Assembly: GCA_964023275.1 (NCBI GenBank)
Contig: OZ029917.1
Coordinates: 29,588,005 to 29,652,004, forward strand
Length of the DNA stretch: 64,000 nucleotides
Direction: 5' to 3'
Source: Norana najaformis
Lineage: Eukaryota; Annelida; Clitellata; Crassiclitellata; Hormogastridae
Positions 1 through 64,000 of this stretch are shown piece by piece (position 1 is the first letter of the stretch; each line of letters starts with the position of its first letter). The notes below the pieces were generated by a model. The model ran no database searches, had not been told where the DNA came from, and saw only the letters and a list, made by a program, of their open reading frames with translations. Position numbers and translations under genes: made by a program.

Positions 1-52
1 GAGTTTATCCTCTAACAGGCGCTTTATAAATCTCAAATTACAATTACAATCA
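1..52 (+). repeat. LINE 3' tail remnant
   Basis: The stretch contains GCGCTTTATAAAT followed by degenerate ATTACA hexamers. This is the usual 3' terminus of CR1/L2-group LINEs in animals. The body of the element lies outside the window. Confidence 0.4.
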
Positions 53-251
53 TGATCACGGCGTGTCTTGTGGTTCTACCATGGTCCAAAGGGCATGCTA
101 GACCATGAGTGCCATCTGCAGTGACAAGAACCCCGCAGTGGGGGGCGCACAAAACTATCCCAAGTCTTAGACCTGTTGCGATACTTATATCCTCATCATC
201 TAGCCTCAAACTACAAGCACTATTCATCATTGTTGACTGCTGTCTCATCAA
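53..251 (-). mobile_element. LINE C-terminal coding remnant
   Basis: The minus strand reads through a segment with PHCG, HGLACP and GR-x-x-RH spaced like the Cys/His-rich C-terminal tail that follows reverse transcriptase in several animal LINE polyproteins (family knowledge from memory). No start and no RT domain are present, so this is a short scrap. It abuts the plus-strand tail at 1-52, so two elements meet here. Confidence 0.4.
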
Positions 252-970
252 TAAACCGGAAAGTAGCTCATAGGTAGCGTGGTTTAACCTACCATAGGAG
301 TTATGTTACGTCAAAGTTTAGGTAAAGAAACTGTCGATGAACGATCATGCAAGTTAAAAACGGACTTGTCTACATAAGTTGAGTGCCGTCAAGGATCAGT
401 TCATTGGACTTCAACTACCGAGTCCTGATGTTCGATATGTGAAAAGGAGGTGGTCACATTCTCAACAGAATCTATCGAAGCATCATATCGAGTCAGTGGC
501 GAATGAGAAACTGGATTGGTGAGCGATATCATTTCGAAACAACATACCTACGAGGACATTCTGAAAGACAAGGTCAGAGAAATGAGTTTGTCGCAAGATA
601 TCTGCAAGAACTCAAAGGGGGAGTAAATGCCCATAGTTCAACATGGGAGGCTAGTATAACAACAATAAGATTAAATAAGAAGCTGGCCTAGTTAAGAATG
701 ACATTCGACTATGTTTTAAATTTAGTTGTATCTTTAAATATTCAACATTATTTCATTAAATCAGATGTAAACAAATGTCGTGAATTTAGTGGACAAAACG
801 AGCAATTACATAACCTTTGTAGTTTCCACATAGATATTTATTACAGGTCTAAGTCTGACCTCTAAAGATCATAGTAGGTGATGGACCCTGAGCTTGTATA
901 GGTATCCACTTGATAGTTCAGTGAATAAGCAAAAGTGAACTAATCTAATCTTGACTTCTAGATAGGGGGT
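252..970. other. No recognised feature
   Basis: I see no convincing coding region, RNA gene or repeat. A 62-codon open frame at 503-691 (+) has no recognisable motif. In context this is intergenic DNA or the 3' flank of the minus-strand host gene. Confidence 0.4.
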
Positions 971-1640
971 TACACTAGGTAAGGACTGTCCAGCTAATTA
1001 CTGATCTATTTCCAATCTGAATAATATCTCCAAACTGTTTGAACGCCTATTTCTTGTATGTCTTCATCTTATCCGAATTTTGTCCTTCTCAGTCGGCTTA
1101 TCGTAAATATCATTCAACTGTTGCTAGTTGTTCAGGTGTATCTCAGGGTTCTGCCTTTGGGCCTCTCCTTTTTTCAATCTTTATTGTGCCCATTTGTCAA
1201 ATACCATGCATGCATAATACAATGGTCCAGCAATATGCCGGTGGCTCTCAACTTTATGTTGTTCTCTCTCCCACAGATCCCTCAGCTAAAACTGAACTCG
1301 AACTCTCTGTCATTTTTCACATTTGGCTCAGCCTTAATAATCTTGCAATCAACTCTGACAAGTCAGAGGTAGTTCTTTTTACAACTCATCAGCATATGCA
1401 GTCTTTCCCTTCATATATGTCTACTGACCTTGCAGGAACCAAAATACCATTATCAGACAAAATTAAAACTCTATATGTAACCATTAATAACTCGCTCGAT
1501 ATGACTTCACACGTATCTTTAATTTGCAGGTCTTGTTTCAACCACGTCTGGACATTTCATCGCATCAGGCATTCTCTGGATGATGGTATGGCTAAAACAG
1601 TGGCACTTGCACTTGCCACCTGCTCAGTAACAAAGGGATT
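971..1640 (+). mobile_element. LINE 'B' reverse transcriptase fragment (CR1-like)
   Basis: The translation gives a decayed N-Y-x-x-I-S-N-L box, then GVSQGSAFGPLLFSIFI (RT motif B), QQYAGGSQLY where the family has YADD, and IPLSDKIKTLYVT with a following RSCFNHVWTFHRIRHSL thumb region. Family B members at 40681-44028 and 61690-62110 share these blocks. The copy lacks its endonuclease and C-terminal end, the catalytic Asp pair is changed to Gly-Gly, and frames shift, so it is inactive. Confidence 0.8.
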
Positions 1641-2188
1641 CTTGCTGAGCTTTTTACTAGAAGATTGGTTTCTCATTCTGTTTGATACACTAGCACACTC
1701 TAGGTCACTGTCTTCTTCAGTTGTGTTTTTACTGTTACTGCTTAATTCGAATTCTAGTGATGGTTAGAACTTCCACTTCGTTTTTGATCTCTCATGGCAT
1801 GCTCAGACTTTGTCTTAAAGGCTTACAGTTTCATTTTATGTGCCAAAGAGGCATAATGATATGATTGAAAGATTATCCTAGCATTAGAAATTCAACATTT
1901 ATTAGAATACTCTCCATTCACCAAGAAATAATAAACAGATGACTGAAGGATGGCAAAATGGCACACTGGATGAAACTTCCAAGACCCTATGCAACCTTTA
2001 AATATTCTCCAATTTACATAAAAACTGCACCTAATTTATTATTTTATAAATTGAGCTGATTTGGCACTTTCCAGTGTACAAACACTGAAGCTTTATTTTT
2101 ATGGTATTGACATTTGACCACCCTAATGAAGATCCTGCCAAACTTCATGCAGGTTTCAGACTGCAATCAAGAGGCAATGGACTGTCTC
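1641..2188. other. No recognised feature
   Basis: A+T-rich sequence with only short unrelated open frames. It separates the LINE B fragment from the 50 bp tandem repeat. Confidence 0.4.
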
Positions 2189-2338
2189 CAGTTTACAGAA
2201 GATTTACATTCAACATTCCACTTTATCAGACCTCAATACAGTTTACAGAAGATTTACATTCAACATTCCACTTTATCAGACCTCAATACAGTTTACAGAA
2301 GATTTACATTCAACATTACGTTTTATCAGCCCTCAATA
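2189..2338. repeat. 50 bp tandem triplication
   Basis: A unit beginning CAGTTTACAGAAGATTTACA is repeated three times, starting at 2189, 2239 and 2289. The first two units are identical and the third has a few changes near its end. It lies just upstream of the recognisable part of LINE G. Confidence 0.95.
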
Positions 2339-2629
2339 TTTGGTACATCAGGAGCTCTAAGTTCCAGTCTAAAGTCAGCCAGTTCAGTGACTATTGCACT
2401 ATGAAGTTGTTTAACGCTGCTTTGAGTAAGTGGTCCATTATGACCTTCCAGAAACGTGCTCTTGCTTTGCCTTCACTCAAACGCCCAGGGACAAGATGCT
2501 GAAAACAAGGCCAATTATCATCTAAGCTTCAACTTATCTTTTTTATCACAGATGGTCAATGTGTCTGACTAGTTTTCTGGAATCAAATTACCAATACCCA
2601 AACAGCAATGTGGTTTCAATAAGAGTCTG

Positions 2630-2776
2630 CAGGCAGAGTTACTGGACACCAGCGATTTGCCCCAAAGCAATCTGCAATAGCGCTAGTTAAGACAGATTTT
2701 TCACAGAGTCCGTCCTAACTAGCACTATTGCAGATTGCTTTGGGGCAAACAACTGGGGTCCAGTAACTCTGCCTGC
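2630..2776. repeat. 65 bp imperfect inverted duplication
   Basis: 2630-2694 is the reverse complement of 2712-2776 at about 60 of 65 positions, with a 17 bp spacer. The right arm is native LINE G coding (STIADCFGANNWGPVTLPAL); the left arm is the extra copy, breaking the LINE reading upstream. Confidence 0.95.
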
Positions 2777-3926
2777 TCTTTTTAATGTGAACACAGCTTT
2801 TGACACTGTTGACCACTGCATTCTCTTACAGCACCTTCAAATGTCATTTAATATTGTGGGTTGTCTTCTACAGAGGCTGTGCTAATTCCTTCCTGACTGC
2901 ACTCAAGCTCAGAGTTGGTTCCACCTGTCTCATTTGGGCTGCCACAGGGTTCCATTTGAGCTTCACTGCTTTATGTCCTCCACCTTTCATATCTGGGTCA
3001 TGTTCTTTCCTCCATGAGGGTTGCTGCTTGCCACTATGCTCAAGCATATATCAATGGCCAAGCTGCAGAGGCCTTTCTCCTTAGCTGAGAAAATGCTTGA
3101 GATGTGTAAAGTGCCAGCTCGTCCAATTGTCTCTGGCTTAATCCAGGAAAACCCAAATGATTTGGCTCATTAACTATCGGCAGCTCGTAAAGGTAGACTT
3201 GCATAACTTGCAGTTTTACTTTTTAAATGCATCACTCTCTACATTTGTGTGTGACTTGGGTGTGACGCAGGACCAATAATTTACCTTTTCTGGAATATGA
3301 AGACAGTATGTGGAATGTGCTTTTGTTACCTGCATCAGATTTGTAATATACATCACTTGCTTTCTGTCAAAGCTGCTCACACCCTTATGCACGCCCCCCC
3401 CCCTGTTTTTCGCATTAACCAATTTCAATTTAAAGATTCAGCTCCATCCTATCTTATGGAGCACAACCAGCTCAAATTTTATTTCAGGGTCATCTGTACC
3501 TGGTTGGTAATGGTGTTGTTTCCCCATCATGTACTTCCATGTCACAACATGTTAACTTCACTGAGTTCAGTCCCTCATTCTGCAAAGGACCGCCATTTAA
3601 CCTGCCTCCTTTCCTTGCTTCTATTCCACCACTGGATGAAGATGATTAAATTCAACCATGTTGTTTTATCAGGTCGGGAGCACCTCTTAAGAGTTTTCTT
3701 GAAGGGGTACTACATAAATGTGCACTCTTGATTATGATTGTGACCTTAAGCCAATGGAAACTTGTTAAGCCCACATTTCCATGCAGTGACTCACACAATG
3801 GACCATCCTTCTGAAGCAATATTCCAAGTCAGGTGGCATCACTAGACTTGTTCAAGTTTTTTACAATATTTACTGAACTTTGGAGATTTGCTCAGAAAAG
3901 TAATTTGGATGCACCAAAGTTAACAT

Positions 3927-4414
3927 TTCTGCACAAATCCGTATCCGTATATGTCCATCCTCATTCCTGAAGGTCGGAGACCAGAGTTCTCGATATCAGC
4001 CCTCTCCATGCCATCTTGTCCTGTGTGCTCCCGATGCATTCCGCTTCTGATAGTCCAGTCCATTCTTTAATGTCGTCCATCCATCTTCGCTTCGGTCTTC
4101 CCCTTGGTCTTGATCCCTCTACATATCCCTGTAGTAGGTGAGCAGAGAGTTTGTTTTCGCGGAGTAGGTGGCCGAAATATCTCAACTTCCTGCCCTTCAC
4201 TACCTCCAGCAGTCTTTTCGTTGGTCTCAGTTCTTCCAATATTGAGGCATTTGTTCTGTGTTCCCTCCAGCTGACCCACAGTATCTTCCTATATGTTGTC
4301 ATTTCAAAAGCTGATATTCTTTTTCTATCTACTGCCTTCAGAGTCCATGTCTCACAGCCATACAACGCCACCGACCACATCATCGTCTCCACCACCCTCC
4401 TCTTCTGCACAAAT
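3927..4414 (-). mobile_element. 5'-truncated RTE-like LINE with 12 bp target duplication
   Basis: The element occupies 3939-4402 and is flanked by the perfect direct repeat TTCTGCACAAAT (3927-3938 and 4403-4414). The minus-strand frame 3961-4410 reads the RTE C-terminal region: MMWSVALYGCETWTLKA, then R-x-x-RYFGHLLR and GRPKRRWMDDI, typical of the segment after the RT thumb. The 3' end, on the minus strand, is a short (ATACGG) tail at 3939-3952. It is inserted in LINE G. Confidence 0.92.
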
Positions 4415-5033
4415 ACTATATTTAAATAGTAAATTTAGGACTTGAAGTGGCATCTGGCATGGCATGGATATGCCCTCGACAGACAACAATTTCTGACCAT
4501 GGTCTGCTGACATACACCATTCTACTGGTTGAGCCTGACAAAGACACAGTATATCTGGCTAAGCATTCAAAGACTGATGAAGAAGAGTAAAATAGTCATG
4601 ACTTCTTGACTAGAATTACAACTCATCATCCATGGTGTGAGTGTGCTCCTGGATTGGAAACTATCCATGGCTGACCATTTGAACTATCTCTGCAGTCTGC
4701 TACTACCAGCTGCTTGTTAAGATATTTAGGTGCCACGCTTCCACACATCAGATTCTTCTGTGTTGAACATTCCTCTTGGAAAAGTCTTCTGCTGCTTTTA
4801 TGTACTGCTGCATTTGACTCTATTCAGCAAACACAAAATTGCCTTAAACACACTTGTTTTGAGGCAGTTTGATAGCTATAGGCATGCATGCAACGCTTTT
4901 GAGGTTTTTTAAAAGGCACGATATAAATGTCCATATATAAGTACAAATGTTTAGACATGCAGGTACAGAAATGCGATGTTTGAGCAGCTATGATTCTAAT
5001 CACACTTGGAAACTAAGTACCCCTTAAACATAC

Positions 5034-5176
5034 CTGTTCACTGACATATCTGTAGTTCTTTTGTATGGTCACAATTTCTTGCTGACTTAGGCTAAGCTGT
5101 CTAGCAAGTGGCACCCAATCACTCTGTAAGACATCAGCTATATCTGTTAGCCGGAGTTCATCTTTTGAAATTTTAC
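5034..5176 (-). CDS. Death-domain exon of an ankyrin-like host gene
   Basis: This 143 bp exon is bounded by ATTCCAG| and |GTATGT on the minus strand. It encodes KISKDELRLTDIADVLQSD followed by WVPLARQLSLSQQEIVTIQK and a terminal V-S-E-Q. The pattern (IADxL-x2-DWxxLARxL-x-Sxx-EI-x2-I) is that of the ankyrin-class Death domain, a protein-interaction module. The exon begins in phase 1 and ends on a codon boundary. Its phase matches the donor of the exon at 29593-29914, giving the join ...FGNIT|S|KISK. The last helices of the domain must lie on a further exon that I did not find. The short linker between UPA and Death domains resembles invertebrate ankyrins or a UPA-Death protein more than vertebrate ankyrins. 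Selection of splice sites is inference from sequence only. Confidence 0.75.
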
Positions 5177-6774
5177 CTGGAATACATAAATTGTTGAAGA
5201 TATAGTGTACTGTAATTTGCAAAATTTCTAGCCTAAATAGGCTAGTTTAGCCTACTATGGTTCAGTATCTCTTTGGTGCATTTGAGCTATCTGTAACATC
5301 TTACCCTGAGATCATAACTGGGTAGATATAATAAGGATTGGCTTTGTAAAATTTAGGGCATAAAGTTGCAAGATCTTCAAGGGTGCTTGGAGTAAGAAAT
5401 GCAAAGTGCTCCAAGGTTTATTTTCTTTACCAGTGAAAATTAAACAAGTTGGAAGCATACAGATACTACTCAGAAACACCAACGTTTGAAACAGAAACGC
5501 TTTTGTTGAAAACATGAAGATAGTACTCAGAAACCCGTCAGAAACATACAGTTAAGAAACAGAACAGATTGGTCTGACAGAGAAACATATTAGTCAGAAT
5601 AAACACATTTGTTGAAAACATACAGGAACTATTCTGAAAGCCAATGTTGGAAACAAAACATATAGGTCAGAAACACATATTACCATAATTTCAGGACTAT
5701 AAGTCTTGTTACAAGCAGTTCTCCAAGTTAAGTATAGTTGTCAGTGGTGTGAATGTGGCTTGAAAGAGAAGATTATGGAAGGAAGGAAGATGCCAGAAGG
5801 CTATAAATAGAAGGTACAAGCATCAAAGGAAGAGACTAGAGAGAGACTAAAGGTAGATAGATACAGAAAGAGATCTCTGAGTTAAAGATGTCTGTACATT
5901 ATATGTGATAAACTTTTTGTACCAATGGAAAATTTAACTGCTGAGAATAGGCAGCTTATAACAATTCACGTTCGTTTGGCAATTTTTGTGACAGTTTATT
6001 ATATGAGCTTTGAAGAGGCAACTTGTCGAAAGATGCACTTATGTGCAAAATGTAAAACAGGACAGGATTAACTATGAGTCAGTTACTGAGGATAACTGAA
6101 CAAGTGAAGATAGAAACATCTGGAGACAGACAGTTCATCATGCGGCCCAACTTCAGATTGAAGATGGCTAAAGACAAGACAAGACTATGACCTGGATTAT
6201 AATATACATCTCCATACAAGAGGTGGTACTAGGCATGCAGAAAGAATTGAAGTTTTATTGCAGACACCATGTGTGGGAGTTAATGGCTTTAAATGGTTGC
6301 AGCTAAGGAAAGCCACCTCCCTCTTGACTGACACCTATATTAGTTCATGGAAAGGTGAGAGTAATAATATTGGATATTGTGCATGACTGCAGCTGAGCAA
6401 AGATCAGCACCCAATATAGGTGATTTAAACTTTATAATTGTTTGGTGGCAACAGCTAGCTGCATCGTGTCAACATCCCATTAAGGCAAAGTTTTCAGGTA
6501 GCTGTCATTAGCATTGACAATAAGTGCTAGTGCAGACAGATAAACTGTACAATTTAATTACAATTTGATGACATCTTTATAAAGATGAGCCAACAGTCTG
6601 AGACCGATGTGTCATGACTCTTCGAGTCAAGACTATGAGGAACGAAACTCCTGCGGACTCTACCATTGGCTGACAATTCTAAAATGATCTCTGTGAAGAT
6701 TTGCTGTCAGATGACACAGGGGATGAGGAGAGTGAGTATGGATCAAAGGGTAAGGGAAACATGAATGATAAGTA
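5177..6774. other. Intron sequence with degenerate GAAACA array
   Basis: This is intron of the ankyrin-like gene. Between about 5470 and 5690 the words GTCAGAAACA, GAAAACATA and GAAACAGAA recur irregularly, a degenerate short-period array. The rest shows no recognisable coding or element ends. Confidence 0.4.
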
Positions 6775-7735
6775 AAGTAGGTATGTAATGCATTTGTTAA
6801 CATGCCATATGTGCATCAACTGAGCAAGGAATCATAGGAATGGGTGGGCATGGCAGTCAGACAACAAAAGCCAGATGATACAAATAGGTCTTAAGCCACT
6901 TTATGAATGTCTAGTGAGTTATTGTTATGAATAGAATGAACAGGAAGACTATTCCAGATGATGACTGGTGCAGAATAGCTTAATCCACTTTAGGAGAATT
7001 CAGATCAACAGATTTGGATGGCAGGGAGAGACAGACAGTTTTGTGTAGCTGATTGCAGAGATCTGGATGGTAGCAATGTAAGGAAGATGACAGGTAAGCT
7101 GGTTGATTGGTAGAGAGAGTCTTGTGTATAAGGAGAACTATCTTGTAAGTGATTCTGGAGCTGACAGGCAGCCAACATAGGTTTTCCAGTACAGGAGAGA
7201 CATGATCAAACCTGTGGGTTCCTGTCACCAGACAGGCTAATGAGTCAAAGTGACTGAGTGCTATGTACAGTTGTGTGTCGTTGGCATACTGGTTTCCAGA
7301 AATTACACTGGCAACTGCAGCCACATAAAGCGTGAAAAAAATTGGGCCAAGGACTGACTCTTGTTGGACACCATATGCATAGGTCTTGCGCCCTTAATGA
7401 TCCAATGTTGACGTGTTGTGACTGGTCCCTCAGGTAACTGCTGATCCGATCCAGTGCAGCATCGGTAATGCCCAATGTCTTCTGTAGCCTCGCGATGAGT
7501 GTTGCTTTGTCAATCGTATCAAAGGCAGCAGTAGGGTCGAGACCGATAAGCAGAGTGGGTTGATGTCGTCTGGAAGCAGTGTAGACATCATCAGGAATCT
7601 TCAATAAGGCCATTTCAGTCAAGTGATTCCCATGGTAAGCTGACTGATGAAAGGAGCTGCTAATGTGATACAAGAGATGAGCAATGAAGACACATTTCAA
7701 AATTTCAACAGTGTAAGTTTGAAGCTGGGCTGAAT
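6775..7735 (-). mobile_element. LINE B-like RT fragment, minus strand
   Basis: Reading leftwards, the frame contains SAYHGNHLTEMALLKIPDDVY, then TLLIGLDPTAAFDTIDKATL (RT motif A, F-D-T-I-D), SYLRDQSQHVNIG, and QYANDTQLYIALS (YADD decayed to YAND). It then jumps to FDHVSPVLENLCWLPVSSRI and LWN-type C-terminal coding, so the thumb region was lost by an internal deletion. The 3' untranslated part (6795-6900) is shared with 40547-40675, and the end is a degenerate ACTT-rich tail. Many frame breaks; inactive. Confidence 0.75.
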
Positions 7736-8241
7736 CCTAATGGGGTTCATGAAGAATGTTAGACCATCCCAAATCAGTCACTATGGAAAAATTACTGGAC
7801 TGGTGCATCAACTTCCCAGACAGTTAAGAGTTAAATTACTTTAGTTTACTGTTGCCTCTTAGTGGAAAAGGTCTTTGACTTACCTTGAGGAAATGATGAA
7901 TATCTTTGCCATGAACATCTTGACGTGCATGTCTAGATACAGGTGTTTTGCAGAGGAACTTGTGGCTGCTTCATAAGCAACACTATTAACAAGGCATCTT
8001 CAAGTGATCGATTCCGGGTTCTAACTAAATATTTGTGCATCACTGTGATGCATCAAAGACTGCCTCTTGTGGTGCATCAGAATTTGCTCTCGTATATAAA
8101 GTCATATATAACAACCCTTTGCTTTCCAACTGGTGAGAGTTTGGGGGTCCTTGGCTATGGCTATCATTTGTACTGTGATCAGTATTTCATTTCCTTAGAT
8201 TTAGCAACAAGTTTGTGCATGAAAAGACCTATTCAACTTGA

Positions 8242-8273
8242 ACTGTAGTGCTGAACCAGTTCAGCACTACAGT
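8242..8273. repeat. Perfect 15 bp hairpin palindrome
   Basis: ACTGTAGTGCTGAAC at 8242-8256 is followed by CA and its exact reverse complement at 8259-8273. It may be a fold-back scar like those inside neighbouring LINEs, or one end of an unrecognised element. Confidence 0.9.
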
Positions 8274-8795
8274 ATCAGAGGCCTTCCACAAGAAGCTTGC
8301 CAGACTAAACTGAAGTACAGAGGTGATGTGGCTGAATATCAAAAATGGCCTGTCACTAGGCTCCTTGAATAAATAAGTAATTGCAATTAATCCATAGATT
8401 AAAAATTAAATTGAAAATTAACTGCAAATTAATCACACTTTTAACAAATGAACAATCTTCATTAAATTAAAACATACAAGTTGCTAATAATTTTTCAGTC
8501 ATAATTCCATTGAAATAATCTAAACATCATCTAAAAATCAGGATATAGAAATCTTTTAAAATGTATTTAATAATTTTTTAAGGTTTACTCCTATTAAGTG
8601 AAGCCAGTAACTTCAGTAATCTTGCTTAATTATGTTGCCTGGATCAGGCAAAGCCCTTTTCTTATTAACTATATGCCCTGATAAAGAAAACCATTCACAA
8701 GGTACCGCTGTTGATGGTGATGCCAAATACTTCTTGGCTAGTCAGGTAAAAAAATAGATGTGCTCCAACATGTGACATTTACTATTTTAATGGAC

Positions 8796-9107
8796 TTATG
8801 TCAATGTCAATCTGCGGTTCAGTTCTACAATGTTGGGGGCAGCTTTTGAATTGGTTCCAGGATGCATAAGTGGTTCATCTTCTGAATCCAAACATAGTTC
8901 ATGGATACCAAGTCTCTCTTTGGGAGGTTCTGGTGGAGTGTTTGTGGGCAAATACGATGGGCTGCGCATTAAAGAATTTTTCAGCACATGGGCCACATGA
9001 TGAGTGCAGAGCAAGCCTATCAGGGGTTTGGGGCAGAGCCAGTGGAGTCTGGGGAAAACATTAGTAGAAGAAATCCCCCCAAAAAGAGAATTTTTATACA
9101 GAGTCAT
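8796..9107 (-). other. Unrecognised exon-like open frame
   Basis: A 103-codon minus-strand frame ends NIVELNRRLTLT-stop. The part after a possible acceptor (ATGCGCAG|CC) is rich in Pro and acidic residues (TPPEPPKERLGIHE, CLDSEDEPL) and looks protein-like. It could be an alternative terminal exon, but its phase does not fit the UPA donor at 29593. No family recognised. Confidence 0.2.
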
Positions 9108-9149
9108 TTCTGGCTATTTTTCTTGTATTATGTTTTAGGTTTTTACATT

Positions 9150-10680
9150 GTATTCTAGTCCATATTAGACTGTTTACCCTTCTCTTAAAAAGCCATCTCT
9201 CCCTCTTGATGATTTATCAAACTATTGCCTCATCTCTACTCTCAATTTTATTTCCAAAATCCTGAAAAAGTAGTTGCCAATCGTACGAGTAGTCATTTTT
9301 CATCACACAACCTGTGCCTTCCTTTCCAATTTGCCTACTGCAAAAATATTATTCCAAATAAACCTCAATCACATAATCAACTCCAAGGACCAAGGAAAAG
9401 TAACTGCTCTCATTTTCTTGATCTCTCTGCTGCTTTTGATGCTGTTTATCCAGGCATACTCCTTTACCCTCTCAAAAACAGGTTTGGTCATTCTGGTCAA
9501 GCTCTCCAATTTTTAACAGCTCACCTACATCCTCATATTCAGTCAGTATTAAAGGTTAGGGTCAGGGTCTGAATTAGGGAAAGGGTCTGGGCCGGGGCCA
9601 GGATCCAGGTTGGGTTAGTGGGAGGCCAGTTCTGATGGGGTTAAGAATAGGGTTAAGGTTAGGGTCAGGGTGGGGAAGGTGGGGGTTCCTTTTTGTGGAG
9701 TTATAGTAGGAGTTGGATCTGTAGTGAGGGGAGTGGTGTATGTGTGCATGTCGGGGGTTGGGGGAATGGGGGATAACCTGGATTCCATCCAATGTTAAAA
9801 TCCTTTGTCCCCTGGTGAGTTGGTTGGGGTGGGGAGGTGAGAATTCAGAGGGAAAAGGGGGAATTTTGTTGGGTGGAAAAGGGGTAATATTTTTTTACCT
9901 TATATTTACATTTATCGAGCGATTTATTTATAACCTTTATTCTATACATATATATGTATATTTTTTATAGTTCCTTATATACAAATCTCGAGGACCTTCT
10001 ATTGGATTACCTAAAGTATTCTATATCCCTGAGATGGGAAGACTGGTTAAAGTGGGGGTTTCAGTTTGTGGGATTGCATATGATTGTCAGGATCCTTGGG
10101 CATTAGCTAGATGTGGGCCAGGAAGGTAGTGCATAGATCAGATGATTTAGACCCACATGGTACTTTATTCTTTTGGCAGGTGTCAATCTTGACCTGGAAC
10201 CAAACCCTTTTGCTTATCGATTTTGTTTTGACTGAGTGCCTGCGAATAAGCTGGCTCCCGCGACTTCGCTTTTGTTGGGCTCTGTAGAAATCTTGAGATT
10301 ACGATTACGATTCTTATCAACCAACTCACTTCTGTGCCTACTATCTTGAATTGTGTCATTCCACGAGGTTTGGTACTGGGCTTGCTTTTGTTCACATTGT
10401 ACTGTATATGACTCCATCTGGTTAACTACTTACTGGTAACTCTCTTGACTACCACTTGTAGACTGATACCCAGCTATTCCTCTCATTCAACAGTTGTACA
10501 TCTAATCCTGCTGTCCAGCTACTTGCTTCAATTGTTGGTGATGTTCAGTCTTGGATGGCTAGTAATAAACTTCTGAATCCTTTAAAACCTGAATTCCTTC
10601 CTCTAGGTGCAAGCCAACAACTTCACAATTTTTATTGTTGATCTGTTCAGTTGGGGAATTTGTTTTTTGAGTAGTTTGCA
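9150..10680 (+). mobile_element. LINE 'D'-like RT fragment, split
   Basis: 9190-9553 reads KPSLPLDDLSNYCLISTL, NFISKIL, LDLSAAFDAVYPGILLYPL and HLHPHIQSV. 10314-10680 resumes with NQLTSVPTILNC, a decayed motif B (VIPRGLVLGLLLFTLY), and VQLLA-type and QSWMAS-type blocks. The two parts align end to end with LINE D elsewhere in the window, so 9554-10313 is an insertion. Numerous stops. Confidence 0.6.
9554..10313 (+). mobile_element. G-rich insertion ending in a LINE A tail
   Basis: The first 330 bp are strongly G-rich on this strand, with repeated GGTTAGGG and GGGTCAGGG words. The last 126 bp (10188-10313) are the LINE A 3' end, from TCTTGACCTGGAACC through GTAGAAATC to the ATTACG hexamers. 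The intervening sequence does not match LINE A. It may be a non-autonomous element using the LINE A tail, or an independent insertion next to a 5'-truncated LINE A. No clear target duplication. Confidence 0.45.
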
Positions 10681-11934
10681 GTGTGTCAAACATGGTTATT
10701 TTTTGGTATCGCGAGTTGCAAATTATATGTGGTATTTGACAGACTTGTGACCCAGGTATATCATTATCAAAACTGTGAAACCACTGTGGTAACTTTTTAA
10801 ACTACAATGCAACATATCTAAATAATTTTATTAAAAATACAGTTAACATAAACATTTCTTATCATATTTAAAGTGAATTTATGAACAAAATTTCATGTTT
10901 TTTGGTAGTCTATCAAAGTACATGTGATGAAATATTCTGTGAAACTGCCAAACATCTTATGATATCAAGATAATGTCATTTATGCATACAGCATCATATA
11001 TTTTGAAAGTTTTGTTGTACATAAGATGAAAATTTTGTTGTTACAGTCTTCCATACTGAATCATCCAGCTGGTACTGACGTGCGCTATTACTAAGTGCTC
11101 GAGGTGCTTGCACAGACTGAAGGTCATGTTGGAATGGAACCCAGCATATGTCACCATGTCTTGACCAAGTCAGATGATAGCTTCCCCTTCTCTGTGTGCT
11201 TGTCATGAATTTGATGAGAATATCTTCTTTGTCTGACCAATCTGTTGTCACCCTAATGTACCAAAAATTCCCCCATCAGGATTTTTTGGACTACTTATCA
11301 ATTGATCTATTCTCTATCAGAAAATAAAATAAAAAGATAATATTTTTATCACCCTTTTTGGGAATATTTGTTCTCTTTGACCCTGTTGTCAGATTTGGTG
11401 AACTTTGACCTACTATATCCAGCAGATGTGAATAAGTAATCAAGTCAAACTTTGCCAAGTAATTGCCAGCCACATAGACAGTATACATATAAAAATGGAA
11501 TGCATTGTGCCTGGTACATTTGGAGATATTGACCACTGAATATTGCAAAATTTAGAAATAAAATGAATATGAAGGCACTTTTGACATTTAATACAGCTGA
11601 AATTATAGGACACATTATAATAATTATTATGTTTTTGTAATCTATGCAAGAAACTGTACAAACACACAAAAATCATCTGATTTAGTCTAACAGTTCTAGA
11701 GATAACAGTTCTCAAAAAGTGGACATCACGAAGTTTCGCGAAATGCCTTCGGAGGGTGGGGTCACGGGATCAACGATATCTTGGAAAGTATCTTAAATAT
11801 TACAGAAAAAATGTGGGCTTTTCCATCCAATACATCTCGCAACATGTGGTTTAAATTTCAGCCAATTCTGAGATGGTCAAGTGGGAACTTTTCTCAGAAT
11901 TGGTTGAGTTGAGCTGGAATGACCCCACTGTTAA
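10681..11934. other. A+T-rich intron sequence with one motif-bearing frame
   Basis: No RT-type coding. The minus-strand frame 10994-11251 contains WSDKEDILIKFM and HGDICWVPFQHDLQ, which recalls a short domain often seen near transposon-derived genes in invertebrates (G-x-W..-D-x-CWV/Y-P pattern, from memory). A minus-strand frame at 11291-11548 may be its upstream part. Neither has splice support. 11450-11720 is unassigned. Confidence 0.3.
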
Positions 11935-12275
11935 AATGATCGGTCAAGGAGAGTTCCCGGTCCAGAACAACCCCAAGATCACGGACTTTGGAACACAATA
12001 GGATGTCCGGAAACTTCTGGCGTAAGGATGATGAATCAATCTTAGCAAGCTGAGCACGACCACCAAGCAGATGAACTGGGTCTTAGCAGAGTTCAGTCGG
12101 AGGCAATTAGAGGACATCCAGAGACCAAGGGCAGATGTTGCGTCAAGAATCCTCTCAACCAGAGAGGAAACCGCTTCCGCTAAGCCATGAGTGAAGGCCT
12201 AAGTGTCGTCTGCATACTGATGGACAGCAACACCCATGGGAAGGAGAACCCGTGCCAGGTCGGCAGTGTACAGAA
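11935..12275 (-). mobile_element. LINE G-like RT fragment
   Basis: On the minus strand it reads LYTADLARVLLPMGVAVHQYADDT, WMSSNCLRLNSAKTQFIW and SKVRDLGVVLDRELSL. The YADDT catalytic box is present, but only about 110 codons remain. It matches 53550-53880 (LINE G) block for block. Confidence 0.8.
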
Positions 12276-12279
12276 TGTA

Positions 12280-12570
12280 AAGGAGATACTTTGTGGTATT
12301 TTGTTCACAAAGTACCCCATTTAAATCAGCCAAACTATCTCCGTTTCATGTTGAACCATCATACCAACAAATATTGCACTCGATCAGTGGATACTATGTC
12401 TCTTGTACTTTGTACCAGAACAATTATGGGTTCTTGAGTGTTCTGGGTGGCTAGCTTTGGAATTCGCTGCCAAGTTCTATTTGTTCTGTCAGTTCTGTTA
12501 TGTCATTCAGGTCTAGCCTTAAGACTCATCTGTTTCATCTTCTATTATCAATGCAAAGTTTAGTGTTCTG
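12280..12570 (+). mobile_element. LINE C-terminal fragment
   Basis: Plus-strand reading gives NYLRFMLNHHTNKYCTRSVD then IMGS, SFGIRCQVLF and LALRLICFIF, a decayed version of the R-S-x..G-x-R-F-x..W-N-x-L-P..L-K-T-H-L-F end of CR1-like polyproteins. It faces the LINE G fragment on its left. Confidence 0.5.
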
Positions 12571-13499
12571 TTGTGGGAGAAGTTTTCTACGACAGCAAAA
12601 TAAGATATAATTAGACTTAGACAAATTCACCTTAAATCAACCTCTGCTACGTGCACAAGTTAAGTGTTAGCCAACTCCAGTAATATGTCCAATGATTTGT
12701 TAGATAGAAAAACGTTAGTGTCAACTGTAAAAAGGATGAAGTAAGCCAGATGAGTTAGGAAGATCATTTATGTAAAGAAGAAACAGAAGGGGACCCAGGT
12801 TAGACCTCAGAGAAACTCCACAACAAATGAATTTTACTTGCGATAGACTACCTTTACACAAGACCTGCTGCTGTCTTTGGTCCAAATAACTTCTAAACCA
12901 GTAGTACCTTTCAAATTTACTTAGGAAAATGCTATGATCTACAGTGCCAAAAGCTTTGGCTAAATAAAAAAGTATTCCTATTCAAAATGAATTCTGATAA
13001 ATAAATGGCCTGGGTAATTTTATCAAACATATTTAAGAGTGGCATAGTTGTAGAGTGACCTATTCTAAATCCATATTAATGAGCATATAAAATATAAATT
13101 TTTGCCATGTAGCTATTTAACCTTTCATACATAAGCTTTTAAAAAATTTTAGAAAAGAAGGGCAATATAGAAATTGGTCTATAATTAGCAAAATCTTCCT
13201 TATTTCCAGATTTGAATATCGGTACCACTTAAACAATTTTTATCCCTGACGGGGCAATACCTACAGAAAAGGACCAACTGACTATTTTTGACAAAGGCAC
13301 TGCAACAGCATATATAGCAGAACTAGCAATGCAAGGGTCTATAGCGTCAGGTCCTACACTATGTGTAATACAAAATGATTGTGCCAGATTTAAAATTTCT
13401 TTTGGTGATGTGGGAAAAATTCCAAAGGAATTTAGGGCTGGTTCATTAAGAAAGGTATCATAGGAGACTCTTCCATGAGCAATTCCAGCAGCTAATCAT

Positions 13500-14544
13500 T
13501 GTCCAATTCTTCTTCTTCTTCTTCTTGTGGTTCTCTGCCCTTTAGGCAGGTTCATACGTCCAATGGCGCCATTCTTCACGGTGCTAAGCATCTCTTTTCA
13601 GTCCGCTATATCCATCCGTGATCATCCAGTCCAGCAACATCTGTCTAGGTCTTCCTCTTGTTTTTCGTCCCTCCATTCTTCCCTCCATAATAGTTCTTAC
13701 AAGTGAGTCCCCTCTCATTATGTGGCCAATCCATTTCCTCTGTCGACTTCTAATTGTTCCCACCAAGGATCTTTCTTCCTCTACTCTTTGCAGTATCTCC
13801 TCATTTGTAATGTGCTCCATCCAGCTGACTCTCTCCATCCTGCGCCATATCCACATCTCAAATGCTTCCAATCTTCTGATGTCTTCCTTTCTCAGAGTCC
13901 ATGTTTCTGATCCATTCAGAACCACGTTCCATACCAAGGTTTTCACCAGTCGTTTCTTCAGGTTCCGATTTAGTTTCCCTCTCATTAGTTCCCTCCTTTT
14001 ACAGAATGCGTCCTTTCCCATAGCTATTCTCCTTTTTATTTCAGCAAGGCATTTCACATCTTGTGTAACCACACTACCCAGGTAGCAGAATTCCCCGACC
14101 TGTTCTATTTCTTCACCATTTATAGTGATCCTGACTGTCGTTACCTCTTTTTTACTTATCTTCATAACCTTTGTCTTTTTGATGTTTATTTTCATTTCAT
14201 ATTCTGTCGAGACACTATTCAGCCAGTCCATCATTCTCTGTAGACCCTCCTGAATGCCCGCCAACATCGCCTGATCGTCTGCAAACCTCAGAGCATTCAG
14301 CAACCTGCCCCCCACCTTTATTCCCTCTGTCATGTCCTCCAATGCCTCTCTTATAAGTTCTTCAATGTATATATTGAAAAGCAGTAGTGAAAGTGGGCAA
14401 CCCTGTCTCACTCCTCTACCTATTTTTCCAGGCTCCGAGTATTCTCCTTTGATTCTTATCCTTACTTTCTGGCCCACGTACAGGTTTCCTATAAGCCTTC
14501 TGTCTTTCCAGTCCACACCCAGTCATGTGGACTGGATGTCCAAT
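13500..14544 (-). mobile_element. RTE-like LINE copy 1 inside LINE E
   Basis: The element spans 13508-14536 with TSD TGTCCAAT at 13500-13507 and 14537-14544. Its 3' end is an (AAG)n tail read on the minus strand. The frame 13584-14516 encodes [20 protein letters not shown] (motif B), [12 protein letters not shown] (FADD box), then [20 protein letters not shown] and [11 protein letters not shown], the RTE C-terminal signature. It is 5'-truncated before motif A. The long uninterrupted frame suggests modest age. A small hairpin lies at its 5' end. Confidence 0.93.
14507..14536. repeat. Snap-back hairpin at the RTE copy 1 truncation point
   Basis: TCCAGTCCACA (14507-14517), an 8 nt loop and TGTGGACTGGA (14526-14536) form a perfect hairpin ending exactly at the target duplication. 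The left arm is RTE coding; the right arm is extra. Confidence 0.9.
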
Positions 14545-15080
14545 GCTTGTGAAAAAATCATGAAATTTATTAGTCATAGAACTTGCATCCTTAATTATAG
14601 TTTCATCAAAATTAATACAATCAATATTAGATCCTATATTACCCATTTTCAATAATGATCTAATAACACTCCACATTTTTAAGATTATATTTGTATTTGG
14701 TAAATTTCTGTTGTAAAATAATGCTGCTCAGCTTTAATTCGTATTTGTCTAAACTTTTTACGATATGCTATAAATTTTAGCTTAGTTTACATTAGAGCGA
14801 TCTTTTAGGTATTTTAAATATAATTTAGATTTCTTTTTACATGATTTCAGTAAAGCTGTAGTCATCCATCGTTGTCTTGGTACATTATGTTTTTGCTTAT
14901 TTTGCTGAATCAAGAGAAATGCATTATCATAGGTTTTCTCGTATTGTTCAATAAATAGAGCATATGCAAGTGATGGATGCCAAGGATGTCGGAGTTCAAC
15001 CTATTTGCATAAGCAGTGACTGAAAGTGTTTCATAGAGACATCATTTATAAGCCTGGCAGTAAGTGGAACACAGTCACTG

Positions 15081-16272
15081 GATCCTCTTCTTCTTGTGGT
15101 TCTCTGCCCTCTAGGCAGGTTCATATGTCCAATGGTGCCATTCTTCACGGTGCTGAGCATCTCTTTTCAGTCCGCTGTATCCATCCGTGATCATCCAGTC
15201 CAGCAACATCTGTCTAGGTCTTCCTCTTGTTTTTCGTCCCTCCATTCTTCCCTCGATAATAGTTCTTACGAGTGCGTCCCCTCTCATTATGTGGCCAATC
15301 CATTTCCTCTGTCGACTTCTAATTGTTCCCACCAAGGATCTTTCTTCCTCTACTCTTTGCAGTATCTCCTCATTTGTAATGTGCTCCGTCCAGCTGACTC
15401 TCTCCATCCTGAGCCATATCCACATCTCAAATGCTTCCAATCTTCTGATGTCTTCCTTTCTCAGAGTCCATGTTTCTGATCCATTCAGAACCATGCTCCA
15501 AACCAAGGTTTTCACCAGTCGTTTCTTCAGGTTCCGATTTAGTTTCCCTCTCATTAGTTCCCTCCTTTTACAGAATGCGTCCTTTCCCATAGCTATTCTC
15601 CTTTTTATTTCAGCAAAGGCATTTCGCATCTTGTGTAACCACATTTCCCAGGTAGCAGAATTCCCCGACCTGTTTATTTCTTCACCATTTATAGTGATCC
15701 TGACTGTCGTTACCTCTTTTTTACTTATATTCATAACCTTTGTCTTTTTGATGTTTATTTTCATTTCATATTCTGTCGAGACACTATTCAGACGGTCCAT
15801 CATTCTCTGTAGACCCTCCTGACTGCCCGCCAACATCGCCTGATCGTCTGCAAACCTCAGAGCATTCAGCAACCTGCCCCCCACCTTTATTCCCGCTGTC
15901 ATGTCCTCCAATGCCTCTCTTATAAGTTCTTCAATGTATATATTGAAAAGCAGTGGTGAAAGTGGGCAACCTTGTCTCACTCCTCTACCTATTTTTCCAG
16001 GCTCCGAGTATTCTCCTTCGATTCTTATCCTTACTTTCTGGCCCATGTACAGGTTTCCTATAAGCCTTCTGTCTTTCCAGTCCACACCCAGTCGTGTAAG
16101 TGCATGCATTAACTTCCTCCAGTCTACTCGATCAAATGCCTTCTCGTAATCTACAAAGCATACGTAAATGTCCTGACCATGTTGGAGATTTCTTTCTGCT
16201 ACTACCTACAAGGCTCCAATTGCACTTCTTGTTCCTCTACCCTTCATGAACCCAAACTGATGAGGCCAGATT
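15081..16272 (-). mobile_element. RTE-like LINE copy 2 inside LINE E
   Basis: This copy is nearly identical to copy 1 over their shared 1 kb and extends further 5', adding QFGFMKGRGTRSAIGAL near 16240 and [20 protein letters not shown] (motif A) near 16130. The long frame 15111-16109 holds [20 protein letters not shown] and [14 protein letters not shown]. Unlike copy 1 there is one frame change around 15660. The tail is (AAG)n at 15087-15096. I could not find a target duplication. Confidence 0.9.
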
Positions 16273-16662
16273 AAGATTAGCCCAAACAATAAGAGGAAGG
16301 TGATCAGAAATATCACTAAGAATGATCAAGCAGTCAGCCAGATTCAAAAAAGCATTGGTAAAGATATTATCAATAGGAGTAGCTAACGTTGAAGTAATTC
16401 TAGTAGGGTGACAATATCTTGGGGAGGAAATGATATGACGACAAACAATTAAAGAAATTGTGAGTTAAAAAATGGCTATCAGACTGTAAGAGGTCAATAT
16501 TAAAATCACCAGCTAAGAAAATTTGTTTATCCAGTTTGTTAAGTAACTGGTCACGATGTGTATTAAAAGTATCCAATGTTTGTCCAGGTGGTCTATAAAT
16601 GGCACCAATAATACAGTTAACTCCATGATCATGGGCTAACATTATAAAAAATACTTTCATAT

Positions 16663-17207
16663 TGTGGCGAACGGCGGTGCGTCTGTCCAATCCTCTGCAA
16701 GTCCGTCAGGTTCGGCTCCCCCTAAATCTAGTGGGAGGCTTCTTCTACTTCTCAAGTGAAGAACAACGACGTAAACTTTCCAAATTTAATGGTGTTCAAC
16801 TCAAGCAACAAACTTTAATTAACTTCGAAGATCAACAGTTCTGTATGAAAGTCAAACAATTTGCCATGAGTCCTCACTTAATCACTCGAGAACTCCACCT
16901 TTAGATTCGTGCCACAACGACAGCACAGCAAGAGCAGCAACAACCGAACAACAACCACCATAAAAACAAAAACAACTCACTTATATATCACTAGCCTACC
17001 AGCTAAGCCTACACACCAGTTAAGCCCACACACAGTTAAGCCCACCAGCTCAGCTACGGGCCACCTAAGCCTACAAACCAGTTAAGCCTATACCAGTTAA
17101 GCCTACACACCAGCTCAGCCTAAGGGCCAGCTAAGCCTACACACCAATTAAGCCTACCAGCTCAGCCTACGGGCCAGCTAAGCCTAAACTGGCGACGGTT
17201 TGCCACA
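16663..17207 (-). repeat. LTR (3' in element orientation)
   Basis: Begins TGTGGCGAACGG and ends GGTTTGCCACA on the plus strand, so the ends form short inverted repeats of the TG...CA type. 16980-17190 is a run of AAGCCTACACACCAG / CTCAGCCTACGGGCC units. Confidence 0.9.
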
Positions 17208-20200
17208 CTCTCCACCCACCACTAGTCAAAAACCTCCCTTAGGTTTGTCAGGAAAAATCAGACAATTACAGGCAAACAAAACAAAGCCACGTCCAGTAAT
17301 CATATGAAAACAGAACAGTTTATCCAGTCAGATAATTACAAGCAAATCAAAACCATGTCTGACAATCATACAAAAACAGTTACTGGCAGCAGCAATTAGT
17401 CCACATAACCACGTCGTCGTCATCATCGTCCTCACCATCCACATTGGGTGGAGTCAGGGGTCGAACTCTTCCACATGGAAGGCGAGGGCCGACGGGGAGG
17501 CACTGCAAGCTATCGCAGCCACGTCGCGCTAAGGTCCTCAGGGGTCGGACTTGCAGCCAGCCACTCGTCCAAGAACCAGATAAGACCATCGCTCGGTTGC
17601 GGTAGGTCCAGGATCTGCACCAGGAAGCGAGTCGGGAGGCACGCCCACCTCCGGAAGCCAGACGCTCACAGACGAGGTGTCGACCAGGAGGCAAAAACCA
17701 TCTCTACTTGATGCCATCCTAGCCTCTTCAAAAGTGGAGACGCCGAGATGAGAAGGCTCGACGATGGAGCTGGAGCCAATGCAGACTGCGCCCACGTTCG
17801 ACGCTACCGATTCGTGTTGTCGACGGGAACGTCGACGCAAGGAGCGCGCCGAATTGCCCGTAAACATAGTTCCACACTCGTTGCACTGCAGAACGAGAGG
17901 TCTTTCCGCCATGGTTGCCAATAACGTACTACAGTAGTCGATGCGCGTGAGGCCTTTATACACCATGCTCGTCCTTTAAGGTGACAGCACACAGGCTAGC
18001 CTCCATTATTGAAATCTGATTGGCCTACGGACGGCTAGTTGCGGCCGCCTTGACACTGGCTCAGGCATCAACATCACGGGAACCCCTGCTCTCTCTTCTA
18101 CGGGTAAAGGGTCTGCCCCTCCCTCGTCCTGATAAGCCCGCAATTTGTGGGCCACAAAGAGTTTGGCCCTTGGTGATTTCTGCAGAAGATAAGTCACCGG
18201 ACTCAACTGGCGTAAAATCTCAAAGGGGCCAGTGAACATCCGCTGCCATTTTGGGCTGCGGCCTACATACCTCCTCAGCGTGAAGTACCACACCCGGGAA
18301 CCCACAGCAAATCTAGCAGGGCGAACGCGCAAATCATACGCGTGTTTCCTACACTCAGTAGTTCTCTTTAGCTGCTCACGTATAAGTCTGTACGCGGCCT
18401 CAGGCCTCTCTACCAACTCTTCAGCGTAAGGGAAATAAGCGGTCTTTCTCTCTTCCTCGACGGGAGGTCTTCCGTGCACCTCTCTCAGCCAATCAGGCGC
18501 AGGCCACAGGGCTACAACGCATACTTTGCCGGATCCACCGCGATCCCCATGGGTGTGACCACATGGTACTTGCTGGGCTTCAACGTGAGGTCTACTCTCC
18601 GAAGCCTTTGGAACATTTGTCTCAGCCTCTCTAGGTGCTGTTCGGGTGTTCTCCCAAAACCGATCACATCATCAAGGTACACGGATAAAACGATGTCCAT
18701 CTGCCTTTGGAAGGTGGCCGGCACATTGCATAATCCGAAGGGCATCAACCGCCATCGGAAAATCCCCCTGCGAGTGAACAAGGCTGAACCTCTTTCGCCT
18801 CGGTCATCCATGCTGAGGCGGTGGAAGATAGGTTCCTATACAAGGTCCTGGCTGGTACATCACTCTGTGCTAAGGGGGATATCACTACGTCTTCGGCAAC
18901 CATCACCCTGCGGCACCACATGGAACCTTCTCCTTTTACTAGTTGGATGCGCTTCCTGGCGACAAACAGCGCGCCTGTACCGAACCCCAAACGGCATCGA
19001 TGCTGCCTCAACCAGTCCATTCCTAACATGGGTTCCAGGACCTGGTCAGATACCAAAAAGGAGGTGTCCAGCTCAAACCCGTGTCTAATCTTAATGGGAA
19101 TACAGATCTCTCTCAACACCTGGATTTCCGTGCCATTAGCAGCCAAAAGGGTGCGCCTGCTAGGGTGCAATTCTAACCTCATTACCGTGGAAAAGGGTAC
19201 CAGACTCACTTCAGAGCCAGTGTCGATTAGGCACTTCTGAGAACATCCGTGGATCACACCTTGAATGTAGATCGTGTTCCCATCCGTTCGGCTCGATGAC
19301 CTTTGCCAAGCAGTGTGGTTTACGGCTGCCGCCTCTTCCTCTGGCCGGTCATCGGGTGCGATGGCCTCCATTGTAGAACTCCTGATTCTTCTCGGTTGGC
19401 GACAGCGTCGTGCAAAGTGTCTTCTCTTTCCGCAATTGTAACAGGCTCCATCCTGCCTCGTTTTCTCTGGTGGCGTCCTATCGCGCCCGTCGGCCTGTCC
19501 CATTCCTTCCGACGTCTCATGCAGTCTTCGTATGGCCGCTAGTTGTCGGTCCATCTTCTTCTCCCATTTGGACTGCCAACGCCGTTGTGTCTCCCGTTGC
19601 GCCGAAAAGAACTGTTGCAACTGGTTCTGCAGCAGGCCCATCCAGTCGGTTTCTTGTGTCCCCCGGACATGGTTTGTTGGCCGTTGCCGATCATCTCCAT
19701 CCGACATCCGCTGATAGGTCTCCAGCCGCAGGGCCACCCGGTAAGCTTCGTCGTGGGTTCTAGGTCCCCTTTCACGTACTTTTAATGCCAATTCACGATC
19801 GCAGATAGCCTCCAGAAACGCATCAACCACAGTCGTCTCATTCGAAGGTGTCGAGTAGGCGAGCACCACTAACCGCTCGACATCATGTAGCAGGTCACCA
19901 AGAGGCTGTTGACATCGATAATAAAGCTGTGCCCAGAAGGTTTCCGCTTGTCCCTCCGTGCCGTATCTCTGCCGCAGTCTCTTAGTGAGCTCTTCGTAGG
20001 TAACGTCTTGTTGCACCCCGAAATCCCACAGCAGCTTGGTTGCAGCCTTATCGAGTGCGCAGTGCAGGAAATCAATCTTGTGGACATCATTCTGGCTGAA
20101 GCCCCTCGCAGGGCTGTCGAAGTCGATCCCCTCCAAGAATCGGCTTTGCTGACTCTGGCGTCTGTCCGACATCTCCCTCCTTGTCTCCGGCGTCGAGCTT

Positions 20201-20365
20201 TCCGGCTGATGATCAGCAGAATCTGCCAGGTCCAATAGGGTGTATACAACTGTGTTCTCTTCTGACTCCGCAGCGTCCATACTGGCTTTCTACCGACGGT
20301 CTTTGACAGGTGAACAACCCTTGCAATGGAAAGACAAACGTACCCCACTTCTGGTACCAAGTTAA

Positions 20366-21129
20366 GGCGAACGGCGGTGCGTCTATCCAATCCTCTGCAA
20401 GTCCGTCAGGTTCGGCTCCCCCTAAATCTAGTGGGAGGCTTCTTCTACTTCTCAAGTGAAGAACAATGAAGTAAACTTTTCAAATTTAATGGTGCTCAAC
20501 TCGAACAACAAACTTTAATTAACTTCGAAGATCAACAGTTCTGTATGAAAGTCAAACAATTTGCCATGAGTCCTTACTTAATCACACGAGAACTCCACCT
20601 TTAGATTCGCGCCACAATGACAGCACAGCAAGAGCAGCAACGGCAACAACTGAACAAACAACAACCACCACAAAAACAAAAACAACTCACTTCCATATCA
20701 CTAGCCTACCAGTTAAACCTACACACCAGTTAGGCCCATCAGCTCAGCTATGGGCCACCTGAACCTACACACCAGTTAAGCCTACACCAGTTAAGCCTAC
20801 ACACCAGCTCAGCCTATGGGCCAGCTAAGCCTACACACCAGCTCAGCCTATGGGCCAGCTAAGCCTACACACCAGTTAAGCCTACCAGCTCAGCCTATGG
20901 GCCACCTGAGCCTACACACCAGTTAAGCCTACACCAGTTAAGCCTACACACCAGCTCAGCCTATGGGCCAGCTAAGCCTACACACCAGCTCAGCCTATGG
21001 GCCAGCTAAGCCTACACACCAGTTAAGCCCACCAGCTCAGCCTACAGGCCAGCTAAGCCTACACACCAGTTAAGCCTACCAGCTCAGCCTATGGGCCAGC
21101 TAAGCCTAAACTGGCGATGGTTCGCCACA
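20366..21129 (-). repeat. LTR (5' in element orientation)
   Basis: Matches the LTR at 16663-17207 over its non-repetitive 330 bp. It is about 220 bp longer, mainly because its internal array of AAGCCTACACACCAG and CAGCCTATGGGCCAG units (20700-21110) has more copies. The inner boundary is uncertain by about three bases. Confidence 0.9.
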
Positions 21130-21253
21130 ATATGAGTTGTGATATAACTTTAAATCCAAGACATCAAATGTGACACCCTCCTTAATGAAGAAAGCGACAT
21201 CTCCACCTCTTCCTGTGGTTCTACATGTATAGAGAAATTGATATCCTGGTACA

Positions 21254-21428
21254 ATACAGTTTCATCATCATCATCATCAACAACCGTGGGCTCAATGCCC
21301 GTAGGTGTCCGATGCCCGTTTCACAATGTGTCTCCACTCGATTCTGTTTTGAGCCGCATGTCCCAGTCTCTGCAAGTCCGCGCCACACCACTCCTCAATG
21401 TCATCCACCCACTCTCGATACAGTTTCA
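21254..21428 (-). mobile_element. Short retroelement with (TGA)n tail
   Basis: 21265-21417 is flanked by the perfect duplication ATACAGTTTCA (21254-21264, 21418-21428). On the minus strand it ends in (TGATGA)n. The sequence CAATGCCCGTAGGTGTCC is shared with 60163-60315. It is either a SINE-like unit or a very short LINE 3' end, inserted in LINE E. Confidence 0.85.
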
Positions 21429-22024
21429 GCATGAAATAAGTCTAACCATGTTTCAGTCAATGCCAAAATGTTCACAGGTAACTGGGTCAAAAGCAGAGAA
21501 ATATCTGACATCTTGGGAATGAGGCTCCTGCAATTTAAATGCATAATAGTGAATTCATTATGACCCTCTGAAGTGAACTTCCAGATAAGTGACGAAGGAC
21601 TTCTTTTATATGTAATATAATAGGAGTTGTGGACAAAATAATTACTCTCAGGATTTAGATTTTCATTATTCTGAAGTGGCTTACTGTCATTTTCTTCTTT
21701 AATATAGTTGATACTATATAAGACCATTCCATTGAGTGTATCCCAATAACAAATTACTAGAAATTGCAGAAATGTAGCTAACAAGTTCGCTATCATCAAC
21801 AACTTGATTAAAAGGAAATATATCAATGATACACTGCATACAATACCAAGGGTCATTTCCAAATTAATGTAGTAATTCTTTCGGCATAAGCTACCACACA
21901 AAGCGCAAGGTAATGATTTTTGCCAGTTATTAACATAATGCATGCACATTTAACACAGTTCATGTCTCTGAGTAGATTTTCAAAATGTCAATATTATTGC
22001 AGTATAAACTGCTGGGTGTATGAG

Positions 22025-22453
22025 ATTAACATAATTGTTAAAACTCTTCTTTAGAGAACAACTAGTTTTAAACTGACATAACATATGAACAGAGGACGCA
22101 AAATGCCACGTGGAGATAAAAAGGAGGATCGCAATGGGAAAGGATGCCTTCTACAAGAGAAGCGAGCTGTTAAGAGGAAGACTAAATAAGAATCTAAAGA
22201 AGAGACTGATCAAGACACTGATATGGAGTGTGGTCCTATACGGATCGGAGACATGGACAATGAGAAAGGAGGACATCAAAAGAATAGAAGCCTTTGAAAT
22301 GTGGATCTGGAGAAGGATGGAGAAAATCAGTTGGACAGAAAAAAAGACGAATGAGGAGGTCCTACAGATGGTAGAGGAGAAAAGAACTATTAACATAATT
22401 GTTAAAACTCTTCTTTAGAGAACAACTAGTTTTAAACTGACATAACATATGAA
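22025..22453 (+). mobile_element. RTE scrap flanked by a 65 bp direct repeat
   Basis: 22090-22388 encodes [40 protein letters not shown] and RRMEKISWTE, a diverged relative of the RTE copies at 13508 and 15081, in the opposite orientation. It lacks both the RT core and the 3' tail. Identical 65 bp repeats flank it at 22025-22089 and 22389-22453, far longer than an ordinary LINE target duplication. Confidence 0.92.
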
Positions 22454-22769
22454 TGGTAGGAAATGAAAATAAAATATTACTGACCAAAATGGAACACAGA
22501 ATGGAACACATCGCAAATAACCATCAATATCATATCATCAAACTACATTCATCAATATCATGACATCAAGATTAAACTATATTGACCTTAAAAAGAAATG
22601 GGACACATCGCTTATGTCCGTCAGTCATGACATCAGAGCTTAACTGTTTTCCAGATCTTAAAAAAGAAATGAAAATGGGACAATCACAAATGTCCATTAA
22701 TAATATGTTATCATGACTAAGCCATTTTCCAGGTCTTTAACTGAGTTGATCTTTCTGGGCTTTTCAGTT

Positions 22770-23110
22770 GTGGAATCAGAGAACAACCTGCCAAAAACAT
22801 ACCAAGGTAGCCAAGATTGCCTTCTTCAACATGGCCCTTGCACACGAATAAATTTCAGCATTTCTCTTCATTAAGTGTTCGTTTATGTAAACTGGGTTGG
22901 GGTCAGATTTCAAAGCTGAATCACGCAAGAATTTCCTGCAGGCAAGGACGGCATTCCTTACTTGATGTGATGTAAAGATGATGATGACTGGTTGAGGTTT
23001 ACCAGTTTTTACACGTGAGATCAGTTGAGCAGTAGAAATATCTTGTTGATAGATCTCCAATCCACGATGATCCCAGCACAGTTTAAGGACGCTTCATTCA
23101 GTATTAGACT
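22770..23110 (-). mobile_element. LINE E ORF1 C-terminal domain
   Basis: Minus-strand frame reads LKLCWDHRGLEIYQQDIST, GKPQPVIIIFTSHQVRNAVL, ACRKFLRD and VYINEHLMKRNAEIYSCAR. This is the nucleic-acid-binding C-terminal domain of LINE ORF1 proteins (I-I-x-F-x-S..R..V-Y-I-N-E-H-L pattern). The RNA-recognition part upstream is separated from it by the LINE A insertion. Confidence 0.8.
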
Positions 23111-23170
23111 ATGACTCCAAAGGAGATTGCTCCGAAGAAGTTGGGAGTGATGCAACTTGAACAATATTAG

Positions 23171-26100
23171 TCAGCAGGGAGCCAGCGTCGCAGCGTCTGC
23201 GCTTTATTTCTGAAATCTATATTTTCTAACTTTTCGGTGTCTTTTCTGAACTTTTTAATTTTCCTTTCTTACCGGATTTATGCTCTGTCTTTGGTGAGTT
23301 CTTTCCTATTTGTTTCAACTTTTAATCAACTTAAGATTTGCCTAATTTTTGTCCTTTTTGCACTCGTTCGCCTTGCATCTTTACCTTCTGCCATTTTAAC
23401 TTCATCTAACTGCCACGTCATCTTAGATCACATAATGTACCATTCAATCATTCTTCTTATTTTCGGTCTACATTTCATGATCGCCTTCCATATTAGTTGC
23501 CAACCCTTCCACACCCGCTTGCCCTACATTATTTCTACAGCCAAACATTCTTACTGCGCCCAATTTGGCACAACGACTATGCAGTGTGGACGTATGTGTT
23601 TAATTCCTTTATCATTTTTCTTAACTTCATCTCTCAGGTGACCATCGCAGTACCTCACCCACCATACCATCTTCAACATACTAATCCTTCTTTCCGGGGA
23701 CATCCACCCAAATCCTGGCCCACTAGATTTTTATTCATGTCCTCCTCCCTCACCTTTTACCTATCCTCCTCCTCCTTCCAGAATTTCTTCCTCCAGCATC
23801 CTCGACAATACTCAAATTACAAAACAGCCGCTTCTTACTTTGCACGCTAAATATTTGATCATTACTACATCCTGCATATTCCCAAGAAATCAGTGATATA
23901 GCCCTCTCTTCTCACCCGCCTGACATATTTGCCTTATCTGAAACCTGGTTTAATTTAAACATAACTCTTGCTCAATATGAAGACTGTATTCCTCCTGGCT
24001 ACCATCTTTACAGTACACCTCGTCCTTGCAAACCATCTACCCCTTCTCATATAAATCCAACTGGTGGTGGTATTGCCTTTCTCACCCGAGAATCTGCCAC
24101 AGTTTTAGACTCATCTGGTTTCCGTTCACACTTTTTTTATGTGCATCAATTACGCTTAAACTTCCTCACACAAACCTGACTATCTTTAATGTATATTGCC
24201 CTCCATCCTCTTCTTCATATCCAAGTCCTCCATCTGTCTTCTTGAAAGAATTTACCACCCTTCTCTCTACTGCCGCCACTACACCTCATGAATTTCTGAT
24301 TACAGGTGACTTCAGTATACATGTTGATAACCCCTCTGACACATTTGCTTCTGAATTCCTCACCCTATTATCTTCAACTAATCTGGTTCAACATGTCAAA
24401 TTCCCCACCCACATTCACAATCACACACTTGACCTTATTATCACATCATCATTCTCCACTCTATCACCTGATATATCTTTTTCTTTTGACACACCATCTG
24501 ATCATTACCCCATCTTTACATATCTTAACATTCTTACGACACCACGTCCTGATCCTGTCTTTCATTCTTTTCGTCGCATCAGTTCAATAAATATTGAAGC
24601 CTTCATACAAGATATTTCCTGTTCTGACCTCATTTTAAAACCTCCCTCTTCCCTTGATGACCTTCTGTCTTCCTACAACACCACTCTTTCCACCATCCTT
24701 GACAAACATGCTCCTATTATTACCAAATCCGGCTCTCACTCTAACAATCCCTGGTTCAATTCCTATCTCCAGGCCTTCAAATCTTTCTGGCGTCACCTTG
24801 AGCGCACTTACAAATGCATCAGGGATCCTCAACTTCCCTCTGCCCTTAAATCTGCCATAAATAAATACCATCACCTTCTTACTGCAGCTAAACAGAGTTT
24901 TTACTCCTCGCTAGTTCGTTCTCGATCCTCTAGCCCTCGCCTACTCTGGAAAACCGTAAACCAACTCCTCCATCGAAATTCAGCCAGCCCACTTCCAAAT
25001 TCTCTACCATCTTCTTCAATAGCTGACTCGTTCTGTTCTTTCTTTTCGAACAAAATTAGTACCCTCCGTCTCTCTCTTCAATCTCTCCTCCCCAAAACCA
25101 CCAGTAACCAACCTGATGATGCTCCCTCCCCCACTCATGACTCCCACCCTCCCCCCCTCGATCCTCATTATCTGTCTTTCAACCCACTTCAGAGTCTGAA
25201 ATATTATACCTGTTAAAATCACTTCCAAACAAACAATGCGAACTTGACCCTATGCCCACCTCCTTACTGAAAGACTGTGCAGCTATCCTTGTCCCAATCA
25301 TTACCAAAATAATTAATCTCTCCTTATCTACGGGTAATTTCCCCCTCCTGTTCAAACACTCTCTTGTTACCCCTCTTCTCAAGAAATCATCTCTTGACAA
25401 GGAAATCCTTTCGAACTACCGGCCTGTTTCTAACCTGACTTTCATCTCCAAATTAACTGAAGATCCTCTCTCAAATCAATGACTAGCTTCTAACTCACTC
25501 CTTAACCCACACCAGTCTGGTTTTACTAAACGCCACTCAACCGAAACTCTGCTGACATTCTCTCTACAACAAGATTGTTTCTGCCATTTCTCATCAACAT
25601 GTTTCTTGCCTCTGTGTCCTTGATGTCTCTGCAGCCTGCGACACCATAGATCACAATATCTTACTCCACCGACTTTCAGCCTGGTTTGGTTTTGCTGACA
25701 CTGCTCTCCTATGGATACAGTCTTCTCTCCTCCCTCTCTTTCTCTGTTAAAACTTCGGGAGCCTCTTCTAAGTCATGCCCTCTCACTTGCGGAATTCCAC
25801 AAGGCTCCGTTCTTGGACCTCTTCTGTTTATCCTCTACACTACCCCACTCAGTTCACTCATTAAAGCATCCTCCGTTAACCGTCACCTCTATGCTGATGA
25901 CACCCAACTATTCATCTCTTTCTCTCCAAATTGTTTCATTGAGTCTACAGATCATCTTCTTCGTGTGGTTAAACAAATCTCCTCTTGGGTGATGTCTAAT
26001 CTCTTATGCCTGAACCCATCTAAAACTGAATTCATACTTATAGGCCTACGTGACCAGCTCAAGAAAATTCCTGACCCCTCTATCTCCCTCAGCCTGGACT

Positions 26101-27011
26101 CTGCCTCCACCCACACCTTTAATACTAACTCCTCTGTCCGTAATTTAGGTGTTATTTTCGACCAGAACCTTACTTTTTCTGATCATATCACCCATCTTTC
26201 CCGCTCTTGCTTTATGCATATCCGCGACCTTCGCAGAATCCGTCCTATGCTTGACTTCAAAACTGCATCTATCATTGCCACATCCATAGTCCATGCAAAA
26301 CTTGACTACGGCAATTCACTTTTCCTCAATGTTGACACAACCCAGATAAACCGCCTTCAAGCTATCCAGAATGCTCTCACTCGTGCTGTCACCAAAACCC
26401 CCAAACAACATCACATCACCTCTGTTCTCAAATCACTGCACTGGCTTAAAATACCAGAATGAACACAGTACAAAGTCTTATCCCTCACCTACAACACACT
26501 TCAATCCTCCCAACCCTCCTATCTTCGTCAATTATTTACTATCCAACCACTCCGTTCAACCCGCTCCTCATCTGTCCTAACACTTCTTCGCCCTCCCGTC
26601 ACCTCATCCTTAAAATTTGGAAATCGCTCCATAGCCATAGATGCCCACCCCTTTGGAATAAACTCCCGCCAGAATTACGACAGTCGTCTGGTCAATCATA
26701 TGAACTCACCAACACTTCACCTCTTTCAGTTTCTGCGCAGGTCTATCATTCAAGACTCAAAACACTTTTTTTCCAAAAATCTTATCCTGATTCTTCCTCT
26801 TCCCCTTATGTCTTTTCTCGCTACAATTTCAAACACCATCCACCATAGCCGTCCGACTTTCTGACTGCCTGACTCCTGGATCTTGACCTGGAACCGAACC
26901 CTTTTGCCTATCAATTTTGTTTTGACTGAGTGCCTGTGAATAAGTTGGTTCCTGCGACTTAGCTTTTGTTGGGTGCTGTAGAAATCTCGAGATTATGATT
27001 ATGATTACGAT
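23171..27011 (+). mobile_element. LINE 'A' full-length copy 1 (L2-like)
   Basis: A 3.84 kb L2-like LINE. In order: a hydrophobic N-terminal leader (23408-23690) ending in SGDIHPNPGP, a 2A-like motif at 23696-23722; endonuclease with LSETWF (near 23937), INPTGGGIAFLTRES, VYCPP and LITGDFSIHVDNPS (24026-24600); RT with [35 protein letters not shown], and an intact [10 protein letters not shown] box (YADD at 25890-25901); and C-terminal blocks [17 protein letters not shown] and PPLWNKLPPELRQ up to 26848. The 3' end is TTTTGCCTATC..GTAGAAATCTCGAG followed by ATTATG/ATTACG hexamers. A few frameshifts and stops split the reading frame. It interrupts ORF1 of LINE E. The second copy at 56003 is very similar, so the family was recently active. 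Confidence 0.93.
23696..23722 (+). other. 2A-like peptide motif in LINE A
   Basis: Codons read S-G-D-I-H-P-N-P-G-P, preceded by ILILL. The D-x-x-x-N-P-G-P core is that of 2A ribosome-skipping peptides; His-Pro replaces the usual Glu-x. 2A-like sequences are known at the N-terminal side of APE-type LINE polyproteins. Confidence 0.7.
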
Positions 27012-27013
27012 AT

Positions 27014-27490
27014 GACTTAGTTAAGCCATGAACGACTAAGTTATTCAACCTGGTGTAAATTTCCATTTTGTCAATGCGGTGGTGAAGTTCAACATTTTTC
27101 TCTTCCAGTATTTCAATCTTTCCATTTTGGGCCTTGCTTACTATGCCACAGTCTCTTTGGTTATTATTTCTACTGTTTGTAATAGTTTTGATTCAAAAGT
27201 ATCCACCAGTTTTGCAAAACGTTTTTCGATTGTGGGTGAAAGTTTACATAAAGTCCCATTACCAAAGTATCGATGACACAATCATCCAGCACCATTTCAG
27301 TTCATCTATTTTTACGGATTTTTTGACATATTTCCGAACTTTATGTAATCGAGCTAAACTGAAACACAAGCAAACATAAGCCCTAACATAAGCATAGGCT
27401 GAGGTACAGACAATATAAACCATTCCAACTTAGAAGAAAACAAATATAGATTACATCCATCCACTCATCTGCCATCTTGCGGAGAACTCA
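27014..27490 (-). mobile_element. LINE E ORF1 N-terminal region
   Basis: Minus-strand reading gives RFAKLVDTFESKLLQTVEII, a heptad-like segment KAQNGKIEILEEKNVELHHR and IDKMEIYTRLNNLVVHGL, that is, coiled coil leading into the RNA-recognition fold of LINE ORF1. An ATGGCAGATGAG near 27475 is a plausible start; one in-frame stop precedes the coiled coil. Confidence 0.7.
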
Positions 27491-29099
27491 TGAGCTCGGT
27501 GACAACTGGTGACCAGACATTTGGCCAGATGTATTATGCAGACCAGGCAGGAACGAATCTTCACATCCTAGGCAGGCTGTATGGCTTTGAAATATGAGGT
27601 ATGGAAACTTTCACCATCTGAGCATAGTAGGCCAAATATGCCAGAGGCTGTAATTGTGAACTAAATTTAACTTTAAAGTAATCTGAACATTCACAAAATG
27701 TGTGCGCTGGCAGAAAATTGTTGTGCGCCCTATCTTCAAACATTAGAGGGAACATTGGCTGGCGAAGACCTTCATAGTGTGACATCTGAGGCAATTCAAT
27801 GCCAAGTGTCAACTGCAGTGAAGATAATGAGATCATGGCTAAAGAAGTTTTCAGCTATCAGGCTCTGCTGCCCACATAGGCTCCCAGACACTCCATATCC
27901 CAAGCCACTGTCCAATGTGTTTGGTTGTCCTGTTGCTAGCGGCTTTTAGGGGCTGTTTTGACGGGCTGACTTACTGGGACTGGGGAGGTGAGGTATACAG
28001 CAAAAACATGGTGTTACCTCCCTGGATGGTTTACTGTCAGACCATCACAGTTGAACAGCCTCAATGTCTGAGCTGTACATCATTTGTTGGGGGGGGGCAT
28101 GTTCATTCTGTGCCAGACACCAACTATGCAATCAAGCATAAAACGTTGGAACAAGTAGGCCCTATGTGGGCAGCAGAAACCAAATTGTAAATGAAATCAT
28201 AACTGGAAATTTGAATAGTGCCGCTTCAAGAAAAACTAGTCAGAGATGTTCACAATGCTAGACTAAACAATGTTAATTACTATTATTATTATAAGAAGAA
28301 GATTTATAAAGTGCTAGTTAATGAAACTTAATGCACCGCAAAAGTGCTAATATGATCAGGAACCAAAAGTTCATTAGTTAGCAAGCAGGCATTCACTCTC
28401 TATGGTGATGGTTGATGCCACTCCAAATACTCTCCTCATCCTTCCTTAACTGAATCCAAGATTACTGGTTACAGGTCTGTAGGGCTGACTATCCAGCTGG
28501 AAACCTGTTGCTCTTTGAATGGCAGACGAGTCCAGTAATGGTGAGGTACTGATCACTTATGATAAAACATCGATAAAAGCCCATCCAAAAACAAAGACAA
28601 AAAACCATGCTGAAAATTCTCTAATACAGACTCAGTCACAGTATAAATTCAAACACTTGAGAATTATCATGCAAATTTTGCAGTTTGAAGAAACTGCCAA
28701 TGATATAATCAGGCAAAACAACAACCAGTATGGCAGCAGACATGTGCAGTGTTCTCCAAATACTTGGCTGTTATCTGCTAAGCCATGAGAATTGAGACCA
28801 AGTTAAAGGATGACTCTCGGTATATCAGCAACGTATAGCAGACGCAGGAGCAGGATAAGCCCTAACCCCTGTGGAATAACAAAATGAAAATTTGAAACCT
28901 GGAATGTCTGCCATCAAAGGCAACTGACCGAATTCAGTTCATCAAATAGGATTCAAAAGGCTAAGCACACTGCCACATAGGCTGAAAGAGTCATGCTGCA
29001 TCTGAGAAGTGTCGAGGTAGCCAACAGATCCAGTGCAGCCTAAAGAGCCAGTTCACCACCATCCGTTGAAGAAAATATATTTTAAACGATCTTGAGCAA
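27491..29099. other. Unassigned intron sequence
   Basis: 27640-27755 ends in TTAGAGGGAACATTG, which resembles a hAT-type non-autonomous terminus read on the minus strand, but no partner end was found. 28283-28320 (minus) has the AGCACTTTATAAAT..(ATT)n form of a CR1/L2 tail. An open frame at 28519-28788 (+) has no recognisable motif. The remainder holds nothing I recognise. Confidence 0.3.
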
Positions 29100-29470
29100 G
29101 GTAATCTTCATAGAAGACCCAGGTAGATAAGCAGACTGACATTTGGGCACAAGCAAGTTGGTCTTCAGGTAGGTTGTTGGTAAATTATCCTATCTAATTG
29201 GATAAGAAACAATAGTTCAATATTCGTCGATAGGCAGATGGAGTCAATTTATCAAGACCATATTTCTGCAAGCAACGAGTGAAAACCATACACATCCATG
29301 AAGATGAAAATATTAAACTGTTGTAGATGGCTGCAACAGCAGCTGCCAGATTTGTGCAGCATCCTTGATTAGCCAGGTAGGACATACATCCAATTGGCAC
29401 TGCTTTGCAGACGTCTTTTAGATTGATAAAGTGATGCCAGAAGATTTAGCCAAGAGAGAGCTTTAGAAAA
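29100..29470 (-). mobile_element. Possible LINE coding scrap
   Basis: Minus-strand frames read AAAVAAIYNSLI, YGLDKLTPSAYRRILN and TNNLPEDQ, reminiscent of the linker before RT motif 1 in CR1/Jockey-like elements. Weak and short. Confidence 0.3.
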
Positions 29471-29592
29471 TGAAAGCAGCAGGGAATCTGAGGTTCAAGC
29501 TCTCAAAATTTGCCAAAAAAATCCAGAATGATTATGATGATTAGGTTGGATTATGCTGCTTTCTGATCTTGCAAGAAACAAGTAAAACTCAC

Positions 29593-29914
29593 TTGTGATA
29601 TTTCCAAACGCTCCCCGAAATTTAGTCTTACTGAGTTCAAATTCTGACTCATGTTCATCTGAAATCTGAGTTGGTAAAAACACATCGAGAACACAGAGAG
29701 GGCATCTTTTTCTTGATAGAGTGTGAGCTGATCTTGGCTCCTGAAAAATAGTCACTTGTCCAGAGTGTTGTGCTGTTAAGTTTCTCAATTTGACTTTTAT
29801 CTGCAGACGATTCTCAACAAAAGGCTGGAATCCAATTGATAAATTCTCTGATGATTTAACAACAGGAACCAGGTTTCCAGCTATCTCAACAAATTGTCTT
29901 TTATCTTCAAGAAC
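29593..29914 (-). CDS. UPA-domain exon of the ankyrin-like host gene
   Basis: This 322 bp exon has acceptor TACTTTAG| and donor ACAA|GTGAGT on the minus strand. It starts at phase 0 and ends with one spare base. It encodes VLEDKRQFVEIAGNLVPVVK, then IGFQPFVENRLQIKVKLRNL, TAQHSGQVTIFQEPRSAH and CPLCVLDVFLP, matching the ankyrin pattern V-L-E-G-K-P..Y-G-N-L-x-P..F-K-E-N-R-L-P..V-K-V-R-D..G-x-L-x-F-x-K-E-P..NLNITLP. This is the end of the UPA domain, which with ZU5 forms the spectrin-binding supramodule. It follows directly from exon 39385-39613 (TDVE|VLED). No internal stops, good splice sites and conserved spacing argue for a live gene. Confidence 0.85.
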
Positions 29915-30069
29915 CTAAAGTAAGCAACAAACAAGCAAGGATGATTTAGAAATAACAGAGAACAGTTACACACAAAATATGTCATATTTAGCATTCATTC
30001 TTAGAAGGGCCTTGAACCAGATACGTGTAAACAGTTCAAATGCATTATTGTCTAGTAGAAGCGCCCAAA

Positions 30070-30560
30070 TGGTGTCATTGGTTAACACAAGGTTAATTCA
30101 GTATCAGGAGAATAACAATATTGTAAGTGAAGACCAGAGGGGCTTTCATTGATAACAAAGCACAACAGATGAACTAGTATGTCTTGAATCTGTTGTGGGG
30201 CAAGTCATCATCTAATAGCATGAGGTTATCATCTTTTTTAATACTGAAACAGCATACCACAACAAGTGGAAATATGGTATCACGAAGGTGTTGGATGATG
30301 CTTGTGTCATGTCCTTGTGTAAGTCGTTTATTCCAGATTCCCAGTGGATCGCACATTCGAGGTATTATTAGGAAATATGTTGCCTGCACATTTGGCTCAG
30401 TCAAATAATTAATCAGTGCCCATTTTAATCATTTCAGCTAATACACCATCAAGACCAATAGCTTTTTGAACACTCATGTTATCTGAAATATCTTTATTTC
30501 AATGGTAGTTGCTCAGGCAATAAAAATGGTGTATACAAGCTGATTTTCATGTACTCATCA
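30070..30560. mobile_element. Two small LINE scraps
   Basis: 30070-30215 (+) reads ENNNIVSEDQRGFH and STTDELVCLESVVGQ, a pre-motif A RT block. 30410-30495 (-) reads QKAIGLDGVLAEMIKMGTD, the K-A-x-G-x-D-G block preceding RT in RTE-type elements. 30174-30404 between them is unassigned. Confidence 0.5.
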
Positions 30561-31540
30561 TAGTGTTAATTGATCAGTTTGCACTGGTATTTTTTTCTGC
30601 AACAATAAAAATTGCAAGGATTACCCTGGTATATAAATCAGGAGATATCAGTGATCTTAATAACTGTTGTTCTATATCTGTGTTACCTTATATATCAAAA
30701 GTTCTTGAAAAGTTATGTGTCTGTGCATCTATAATTTTGTTGAGACATACTTTGAAGAACTGCTAAATGAAGAAAATCCAAGGGAGCCGCTAGAAAAAGT
30801 CTTTCCTGTGGCAGGACCAGAAAATGAAATTACTCGCAAAGATATTGAGATAGCAATTGAAAAGATGAAAAACAACAAAGCACCAGGTCCATCGGGAATG
30901 ACCACCGAAATGTTTAAAGCACTAGGACATGATGGCATCAAATGGCTATACATCATTTTAAACGACTTCATGAAACAAAAAAGGTTGCCACAAGATCTGA
31001 AAGAAAGTGAAATAGTAGCAATATATAAACAAAAAGGAGACGTACTGGAATGTAGTAATTACAGAGGAATTAAGCTGCTAGAAATTGGACTGAAAGTGTA
31101 CAAAAGAGTGATCGAAGGGCGCATTAGGGATAACCAGTTTGGTTTTAGACCAGGTAGAGGCACAATGGATGCAATCTTCATACTGAGACAGGTGCAGGAG
31201 AAAATACTAGAAGGAAACAACAAGAGATATTGGACTTTTGTAGATTTGGAGAAGGCTTTTGATAGAGTACCAAGAGAGGTCGTATATTGGAGTCTGAGGA
31301 AAAAGGGAGTATTGGAGAAAATTGTGCAACTGGTGAAATCAATGTATGACGATGCACAGACTTCAGTGAGGAGCAATATAGGAAACACAGTAAAATTTGA
31401 GATTTGAGTGGGTGTACATCAGGGATCATGCCTGAGTCCTCTGCTATTCATCATAGTAATGGATGCAATATCAGAAAATGTGAGAAGTACCATGGGATAT
31501 GTTGTATGCTGATGACCTCATAGTGGCAGATGATGCAGCG

Positions 31541-32617
31541 ACAAAATAATCATTAATAATAATTAGCAACTTCTAATGCACCAGTGTCTAATGCACAAGG
31601 CATCAACCGATGGCACACCAAAACCAAGCCACAATCAGGTCGATATCCAGAAGGTCAGTCCGCATGACAGAGAGCCAGCCTATGGTGGATAAGCAATTTG
31701 AAACAGGTAAGTTTTAAGTTGAGAACGAAATGACAGGAGCGACTGAGCAGAACGAACAGACACAGGGAGGGAATTCCAAAGTTTTGGTCCAGCAACCAAA
31801 AATGCTCGTTTACCAAGAACAGTTCTAGCCCAAGGTATGACCAGAGAAAGACAATCAGATGACCTTGCAGAATAATGGTAAGTCTGGGGAATAAGGATTG
31901 ATTTCAAGTGTTGTGGTTAGCCATAGTTCAATGTTTTATAAACTAAAAGTCCTAATTTGAAACAAATCCTTTGCTGAACAGGAAGCCAATGTAAAGATTT
32001 AAGCATAGGGGTTATATGCTCATATTTAGAAGTATTTGTTATGGCTCTAGCCAAGGAGTTCTGAACTCTTTGGAGTTTCTGCATGTTTGATTTAGTGATA
32101 CCAACAAGAATGGAGTTACAATAGTCAAGACGACTGGAGACCAATGCGTTAGCTAAGAATATTCTGGAAGACATGGGGGCATAATGCCTAATTCTGCGTA
32201 TGTCTCGAATATACATATATGATGACTTACAAATACCATTTACATAGTTTGTGAGGGACATGGTTGAATTGAAAACAACACCCAAGTCACGAGCAGTATC
32301 AGTCATCTCAATGAGTGAATCACCCAGTTTTACAGATTTAAGCCATTTGAATTTCTTAAGTTGCTGAGGAGTGCCAAGTAGTAGAAATTCAGTTTTTGAG
32401 GGGTTAAGGAGAAGTTTATTTGCTGCCATCCAAGACTGCAGCTCTTCAAAGGCATCAGACAACAGCTGCACAGACGAGTGACAAGTCAAACTGTCAAATG
32501 AGATGTAGATTTGGGTGTCATCAGTATAGAAATGATATCCCAGTGAATGACTGTCTAGCAGAGTACCTAGAGGTGTGGTGTATAATGTAAACAAAAGAGG
32601 ACCAAGTACAGAACAAA
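31541..32617 (-). mobile_element. LINE 'D' 3' half inside the RTE copy
   Basis: Minus-strand L2-like LINE, 31546-32612, with a short ACAAA duplication. It encodes [32 protein letters not shown] (YADD changed to YTDD), [65 protein letters not shown] and GPKLWNSLPVSVRSAQSLL. The 3' end is an ATT-rich tail at 31546-31565. It is 5'-truncated just before motif B. Confidence 0.9.
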
Positions 32618-32642
32618 GATACAAGGGCATTTCACTGATTGG

Positions 32643-32696
32643 CAGTCATCTCAATGAGTGAATCACCCAGTTTTACAGATTTAAGCCATTTGAATT
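32643..32696. repeat. 54 bp templated duplicate of LINE D in the RTE frame
   Basis: 32643-32696 is identical to 32300-32353 inside LINE D. It splits the RTE sequence CACTGAATGGCAGAGGG, which is intact in the sister copy at 42700-42715. The same TTGGCAG word flanks it on both sides. Confidence 0.95.
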
Positions 32697-34450
32697 GGCA
32701 GAGGGCACTGGAGAGCAAGGGTCTTAAAATAAATATTAATAAAACAGAGACCATGGTATACTCCAAAATGGATGAGACACTTGTGGTCAAGGGCATCACA
32801 GGAAATGCATTGAAACAAGTAGAAACCTTAAAGTATCTTGGGTCGATAATGAATGCTAAAGGAGACTGCAAACGTGATGTTAAGAACAGGATTAAGGCAG
32901 CGTGGCCAAAATGGAAAGATGTATTGAGCATATTATGCGATGTCAAAATGCCGGTTCAAGTCAAAGGAAAGGTGTACAAAACAATGATAAGACCAGTGAT
33001 GATATATGGAGCAGAAGCATGGACACTGACAAAAGAGGAGGAGAAGCTGCTGGAGAGAACAGAAATGAGAATGCTGCGATGGATACTTGGAATCTCACTG
33101 AATGACCGGAAAAGGAATGAGTATATCAGACAGAAATTGGGAGTCGCATGTATATCTGACAAGGTACGAGAAGCCAGGTTGAGATGGTACGGTCATGTGA
33201 TGAGGAGAGAGGAGGAAAACTGCATTAAAAGAATTATGACAGCAGAGGTTTATGGACGCTGCAGTTGTGGACAACAAAAGAAGAGACGGGGGGACATGAT
33301 TCAGCAAGACCTAAAGCTCCTCAGATTGAAGAAAGAAGATACTGAAGACAGAAACAAATGGAAAAGAAGGATTCATGTGGCTGACCCCTCTCCTAGGGGG
33401 GATTAATTCCAGCCAGAAGGAAGAAGAAAATTTTGTTGTTTAGCACAATTTACTGTGCAGTCACCTGTATGGGTTCAAGAAATCTGTATCTCTGCATATG
33501 GCCTTGTTGGAAGCAGTCGATCACATTATCAATACCACTGATGGTGGTGACTTCACCACTGATGTTTTCCTGGATCTTTCTAAGGCTTTTGACATGGTTG
33601 ATTATGATATTTTGGTGGGGAAACTCAACTATTATAGAATTTGTGGGGTTGCATCTGACTGGATAAAGAATTACTTGTCTGCCCGTTATCAGTATGTAAT
33701 GGAAATGGGTGCAATTCCCAAGAAACTTGTCAGCTGTGGCCTTCCTCAGGACTCTGTTCTTGGACCCTCTTATTTTTAATATGCATCAGTGATGTCATTA
33801 GTTTTTCAACAATTTTAAAATTTATTCTCTACTGTTAACACTGCTATTTTTCTTTCTGGTTTTAATTATGACAAAGTTGTAAACTTGTTAATTAACAAAC
33901 TGGTCAAACTTGCACATTAGTCTAAAGCCAACAAATTATCACTAAATGTAAGAAAACCATTAAATTATATTGTATTTGTTCCTGAAACAAAACTTGAAAG
34001 TTTAAAAAAGTCAACAAAACTTGAAAGTTTAAAAATTATTAAACTACAGGCTAATAAATTTCTAAGGGTTTGGATATACAAGCATGTTTGTTGTAAATAT
34101 CGCAATATCAATTACAATTGTTGCAAATAAAGTTGCAAAATCACTTGGTATTATAAACAAATCAATAAATGACTACCCAGTTTAGTGCGGTGAACACTTT
34201 ATATGCCACAGAGGTGTGTATTTGCAATAATATTTAAACTATTGTTTTTGCATAAAAGGACAGTTAGAATAAAAAGTGGACTTAGCTACAAAAGCATTCA
34301 CTTCATTCAGAGTTATCATAGTACAGGAAATCATTTTAATTCTAGTTTTTATTTAGTTCATGTCTGATCATTTTAGTTTAAGTTCTAATTTTATTTTTCC
34401 CAGCACAATTTAGTTTTAGTTCAATTTTTTTCCAAATCTTTTTGGTTTTA

Positions 34451-34603
34451 GTTTTAGTTCTACTGTAACAAAGGTTTAAGTTTTAGTTATAGTTTAGTTT
34501 CAGTTCTACTTCTATTTTGAAAAATAGTTTTAGTTCTACTGTAACAAAGGTTTAAGTTTTAGTTATAGTTCTAGTTTCAGTTTTACTTCTATTTTGAAAA
34601 ATA
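34451..34603. repeat. 76 bp tandem duplication in the hAT left arm
   Basis: A unit starting GTTTTAGTTCTACTGTAACA occurs at 34451 and again at 34527. The surrounding 34330-34620 is rich in TTTAGTT words, a subterminal-repeat character common in hAT elements. Confidence 0.85.
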
Positions 34604-35332
34604 ATATAAGTCCAGCAAAGTAATGTTGTTGTCTATTTCAAAATGTTGCAATTTAGTTTTAGAAATGCTTGCATCTCTAATGATTTTGACATTTTGTTCT
34701 GTCTCCCAGCTGTTAGAAGATCACATAATGAAAAAGTCCGTTCCACGTAAGCCTGGCCCGCTGGAGCTGTAATCAGATCTTCAGCAATTGGAGCCAATTT
34801 TGAATAAACAACTTGATGCCCGGACCAAATTGTGAGGGCATTGTTTCCAGAAAATGCCATTCATCTCCAACATGTATCGGTCCAACTGATTTTAATTAAA
34901 TGACCATTACCGAGTTCAGACTCATTTTCACAAATATTCCTTTCACTGAGTTTTACTGCAAAGAATTGGATTTTTTAACACTGAAGAACTAACTGCATTA
35001 ATTTGATCTGCATCTTGATTATTTCTGCTCGTTGAAACACCAGATGTTGAGGATTCATTTTCTTTGCTTGCTTTCAAAATTATGTACAACTGCACTGATT
35101 TTAGCAGGCCTGCCATGTCTGGGGTCAAAAGGCAAATCCTAACAGTGGGATCCAAAAAACAGGATGCAGTCTGTATTGGCAATGTGAATTTAGAAGTATT
35201 TAAAAACGTTAATTAAATTTTCCAGCATCATTTTTGCAAACTCTCTCGATTTTATTAATTCAGTCAAATGGCATTGTAAATCCAGCAGAGATGGAATTAC
35301 ACACGCAAGACAGAATGCATCTTTCTGGAGTA

Positions 35333-36390
35333 ACCATAATCATAATCTCAAGATTTCTACAGCGACCAACGAAAGCTAAGTCGCAGGAACCAGCTTATTC
35401 ACAGGTGCTCAGTCAAGACAACATCGATAAGCAAAAGGGTTCGGTTCCAGGTCAAGATCCAAGAGTCAGGCAGTTGCACGGCTGTGGTGGATGGTGCCTG
35501 AAATTGAAGCATGAAGAGAGATAAGGGGAAGAGGAACACTCAGGATAAGATTTTTGGAAAAGAAATGTTTTCAGTTTTGAGTGAAAGACCAGCACAAAAA
35601 TTACAAGAGGTGAAATGTTGGTGAGTTCATATGCTGGATCAGATAATTGTTGTAATTCTGACAGGAGTTTAATTCCAGAGGGGCGGAGCAGTTATGGCTA
35701 AGGATCGATTTTCAATTTTAAGGATGAGGTGACGTGAGGGTGAACAAGTGTTAGGACAGAAGAGGAGTGGGTTGAACAGAGTGGTTGGATTTTAAATAAC
35801 TGACAAAGATAGGAGGATTGGGAGGATTGGTATGTTATAGGTAAGGGATAGATAGGACTTTGTACTCTATTCGTTCAGGTATTTTAAGCCAGTGAAGTGA
35901 TTTAAGAACTGGAATTATATGATGGTGTTTGGGAGATTTGATGACAGCACAAGCAAGAGCATTCTGGACAGCCTGAAGGCGGTTTATTTGAGTGGAATCT
36001 ATATTGAGGAAAAGTGAATTGCAGCAGTCTAGTTTTGCATGGACTATGGATGTGGCAATGGTAGATGCAGTTTTGAAGTCAAGCATAGCTCGGATTCTGC
36101 AAAGGTTGGAGATAAGCATAAAGCAAGAGCGGGAAAGATGGGTGACATGATCAGAAAATGTGAGGTTTTAGTAGAATATTACACCTCAATTGCAGACAGA
36201 AGAGTTAGGATTAAAGGTGTCAGTGGAGGCAGAGTGCAGGCTGAGAGAGACAGAGGGGTCAGGAATTTTTTTGAGCTGGTCGTGTATGCCAATAATTATG
36301 AATTCAGTTTTAGATGGGTTCAGGCACAAGATATTAGATGTCATTCAGGAGGAAATTTGTTTAACCACACAAAGAAGATGAAAATGCATT
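35333..36390 (-). mobile_element. LINE A 3' fragment inside the hAT
   Basis: Starts with the reversed ATTATG/ATTACG tail and GTAGAAATCTTGAG, then minus-strand coding [40 protein letters not shown] and [20 protein letters not shown]. It is 5'-truncated just upstream of motif C. ATGCAT occurs near both ends but is too short and too far from the tail to call a target duplication. Confidence 0.88.
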
Positions 36391-38640
36391 AAAAATGGTT
36401 CTAGCAATATGACTTATTCATAGATTTTCAGCCAGTCACAAGCCATGAATATGTTTTGATTCATTTCAGTCATTACCTCTGTTAATGTTTTCTTTAGAAG
36501 CACTAACTGTTTCAGGATCTGAAAAGCGCTATTCCATCTCGTCAAACAATAAGAGACAACACACAGTCCACTGAGGTCTTTAACCCGCTCCATCACCACT
36601 GAAGATTTTCTTATTTTCCCAACTAAGTTTCTAACGTTTGCAAGAAGAAGACTGTGTTCATCGGCTTTATAAATCTCTTTAATAACCATTTGAGTGAATG
36701 TGCCAAACAGGGCATTTGCTGATATGGTACGTCTACTGGTAGTGACATATCCATCTTGTCTTCCTCTCTTTCTTCTGTTTCCTGACCTTCTTCATCAGAA
36801 TCTGAATTATCATTCTCTGCCATCTTTTCATGAAACAGCCCTTCTTTTCCTGTAACAGCTTAACAGCCTTGATCATGTTGGCACCATTAACTGTGCCTAC
36901 TAGAATCACTTTATCAGGCAAAATGTCCCATTCGTGCATAGTCCCATATAAGCAATTTGATATCGCCTGGCCTGTGTGAGGATTTGAATTTTGTGTAAAG
37001 CAAGTGTTGCATGAATGGCTTTGTTCATCAAGGAAACAAGCAAATATTCCAAGGAAGGAACATAACGAGCCTTACTTTGATCAACTATCTAGGCAAATAG
37101 TTTTCTGCAAGCTTTCACTTTGTGAAGTAATGCTTTTTTGCCAGCAGTAAAATGTTCTATTACTGATTTTCTTATTGTTCTAGAGTACAGCGGCTGAACG
37201 CAGCTCAAACTTTGAATCAAATGCATGTTGCATTGCTTTGAAGGAAGGATGGTCCACCAGTGCTAGTGGATATCTAGTTTAAATTATTTAAAAAATTCAA
37301 GTATTTGATATGGAAAGCAGGCTTTCCTTATATTGTACTGAGTCTGTAGAATGCATTGTTATTTTCTTTAAAAAACGATCTTGCAAAGTCTGTTCTCGCA
37401 GCTTTGACTGATTTGACTGATTCTTCCAATTTTCCCTTTTTGTTTTTTTTTCTTTTGTATTTAAAAAAATGTGCACTTCTGTGTGATTACAAGAGATATG
37501 CAATTTAAGATTTGTTGTGTTTTCAAGTATAACATAGAAAAAACATTCTTGAAGTGATGCAGAAGAATGTGTTGAAATTAGGTCAAACAGTCAGCTCTAA
37601 TAAACTTTGAATTTTTCTAGTCCAACAGATGCACAAAAGCAGGCCATTCCTTATTAAGTTAAGCTTATTGTTACTGGTTAAAATTGCTAGGTCACCAGAC
37701 AACATAATAAATACATACCTGCAACACAAATGCCATATGGTTCTCCTTTATTGTTGAGAATATTACATCGAATCAAATCCTGGTCCTTTTCATAAACAAA
37801 GTATTCCCATGCAAAACTGTCACATTTTCTTCCTGACAATAATTTAACTAAACTCATGGTGAAACTAATTCTTTAGTAAATGAATATTTAATGAAAAGAA
37901 GTGTTCTGTAGACAGACGCCAACTAATGATGGGAACAATGAAATACCAGCACAACAGGAAGCTAGTCACGAGCGCCAGTAAAGTGCTTTGGCGGAAAATT
38001 TTATAAAAGGAAAAGTGTTAGCCACAAGTGCTGTAAAATTTGACACCACCTAAACATTATGGTTCACATGATTTCGTTCAAATTTACTTTATCATTCTTG
38101 TTTCTATTTTGTTCAACACCATCTTACTTTCATTTAATATAGTTTCAGTTCACAATTTCTTTTTGTTCTAATATTAGTTCATGAGACTGAATTACTAATT
38201 ATTTTTGTTTTCGTTTTTGTTACAACACTGACTTCATTTTGCAGAACATTATATTCTTAAGATAGGAATATCCACTTGTATCAGGCATCCGCTTTTATGT
38301 ACCTCTATAAATCTAGTACTCTTCCAATGTCCTTTTCTACATTTTTTGTGCTAAATGAACAATTTCACCATAATAATACATGGATAAAGTCAAATTTTCT
38401 TGTAGACCAATGCAGCATTAATATATGATTGTTTTCAATCCAAAACCAGGGTCCACAAATTTTGATTCAGCTTTCAGAAAACTTTAAAGATACAAATATT
38501 GTTGCTGAATTTAAGCTAAAATGCAAAAAAATTCTCCTGTTCTTGTACGCATTTGATTATGTACATGTTTTTTTTTGCAAATCAAGAGAAATGTGTGCAT
38601 ATTGTATTGTTTTGTATTGTATAGTACTGTATTTGATATC

Positions 38641-39384
38641 TTATATAGTGCTTCCTTCAGAACAAACTACTTAGAGGTGCTTCCAGCATGAGAACCCTGG
38701 GGAACAGGGAAATAAGAATGTCTTTAAACAACGAGCTGACTGAGCTCTATCACCAACAGTAACCCTTGCATGAAGTCCATTCCATAGAGATGTAATAGTG
38801 CTTGGTTTAGAAGCGTGATGTTCACTGGTGGGGAGGCTCGATAAGCTCATCAGTATAAAACAAGCAGATTTATTACTATCTTACCTAGTAGTAAACATAA
38901 ATCTGTTTGATTTATACTTAAAGCAATATTATTTATGTAAACATTTTTATAAAACCTGTATTTCAGTTATTGCAATGTATGCATTTTTTTCAATAAAAAG
39001 ACTGAACTGGATTATTAACTCTTCATAGAAGAATATTCTTGACTTCATGGTTTACGACTAATTTTATCAGTAATTCGTTTGATCTAATGTTACATTTTAA
39101 ATATGCATTACACATGCACACACACACAAACACACACACACAAGCACACACACAAACACACACACACTAATTTGAGGGGTTTTCAACACTGGGTGGTTAC
39201 TTTTCTGGGTGTTATTGCCTGGCGGTTTTATCCCAGAGTTATTGGTCTGACACAATTGTTTGATACTATTACATGGACTCTCATAAAGAAATAACACTAC
39301 TTTTATCAGTTGTCTTGGTCTCATGTTTAACTTTTAATCTTGAAACAAATTCATCCATATAAAAAAATAACAATGACTACTTAC
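38641..39384. other. Intron sequence with a (CA)n microsatellite
   Basis: Unassigned A+T-rich intron. 39111-39167 is a CA-repeat run with occasional AA and AG interruptions. No coding recognised. Confidence 0.6.
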
Positions 39385-39613
39385 TTCTACGTCTGTACTT
39401 CTGGCAACTTCCACAAAATGCTGTTGGTTTTCTAGGGTTTTCTCTATCTTGTCATCAGTCACACAAAAGATACGAAGGCTTGATTCACTGAGACTCTGCC
39501 TTTTCACAAATATGACAAACTTAGCAAAGAAGGGAACATTAATAACTTCCTTGTACAGTTCAGCAACCAAGTGAAGAGACACTTTCGTATTTCTGTATTC
39601 TATTAACCAAAAT
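39385..39613 (-). CDS. ZU5/UPA exon of the ankyrin-like host gene
   Basis: This 229 bp exon has acceptor TTTTTGCAG| and donor TAGAA|GTAAGT on the minus strand. It encodes FWLIEYRNTKVSLHLVAELY, KEVINVPFFAKFVIFVKRQS, ESSLRIFCVTDDKIEKTLEN and QQHFVEVARSTDVE. Ankyrins have the same order at the end of the second ZU5 and start of UPA: NFWLIDCR..V-P-Y-M-A-K-F-V-V-F-A-K..L-R-C-F-C-M-T-D-D-K-x-x-K-T-L-E-x-x-E-x-F-x-E-V-A-R-S-x-D-x-E. The similarity continues across the intron into 29593-29914. The intron holds the E2/RTE/D and hAT/A nests. It begins with one base of a split codon. Product is an ankyrin or a ZU5-UPA-Death protein acting at the membrane skeleton or in signalling; which cannot be decided without the N-terminal exons. 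Confidence 0.88.
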
Positions 39614-39734
39614 CTGCAAAAATAAAGACAGCCTTCAACATAATTTTATAAATTATTAATGAACCCTTGTCAAAACTGCCTAAATCTTTAGACATTTCCC
39701 TATCCGTCTTTTGTTTTGATCATTCAACATCACT

Positions 39735-40018
39735 TCGCCTCTTGCAATTCTGCACTGGTCTTTCACTCAAAACTGAAACCATTACTTGTCCAAAAATCTT
39801 ATCCTTATTTTTCTTTTTCCCCTTATCTCTCTTCTTGCTCCAATTTCAAACATCATCCAGCATAGCCGTCTGTGTGCCTGCCCGACTCCTGAATCTTGGA
39901 CCTGGAATTAAACATTTTCTGCCTATTTATTTTGTTTTGAGTGAGCGCCTGTGAATAAGCTGGTTTCTGCAACTTAGCTTCACAGGCCACTGTAGAAATC
40001 TTGAGATTACGATTATGA
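39735..40018 (+). mobile_element. LINE A 3' end fragment
   Basis: Holds the C-terminal and 3' untranslated end of LINE A (SFTQN-type coding, TTTGTTTTGAGTGAGCGCCTG, GTAGAAATCTTGAG) and ends with ATTACG/ATTATG hexamers at 40000-40018. About 280 bp remain. Confidence 0.85.
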
Positions 40019-40504
40019 TTTTGTCCCATTTTAAAATCAGTTTATAATTCCTCAGTTCAGCAGCTATATGTATTAATGTCTCCAAGATTAATTCCAAGGG
40101 GTGAAAGAAATTTTTGGGTGTAGTTTAATCTGTGGAGACACACATACAGCACATGAAACACCAAAATTCACAAGAAACTGTAACAGGCCCTATAGGCCTA
40201 ATCACGTTAGAAATCACACTTATTGTGCATTTAAAATGATAAAGTATACCAATACACCTACTGTAAAAATAAGAAACATTGATTTTTGCTTGTGATTTCA
40301 ATTAATGCCTAATTATGTTGCTTAAAGAAACTTCAACATGGTTTACAAGTGCCATACATAAAACTATTTAAGCAACACCTGCAGCAGAGTCTCATACTGT
40401 CCAAATGTTGGTGTACTTTCATGGATTCCTGCTCACCATGCAAACCACAATGGTCATCTGCTATTGTAACCGGGTTTCAACCCTTTGCATTGTGCTGAGT
40501 GCTC
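40019..40504. other. No recognised feature
   Basis: Upstream of LINE B and 5' of the exon at 39385. I searched the minus strand here for further ZU5 coding and saw none. Confidence 0.35.
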
Positions 40505-40680
40505 CATCATGGAAGTAAGTAAGTAAGTCAGTCAGTCAGTAAGTAATGCATTTGTTAGCATGCCTATGTCCATCGACAGAGAGAAGAATCATAGGCATGG
40601 GTGGGTCACAGCAGTCAGACAATAAAAGCAAGGCGATATCCATAATATCATAGCTGATGAATGTCTGGACATTTTTTCTT
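40505..40680 (-). repeat. Shared LINE 3' untranslated repeat with (ACTT)n tail
   Basis: 40513-40548 is an AAGT/CAGT tetranucleotide run. 40547-40675 matches 6795-6900, including AATCATAGG-x-ATGGGTGGG and CAGTCAGACAA. In the first locus this is the 3' end of a minus-strand LINE, so the same is inferred here. Confidence 0.7.
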
Positions 40681-42136
40681 TAATAGAGACGTGGATTACT
40701 CCTGAGGTACCGGATTGTATCAAACTATGAGTGGCCCCCAAAGGCTTTTCCATTTTGCATGTTCACTGGCGGCCTGTCGACGGCAGCCCTGGCCGAGGCA
40801 GTGGTCTTGCAGTCATCTACCGTTCCACCATTAAAATCACTGTCCATCCTCTGTCTGACTCCTTTCGCCCATCATCGTATGAGCTTTAGTTGGTCTGAGT
40901 AGGTAACATGGCATCCTCTTTGATCGTCGCCAACATCTCTCATCTACCATCAAGTTCCATTCATACCTTCTATGACGAATTTTCAGATATGATTTCCACA
41001 ATTACTGCCAATACTATTGATTGTCTGCTTGTCTATTGCAATTTTAACTCTCCAGGCAGTAATGGAAATCATACTGATGATGCTTTAGATGACTTATTAA
41101 CATCATATGATCTCAAACAACACGCTTTGACTACAACTCGCAATGGAAATATACTGATCACTGATTGCCCTGCGATGGTTGGAAATGTCAGGGTCAATGA
41201 TACTGGCTGTAACTCTGACCACAGTCTTATAACTGCAACAATGGCAATGGGTATATCCAGCCATTCAGTTTCATTTTCATATTGGCCGATCAAGCAGGTC
41301 AACACAGTCGAGTTTGAGCAGGCTCTGTTCAACACTGAACTCTTTCTGAACCAACCCAGACAGCAGATGCTTTTGTGAAGCAATTCTTTACTGTTGTTCT
41401 GAGGGTGCTGGATAAAGTTGTGCCTGTTCGTACCTGCTTTAGAAGACCTGCCAAGCCAATCACAAAATGGCTTTCTAATGAAGCGAAGCAGGCCAAGTGT
41501 GATCATTGTCCTCTGGAACATCATTGGAAGAAAACTCAGCAGCAAAACTGCCTATCGAAGAGTGTGCAGGTAGTCTAGCAACCTAATCATAACATCTTGA
41601 CAGCAGTTCTACTGTAACCAGTTGGACATTGCCGAAACTTCTAAAGACCGATGGAGCATCATAAAGCAGCTGCTTCACTCTTCGGACAGTTCTTGCTATG
41701 AATCTAGTGACCTTGAAGACAAAAGGCAATGTCTATGTTTTTCAAAATTTTTTGCTGCCCAAATTTTTAACTTAAAATCTGCAATATCAAAGCCTAGGTC
41801 TGGGTTAAACAGGACAAGACTGTTTATTGTTCAACATACTGGCAATGAGTTCTGTACCTTACCTGTTGCTACAGTACATAAAGTTGCTAGACTCATTGGA
41901 AATGTTCCATCTAAGTCATCACAACTTGATTTCATTCCAACTTTCTTATTAAATCCTGCTCTGATGTGTTTTCCATCCTCATCGCTCATCTGGCTAATCT
42001 CTTCTTTTGCAAAGGCCATTTTCCCTCTGCTTTTAAAACTGCTCTTGTGACACCTGTATTAAAAAAGCCTGATCTAGATAAGGACTGTATCACTAATTAA
42101 TATTATAGACCTATTTCCAATCTGGACAATGTCTTT

Positions 42137-42300
42137 AAAATGGCTTTCTAATGAAGCGAAGCAGGCCAAGTGTGATCATTGTCCTCTGGAACATCATTGG
42201 AAGAAAACTCAGCAGGAAAACTGCCTATCGAAGAGTGTGAAATTTTGAAAAACATAGACATTGCCTTTTGTCTTCAAGGTCACTAGATTCATAGCAAGAA
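42137..42300. repeat. Mosaic templated insertion inside LINE B
   Basis: 42137-42239 repeats 41464-41566 in direct orientation with one mismatch. It is joined to 42240-42300, which is the exact reverse complement of 41690-41750. Both sources lie within the same LINE B copy. The left junction shares AAAA with the host. A CTTA run follows at 42303-42328, after which LINE B coding resumes (LFLEHLQGHAT). Confidence 0.95.
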
Positions 42301-42302
42301 TA

Positions 42303-42328
42303 ACTTACTTACTTACTTACTTACTTAG
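42303..42328. repeat. (CTTA)n run
   Basis: About six CTTA units close the mosaic insertion. Similar tetranucleotide tails end LINE B-like 3' regions at 6775 and 40513. Confidence 0.85.
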
Positions 42329-42559
42329 AACACCTATTTCTAGAGCATCTTCAGGGGCATGCAACATCTTAAAATTTTAGTTCTTTTCAGTCTGCTTGTC
42401 ACAAACATCATTCAACTGAGACTGATTTCACTGGCACACTTAAAAAAACATTTAGTTCAGTGGATGCTGGCAAAGCATCTCTTGATTTGAGTGCTGCATT
42501 TTACACTGTAGATAAAGGTATTTTGTTGTCTCACTTCTATACATCATTTGGAGTTCCAG

Positions 42560-43448
42560 GTTCTGCTCTTCCCTGCTGTTTGCAATAGTAATGGAAGCCA
42601 TATCAGAATATGTCAGAAGAGAAGTACCATGGGATATGTTGTATGCTGAGGACCTCAAGTGGCAGATGATGCAGCGACAAAGATACAAGGGCATTTCACT
42701 GAATGGCAGAGGGCACTGGAGAGCAAAATGAATATCAATAAAACAGAGACCATGGTTTGTTCCAAAATGGATGAGACACTTGTGGTCAAGGACATCACAG
42801 GAAATGCATTGAAACAAGTAGAAACCTTTAAATATCTTGGGTTAGTAATGAATGCTAAGGGAGGATGCAAACATGATGCTAAGAACAGGATTAAGGCAGC
42901 GTGGCAAAAATGGAAAGACTTATCGGGCATATTATGCGATGTCAAAATGTCGGTTCAATTCAAAGGAAATGTATACAAAACAATGATAAGACCAGTGATG
43001 ATATAAGGAGCAGAAGCCTGGACATGGACATAAGAGGAGGAGAAGCTGCTGGAGAGAACAGAAATGAGAATGCTGCGATGGATACTTGGAATCTCACTGA
43101 AAGACAAGAAAAGGAATGAGTATATCAGACAGATGTTGGTTGAGAGTGGCATGTATATCTCTGACAAGGTACGAGAAGCCAGGTTGAGATGGTATGGTCA
43201 TGTGATGAGGAAAGAGGAGGAAAGCTGCATTAAAAGAATTATCACAGCAGAGGTTTATGGATGACACAGTCGCGGACAACAAAAGAAGAGATGGGGAAAC
43301 ATGATTCAGCAAGACCTAAAATCCTCAGACTGAAGAAAGAAGAAACTGGAGATAGAAACAAATGGAAAAAAGAATCCATGTGCCCAATCCCTCCCCTAGG
43401 AGGGATTAATTCCAGCCAGAAGGAAAGAAGAAGAAAGTTCTGCTCTTC
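42560..43448 (+). mobile_element. 5'-truncated RTE-like LINE inside LINE B
   Basis: Element 42572-43436 with the perfect 12 bp duplication GTTCTGCTCTTC (42560-42571, 43437-43448). It starts within RT (LLFAIVMEAISEYVRREVPW, MLYAEDL for the YADD box), then FTEWQRALESKMNINKTETM, YLGLVMNAKGGCKHDAKNRI, MRMLRWILGISLKDKKRNEY and RLRWYGHVMRKEEE. The 3' end is CCAGCCAGAAGGAAAGAAG. LINE B reading resumes directly after the second duplication. Confidence 0.95.
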
Positions 43449-44028
43449 TCTGGATATCTTCATATCTGATTGATCGTTCTCAACAACTCACTATAGACTC
43501 ATCTCAGTCTGATCCTGTTGCCTGTCATTCAGGTGTGCCTCAGGGTTCAGTCCTTGGGCCTCTTCTATTTTCAATGTTTATTTCGCCCATTTGTCAAATT
43601 GCACACGTGCATAATACAATCGTCCAGCAATATACTGATAATACTCACCTCTACATTGCTCTTATCTGCTAAAGAACCCTCAGCTAAAACTGAAGTTGGA
43701 CACTGCTTGTCCTCTGTTCACATTTGGCTCTGTTTTAGTGACCTTGCAACCAACCCAGATAACTCAGAGGCAATTCGTTTTACAACTCATGAGCATATGC
43801 AGTCTTTCTCTTCACATTCATCTGTAGACTGTGCAGGAACCAAAATCCCATTATCTGACAAAATTAAAACTCTTTATGTTACCACAGACAACAACCTTAC
43901 TATGACTTCACATGTGTCTTTTATTTGCAGGTCTTGTTTCTAACATATCAGGCCATTTTGTCACATCATACATTCTCTGAATGCTGACAAGGCTTGTGCA
44001 CTTGTTGGTCCTCAATTAGACTGTCTGC

Positions 44029-46728
44029 GTTCATGAGTCACCCAGGAACTGGAAAGCTGTTTGTTTCTTATTTAAGTCATGCCGTTTTACTTGCTGTGTC
44101 CCTTGGCCTAGTGTTTGCAAGTTCTGTGACTGTGATTATGTCGGCTTTATTGCCTTACTTGATTTTATATTGCATACTGTTCCCGTTCCACGTCAGTCGT
44201 TTAATTCATGCATGCATCGCTGCTGTCTGGTCTGTTTTTGAACTTGGCTCAGGCCCATTAGTTTTATCTGGTTCCTGGTGTTGCTTTTTCAGTTCAATCT
44301 TGTTTTTGCTGTTGCTGTGTCATACCATTAACATTATTTTTGGCCCTGTTAAGTGGACAAATTCAAGCAAAACATCTTTGACTACTTGTCATGGGTTGTC
44401 CTTGTATATGCTTCTGTTACCTCTTTTGGCTGGTGATATTGAAATAAATCCTGAACCAGTTTGGCTTCAGAATCTGGATATTAGTCAGTTAAATATTTGC
44501 TCTTTGAAAAATTGTGGCTCTATATAATTTTCTTTGTGAGCATTCCTTGCACATACTTGCTTTTAGTGAGACCTGGCTTCAACCTAGTGACACATCTGCA
44601 TTCATTTCCGATCTTATTCTCCCACCTTTTATATTCTGAATGAGCCTCAATGCAGTGGTAAAAGTGGGGGACTTACCTTTCTTTTTAGGTCATATCTATC
44701 ACTGCATAGGTTCACTTTGCCTGTCTCTGCACACAGGTCATTTGAGGTTTTGGATGCTACTCTTATTTCTGGCAACATATTTGTTCGTGAATATTTATTG
44801 CCTACCATCCCTCTCTCTGATTGAATGAATTTCAATCACTATTTGAGTGATTTCCAATCACTACTTGAATATTTTATATCCTTCCCTTCTGAAACAGTCA
44901 TTATCGGAGACTACAATATTTATACTGATGTAGCCGGTCATGGCACTTCAGTACTTTCTTGGTATGCAGGGTTGACAAGATACAGCTCATTGATTTTCCT
45001 ACACATGATAAAGCATACCTTGCATGTCTTGACAACTTGTTCTGATTCTCAACAGCTTGATTCTATTACTTCTGTTGAGTCATATATTTCTGGTCATGTT
45101 GCCGTTTTCCCATTTAGACTGTCTCCAAATCGTAAAACTGTTAAATTTTGCTCTTACACAAAAATTGATTTAAATACACTAAAACATCTTTACATCTCTG
45201 TTATGGTTATCTCAAGCACAAACTGCTGAGTTGGCTCTGCAGTTTCAGTCTACTTTAACTGAGCTCCTTCACAGTCAACTTCCTATCGGAACTAAGAGTG
45301 TAGCATAGTGCACACAACAGCTTCGCTTTAACCTCTACCATTTCCGAGACTAGGCATCACAGAAGTCAATAAGAATGTTGGTGGCATCATTCCCATCTTC
45401 CCTCAGACCATACTAGAGTTTAAGCAACAGCACAAACTCGTACATAATTTGTTTCATCTGCCAAATCTGAATACTTCATTTTATTGCTGAAAGTTCTGCA
45501 TCACTAAAAACCTTGTCGTTGGCCTTAGATACGTTATTGCATTGTGAGAAGTTAAATCTGTTCCCTGCTGCGCGCTCAGCTACCCGTAAGCTTGCCAGTA
45601 AATTCTTTACCTTTTTTTGCAGACAAAATCTGTGGCATTTAAGGCTGAAAATTGTTGGCTCATCTGCATCAGATAAATTTCTTCATCGTATTTCTACACT
45701 TTCTATCTTTGAATAATTTCAACCAACAACTCTTGCAGAGGTTCAAAAAGTTGTCTTTTCCTGACCTAACAAAAGTTGTCTCCTAGACACTGTTCTCACA
45801 TATGTGTTGAAGGAGTGCTTTGATGTTCTAGGTTCAACCATGACATCAATTATCGATCTCTTGTAGCATGAGGCTTCCTTCCCATCGGTTTTTGCTGAAG
45901 CCATGGTTCACACTGCTAAAGAAACCCTCTCAACCCAGGCGACCTATTTAATTACACACCCATCTCAACTTTGAATTTTGTGTCTAAAATTCTTCGATGG
46001 GTAGTTATGTTCACCTATCTTCCAACTCACTAATCTCTCCATTTCAGTCTGCATGCCTTAAGTTTCATTAAACAGAGTCCATCCCCTCTTGCTGTTTATA
46101 CTGATATTATGTGTGCCCTTGGATAAGGGCAGGGTGACAGCACTTATTCTTCTTAATCCAAGCACTCAGTCAGTATATTTAAGTGGTAATTGTTCACCTA
46201 GTGTTTTTTGATGTGGTGTTCCACAGGGCTCTGTGCTTGGTCCTCTTTTTTATGCTATACACCACACCATTAGGCACATTACTGGTCATAGTTTGTCTAG
46301 TGATTTGTCTATACAGTCGTTGTCCCTCCTATCTTGGATGGCAGCTAATAAATTCCTCCTTAACCCATCAAAAACTGAATTTCTACTACTGGGCACACAT
46401 CAACTTATGAAGACTGAATGGTTTAAATCTTAAAAAATGAGTGACTTACTTGATGAGTTGCTTGATGCTGCTTCTAAATTGGTCATTGTTTTACATTTTA
46501 CTATGTCTCACACTGACTACGTAAATGGCATTTGTAAGTCATCATACTTGTATATTCGTGACATACACAGACTTAGGCATTATGTCCCTAAGTCTTCAAG
46601 GATACCTCTGGTGAACGCATTGGTTTCTAGTCACCATGACCATCTGTAACTCACTTCTTATTGGTATCATAAAGTCAGACATGCAGAAACCCCAAATATT
46701 TAAGAAATCTTTGGCCATAGCTATAACT
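44029..46728 (+). mobile_element. LINE 'D' copy (L2-like), 3'-shortened
   Basis: A long hydrophobic leader with several membrane-like segments (43994-44400, e.g. SHAVLLAVSLGLVFASSVTV and SSILFLLLLCHTI) leads to LLPLLAGDIEINPEP at 44409-44455, a 2A-like motif with Gly changed to Glu. Endonuclease follows (QLNICSLKN; FSSETVIIGDYNIYTDV near 44900), then RT with [11 protein letters not shown] near 46220, [20 protein letters not shown] at 46320-46390, [20 protein letters not shown] and ALVSS. It stops near 46728 without the C-terminal blocks seen in the copy at 31546. Many frame breaks. Confidence 0.82.
44424..44453 (+). other. Decayed 2A-like motif in LINE D
   Basis: Codons read L-A-G-D-I-E-I-N-P-E-P. 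The D-x-E-x-N-P-G-P consensus is met except for the Gly. A second LINE D piece at 46779-46802 reads C-D-V-E-I-N-P-G-K, so the ancestral family probably had a canonical DIEINPGP. Confidence 0.7.
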
Positions 46729-46955
46729 AGTAAGCAAAATAAGAGCACATGTATTTATTTCTGTTGCTTCCTTTGACTTGTGATGTTGAAATAAATCCAG
46801 GAAAAGCTAGACTTAAAAATTTGGATATTGGTCTGTTAAAACATTTGCTCCCTTCAAAGTAAAGATTCACTCCTTCATGAATTTCTTTGTGAGAATTCTT
46901 TGCACATACTTGCTCTTACTGAGACCTGGCTTCAACCGAGTGATACGCGTGCATT
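46729..46955 (+). mobile_element. LINE D 5' fragment joined to the previous copy
   Basis: Reads LLLPLTCDVEINPGKARLKN, LDIGLLK and ETWLQPS-like coding, matching 44400-44600. It starts where the preceding LINE D stops, giving a 3'-shortened copy joined head-to-tail to a 5' piece, and ends at GTGCAT before the next element. Confidence 0.7.
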
Positions 46956-49900
46956 AGGGTGGCCCTAAATTTCTCATTTTCGAAATCTGTAACTTTCACC
47001 AGTCAAATGGTTTCGTTTTAGTAAGAAACACTTTGGGTAAAATTTTAAGTGGATCGATCTGCATTTAGAGGTTGCTCACAGGGGCCATAGTTTACTATGT
47101 AATCAGCATTGTATGAACTTTCATAAACTCTTATGCACATTGCACAACAGCTCTTCTGCACACGGGTCTTTTGCACATGCGACCGGCTTCTTATATAGGA
47201 TGGCTAACTAGCCACAACAGATGAGATGAATGTCCACTCAGGGAAAGACAATTGGAGCCAAAGCAGATGAGCAAAGCCAAAGAAGACGGTCGAAGCCAAA
47301 ACTCGCCCATTGAGGACAATTGGAGCAGCAGATGAAGAAGACGACTGGAGCCAAAGAAGATGGTTGCAGCCGACAATCACCCAGCTAGAATGGTTGGAGC
47401 AGCAGACAAATGAGATGGTTTGAGCCGAAGAAGTTGGCAACATGTTTGCAAGATTACCTAGTTAGCCCTGCAGAAGGGATAGAAAGAAGTAAACTACCGT
47501 CAAAGAAGCAGGTCCTTGGCCGCTTTATGCATCAGCACAGTGTACTGAAAGAAGATAGCTGAACGACAGCGACCCACACCATACAATGAGTCGAGGATTT
47601 CTGGTCCTGTGCTAGAATTCCAACCAAACATCACCAACACTCAATCAGAAAGCTCAAGCAACTATTCTATAATTGGCAGGGGCTGAAGAACAAGAGTCAT
47701 CAGTCCCAGACCCAAACAGCCAAAGAAGCTACATTTTTAGACAGGATCGGGGAACTGTTTGACATTACGCATGCTAACACCATGGAGCTCATCGAGAACC
47801 GAGAAGACAAGCTCTTCCTCGAATCACAGTGGAAAAAGGGATGACCGGGCTGCATGACAGCAATCAACAAGGCACTGCTCCAACAAGAGCAGAAGCAGAT
47901 TGAGAGAGAGGAGACGCTGAAAAGGAGGCAACAGCAATCCCAAATTCAGAAAGATGTCCTTTTGGAAGAAGTTATGTTGGACAGCAGCACCAACTCGGAA
48001 GAAAGCCAGGGTGAATGTGAAGATTAAGATCCACGTCCCAATATGAGTACTGCTAACCCACCACAAAAATGAGGATGCCAAAGCATTATATCACCAGAAC
48101 TGGCAGCTATGTTTGATTGAAATGGACTCAGTGACAGGGCCACCATGATGATAGTCTTTGAAGCATTTAGGGCTCTCGGACAAGACCCAGAAGCGTTTAC
48201 ACTTAACAGGTCAACCATCCGGCATCTATGTTGAAAAAACTGAAAAGTAGCAGCTGCTGGCATTGTACAGGCATTCAAACCAAACACTATCCTGACAGTC
48301 CACTGGGGTAGCAAGCTGATGTTTGATTTGACAGGGAAAGAGAAAGTGCAGAGACTGCCTATTCTGGTTTCGACGATGAGGATAGAAACTGTTGTCAATT
48401 CTAAAAGACAGTGCTGTAGTATTCGAGTCCGGCCAAGAACTCGAGTCTGACTCGAGTCTGTTTTTTTATTGACTCGGACTTGGACTCAGGCTGTCATGAC
48501 TCTGACTTGGACTCGGACTCAAAGCCCCTGGACTCGAATTTGACTTGGTGACTCGATTTCCGAGTCAATTTTGATCTAGCGTTAGGACTATGACACGCAG
48601 GCTTGCTTACTTATGCATCCTAAATAGATGATTCTTCTAAAACAAAGAGTGCATTAAATATCTAAATGATATGACAATTTCCTGTTTCTCCACAGGCTGC
48701 TCTTCCTTTATTTCAAAGTGCTTGAAGGTTGTGTTAGAAAACTTGGTTTTTTGAAATTGTAATTGTTGGAATTAAAATTATGTCTGAGGTATCGAAGCCA
48801 AAAGTTGTAGAGTATGCTTATAAAGACTACGCTATTTTAAACGATCAGAAAACTGGTGCTAAGCATCATAAGGCTAATGCATTAAGACTACAATTGTCAT
48901 TGAAAAGCATGGCACAACGTCAAATTTTACAAGACATCTACAACGAATGCACGCCGCACAGTGAGTTGTACTTTTTACTGTTATCGTGCAAATTGTTTAT
49001 GACGTTGAATAAGCCTACATAATAGCAATGTGAAATACAGATGCTGGTGAAAATGGAAAGTTCGCGAACATAGTATTTCTATCGACTTCACAAATTTGTA
49101 ATACTAAATTTTTATTTAAGCAAAATGTAACCTAAGCAATGAGCACTATATGAAATTCAGAGTGTGAAAGACTTGCTTTCTGATAAAATCTTTAGCACAT
49201 TAGGTTTGTTGTTATCAATATGAACTCATTTGTGGTTAGCAAAATCAATAAACAAACACATATTACACATCACTGTGAGCTGTTTCTAGGCACAGCACAC
49301 ATCTTATTAAAGAATTGTTAGCAGTGTGCACAGCATACATGTTATTAAAGACTTCTTAGCAATGTTGTTAAATTTTACATAATAACTTCACTATAACTGA
49401 AGACAAATTATACTTAGAGCACATTATTTAGACTTTGTATTTTGTAAAACTATTTAGACACGGCAATGGAGGCTGTCAAGTTGACAAATATCGACATCTC
49501 CAGCCATGACTGCAATGAAACTGAACCTCCTCTTCCTAAGAAGAGACGGTTATTCGATAGTTATGATCAAAGTACCTCCACTTCTGATCCACATAAGCAG
49601 CCTGCAATTGAAGAATTTTGGAAATATCTAAAGTTGTGTGACAGTTCGAGTTCAGTCCAGCTGCCCTGCCTCGATTTCTGGGCAGAACAGACAACTGTAT
49701 TGCCACGACTACACTTGGTGGCAGTTATAGTTTTAGCTGTTCCTACCACAAGTGCACCTGTTGATTATGTGTTTAGCAGTGGAGGAATTTTTATGCGCCC
49801 TCATCGTACCAGATTATCAAACTAAACTTTATCAAATTTAGTATTTTAAAGTGTAATTTGGATAAATTACAATAACAATTCTTCCTGCATAAATAGTTAT

Positions 49901-51120
49901 GTTATTTTTTCAGTGCCTTTGGATTAAGTGTTACACTGTATTTTGATGTCAATGGACTTGGACTCGGACTCAATTTTTAGTGACTCGACTTGGACTCAGA
50001 CTCGAGTGTTGGACGACTCGGGCTTGACTCAGACTCGAACACCTATGGACAGGGACTCAACTCAGACTCGGCTTGGGTGGACTCAACTACATCACTGCTA
50101 AAAGATACCTACAGGGACTGGCCAAACTGGCCAAAGCTGTACACAACAGAATATTAAGAATGAGGCCTGGAAGGTTTGGTCCAGGGCATGTGTTTTGACA
50201 CAACTGGCTCTAACACTGGCCGACTATCAGGTGCCTGTGTTTCTGGAGCATCTACTGGGCCGGCCTCTTCTACACTTCGGCTGTTGACACCATATCATGG
50301 AATTTGTACTGGCTGCCACCTTTCGAGTATGTATGGGGCCTAGCCACAATCCAGAAGTCCTTGTTTTCAGATGGTTTAAAGAACAGTGGTTATCCATGGA
50401 CAAAGTAAGATATGACAGTGCCTTCTCCGATGATTTCGCCTCATCTGAGCTCATCGGTGTCCGAGACAAAGTCATTGTGTTCTGTGAGCAGCAGCTGCAG
50501 GATCAGCAACCCTGTGAGGACTACCACAAACTACTCCAAATAATGGTTGTTTTTTTGGAAGAACGCCAAATCACGGGACAAACTTTGATGCTTACCATGC
50601 AATTTGATGCTTACCCTGATCATGATATCAGTGCACCTGCCTTACACAAACTAGCTGGTCACCTATGGCACCTTTCCAAGGATTTCAACCTTCTCAGCCT
50701 CTTTGATCCAGAGGTGGACTTGACCACAAAATGGGTCATGCTGAAAGCATCAACAGAATAAGAAGAAGCAACGCATAGAGTTGGGCTTGGCAACAATACA
50801 ACAGAAGATCCTTATTGATTTCTTGACGATGTGGAGCAGAAATGTATCTGGAATGCTGGGCTTGCCGATTGGATTTGTAACCAAAGACCCTGATACATGG
50901 AACCATATGGATAAGTTCAAGGCTGCAGAAGCAACTGTTAGTACACTAGCAGTCAGCAACGATCATGCAAAGCAAGGTGTTGCCACGATTCAAGACATGA
51001 CATGGACAGGGCACTTTAACAGTAAAGACAGTTGCAGTATGAGCTTCAAGTTACCGAACAGAGTCGGGCAAACTTTCCCGATGCAAGAAAATTAACCCTA
51101 CTTCAGAAACCATAAAAGCA
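46956..51120 (+). mobile_element. Unclassified transposase-like element, split by a hAT
   Basis: Begins near TAGGGTGGCCCTAAATTT, a possible terminal sequence. Coding pieces: ELFDITHANTMELIENREDK and LFLESQWKKG (47750-47840), IISPELAAMFD (48080), TIRHLC..GIVQAFKPN, LTVHWGSKLMFDLTGKEKVQ and RLPILVSTM (48290-48380); then after the hAT CFDTTGSNTGRLSGACV (50190-50240), HHIMEFVLAATFRVCMG and FRWFKEQW (50297-50390), continuing to 50761. I recall abundant hypothetical proteins of invertebrates with the same V-H-W-D-G-K-L..D-T-T-x-S-N-T-G..C-R-H-H-I-x-E order. It looks like an RNase H-fold transposase, but I cannot assign a superfamily. Several stops; right end not found. Confidence 0.6.
48401..50105 (+). 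mobile_element. Internally deleted hAT element
   Basis: Element 48409-50097 with the perfect 8 bp duplication CTAAAAGA (48401-48408, 50098-50105). Ends are CAGTGCTGTAGTATTCGAG on the left and, reversed, CAGTGATGTAGTTGAG on the right. Both subterminal regions are packed with GACTCGGACTTGGACTC words. Two coding pieces remain: 48780-49022 (SEVSKPKVVEYAYKDYAIL), function unknown, and 49466-49825 with PTTSAPVDYVFSSGGIFMRP, the hAT dimerisation domain. The catalytic core is missing. It interrupts the preceding element exactly. Confidence 0.93.
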
Positions 51121-51289
51121 TCCTGTAAAAGCATACATTCAATATACAGTAGTTTCATTTTAAAAACTGGTCTGTATCATTGCCCACCGTTGCTGTACGA
51201 CCTTGACGCTGAACATGCTGTCATCTGTCAACTGGGGATGGAATCCTGTTGGTTGGGCTCAGCGTGTGTGCGCGAGTCAGCTATGGGTG
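51121..51289. other. No recognised feature
   Basis: Short unassigned stretch between the transposase-like element and a LINE G scrap. Confidence 0.35.
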
Positions 51290-51545
51290 ACATTCCACAA
51301 CTACCCTGGTTCATGCATTCATCTGCTCGAGAACTGATTTCGGCAATGTCTTCCTCTTAGGCCTAGGATCCTCCTACACTGCACAACTCCAGTCTGTCTT
51401 GAATGCTGCGGCTCGCCTGATTGGTGGCATTCCTAAGTTCGGCCACATTTCTTCATTTATGCTGGAACAATTGCATTGGATCCACATACGGGAGTGTATC
51501 CTCTTAGAAATCTTGACCCTTGTGGGGAACTGTCTTGTTGGCTGT
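51290..51545 (+). mobile_element. LINE G-like C-terminal scrap
   Basis: Reads FICSRTDFGNVFLLGLGSS, AQLQSVLNAAARLIGGIPKF and LEQLHWIHIRECI, the R-I-D-Y-C-N..L-Q..N-A-A-A-R-L..L-H-W-L-P-x-R-x-R-I block after the RT thumb. About 85 codons remain. Confidence 0.8.
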
Positions 51546-51549
51546 TCTT

Positions 51550-54500
51550 TATAATGTGTCCCAAAGAAATGAGAATTTTCCTTATGGAAAGAGGTCAACC
51601 GAGGCTAAATGAGATGCTGAGCCATTCTTGGAAGCACATAAAACTGAGGGTCATAAGTGGACTTCTAAATCAAAGACTAAGAAAGTAGGGCTCAAAGATG
51701 TTTGGAAAGGCAAATCTATGAAAACAAGGAAAAGTTTAGTGGACTTTCTTACAAAGGAAGGACAGAAGAAAAGCATTATCACCACAAGTCAGGTTTTAAA
51801 ATGAGTAGAATTTTGGAAACAGATGCAGAAAACAGGACTCTGGAGATGGACAGAGATTAACCTCTTGGGGATGCAGGTCATATGGTCATAGAATGTCCAA
51901 ATGCCAAAGGAAAGATAAAGGTGCTGAAGCATACACTGTGGCATCAATACACCAGGACGAGATATCAGAAGAATGCCCAGTGCATAATGGGAATGCATGG
52001 TCGAATGAAGAGACTGAAGCAAAAGTGGTCTCTTGTGGTAGTACTGTGATGTCTGGCAACTGTATTGGACCAGGTGGGATAGAACTGGATAGAACTGGTT
52101 TACAGACAATACAAAGTGAATACATAAGTGGAGCATTTGTTAATGGACAGAGAATGAGATCCTTGCATGATTCGGGTGCAATGTGCTGTGTAGCGAAAGA
52201 AAATTTGGTTATACCTGCACAGGACAGAAAGTAATCTGTGCATCTGCAGATGGCTCAAAGAAGAAATTTCCAACAGCTCACATAAAACAGGGTGTGTTGA
52301 CGTGTGGTGAGAAATACAATTCAAGACTTGATCACTGGGTTTAATGCCAACGGGAAGATAAGTTTTTTGTAGAAGAGGCCTATTGAAAAGTGAACATGAG
52401 GGTGACACTGATATCAACAGTATTGTACCAAATGTATCAGACATGAAAAGGACTGAAGCTTGTTGTTATGGAGAAAAGGAGAGATGTCAGGATGACCTTA
52501 CAAACAAAGAGACCAAGCAAGTGGCCACTATGAAATACAATTGGCCAAAATTAGGTCAAGGAGAGAAGTTGGCTGGATGTGAAACACAAACTAAAACACA
52601 ACTCAAGAATACTGAATGTAAAGGCAGGCCGTTAAAATTAAGAAAATTACCTGATCTGAATGTCTTCACACATGACATAGGTAAAATACTGAAAGAAGAA
52701 AAGACACTAGCAAAGTGTTGGCGATTGATGGATGAGTCAAAAGAGGAAAAGGATTTTGAGCCAAGAAAAAAAATGTGGTGTCATAAAAGTAAGCAGAATT
52801 TTAACCAATCTGTGATGAGAGGTAATGGGCGCTTAAAGGTTGAATGAGGAACAACTGATACCTGCTAATACTGATGATATCGATTTGAGAGCTTTAGAAT
52901 GGTTACCGCTGCTGAACTCAGGTCACTCCTTCTGTCCTCCCCAACAAAGACATGCTCTCTGGATCCGATTCCAACCTTTCTTCTTCAGGAGCTTGTCGAT
53001 GATCTCCTTCCGTTCCTACTCTGGCTCTGTAATTCATCGTTCTCCAAGGGGCATCTACCTTTTAGTCAGAAGTGGGCTATCGTCAAACCACACCTTAAAA
53101 AGCTCGGATTGAATCCTGAAGATGTCAGTAGCTTCCGCCCAGTCTTCAACCTCTCGTTTCTCTCAAAGATCATCAAGAAAATAGTCGCACAGCATGCAGT
53201 CTTCTATCTCGACTCAAGTAAACTCATGCCAAAGCGTCAGACCGGTTTTAGGAAGGGCCAATCGACTGAGACGGTGGTCCTTCGACTTGTCTCCGACATC
53301 TATGATGCAATCGACAGGGAAGGTCACGCTGCTCGCTCTCCTTGATGTAAGCGTGGCATTCGACACTGTGGATCATCAGATTCTCCTGACTCGTCTCGAA
53401 ACCTCATATGGTTTTGCAGGCCGGACACTCGAATGGATACGCTCTTTCCTCAATGGAAGGACCACGAGGGTTGAGGTCAGGACAGAAGCATCGAGCTGGA
53501 TACCAGTTGTGGCATGCCACAGGGTTCAGTTCTCGGGCCACTCTTCTTCATACTCTATACTGCCGATCTAACCCAGGTTGTCACAGCTCTCGGTTCACTG
53601 GTTCATCAATATGCCGATGATGTGCAGATATACGCGACTTGCCATCCATCTGACACCACAACCTGTGTCTTGAGGGTCCAGATGGTGGTTACCAATATAC
53701 AGAAATGGATGTCTTCAAACCGGTTTCGGCTGAACCCGGCGAAAACACAGTTCATCTGGTTCGACTCTCGGCACAAGCTTTGGGATGTGGATCGAGATAT
53801 GATTCTGGCAGTGTCTTCAAACTGGGTCTCGCTGCGAATGATTCGTGATCTGGGTGTTTTGTTGGATGAAGAGCTGTCGATGGCGGGCCATATTAATTCA
53901 CTCTGCAGGACTTGCTACTACGGAATGCGTCTCATAAGGGCTATAAGTCGAAACCTGTCCTATAGCGCGGCTGTCACACGCGTCCATTCCTTCATCATCA
54001 CGCGTCTGGACTACTGCTACTCCATCCTGATCGGCCTGCCTAAATTCCGCATCCGTCATCTCCAGTCTGTTCTCAACTGTGCTGCTTGGCTCGTCGCTGG
54101 TACATCCAGATTCTCGCATATCTCTACCTACATGCGAGACACCCTACACTGGCTTCCAGCTGAGAAGAGCTTACAATTCATGTCCTCGATCGTTGGCTCA
54201 GCTCCGGATTATATCAGTGAGCTCATCAAGCTGGTTGCTGATCAACCAGGTTGACAAAGACTACTATCGGCGACACATGGTCAACTCATTGTACCGCATT
54301 CTCGTATGTTTACTCAGGCGGGCCGCGCCTTCTCTACTGTGGGGCCGTCTCTCTGGAACACTCTTCCACCAGACATCCAATCCCTTGCTTGTTCAACAAT
54401 TCAAGAAACATTTTCTGCCTGTCACAAGACGTTCTTATTTAGAGACTGTTAGGTAGCCGTTCTGCAGCGCTTTTTTGAGTTACTTAAAAGGCACTTTACA

Positions 54501-55010
54501 AATTTAGTGCTACATACACACATACAAGTCATAAATGACACTAAATATAAATGTGAAACAGGCTGTGCTGGCAATCTAATACCAACGCCTGTATCAAGTC
54601 AAGAGGTTACTGATGCAGAAGGACAGGTGAAAATGCAAAACTATAAATAGATATGGAAAAGCTAACCTTCAAGATTGAGAGAGTAGATTGAGAGAGAGTT
54701 ACCAGAGTGGGAATGGATCCCTGAAGAGTTAACAGAAGTATCAGGAGAACAAAATGTGGTAAAAATAGAGAAAGTGGCTAGGATCAAGGAAAAAACCATA
54801 GATTCTGATGATATTGTGAATGCACACAGTGGTGATCGTGAAATAGATCACAGGATTTGTACTATGGTGAGCGGACAGATGAGTTCTACAGTGGAAATGG
54901 TGGATGAATGTGTAGAAGACAAGGTGGTGCTTAATCCTGGAGGGTTAATGGAAAATGCAACTCACAGGAAGAGGATAGGAAAGTTTAACAGGTAAGAGCG
55001 AATGCCTCAT
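51550..55010 (+). mobile_element. LTR-retroelement-type fossil, split by LINE G
   Basis: The parts I can recognise lie at 51550-52850: a knuckle-like AGHMVIECPNAKGK and a retropepsin-like NGQRMRSLHDSGAMCCVAKE, followed by a lysine-rich region with FTHDIGKILKEEKTLAKCW that resembles the stretch between protease and RT in Ty3/Gypsy-type elements. 54520-55010 has similar composition and may belong to the same fossil. It is broken in many places and no LTRs were found. Assignment is tentative. Confidence 0.45.
52890..54515 (+). mobile_element. LINE 'G' RT-bearing copy (CR1-like)
   Basis: Reads TAAELRSLLLSSPTKTCSLD, PIPTFLLQELVDDLLPFLL, LNPEDVSSFRPVFNLSFLSK, TGFRKGQSTETVVLRLVSDI and LLDVSVAFDTVDHQILLTRL (motif A), then after one frameshift [33 protein letters not shown] (intact YADD at about 53612-53623), WMSSNRFRLNPAKTQFIWF, RDLGVLLDEELSM, RLDYCYSILIGLPKF and LHWLPAEKSL. 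A second frameshift near 54250 separates the terminal segment with LWGRLSGTLF. The 3' end is GCAGCGCTTTTTTGAG...AAGGCACTTTACAAATT. The endonuclease is absent (5' truncation near 52890). Confidence 0.92.
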
Positions 55011-55710
55011 TATCATATGAGGATATAAATTGTAGCGCTGGATAGAGAGGAAGAAAGAAGGCTGAAGAGGACATTGGATAAACGAAAAGACATAGTTTGA
55101 GATGTGTGGTAGAAGGTAGTGAGAATGTAGAGGCCTAGATTAAGATTGAGTGATGTAGTGCATAAAGTGATTAGTTAGCTGAGTTAACTTCCTAAATGTA
55201 GGTAAGAAGTAAGTTGGCTGGACATATTAATGCATATTTTGTGAAGAGAAAATTTAGAAAATTTCTACAAAATTTTAAGTTGTGGAGGCTTGTAGTTGTA
55301 GTAATTCTCCTTTTATTGCACAATAATTCTGCCCTGACTGTGTAATTAAGAGATGTATATATCCGCATTAGCAATAAGAGGTTATTTATAGTGAAGTGTT
55401 TACATATATGAATAGGTTGGCCAGCATTTAATTAAACTTATATATATTATTTAAACAAGGCCAGCATTGCTAAGTGATAATACCAGGAAGAGAATTATGG
55501 GAGAGAACTCTGTGCTGGTACTGACTGTAACAGAAAGCAGTGAAATAATGAAGAAGGTTTAAAGTCAATGGTTTGCACTTCAGTTGTCTGCTTCTTAATA
55601 GACGATAATCTGGAAAAGAAGCGAATACAAGTGGGCTAAGTTCAGTTTGATGTCGATTAATAAGAATCTCTCATCATGAAGAAACTCGCAAACTCCAAGT
55701 TTTACATTGA
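55011..55710. other. Unassigned A+T-rich sequence
   Basis: No recognised coding or element ends. It might include the 3' flank of the fossil at 51550-55010. Confidence 0.35.
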
Positions 55711-55893
55711 CCTGACTGCAGGGGTGTAGCAATAGATTGTGCAGGTTGTGCAAAGCACAAGGACCCACGAGACCAGGGGCCCTCTGTGCCCCTAAGGGGC
55801 TGAGGCCTGGTTGCTGAATTACTTACAGAAAAATAGCCAAAGTTCAGTTTGCACAAGGGCCCTCGGAAGACTAGCTACGCCACTGACTGACTG
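55711..55893. mobile_element. 167 bp hAT-type MITE
   Basis: Element 55719-55885 has ends CAGGGGTGTAGCAATAG and, reversed, CAGTGGCGTAGCTAG, imperfect terminal inverted repeats. Flanks CCTGACTG (55711-55718) and ACTGACTG (55886-55893) agree at 7 of 8 positions, as for a hAT 8 bp duplication. The interior holds GGGGCCCTCTG/GAGGGCCC-type inverted words and no coding. Confidence 0.8.
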
Positions 55894-56002
55894 TGATATC
55901 AACAGTTCGTTCAATCAAGTAAAGATTCGTTAAAGTTAGTGGTGCAGATTCGTTTCTGAAAGTTAACATCTTTGAAAGTGAACAGTTAATTGTTTTTGCG
56001 AA

Positions 56003-59000
56003 TCGTAATCGTAATCTTGAGATTTCTACAGCGCCCAACGAAAGCTAAGTCGCGGGAACCAGCTTATTCACAGGCGCTCAGTCAAAACAACATCGATAGG
56101 CAAAAGGGTTCGGTTCCAGGTCAAGATCCAGGAGTCAGGCAGTCAGACAGTCGGACGGCTACGGTGGATGCTGTTTGAAATTGAAGCGAGAAGAGAGATA
56201 AGGGGAAGAGGAAGAATCAGGATAAGATTTCTGGAAAAGAAGTGTTTTCAGTCTTGAGTGAAAGACCTGCGCAGAAACTGAAAGAGGTGAAGTGTTGGTG
56301 AGTTCGTATGATTGTCTAGACAACTGTCGCAATTCTGGCGGGAGTTTATTCCAAAGGGGTGGGGCAGCTATGGCTATGGAGCGATTTCCAAATTTTAAGG
56401 ATGAGGTGACGGGAGGGCGAAGAAGTGTTAGGACAGATGAGGAGCGGGTTGAACGGAGTGGTTGGATAGTAAATAATTGACGAAGATAGGAGGGTTGGGA
56501 GGATTGAAGTGTGTTGTAGGTGAGGGATAAGACTTTGTACTCTATTCGTTCTGGTATTTTAAGCCCGTGCAGTGATTTGAGAACAGGGGTGATGTGATGG
56601 TGTTTGGGAGTTTTGGTAACAGCACGAGCGAGAGCATTCTGGATAGCTTGTAGGCGGTTTATCTGGGTTGTGTCAATATTGAGGAAAAGTGAATTGCAGT
56701 AGTCAAGTTTTGCATGGACTATGGAAGTGGCAATGATAGATGCAGTTTTGAAGTCAAGAATAGGATGGATTCTGCAAAGGTCGTGGATATGTATAAAGCA
56801 AGAGATAGGTGATATGATCAGAAAAAGTAAGGTTCTGGTTGAAAATAACACCTAAATTACGGACAGAGGAGTTAGTATTAAAGGTGTGGGTGGAGGCAGA
56901 GTCCAGGCTGAGGGAGATAGAGGGGTCAGGAATTTTCTTGAGCTGGTCACGTAGGCCTATAAGTATGAATTCAGTTTTAGATGGGTTCAGGCATAAGAGA
57001 TTAGATGTCATCCAAGAGGAGATTTGTTTGACCACACAAAGAAGATGATCTGTAGACTCATTGAAACAATTTGGAGAGAAAGAGATGACTAGTTGGGTGT
57101 CATCAGCATAGAGGTGATGGTCAACGGAGGATGCTTTAATGATTGAACTGAGTGGGATAGTGTAGAGGATAAACAGAAGAGGTCCAAGAACGGAGCCTTG
57201 TGGAACTCTGCAAGTGAGAGAGCATGACTTAGAAGAGGCTTCCGAAGTTTTAAGAGAGAAAGAGCGGGAGGAGAGATAAGACTGTATCAATAGGAGAGCA
57301 GTGTCAGCAAAACCAAACCAGGTTGAAAGTCGGTGGAGTAAGATATTGTGATCTGTGGTGTCGAAGGCTGTAGAGATATCAAGGAGACAGAGGCAAGAAA
57401 CCTGTTGATGAGAAATGGCTGAAACAAGCTTGTTGTAGAGAGAATGTCAGCAGAGTTTCGGTTGAGTGGCGTTTAGTAAAACCAGACTGGTGTGGGTTAA
57501 TGAGTGAGTTAGAAGCTAAATAGTCATTGATTCGAGAGAGGACAATCCGTTCAGTTAATTTGGAGATGAAAGTCAGGTTAGAAACAGGCCGGTAGTTTAA
57601 AAGAATTTCCTTGTCAAGAGATGATTTCTTGAGAAAAGGGGTAACAAGAGAGTGTTTGAACAGTAGGGGGAAATTACCCGTAGATAAGAAGAGATTAACT
57701 ATTTTGGTAATGATTGGGACAAGGACAGCTGCACAGTCTTTCATTAAGGAGGTGGGTATAGGGTCAAGTTCGCACTGTTTGTTTGGAAGTGATTTTAACA
57801 GGTGTAATATTTCAAACTCTGAAGTGGGTTGAAAGACTGATAATGAGGATCGAGGTGGGGAGTCATGAGTGGGGGAGGGAGCATCATCAGGTTGGTTATT
57901 GGTGGCTTTGGGGAGGAGAGATTGAAGAGAGAGATGGAGGGTATTAATTTTGTTCAAAAAAAAGAACAGAACAAGTCAGCTATTGAAGAAGACGGAAGAG
58001 AATTTGGAAGTGGGATAGATGAGTTCCGATGGAGGAGTTGGTTTATGGTTTTCCAGAGAAGGCGAGGGCTAGAGGATTGAGAACGAACTAGTGAGGAGTA
58101 AAATCTCTGCTTAGCTGCAGTAAGAAGGTGATGGTATTTATTTGTAGCAGATTTAAGGGCAGAGGGAAGTTGAGGATCCCTGGTGCATTTGTAGGCATGC
58201 TCAAGGCATCGCTGGAAAGATTTGAAGGCCTGGAGATAGGAATTGAACCAAGGATTGTTAGAGTGAGAACGGGATTTGGTAATAATAGGAGCATGCTTGT
58301 CGAGGAGAGTGGAAAGAGTGGTGTTATAGGAAGAGAGAAGGTCATCCAGGGAGGAGGGTGGATTTAAAATGAGGTCAGAACAGGAAATATCTTGTATGAA
58401 GGCTTCAATATTTATTGAACTGATGCGACGAAAAGAATGAAAGACAGGATCAGGACGTGGTGTCGTAAGAATGTTAAGATATGTAAAGATGGGGTAATGA
58501 TCAGATGGTGTGTCAAAAGAAAAAGATATATCAGGTGATAGAGTGGAGAATGATGATGTGATAATAAGGTCAAGTGTGTGATTGTGAATGTGGGTGGGGA
58601 ATTTGACATGTTGAACCAGATTAGTTGAGGACAATAGGGTGAGGAATTCAGAAGCAAATGTGTCAGAGGGGTTATCAACATGTATGCTGAAGTCACCTGT
58701 AATCAGAAATTCATGACGTGTAGTGGCGGCAGTAGAGAGAAGGGTGGTAAATTCTTTCAAGAAGACCGATGGAGGACTTCAATATGAAGAGGAGGATGGA
58801 GGGCGATATACAATAAAGATAGTCAGATTTGTGTGAGGAAGTTTAAGAGTAATTGATGCACATTCAAAAGAGTGGAAACAGTAACCAGGGGAGTCTAAAA
58901 CTGTGGTAGGTTCTCGGGTGAGAAAGGCAATACCACCGCCAGTTGGATTTTTATGAGAAGGGCTAGATGGTTTGCAGGGACGAGGTGTACTGTAAAGATG

Positions 59001-59823
59001 GTAGCCAGGAGGAATACAGTCTCCATATTGAGCAAGAGTGGTGTTTAAATTAAACCAGGTTTCAGATAAGGCAAATATGTCAGGCGGGTGAGAAGAGAGG
59101 GCTAAATCACTGATTTCTTGGGAATGTGCAGGATGTAGTAATGATCGAATATTTAGCGTGCAAAGTAAGAAGCGGCTGTTGTCAGTATTTTGAGTATTGT
59201 AGAGGATGCTGGAGGAAGAAATTCTGGAAGGAGGAGGATAGGTAGGAGGTCAGGCAGGAGGGCATGAATAAAAATTTAGTGGGCCAGGATTTGGGTGGAT
59301 GTCCCCGGAAAGCAGGATTAGTATGTTGATGGTATGGCGGGTGAGGTGCTGCGGTGGTCGCCTGAGAGATGAAGTTAGGAAGAACGATAAAGGAATAAAA
59401 CACATACGTCCATACTGCATAGTCGTTGTGCCAAATTGGGCGCAGTAAGAATGTTTGGCTGTAGGAACAATGTAGGGCAAGCGGGTGTGGAAGGGTTGGC
59501 AACTAATATGGAAGGCGATCATGAAACATAGACCGAAAATAAGAACAATGATTGAATTGTACATCTAAGATGACGTGGCAGTTTGATGAAGCTAAAATGG
59601 GGGAAGGTAAAGACGCAGGCGAATGAGTGCAAAAAGGATAAAAATTAGGCGAATCTTAAGTTGATAAAAGGTTGAAACAAATAGGAACAAACTCATCAAA
59701 GACAGAGCATAAATCCGGTAAGAAAGGAAAATTAAAAAATTCAGAAAAGACTCTCGAAAAGTTAGAAAATATAGATTTGAGAAATAAAGCGCAGACGCTG
59801 TGACACTGGTTCCCTACTTGTCA
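56003..59823 (-). mobile_element. LINE 'A' full-length copy 2 (L2-like)
   Basis: A 3.82 kb minus-strand copy, colinear with 23171-27011. It has the leader with SGDIHPNPGP (2A-like, about 59280-59310), endonuclease LITGDFSIHVDNPSDTFASE and DHYPIFTYL (57954-58760), [42 protein letters not shown] and [13 protein letters not shown] (YADD at about 57099-57110), and C-terminal blocks PPLWNKLPPELRQLSRQSYE. Possible 5 bp duplication GCGAA (55998-56002, 59824-59828). A handful of frameshifts, e.g. around 57430 and between 56750 and 56850, disrupt the frame. Encoded endonuclease segments are almost identical to copy 1. Confidence 0.93.
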
Positions 59824-59828
59824 GCGAA

Positions 59829-60155
59829 GTGGTGATGTGAACAGAAACTGCCAAAGGCTCTGGATTATGATACATCGAGCTGGTTAGAACTTTTGTCGAC
59901 ACCTTCATCATCAAATTATTACAGAAGATCAATTGAAAATGGGATCGAAGTTGGCTACAAACTTTGCAAGAAACTGTCGGTGAATGTTCTCGAGAATTTT
60001 CACGTCAATCCCTTAGAGTTTGGGAAAAGTTGTCCATCTTGTTTGGTTCATCACTGAATGACACAAAATTGGGGTAAAGTGCAGCAAACTCTATAATTTG
60101 TCCAAAAATTTGTCCAAAGAAAGAGGTCAAGAAATGAGCATGAATACTAGAGAGA
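59829..60155. other. Possible exon-like sequence, unrecognised
   Basis: One plus-strand frame reads SSWLELLSTPSSSNYYRRSI, ENGIEVGYKLCKKLSVNVLE and NFHVNPLEFGKSCPSCLVHH without a stop. I do not recognise it and see no clear splice borders. Confidence 0.2.
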
Positions 60156-60321
60156 TAGCATCATCATCATCATCGTGATCCATGGGCCGAGAGCCCGTAG
60201 GTGTCCACTGCATGCATTGTCACTTGTCTCCACAGTTCCCGATCTTGTGCTGTTCTTATCAAGGCGTGCAAGTCTTGCTTACACCAATCCCTTATATCAT
60301 CTGTCCACTCCCTGTTAGCAT
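60156..60321 (-). mobile_element. Short retroelement with (TGA)n tail, second copy
   Basis: 60162-60315 carries an ATC-run and GAGCCCGTAGGTGTCC, matching 21265-21417 in layout (reversed tail then conserved core then TCATCTGTCCACTCC). TAGCAT at 60156-60161 and 60316-60321 may be a short target duplication. Confidence 0.6.
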
Positions 60322-61689
60322 AAGTCTAATATAAAATTCATTAGTTAGTGCTGGCCATAGGTAGTTTAACTAAGACCTGATATGAACATTTCATTTTATA
60401 CAAGCACTATATCTTTATTATAATAGAAACAACTCTTTCATGATGTGCTCTGCCATGGTACAGTCAGACAAAACATATATTAGCTGTAAGTGATGTAAGT
60501 AATGCTTGTAATCAAGTGATGTCCAGCAGAAGATCACTGCTCGGCACACCTCTCTACTGCTTATTAGTGAATGAGTTAATGAAATAGGAAGTAAAGAGGG
60601 TCTCCACAGTTCTCATGCATTGTAAGCCACTGCAACCAGGGAATAGAATCAACTATCAATCCCTCTTCAAAGCCATGGAGATCTACTGTAAATAATAGAA
60701 TCTATATTTGGATCTCCATGCTAAAGCTGAAATCTACCATTACCTTGTGGCTCCAAATCACACTGTGCCTCCAATTCTGACAGATGCATGACCTTGCTCA
60801 CATAATTTTTATAATGATAATAACAATTATTATAACTTTATTGAAGCTGCTAAGTGCTATATGTCATAACAGCTTACAGCTTTGTTATGTAATCTATATT
60901 TGAAGTTACACACAAAAACAGTTTTTGCACAAACATAAATGCTAATTGTCAATAACACCAAGCCCATAAAATGTTTGTAAAATAAAGCTGAAAAAAATTA
61001 TGTGAAATGTAAGAGAAATTGCACCTGCCAGATACGCTGGCCACGAAAAACATACAGTTGTTGATAAGCATCAAGGAGCTGGACTCTGTTATGTCATCCC
61101 AGGCTGCCAATGAAGATCTTCCTAAACCATAGCAACAAGCAACAAATTTTAAAAAATTGAGATTTGATTTTGTTAAAACAGACTAAAGAGAGAAATTGTT
61201 AAATGGAAACATATCATCTTTTTATTGATCCCAGATTTCAGTGCATAAACAAATGAACTATTTATTAGTCATCGAGTGGCAGCTTTATACAATGCTGGTA
61301 GGTGCTGTGAATGAATTAATAAATTAAATTGTTTACTAATTTAGCAACAAATTTCAAAACACAGTATCAAATAATGTACTAAGGCTGGCTGGTATGACTA
61401 GGCAATCTGAACAGTGTCAAGCCCCACTGAATACTGGAATGCCCTTTTCAGACTGAATTTTTAAAGGCAGTTTTCAATTTTAATATTGATACTAGGTTGA
61501 CAAATATTTTATAATAAAAATAATTCTCATCAGTCATCCTTAATACTCATCCTCAATGAAATCCAGCTGCCAATAGTACATATCTTATCCAAACATTGCT
61601 GGAACTTTTGTAATGCTAACGGGGAGGGGTACACTAACACTTTGGAATGCAGTGTCATCACAATTTCAACACAAATCCCAGCTGAGGAA
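60322..61689. other. Mostly unassigned sequence
   Basis: 60800-60880 on the minus strand has the AGCACTTAGCAGCTTCAATAAAG plus ATT-rich form of a CR1/L2 3' tail. Nothing else recognised; no coding support. Confidence 0.35.
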
Positions 61690-62110
61690 GCATATGGATG
61701 GAAACATCATTTGAAAGTGATCGAATTGCCTACAGAAGAGCATGCAGTGTCTAACAAACTAATCATAACATCTTGACAGCAGTTCTACTGTAACCAGTGC
61801 GACATTGCCGAAACTTGTAAAGACTGATGGAGCATTATAAAAAACTGTTTCACTCTTTGAACAGTTCTTGCAATGTATCTAATAGCCTTGAGGACAAAAA
61901 GCTCTGTCTAGGGTTTTCAAATCTTTTTGGTGCTAAAATTTCTAACTTAAAATCTGTAATATCAAAGAGTAGCTCTGTGTCACACAGGGAAAAACTGTTT
62001 CCTGATGTTTGACATATCGGTAATGAGTTCTGTACCTTACCTTCCGTTACAATACAGCAAGTTGCTAGACTCACTGGCAGTGTTCCATTTAAGTCAGTGG
62101 TCACACCTGT
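61690..62110 (+). mobile_element. LINE B linker fragment
   Basis: Reads TDGALXKTVSLFEQFLQCI-like and SLEDKKLCLGFSNLFGAKIS, NLKSVISKSSS and GNEFCTLPSVTIQQVARLTG in shifting frames, matching 41570-41930 of the LINE B copy at about 80% by eye. It lacks both endonuclease and RT core. The sequence 62111-62447 after it is unassigned. Confidence 0.8.
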
Positions 62111-62443
62111 GGCAAGGTTTTATCCAGTCTGATGTCACCCAAGGTTTAAAGCTGCCCGATTGTCTGTATCAGTTTAGTGCAAAATCTTGCTTTCTCTGGC
62201 ATTGACAACAATGTTAACAGTTAAACTTTAAAGGACAGCTAAGCATCACTCCAACTGATTAAAGAAGACTCATTGAGACAAATGCCAGAAAGGGTGCTTG
62301 GAAACGAAAAGTAAAATTCAGCCGGGAATAACCTGTAACACGATTCTTATGAAATAATTAAAAACATCTAGAATGATCGCAGCTGTTGACATTTCATTTC
62401 ATCACTGCAATAGCCAGTAGGTCGCTACTTGTATTGTTTATAA

Positions 62444-63346
62444 ATATTGTGACAAACCGGGGGTGCTGAATCCCCTGTCGAGGCGCTGGTTCACTGCTAC
62501 CCTACCCGAAGGCTCCTTACCAGCGCCTATCTACTGCTAGCCCACGAGGTAAGGCTCTTGAGGTCCCCAAGAGGCTGAACGTGAAGTCAACCGATTGTCA
62601 ATCGCCTTTATTTCTCATGAAACAAATTAACCAGGACAATACAATTAGCGTCCAACTCAACTAGTCTTATATTAAAACATTAGCTCATTCACGTCATCAT
62701 CATCTCACCAGCTCGCCATCTCACCATACCACGTCATCCCTTTATGTAGACTGCCCCATGTCTTTGTGCGGGAGGGGCTCAGACACGGCCAAGTCTGCGT
62801 GCGGAAGGAGCTCAGACACACGAGTCCGCACGCTATGTCTGCCGGCGGGAGGAGGTCAGACACACGAGTCCGCACGCTATGTCTGCCGGCGGGAGGAGGT
62901 CAGACACGGCCAAGTCTGCGCTATGTCTGCCGGCGGGAGGAGGTCAGACACGGCCAAGTCTGCGCTATGTCTGCCGGCGGGAGGAGGTCAGACACGGCCA
63001 AGTCTGCGTGCGGGAGGAGCTCAGACACGCGTCCGCCGCTGTCTGCCGGCGGGAGGAGGTCGGACACGGCCAAGTCTGCGTGCGGGAGGAGCTCAGACAC
63101 ACGAGTCCGCACGCTATGTCTGCCGGCGGGAGGAGGTCAGACACACGAGTCCGCACGCTATGTCTGCCGGCGGGAGGAGGTCAGACACGGCCAAGTCTGC
63201 GCTATGTCTGCCGGCGGGAGGAGGTCAGACACGGCCAAGTCTGCGCTATGTCTGCGTGCGGGAGGAGCTCAGACACGCAGCCGCACGCTATGTCTGCCGG
63301 CGGGAGGAGGTCAGACACGGCCAAGTCCCCAAGTCCGCTACAATAT
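62444..63346 (-). mobile_element. Solo LTR related to the 16663-21129 element
   Basis: 62448-63342 begins TGTGACAAACCGGGGGTGC and ends CCGCTACA, flanked by ATAT (62444-62447, 63343-63346). Its start resembles TGTGGCGAACGGCGGTGC of the Ty3/Gypsy-type element, and both place a tandem array in the second half of the LTR. No internal coding remains, as expected of a solo LTR left by recombination. Orientation is inferred from that likeness. Confidence 0.7.
62760..63331. repeat. 44 bp GC-rich minisatellite
   Basis: Units ATGTCTGCCGGCGGGAGGAG.. start at 62835, 62879, 62923 and 62967 (period 44), with two endings (CACGGCCAAGTCTGCGCT and CACACGAGTCCGCACGCT) and shorter GTGCGGGAGGAGCTC variants mixed in. 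About thirteen units. Because 44 is not a multiple of three and the unit lacks stops, all three plus frames stay open for 450 bp or more; this is not evidence of protein. Confidence 0.95.
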
Positions 63347-63357
63347 TATCGTGTTGT

Positions 63358-64000
63358 AGTAATCATAATCGTAATCTCAAGATTTCCAGAGCGCCCAATG
63401 AAAGCTAAGTCGCGTGAACCAGCTTATTCACAGGTGCACAGACAAAACAAAATTGGTAGGCAAAAGGGTCAAGATCCAGGAGTCAGACAGGCAGACAGTA
63501 GTATGGTTATGGTGGATGATGCTTGAAATTCAAGCAAGAGAGATAAGGGGAACAGGAAGAATCAGGATAAGATTTTTTTAAAGAAAAAGAGTGGGTTGAA
63601 TGGAGTGAATGGATTGTAAATTGACAAAGATAGGAGGGTTGGGAGGGTTGGTATGTTATAGGTAAGGGATAGGATTTTGTACTCTATTCATTCAGATCTT
63701 TTAAGCCAGTGAAGTGATTTGAGAACAGGAGTTATGTGATGGAGTTTGAGAGTTTTGGTGACAGCATGAGCAAGAGCATTCTGGATAGCTTGAAGGTGGT
63801 TTATTTGAGTGGTATCTATATTGAGGAAAAGTGAATTGCAGTAGTCTAGTTTTGCATGGACTATGGATGTGGCAATGGTAGATGCAGTTTTGAAGTCAAG
63901 CATAGGGCAAATTCTGTGAAGGTCGCAGATATGCATAAAGCAAGAGCAGGAAATATGGGTGATACGATCAGAAAAGGTGAGGTTTTGGTCGAATATTACA
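63358..64000 (-). mobile_element. LINE A 3' fragment, runs off the window
   Basis: Starts with the reversed ATTACG/ATTATG tail and GAAATCTTGAG sequence, then minus-strand coding [40 protein letters not shown] and [15 protein letters not shown]. Diverged from copies 1 and 2. It begins 12 bp after the solo LTR. Confidence 0.88.

Follow-up and report, generated by a model that had tools for sequence, protein, structure and literature searches.

We found that the locus described here is very probably an ordinary nested retrotransposon cluster with a well-preserved layout, in which six independent inserts opened an old LINE that had a presumed ORF1, an APE-like endonuclease and a reverse transcriptase (RT). 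The window, a stretch of 64,000 nucleotides of Norana najaformis (contig OZ029917.1, positions 29,588,005 to 29,652,004 of the forward strand), looks like repeat-rich eukaryote DNA, and a search of the window against Rfam at gathering thresholds gave no match. The decayed LINE, named LINE E here, lies on the minus strand from approximately position 27490 down to 12545 of the window and consists of seven pieces (E1 to E7, 3874 bp in sum) with six inserts between them (11071 bp, with one duplication copy counted per insert). By their coordinates, all six inserts are located directly between pieces of LINE E and none is located inside another insert. The seven minus-strand pieces and the six inserts were placed where the original prediction, made from the sequence alone, had them. 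For four of the inserts, there is good support for the reading that later insertions opened a single LINE.

As a reference for domain order we used a different LINE of the same window, the second copy of LINE A (56001-59818, minus strand), which is independent of LINE E and is called the ruler below. All pieces of LINE E are on the minus strand. The element begins with two ORF1-like pieces, E1 (27018-27490, a coiled-coil stretch, with an open stretch at 27001-27192) and E2 (22454-23162, with a 105 aa open stretch at 22779-23093). The putative APE-like endonuclease starts in E3 (21429-22089, which includes the left copy of a 65 bp repeat; ruler 599-773), continues in E4 (21134-21264; ruler 797-926) and has its centre and end in E5 (16263-16662, of which stretch E5b was placed weakly at ruler 1244-1349). 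E6 (14545-15082) contains open stretches, has a length that fits the ruler and would represent the linker between endonuclease and RT. The frameshifted RT is found in E7 (12545-13507), which stops before the 3' end of the element itself. Coding-like sequence of LINE E reaches approximately position 12545 (stretch 12538-12636), compared with 12600 in the earlier annotation. Open stretches of at least 30 aa from 7000 to 12650 were inspected by eye and showed no further LINE E sequence below 12545.

Fifteen stop-free stretches of LINE E were aligned to the five ORFs of the ruler, with shuffled sequences as controls. Five were placed clearly: E3 (score 78, equalled in 0/500 shuffles), E4 (50, 0/500), E7a (53, 1/500), E7b (60, 0/500) and E7d (99, 0/500). 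E3 and E4 align with the endonuclease-side ORF of LINE A and the three E7 stretches with its RT-side ORFs, the latter in order at ruler positions 1954-2714 (0-1/500 shuffles). Two more stretches gave weak placements, namely E5b (score 46, 24/500 shuffles) and E7f (36-37, 10/500). The remaining eight (E1, E2, E5a, E6a, E6b, E6c, E7c and E7e) did not rise above the shuffles and had best places that were mostly out of order. As a decoy, 42 plus-strand stretches were run, of which 4 passed a level of 9/200 (top score 44, one of them at 0/200); among 45 minus-strand stretches 9 passed, including two that were off-frame. Since decoys score up to 44, E7f is no better than the decoys and E5b barely exceeds them.

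The spacing of the pieces was fitted with seven chosen stretches, the eight that did not beat their shuffles having been dropped beforehand. After subtraction of the inserts, these seven follow the ruler with a slope of 1.04, an R2 of 0.9996 and an rms deviation of 15.5 bp. The successive collapsed gaps measure 11, 308, 608, 21, 172 and 93 bp, against 24, 318, 605, 21, 169 and 114 bp on the ruler. The second of these gaps spans the Ty3/Gypsy-type element and the third spans both RTE copies; before collapsing they measured 4779 and 2825 bp, respectively. Clear stretches by themselves give the same picture, with 1018 bp from E4 to E7a once collapsed and 1028 bp on the ruler. When a single insert was left in place, the rms deviation rose from 15.5 to 348.4 (Gypsy element), 141.8 (RTE copy 2), 132.4 (RTE copy 1) or 43.5 bp (short tailed element). 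The RTE-type scrap and LINE A are inserted upstream of E3, where the rms deviation stays at 15.5 bp, so the fit informs on the four other inserts only. Insert boundaries were set independently of LINE E, from the second LINE A copy, the pairing of the LTRs and the pairing of the RTE copies; of these boundaries, 15083/16262 and 23163 are approximate. As a side observation, the best place of E5a (ruler 944-1031), a stretch dropped from the fit, happens to agree with it.

For these four of the six inserts, the host element thus appears collinear and contiguous after insert removal, as judged by comparison with the ruler. The strict ORF1-to-RT order that had been proposed holds for the part from endonuclease to RT (approximately 21.9 to 12.5 kb), whereas the ORF1 pieces E1 and E2 are without any match. 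Pieces lying on non-contiguous parts of a reference, the outcome that would speak against the original prediction, were not seen for E3 to E7, with a different LINE serving as the ruler.

LINE E appears to be an APE-type LINE, with a predicted APE-like endonuclease followed by an RT. Pfam searches gave Exo_endo_phos_2 (E 0.0014) and Exo_endo_phos (E 0.016, profile positions 120-171 of 225) in E5 and RVT_1 (E 0.0051) in E7, all below the curated cut-offs. At E-values up to 5, five of ten LINE E stretches had no Pfam match and three more had chance-level matches only. PDB searches with five stretches left three without a match and gave one chance-level match for each of the other two (E 0.55 and E 0.7). 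No relatives turned up in viral contigs, which were scanned with a single stretch from each of E7, E5, E2 and RTE copy 2.

Four of the six inserts are bounded by exact target duplications, which measure 65 bp at the scrap, 11 bp at the short tailed element, 8 bp at RTE copy 1 and 4 bp at the Gypsy element. The 65 bp repeats were equalled by 1 of 500 random pairs. The 11 bp duplication ATACAGTTTCA, at 21254 and 21418, was equalled by none of 500, and the 8 bp duplication TGTCCAAT, at 13500 and 14537, by 22 of 500. The Gypsy element has ATAT flush with both of its ends (16659-16662 and 21130-21133); this 4 bp word is shorter than the minimum of six bases set for the duplication scan, which is empty at that site. 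For LINE A an exact duplication was rejected, the best match being 7 bp long and equalled by 147 of 500 random pairs. An 8 bp match near RTE copy 2 (27/500) falls inside the element, and its flanks have just 4 bp words in common. The claim that several inserts have exact duplications is therefore confirmed for four of the six, with LINE A at chance level and none at RTE copy 2.

The host flanks were also joined at four sites, with one duplication copy kept, and the reading frames were followed over the junctions. At one of the four, the RTE copy 1 site, the frame of E6 carries on into E7a, a stretch with a significant ruler alignment, and is interrupted by one stop. Over the Gypsy junction the frame of E4 is open for 11 codons before a stop, and the recognisable reading of E5 is in another frame. 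Joining at the short tailed element produces a frame change, and the frame at the scrap junction is uninformative.

The insert between E4 and E5 is a Ty3/Gypsy-type LTR element (16663-21129, minus strand) with LTR ends and the ATAT duplication, and with parts of pol missing. Pfam matches above the cut-off are Integrase_p58_C and a partial RVT_1; a protease is just below the cut-off (E 5.9e-06), and a zinc knuckle and Ty3_capsid are weak. RNase H and the integrase core were absent from the three stretches searched with Pfam. Paired LTRs together with a short duplication, as expected of a Ty3/Gypsy element, are both present.

Two 5'-truncated copies on the minus strand, which we take to belong to the RTE clade, as we do for the scrap, separate E5, E6 and E7. 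RTE copy 1 (13500-14544) has a (GAA)n tail and the TGTCCAAT duplications and matches RVT_1 with E 3.4e-13; RTE copy 2 (15083-16262, with an approximate right edge) matches RVT_1 with E 2.6e-25. Both have an RT by Pfam, SSR tails are seen, and 5' truncation leaves the copies no endonuclease. The short tailed element (21254-21428, minus strand) would have the truncated 3' end of an RTE-type ORF, and has a (GAT)n tail and the ATACAGTTTCA duplications. It matches positions 60159-60311 (66% DNA identity) and, weakly, the ORF at 3961-4434 (35% aa identity along 34 codons), and resembles the terminal part of an RTE-type ORF with (GAT)n behind it. A SINE was considered for this element and is excluded by its matches to RTE-type coding 3' ends. 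Neither of the two RTE copies matches it, so it seems to represent another family. With the short tailed element included, four of the six inserts are RTE-type in appearance, which implies fewer independent superfamilies than originally suggested.

The RTE-type scrap (22090-22388, plus strand) is an internal piece of an RT gene that is truncated at both ends and lies between the 65 bp direct repeats (left copy 22025-22089, right copy 22389-22453, identical and without assigned strand). It has 74% DNA identity with RTE copies 1 and 2 over 296 of 299 bp, and on its own it has no Pfam match. The exact 65 bp repeats make it reasonable to regard the scrap as an insert in LINE E. LINE A copy 1 (23163-27017, plus strand, approximate left edge) is nearly full-length and lies between E1 and E2. 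It aligns with 56001-59818 along 23173-27006 and has Exo_endo_phos_2 and RVT_1 above the Pfam cut-off; from its 3' end and RT motifs we assume that it is a CR1/L2-like LINE of the CR1/L2 clade.

Alternative explanations were weighed for three parts of the cluster, and the upstream end is the first place where they matter. By their ORF1-like motifs, E1 and E2 presumably form the ORF1 part of LINE E, which would make LINE A a later insert; what points to this is position, strand and the ORF1-like motifs. It is unlikely, though conceivable, that E1 and E2 are foreign to LINE E, that the sequences on either side of LINE A are unrelated old repeats and that the nest extends from approximately 22.5 to 12.5 kb with five inserts. 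Such a shorter nest would be in line with the duplication of LINE A, which is no better than chance, and with E1 and E2, which match neither the ruler nor any database entry (none in Pfam or PDB for either piece, none in viral contigs for E2). However, both pieces are on the same strand, upstream and in the right order, with ORF1-like stretches as a LINE would have them, again by their motifs. A single-sequence structure prediction of E2 was poor (mean pLDDT 58.7). In the preferred reading of a nest with six inserts, the two RTE copies represent two insertions. That they arose instead by local duplication or gene conversion is very improbable, even if they share 97% identity across their common 1 kb, lie approximately 555 bp apart and have the same orientation. 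Their 5' truncation points and their junctions differ, the stretch that separates them has the length expected of LINE E sequence on the ruler, and RTE copy 1 has an 8 bp duplication of its own.

The scrap with its perfect 65 bp repeats is the least ordinary detail of the locus and would be an unusual product of target-primed reverse transcription. It is possible, though less likely than not, that it represents a DNA-repair patch, in which filling-in of a staggered break left duplicated ends and a copied piece of RTE. The scrap ends approximately 256 bp before the 3' end of the RTE copies and thus has neither that end nor a tail, it is truncated on both sides, and the repeats around it are perfect; LINE duplications are typically at most 20 bp long, according to PMC13295347. 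On the other hand, L1 target duplications from several to several hundred nucleotides have been reported (PMC1291365), so such a structure could also come from retrotransposition that was primed internally, left no tail and had a long stagger. Direct repeats were moreover not significantly in excess at gained Drosophila introns (PMC3296678). For internal fragments flanked by long duplications, a search of the literature gave no paper that contained four of its six terms. If true, break repair would provide a non-transposition route for LINE pieces into older LINEs.

The relative ages of the inserts were approached from nesting and from pairwise divergence. No insert lies within another, and nesting therefore yields one relation, in which LINE E is older than each insert; a multi-step order, as inserts nested in each other would give, is not found. 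The divergence of the two LTRs (19/333 in the non-repeat part) dates the insertion of the Gypsy element, and the values for the RTE copies (27/1014) and the LINE A copies (214/3802) are upper bounds that apply to both copies together. Divergence is lower between the RTE copies than between the LTRs (Fisher p 0.014), which suggests that the Gypsy element is older than both RTE copies, as far as sequence divergence can tell. LINE A and LTR divergence show no difference (p 0.90). The 65 bp repeats have 0/65 differences, with an upper 95% limit of 5.5%. Divergence would accordingly separate the inserts into at most two age classes. The chronology of five or six transposon families that had been put forward stands for LINE E as the oldest element, by nesting, and was overstated as a full order, with two age classes at most. 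The one firm relation that the locus yields by itself is that LINE E is oldest; the ranking by age beyond that is weak.

Beyond this, we infer the clade names and the mechanism of each insertion. A minus-strand LINE that carried ORF1, an APE-like endonuclease and an RT would have inserted first and then decayed. Later and independently, six sites in it would have received LINE A, the Gypsy element, two near-identical 5'-truncated RTE copies, a scrap from within an RTE and a short RTE 3' end. Target-primed reverse transcription would account for the RTE pieces that have tails and duplications of 8 and 11 bp, and integrase-mediated insertion for the Gypsy element with its 4 bp duplication.

The use of nested elements as a relative clock is already established, as described in the TinT (PMC3014933) and REANNOTATE (PMC2672092) papers, and nesting of plant LTR elements is treated in PMC6911290. 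The locus therefore adds an example and not a new type of system; it is a clean and checkable example of a transposon nest, which could seed a calibrated order of activity given a search of the host genome. As in REANNOTATE and TinT, fragments of an older element were rejoined and the insertion order was taken from nesting. In contrast to the clusters treated there, we describe a single locus with a star layout, the six inserts lying side by side, and this layout gives less order than a deep nest. Among RTE-clade LINEs, the 3' end of the ORF is followed shortly after by an SSR tail, as in the short tailed element, and some partial elements have target duplications (PMC2887409). Compared with those elements, the scrap differs by lacking a 3' end and a tail and by its 65 bp flanking repeats. 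A 600 kb region of Calliphora vicina (PMC3630058) is alike in that old degraded LINEs served as landing sites, with 11 of 322 repeats nested, whereas at the locus described here six insertions are found within one LINE.

Besides LINE A copy 1, the nearly full-length LINE probably inserted in LINE E (23163-27017, plus strand), the window holds five more copies or 3' parts of the LINE A family. Copy 2 is near full length (56001-59818, minus strand); the others lie at 35330-36381 and 63359-64000 on the minus strand and at 10186-10312 and 39724-40020 on the plus strand. Copies 1 and 2 differ at 5.6% of sites, while the element at 35330-36381 diverges from the two by 14.0% and 13.3%, and these unequal distances suggest that the family was active over a long period. 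For the Ty3/Gypsy-type insert in LINE E, whole-LTR identity is a poor clock, since both LTRs contain a 17 bp-type tandem array of unequal length (16998-17186 versus 20709-21079).

The truncated end of LINE E adjoins a plus-strand piece resembling a LINE 3' end (12255-12545), part of which is 63% identical to 31699-31886. A reverse transcriptase-like piece at 30578-30715 (plus strand) is similar to E7, the reverse transcriptase piece of LINE E (37% at the amino acid level, 46 codons), and overlaps the start of an ORF (30709-31407) that is presumably RTE-type. Elsewhere, a stretch of 840 bp contains two direct copies of a 103 bp repeat (99%; 41464-41566 and 42137-42239) together with two inverted copies of a 61 bp repeat (100%; 41690-41750 and 42240-42300). 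At 62793-63318 a 44 bp unit is repeated 12.6 times in tandem, and this array is open in all three plus-strand frames.

The 5' junction of RTE copy 1, one of two 5'-truncated RTE inserts in LINE E, carries a perfect 10 bp inverted repeat (CCAGTCCACA / TGTGGACTGG; 14508-14535), which is absent from RTE copy 2. Inverted repeats of this type (10 bp arms, loop 3-12) have 7 start positions in the 64 kb. The arrangement at the junction resembles a snap-back in the course of insertion.
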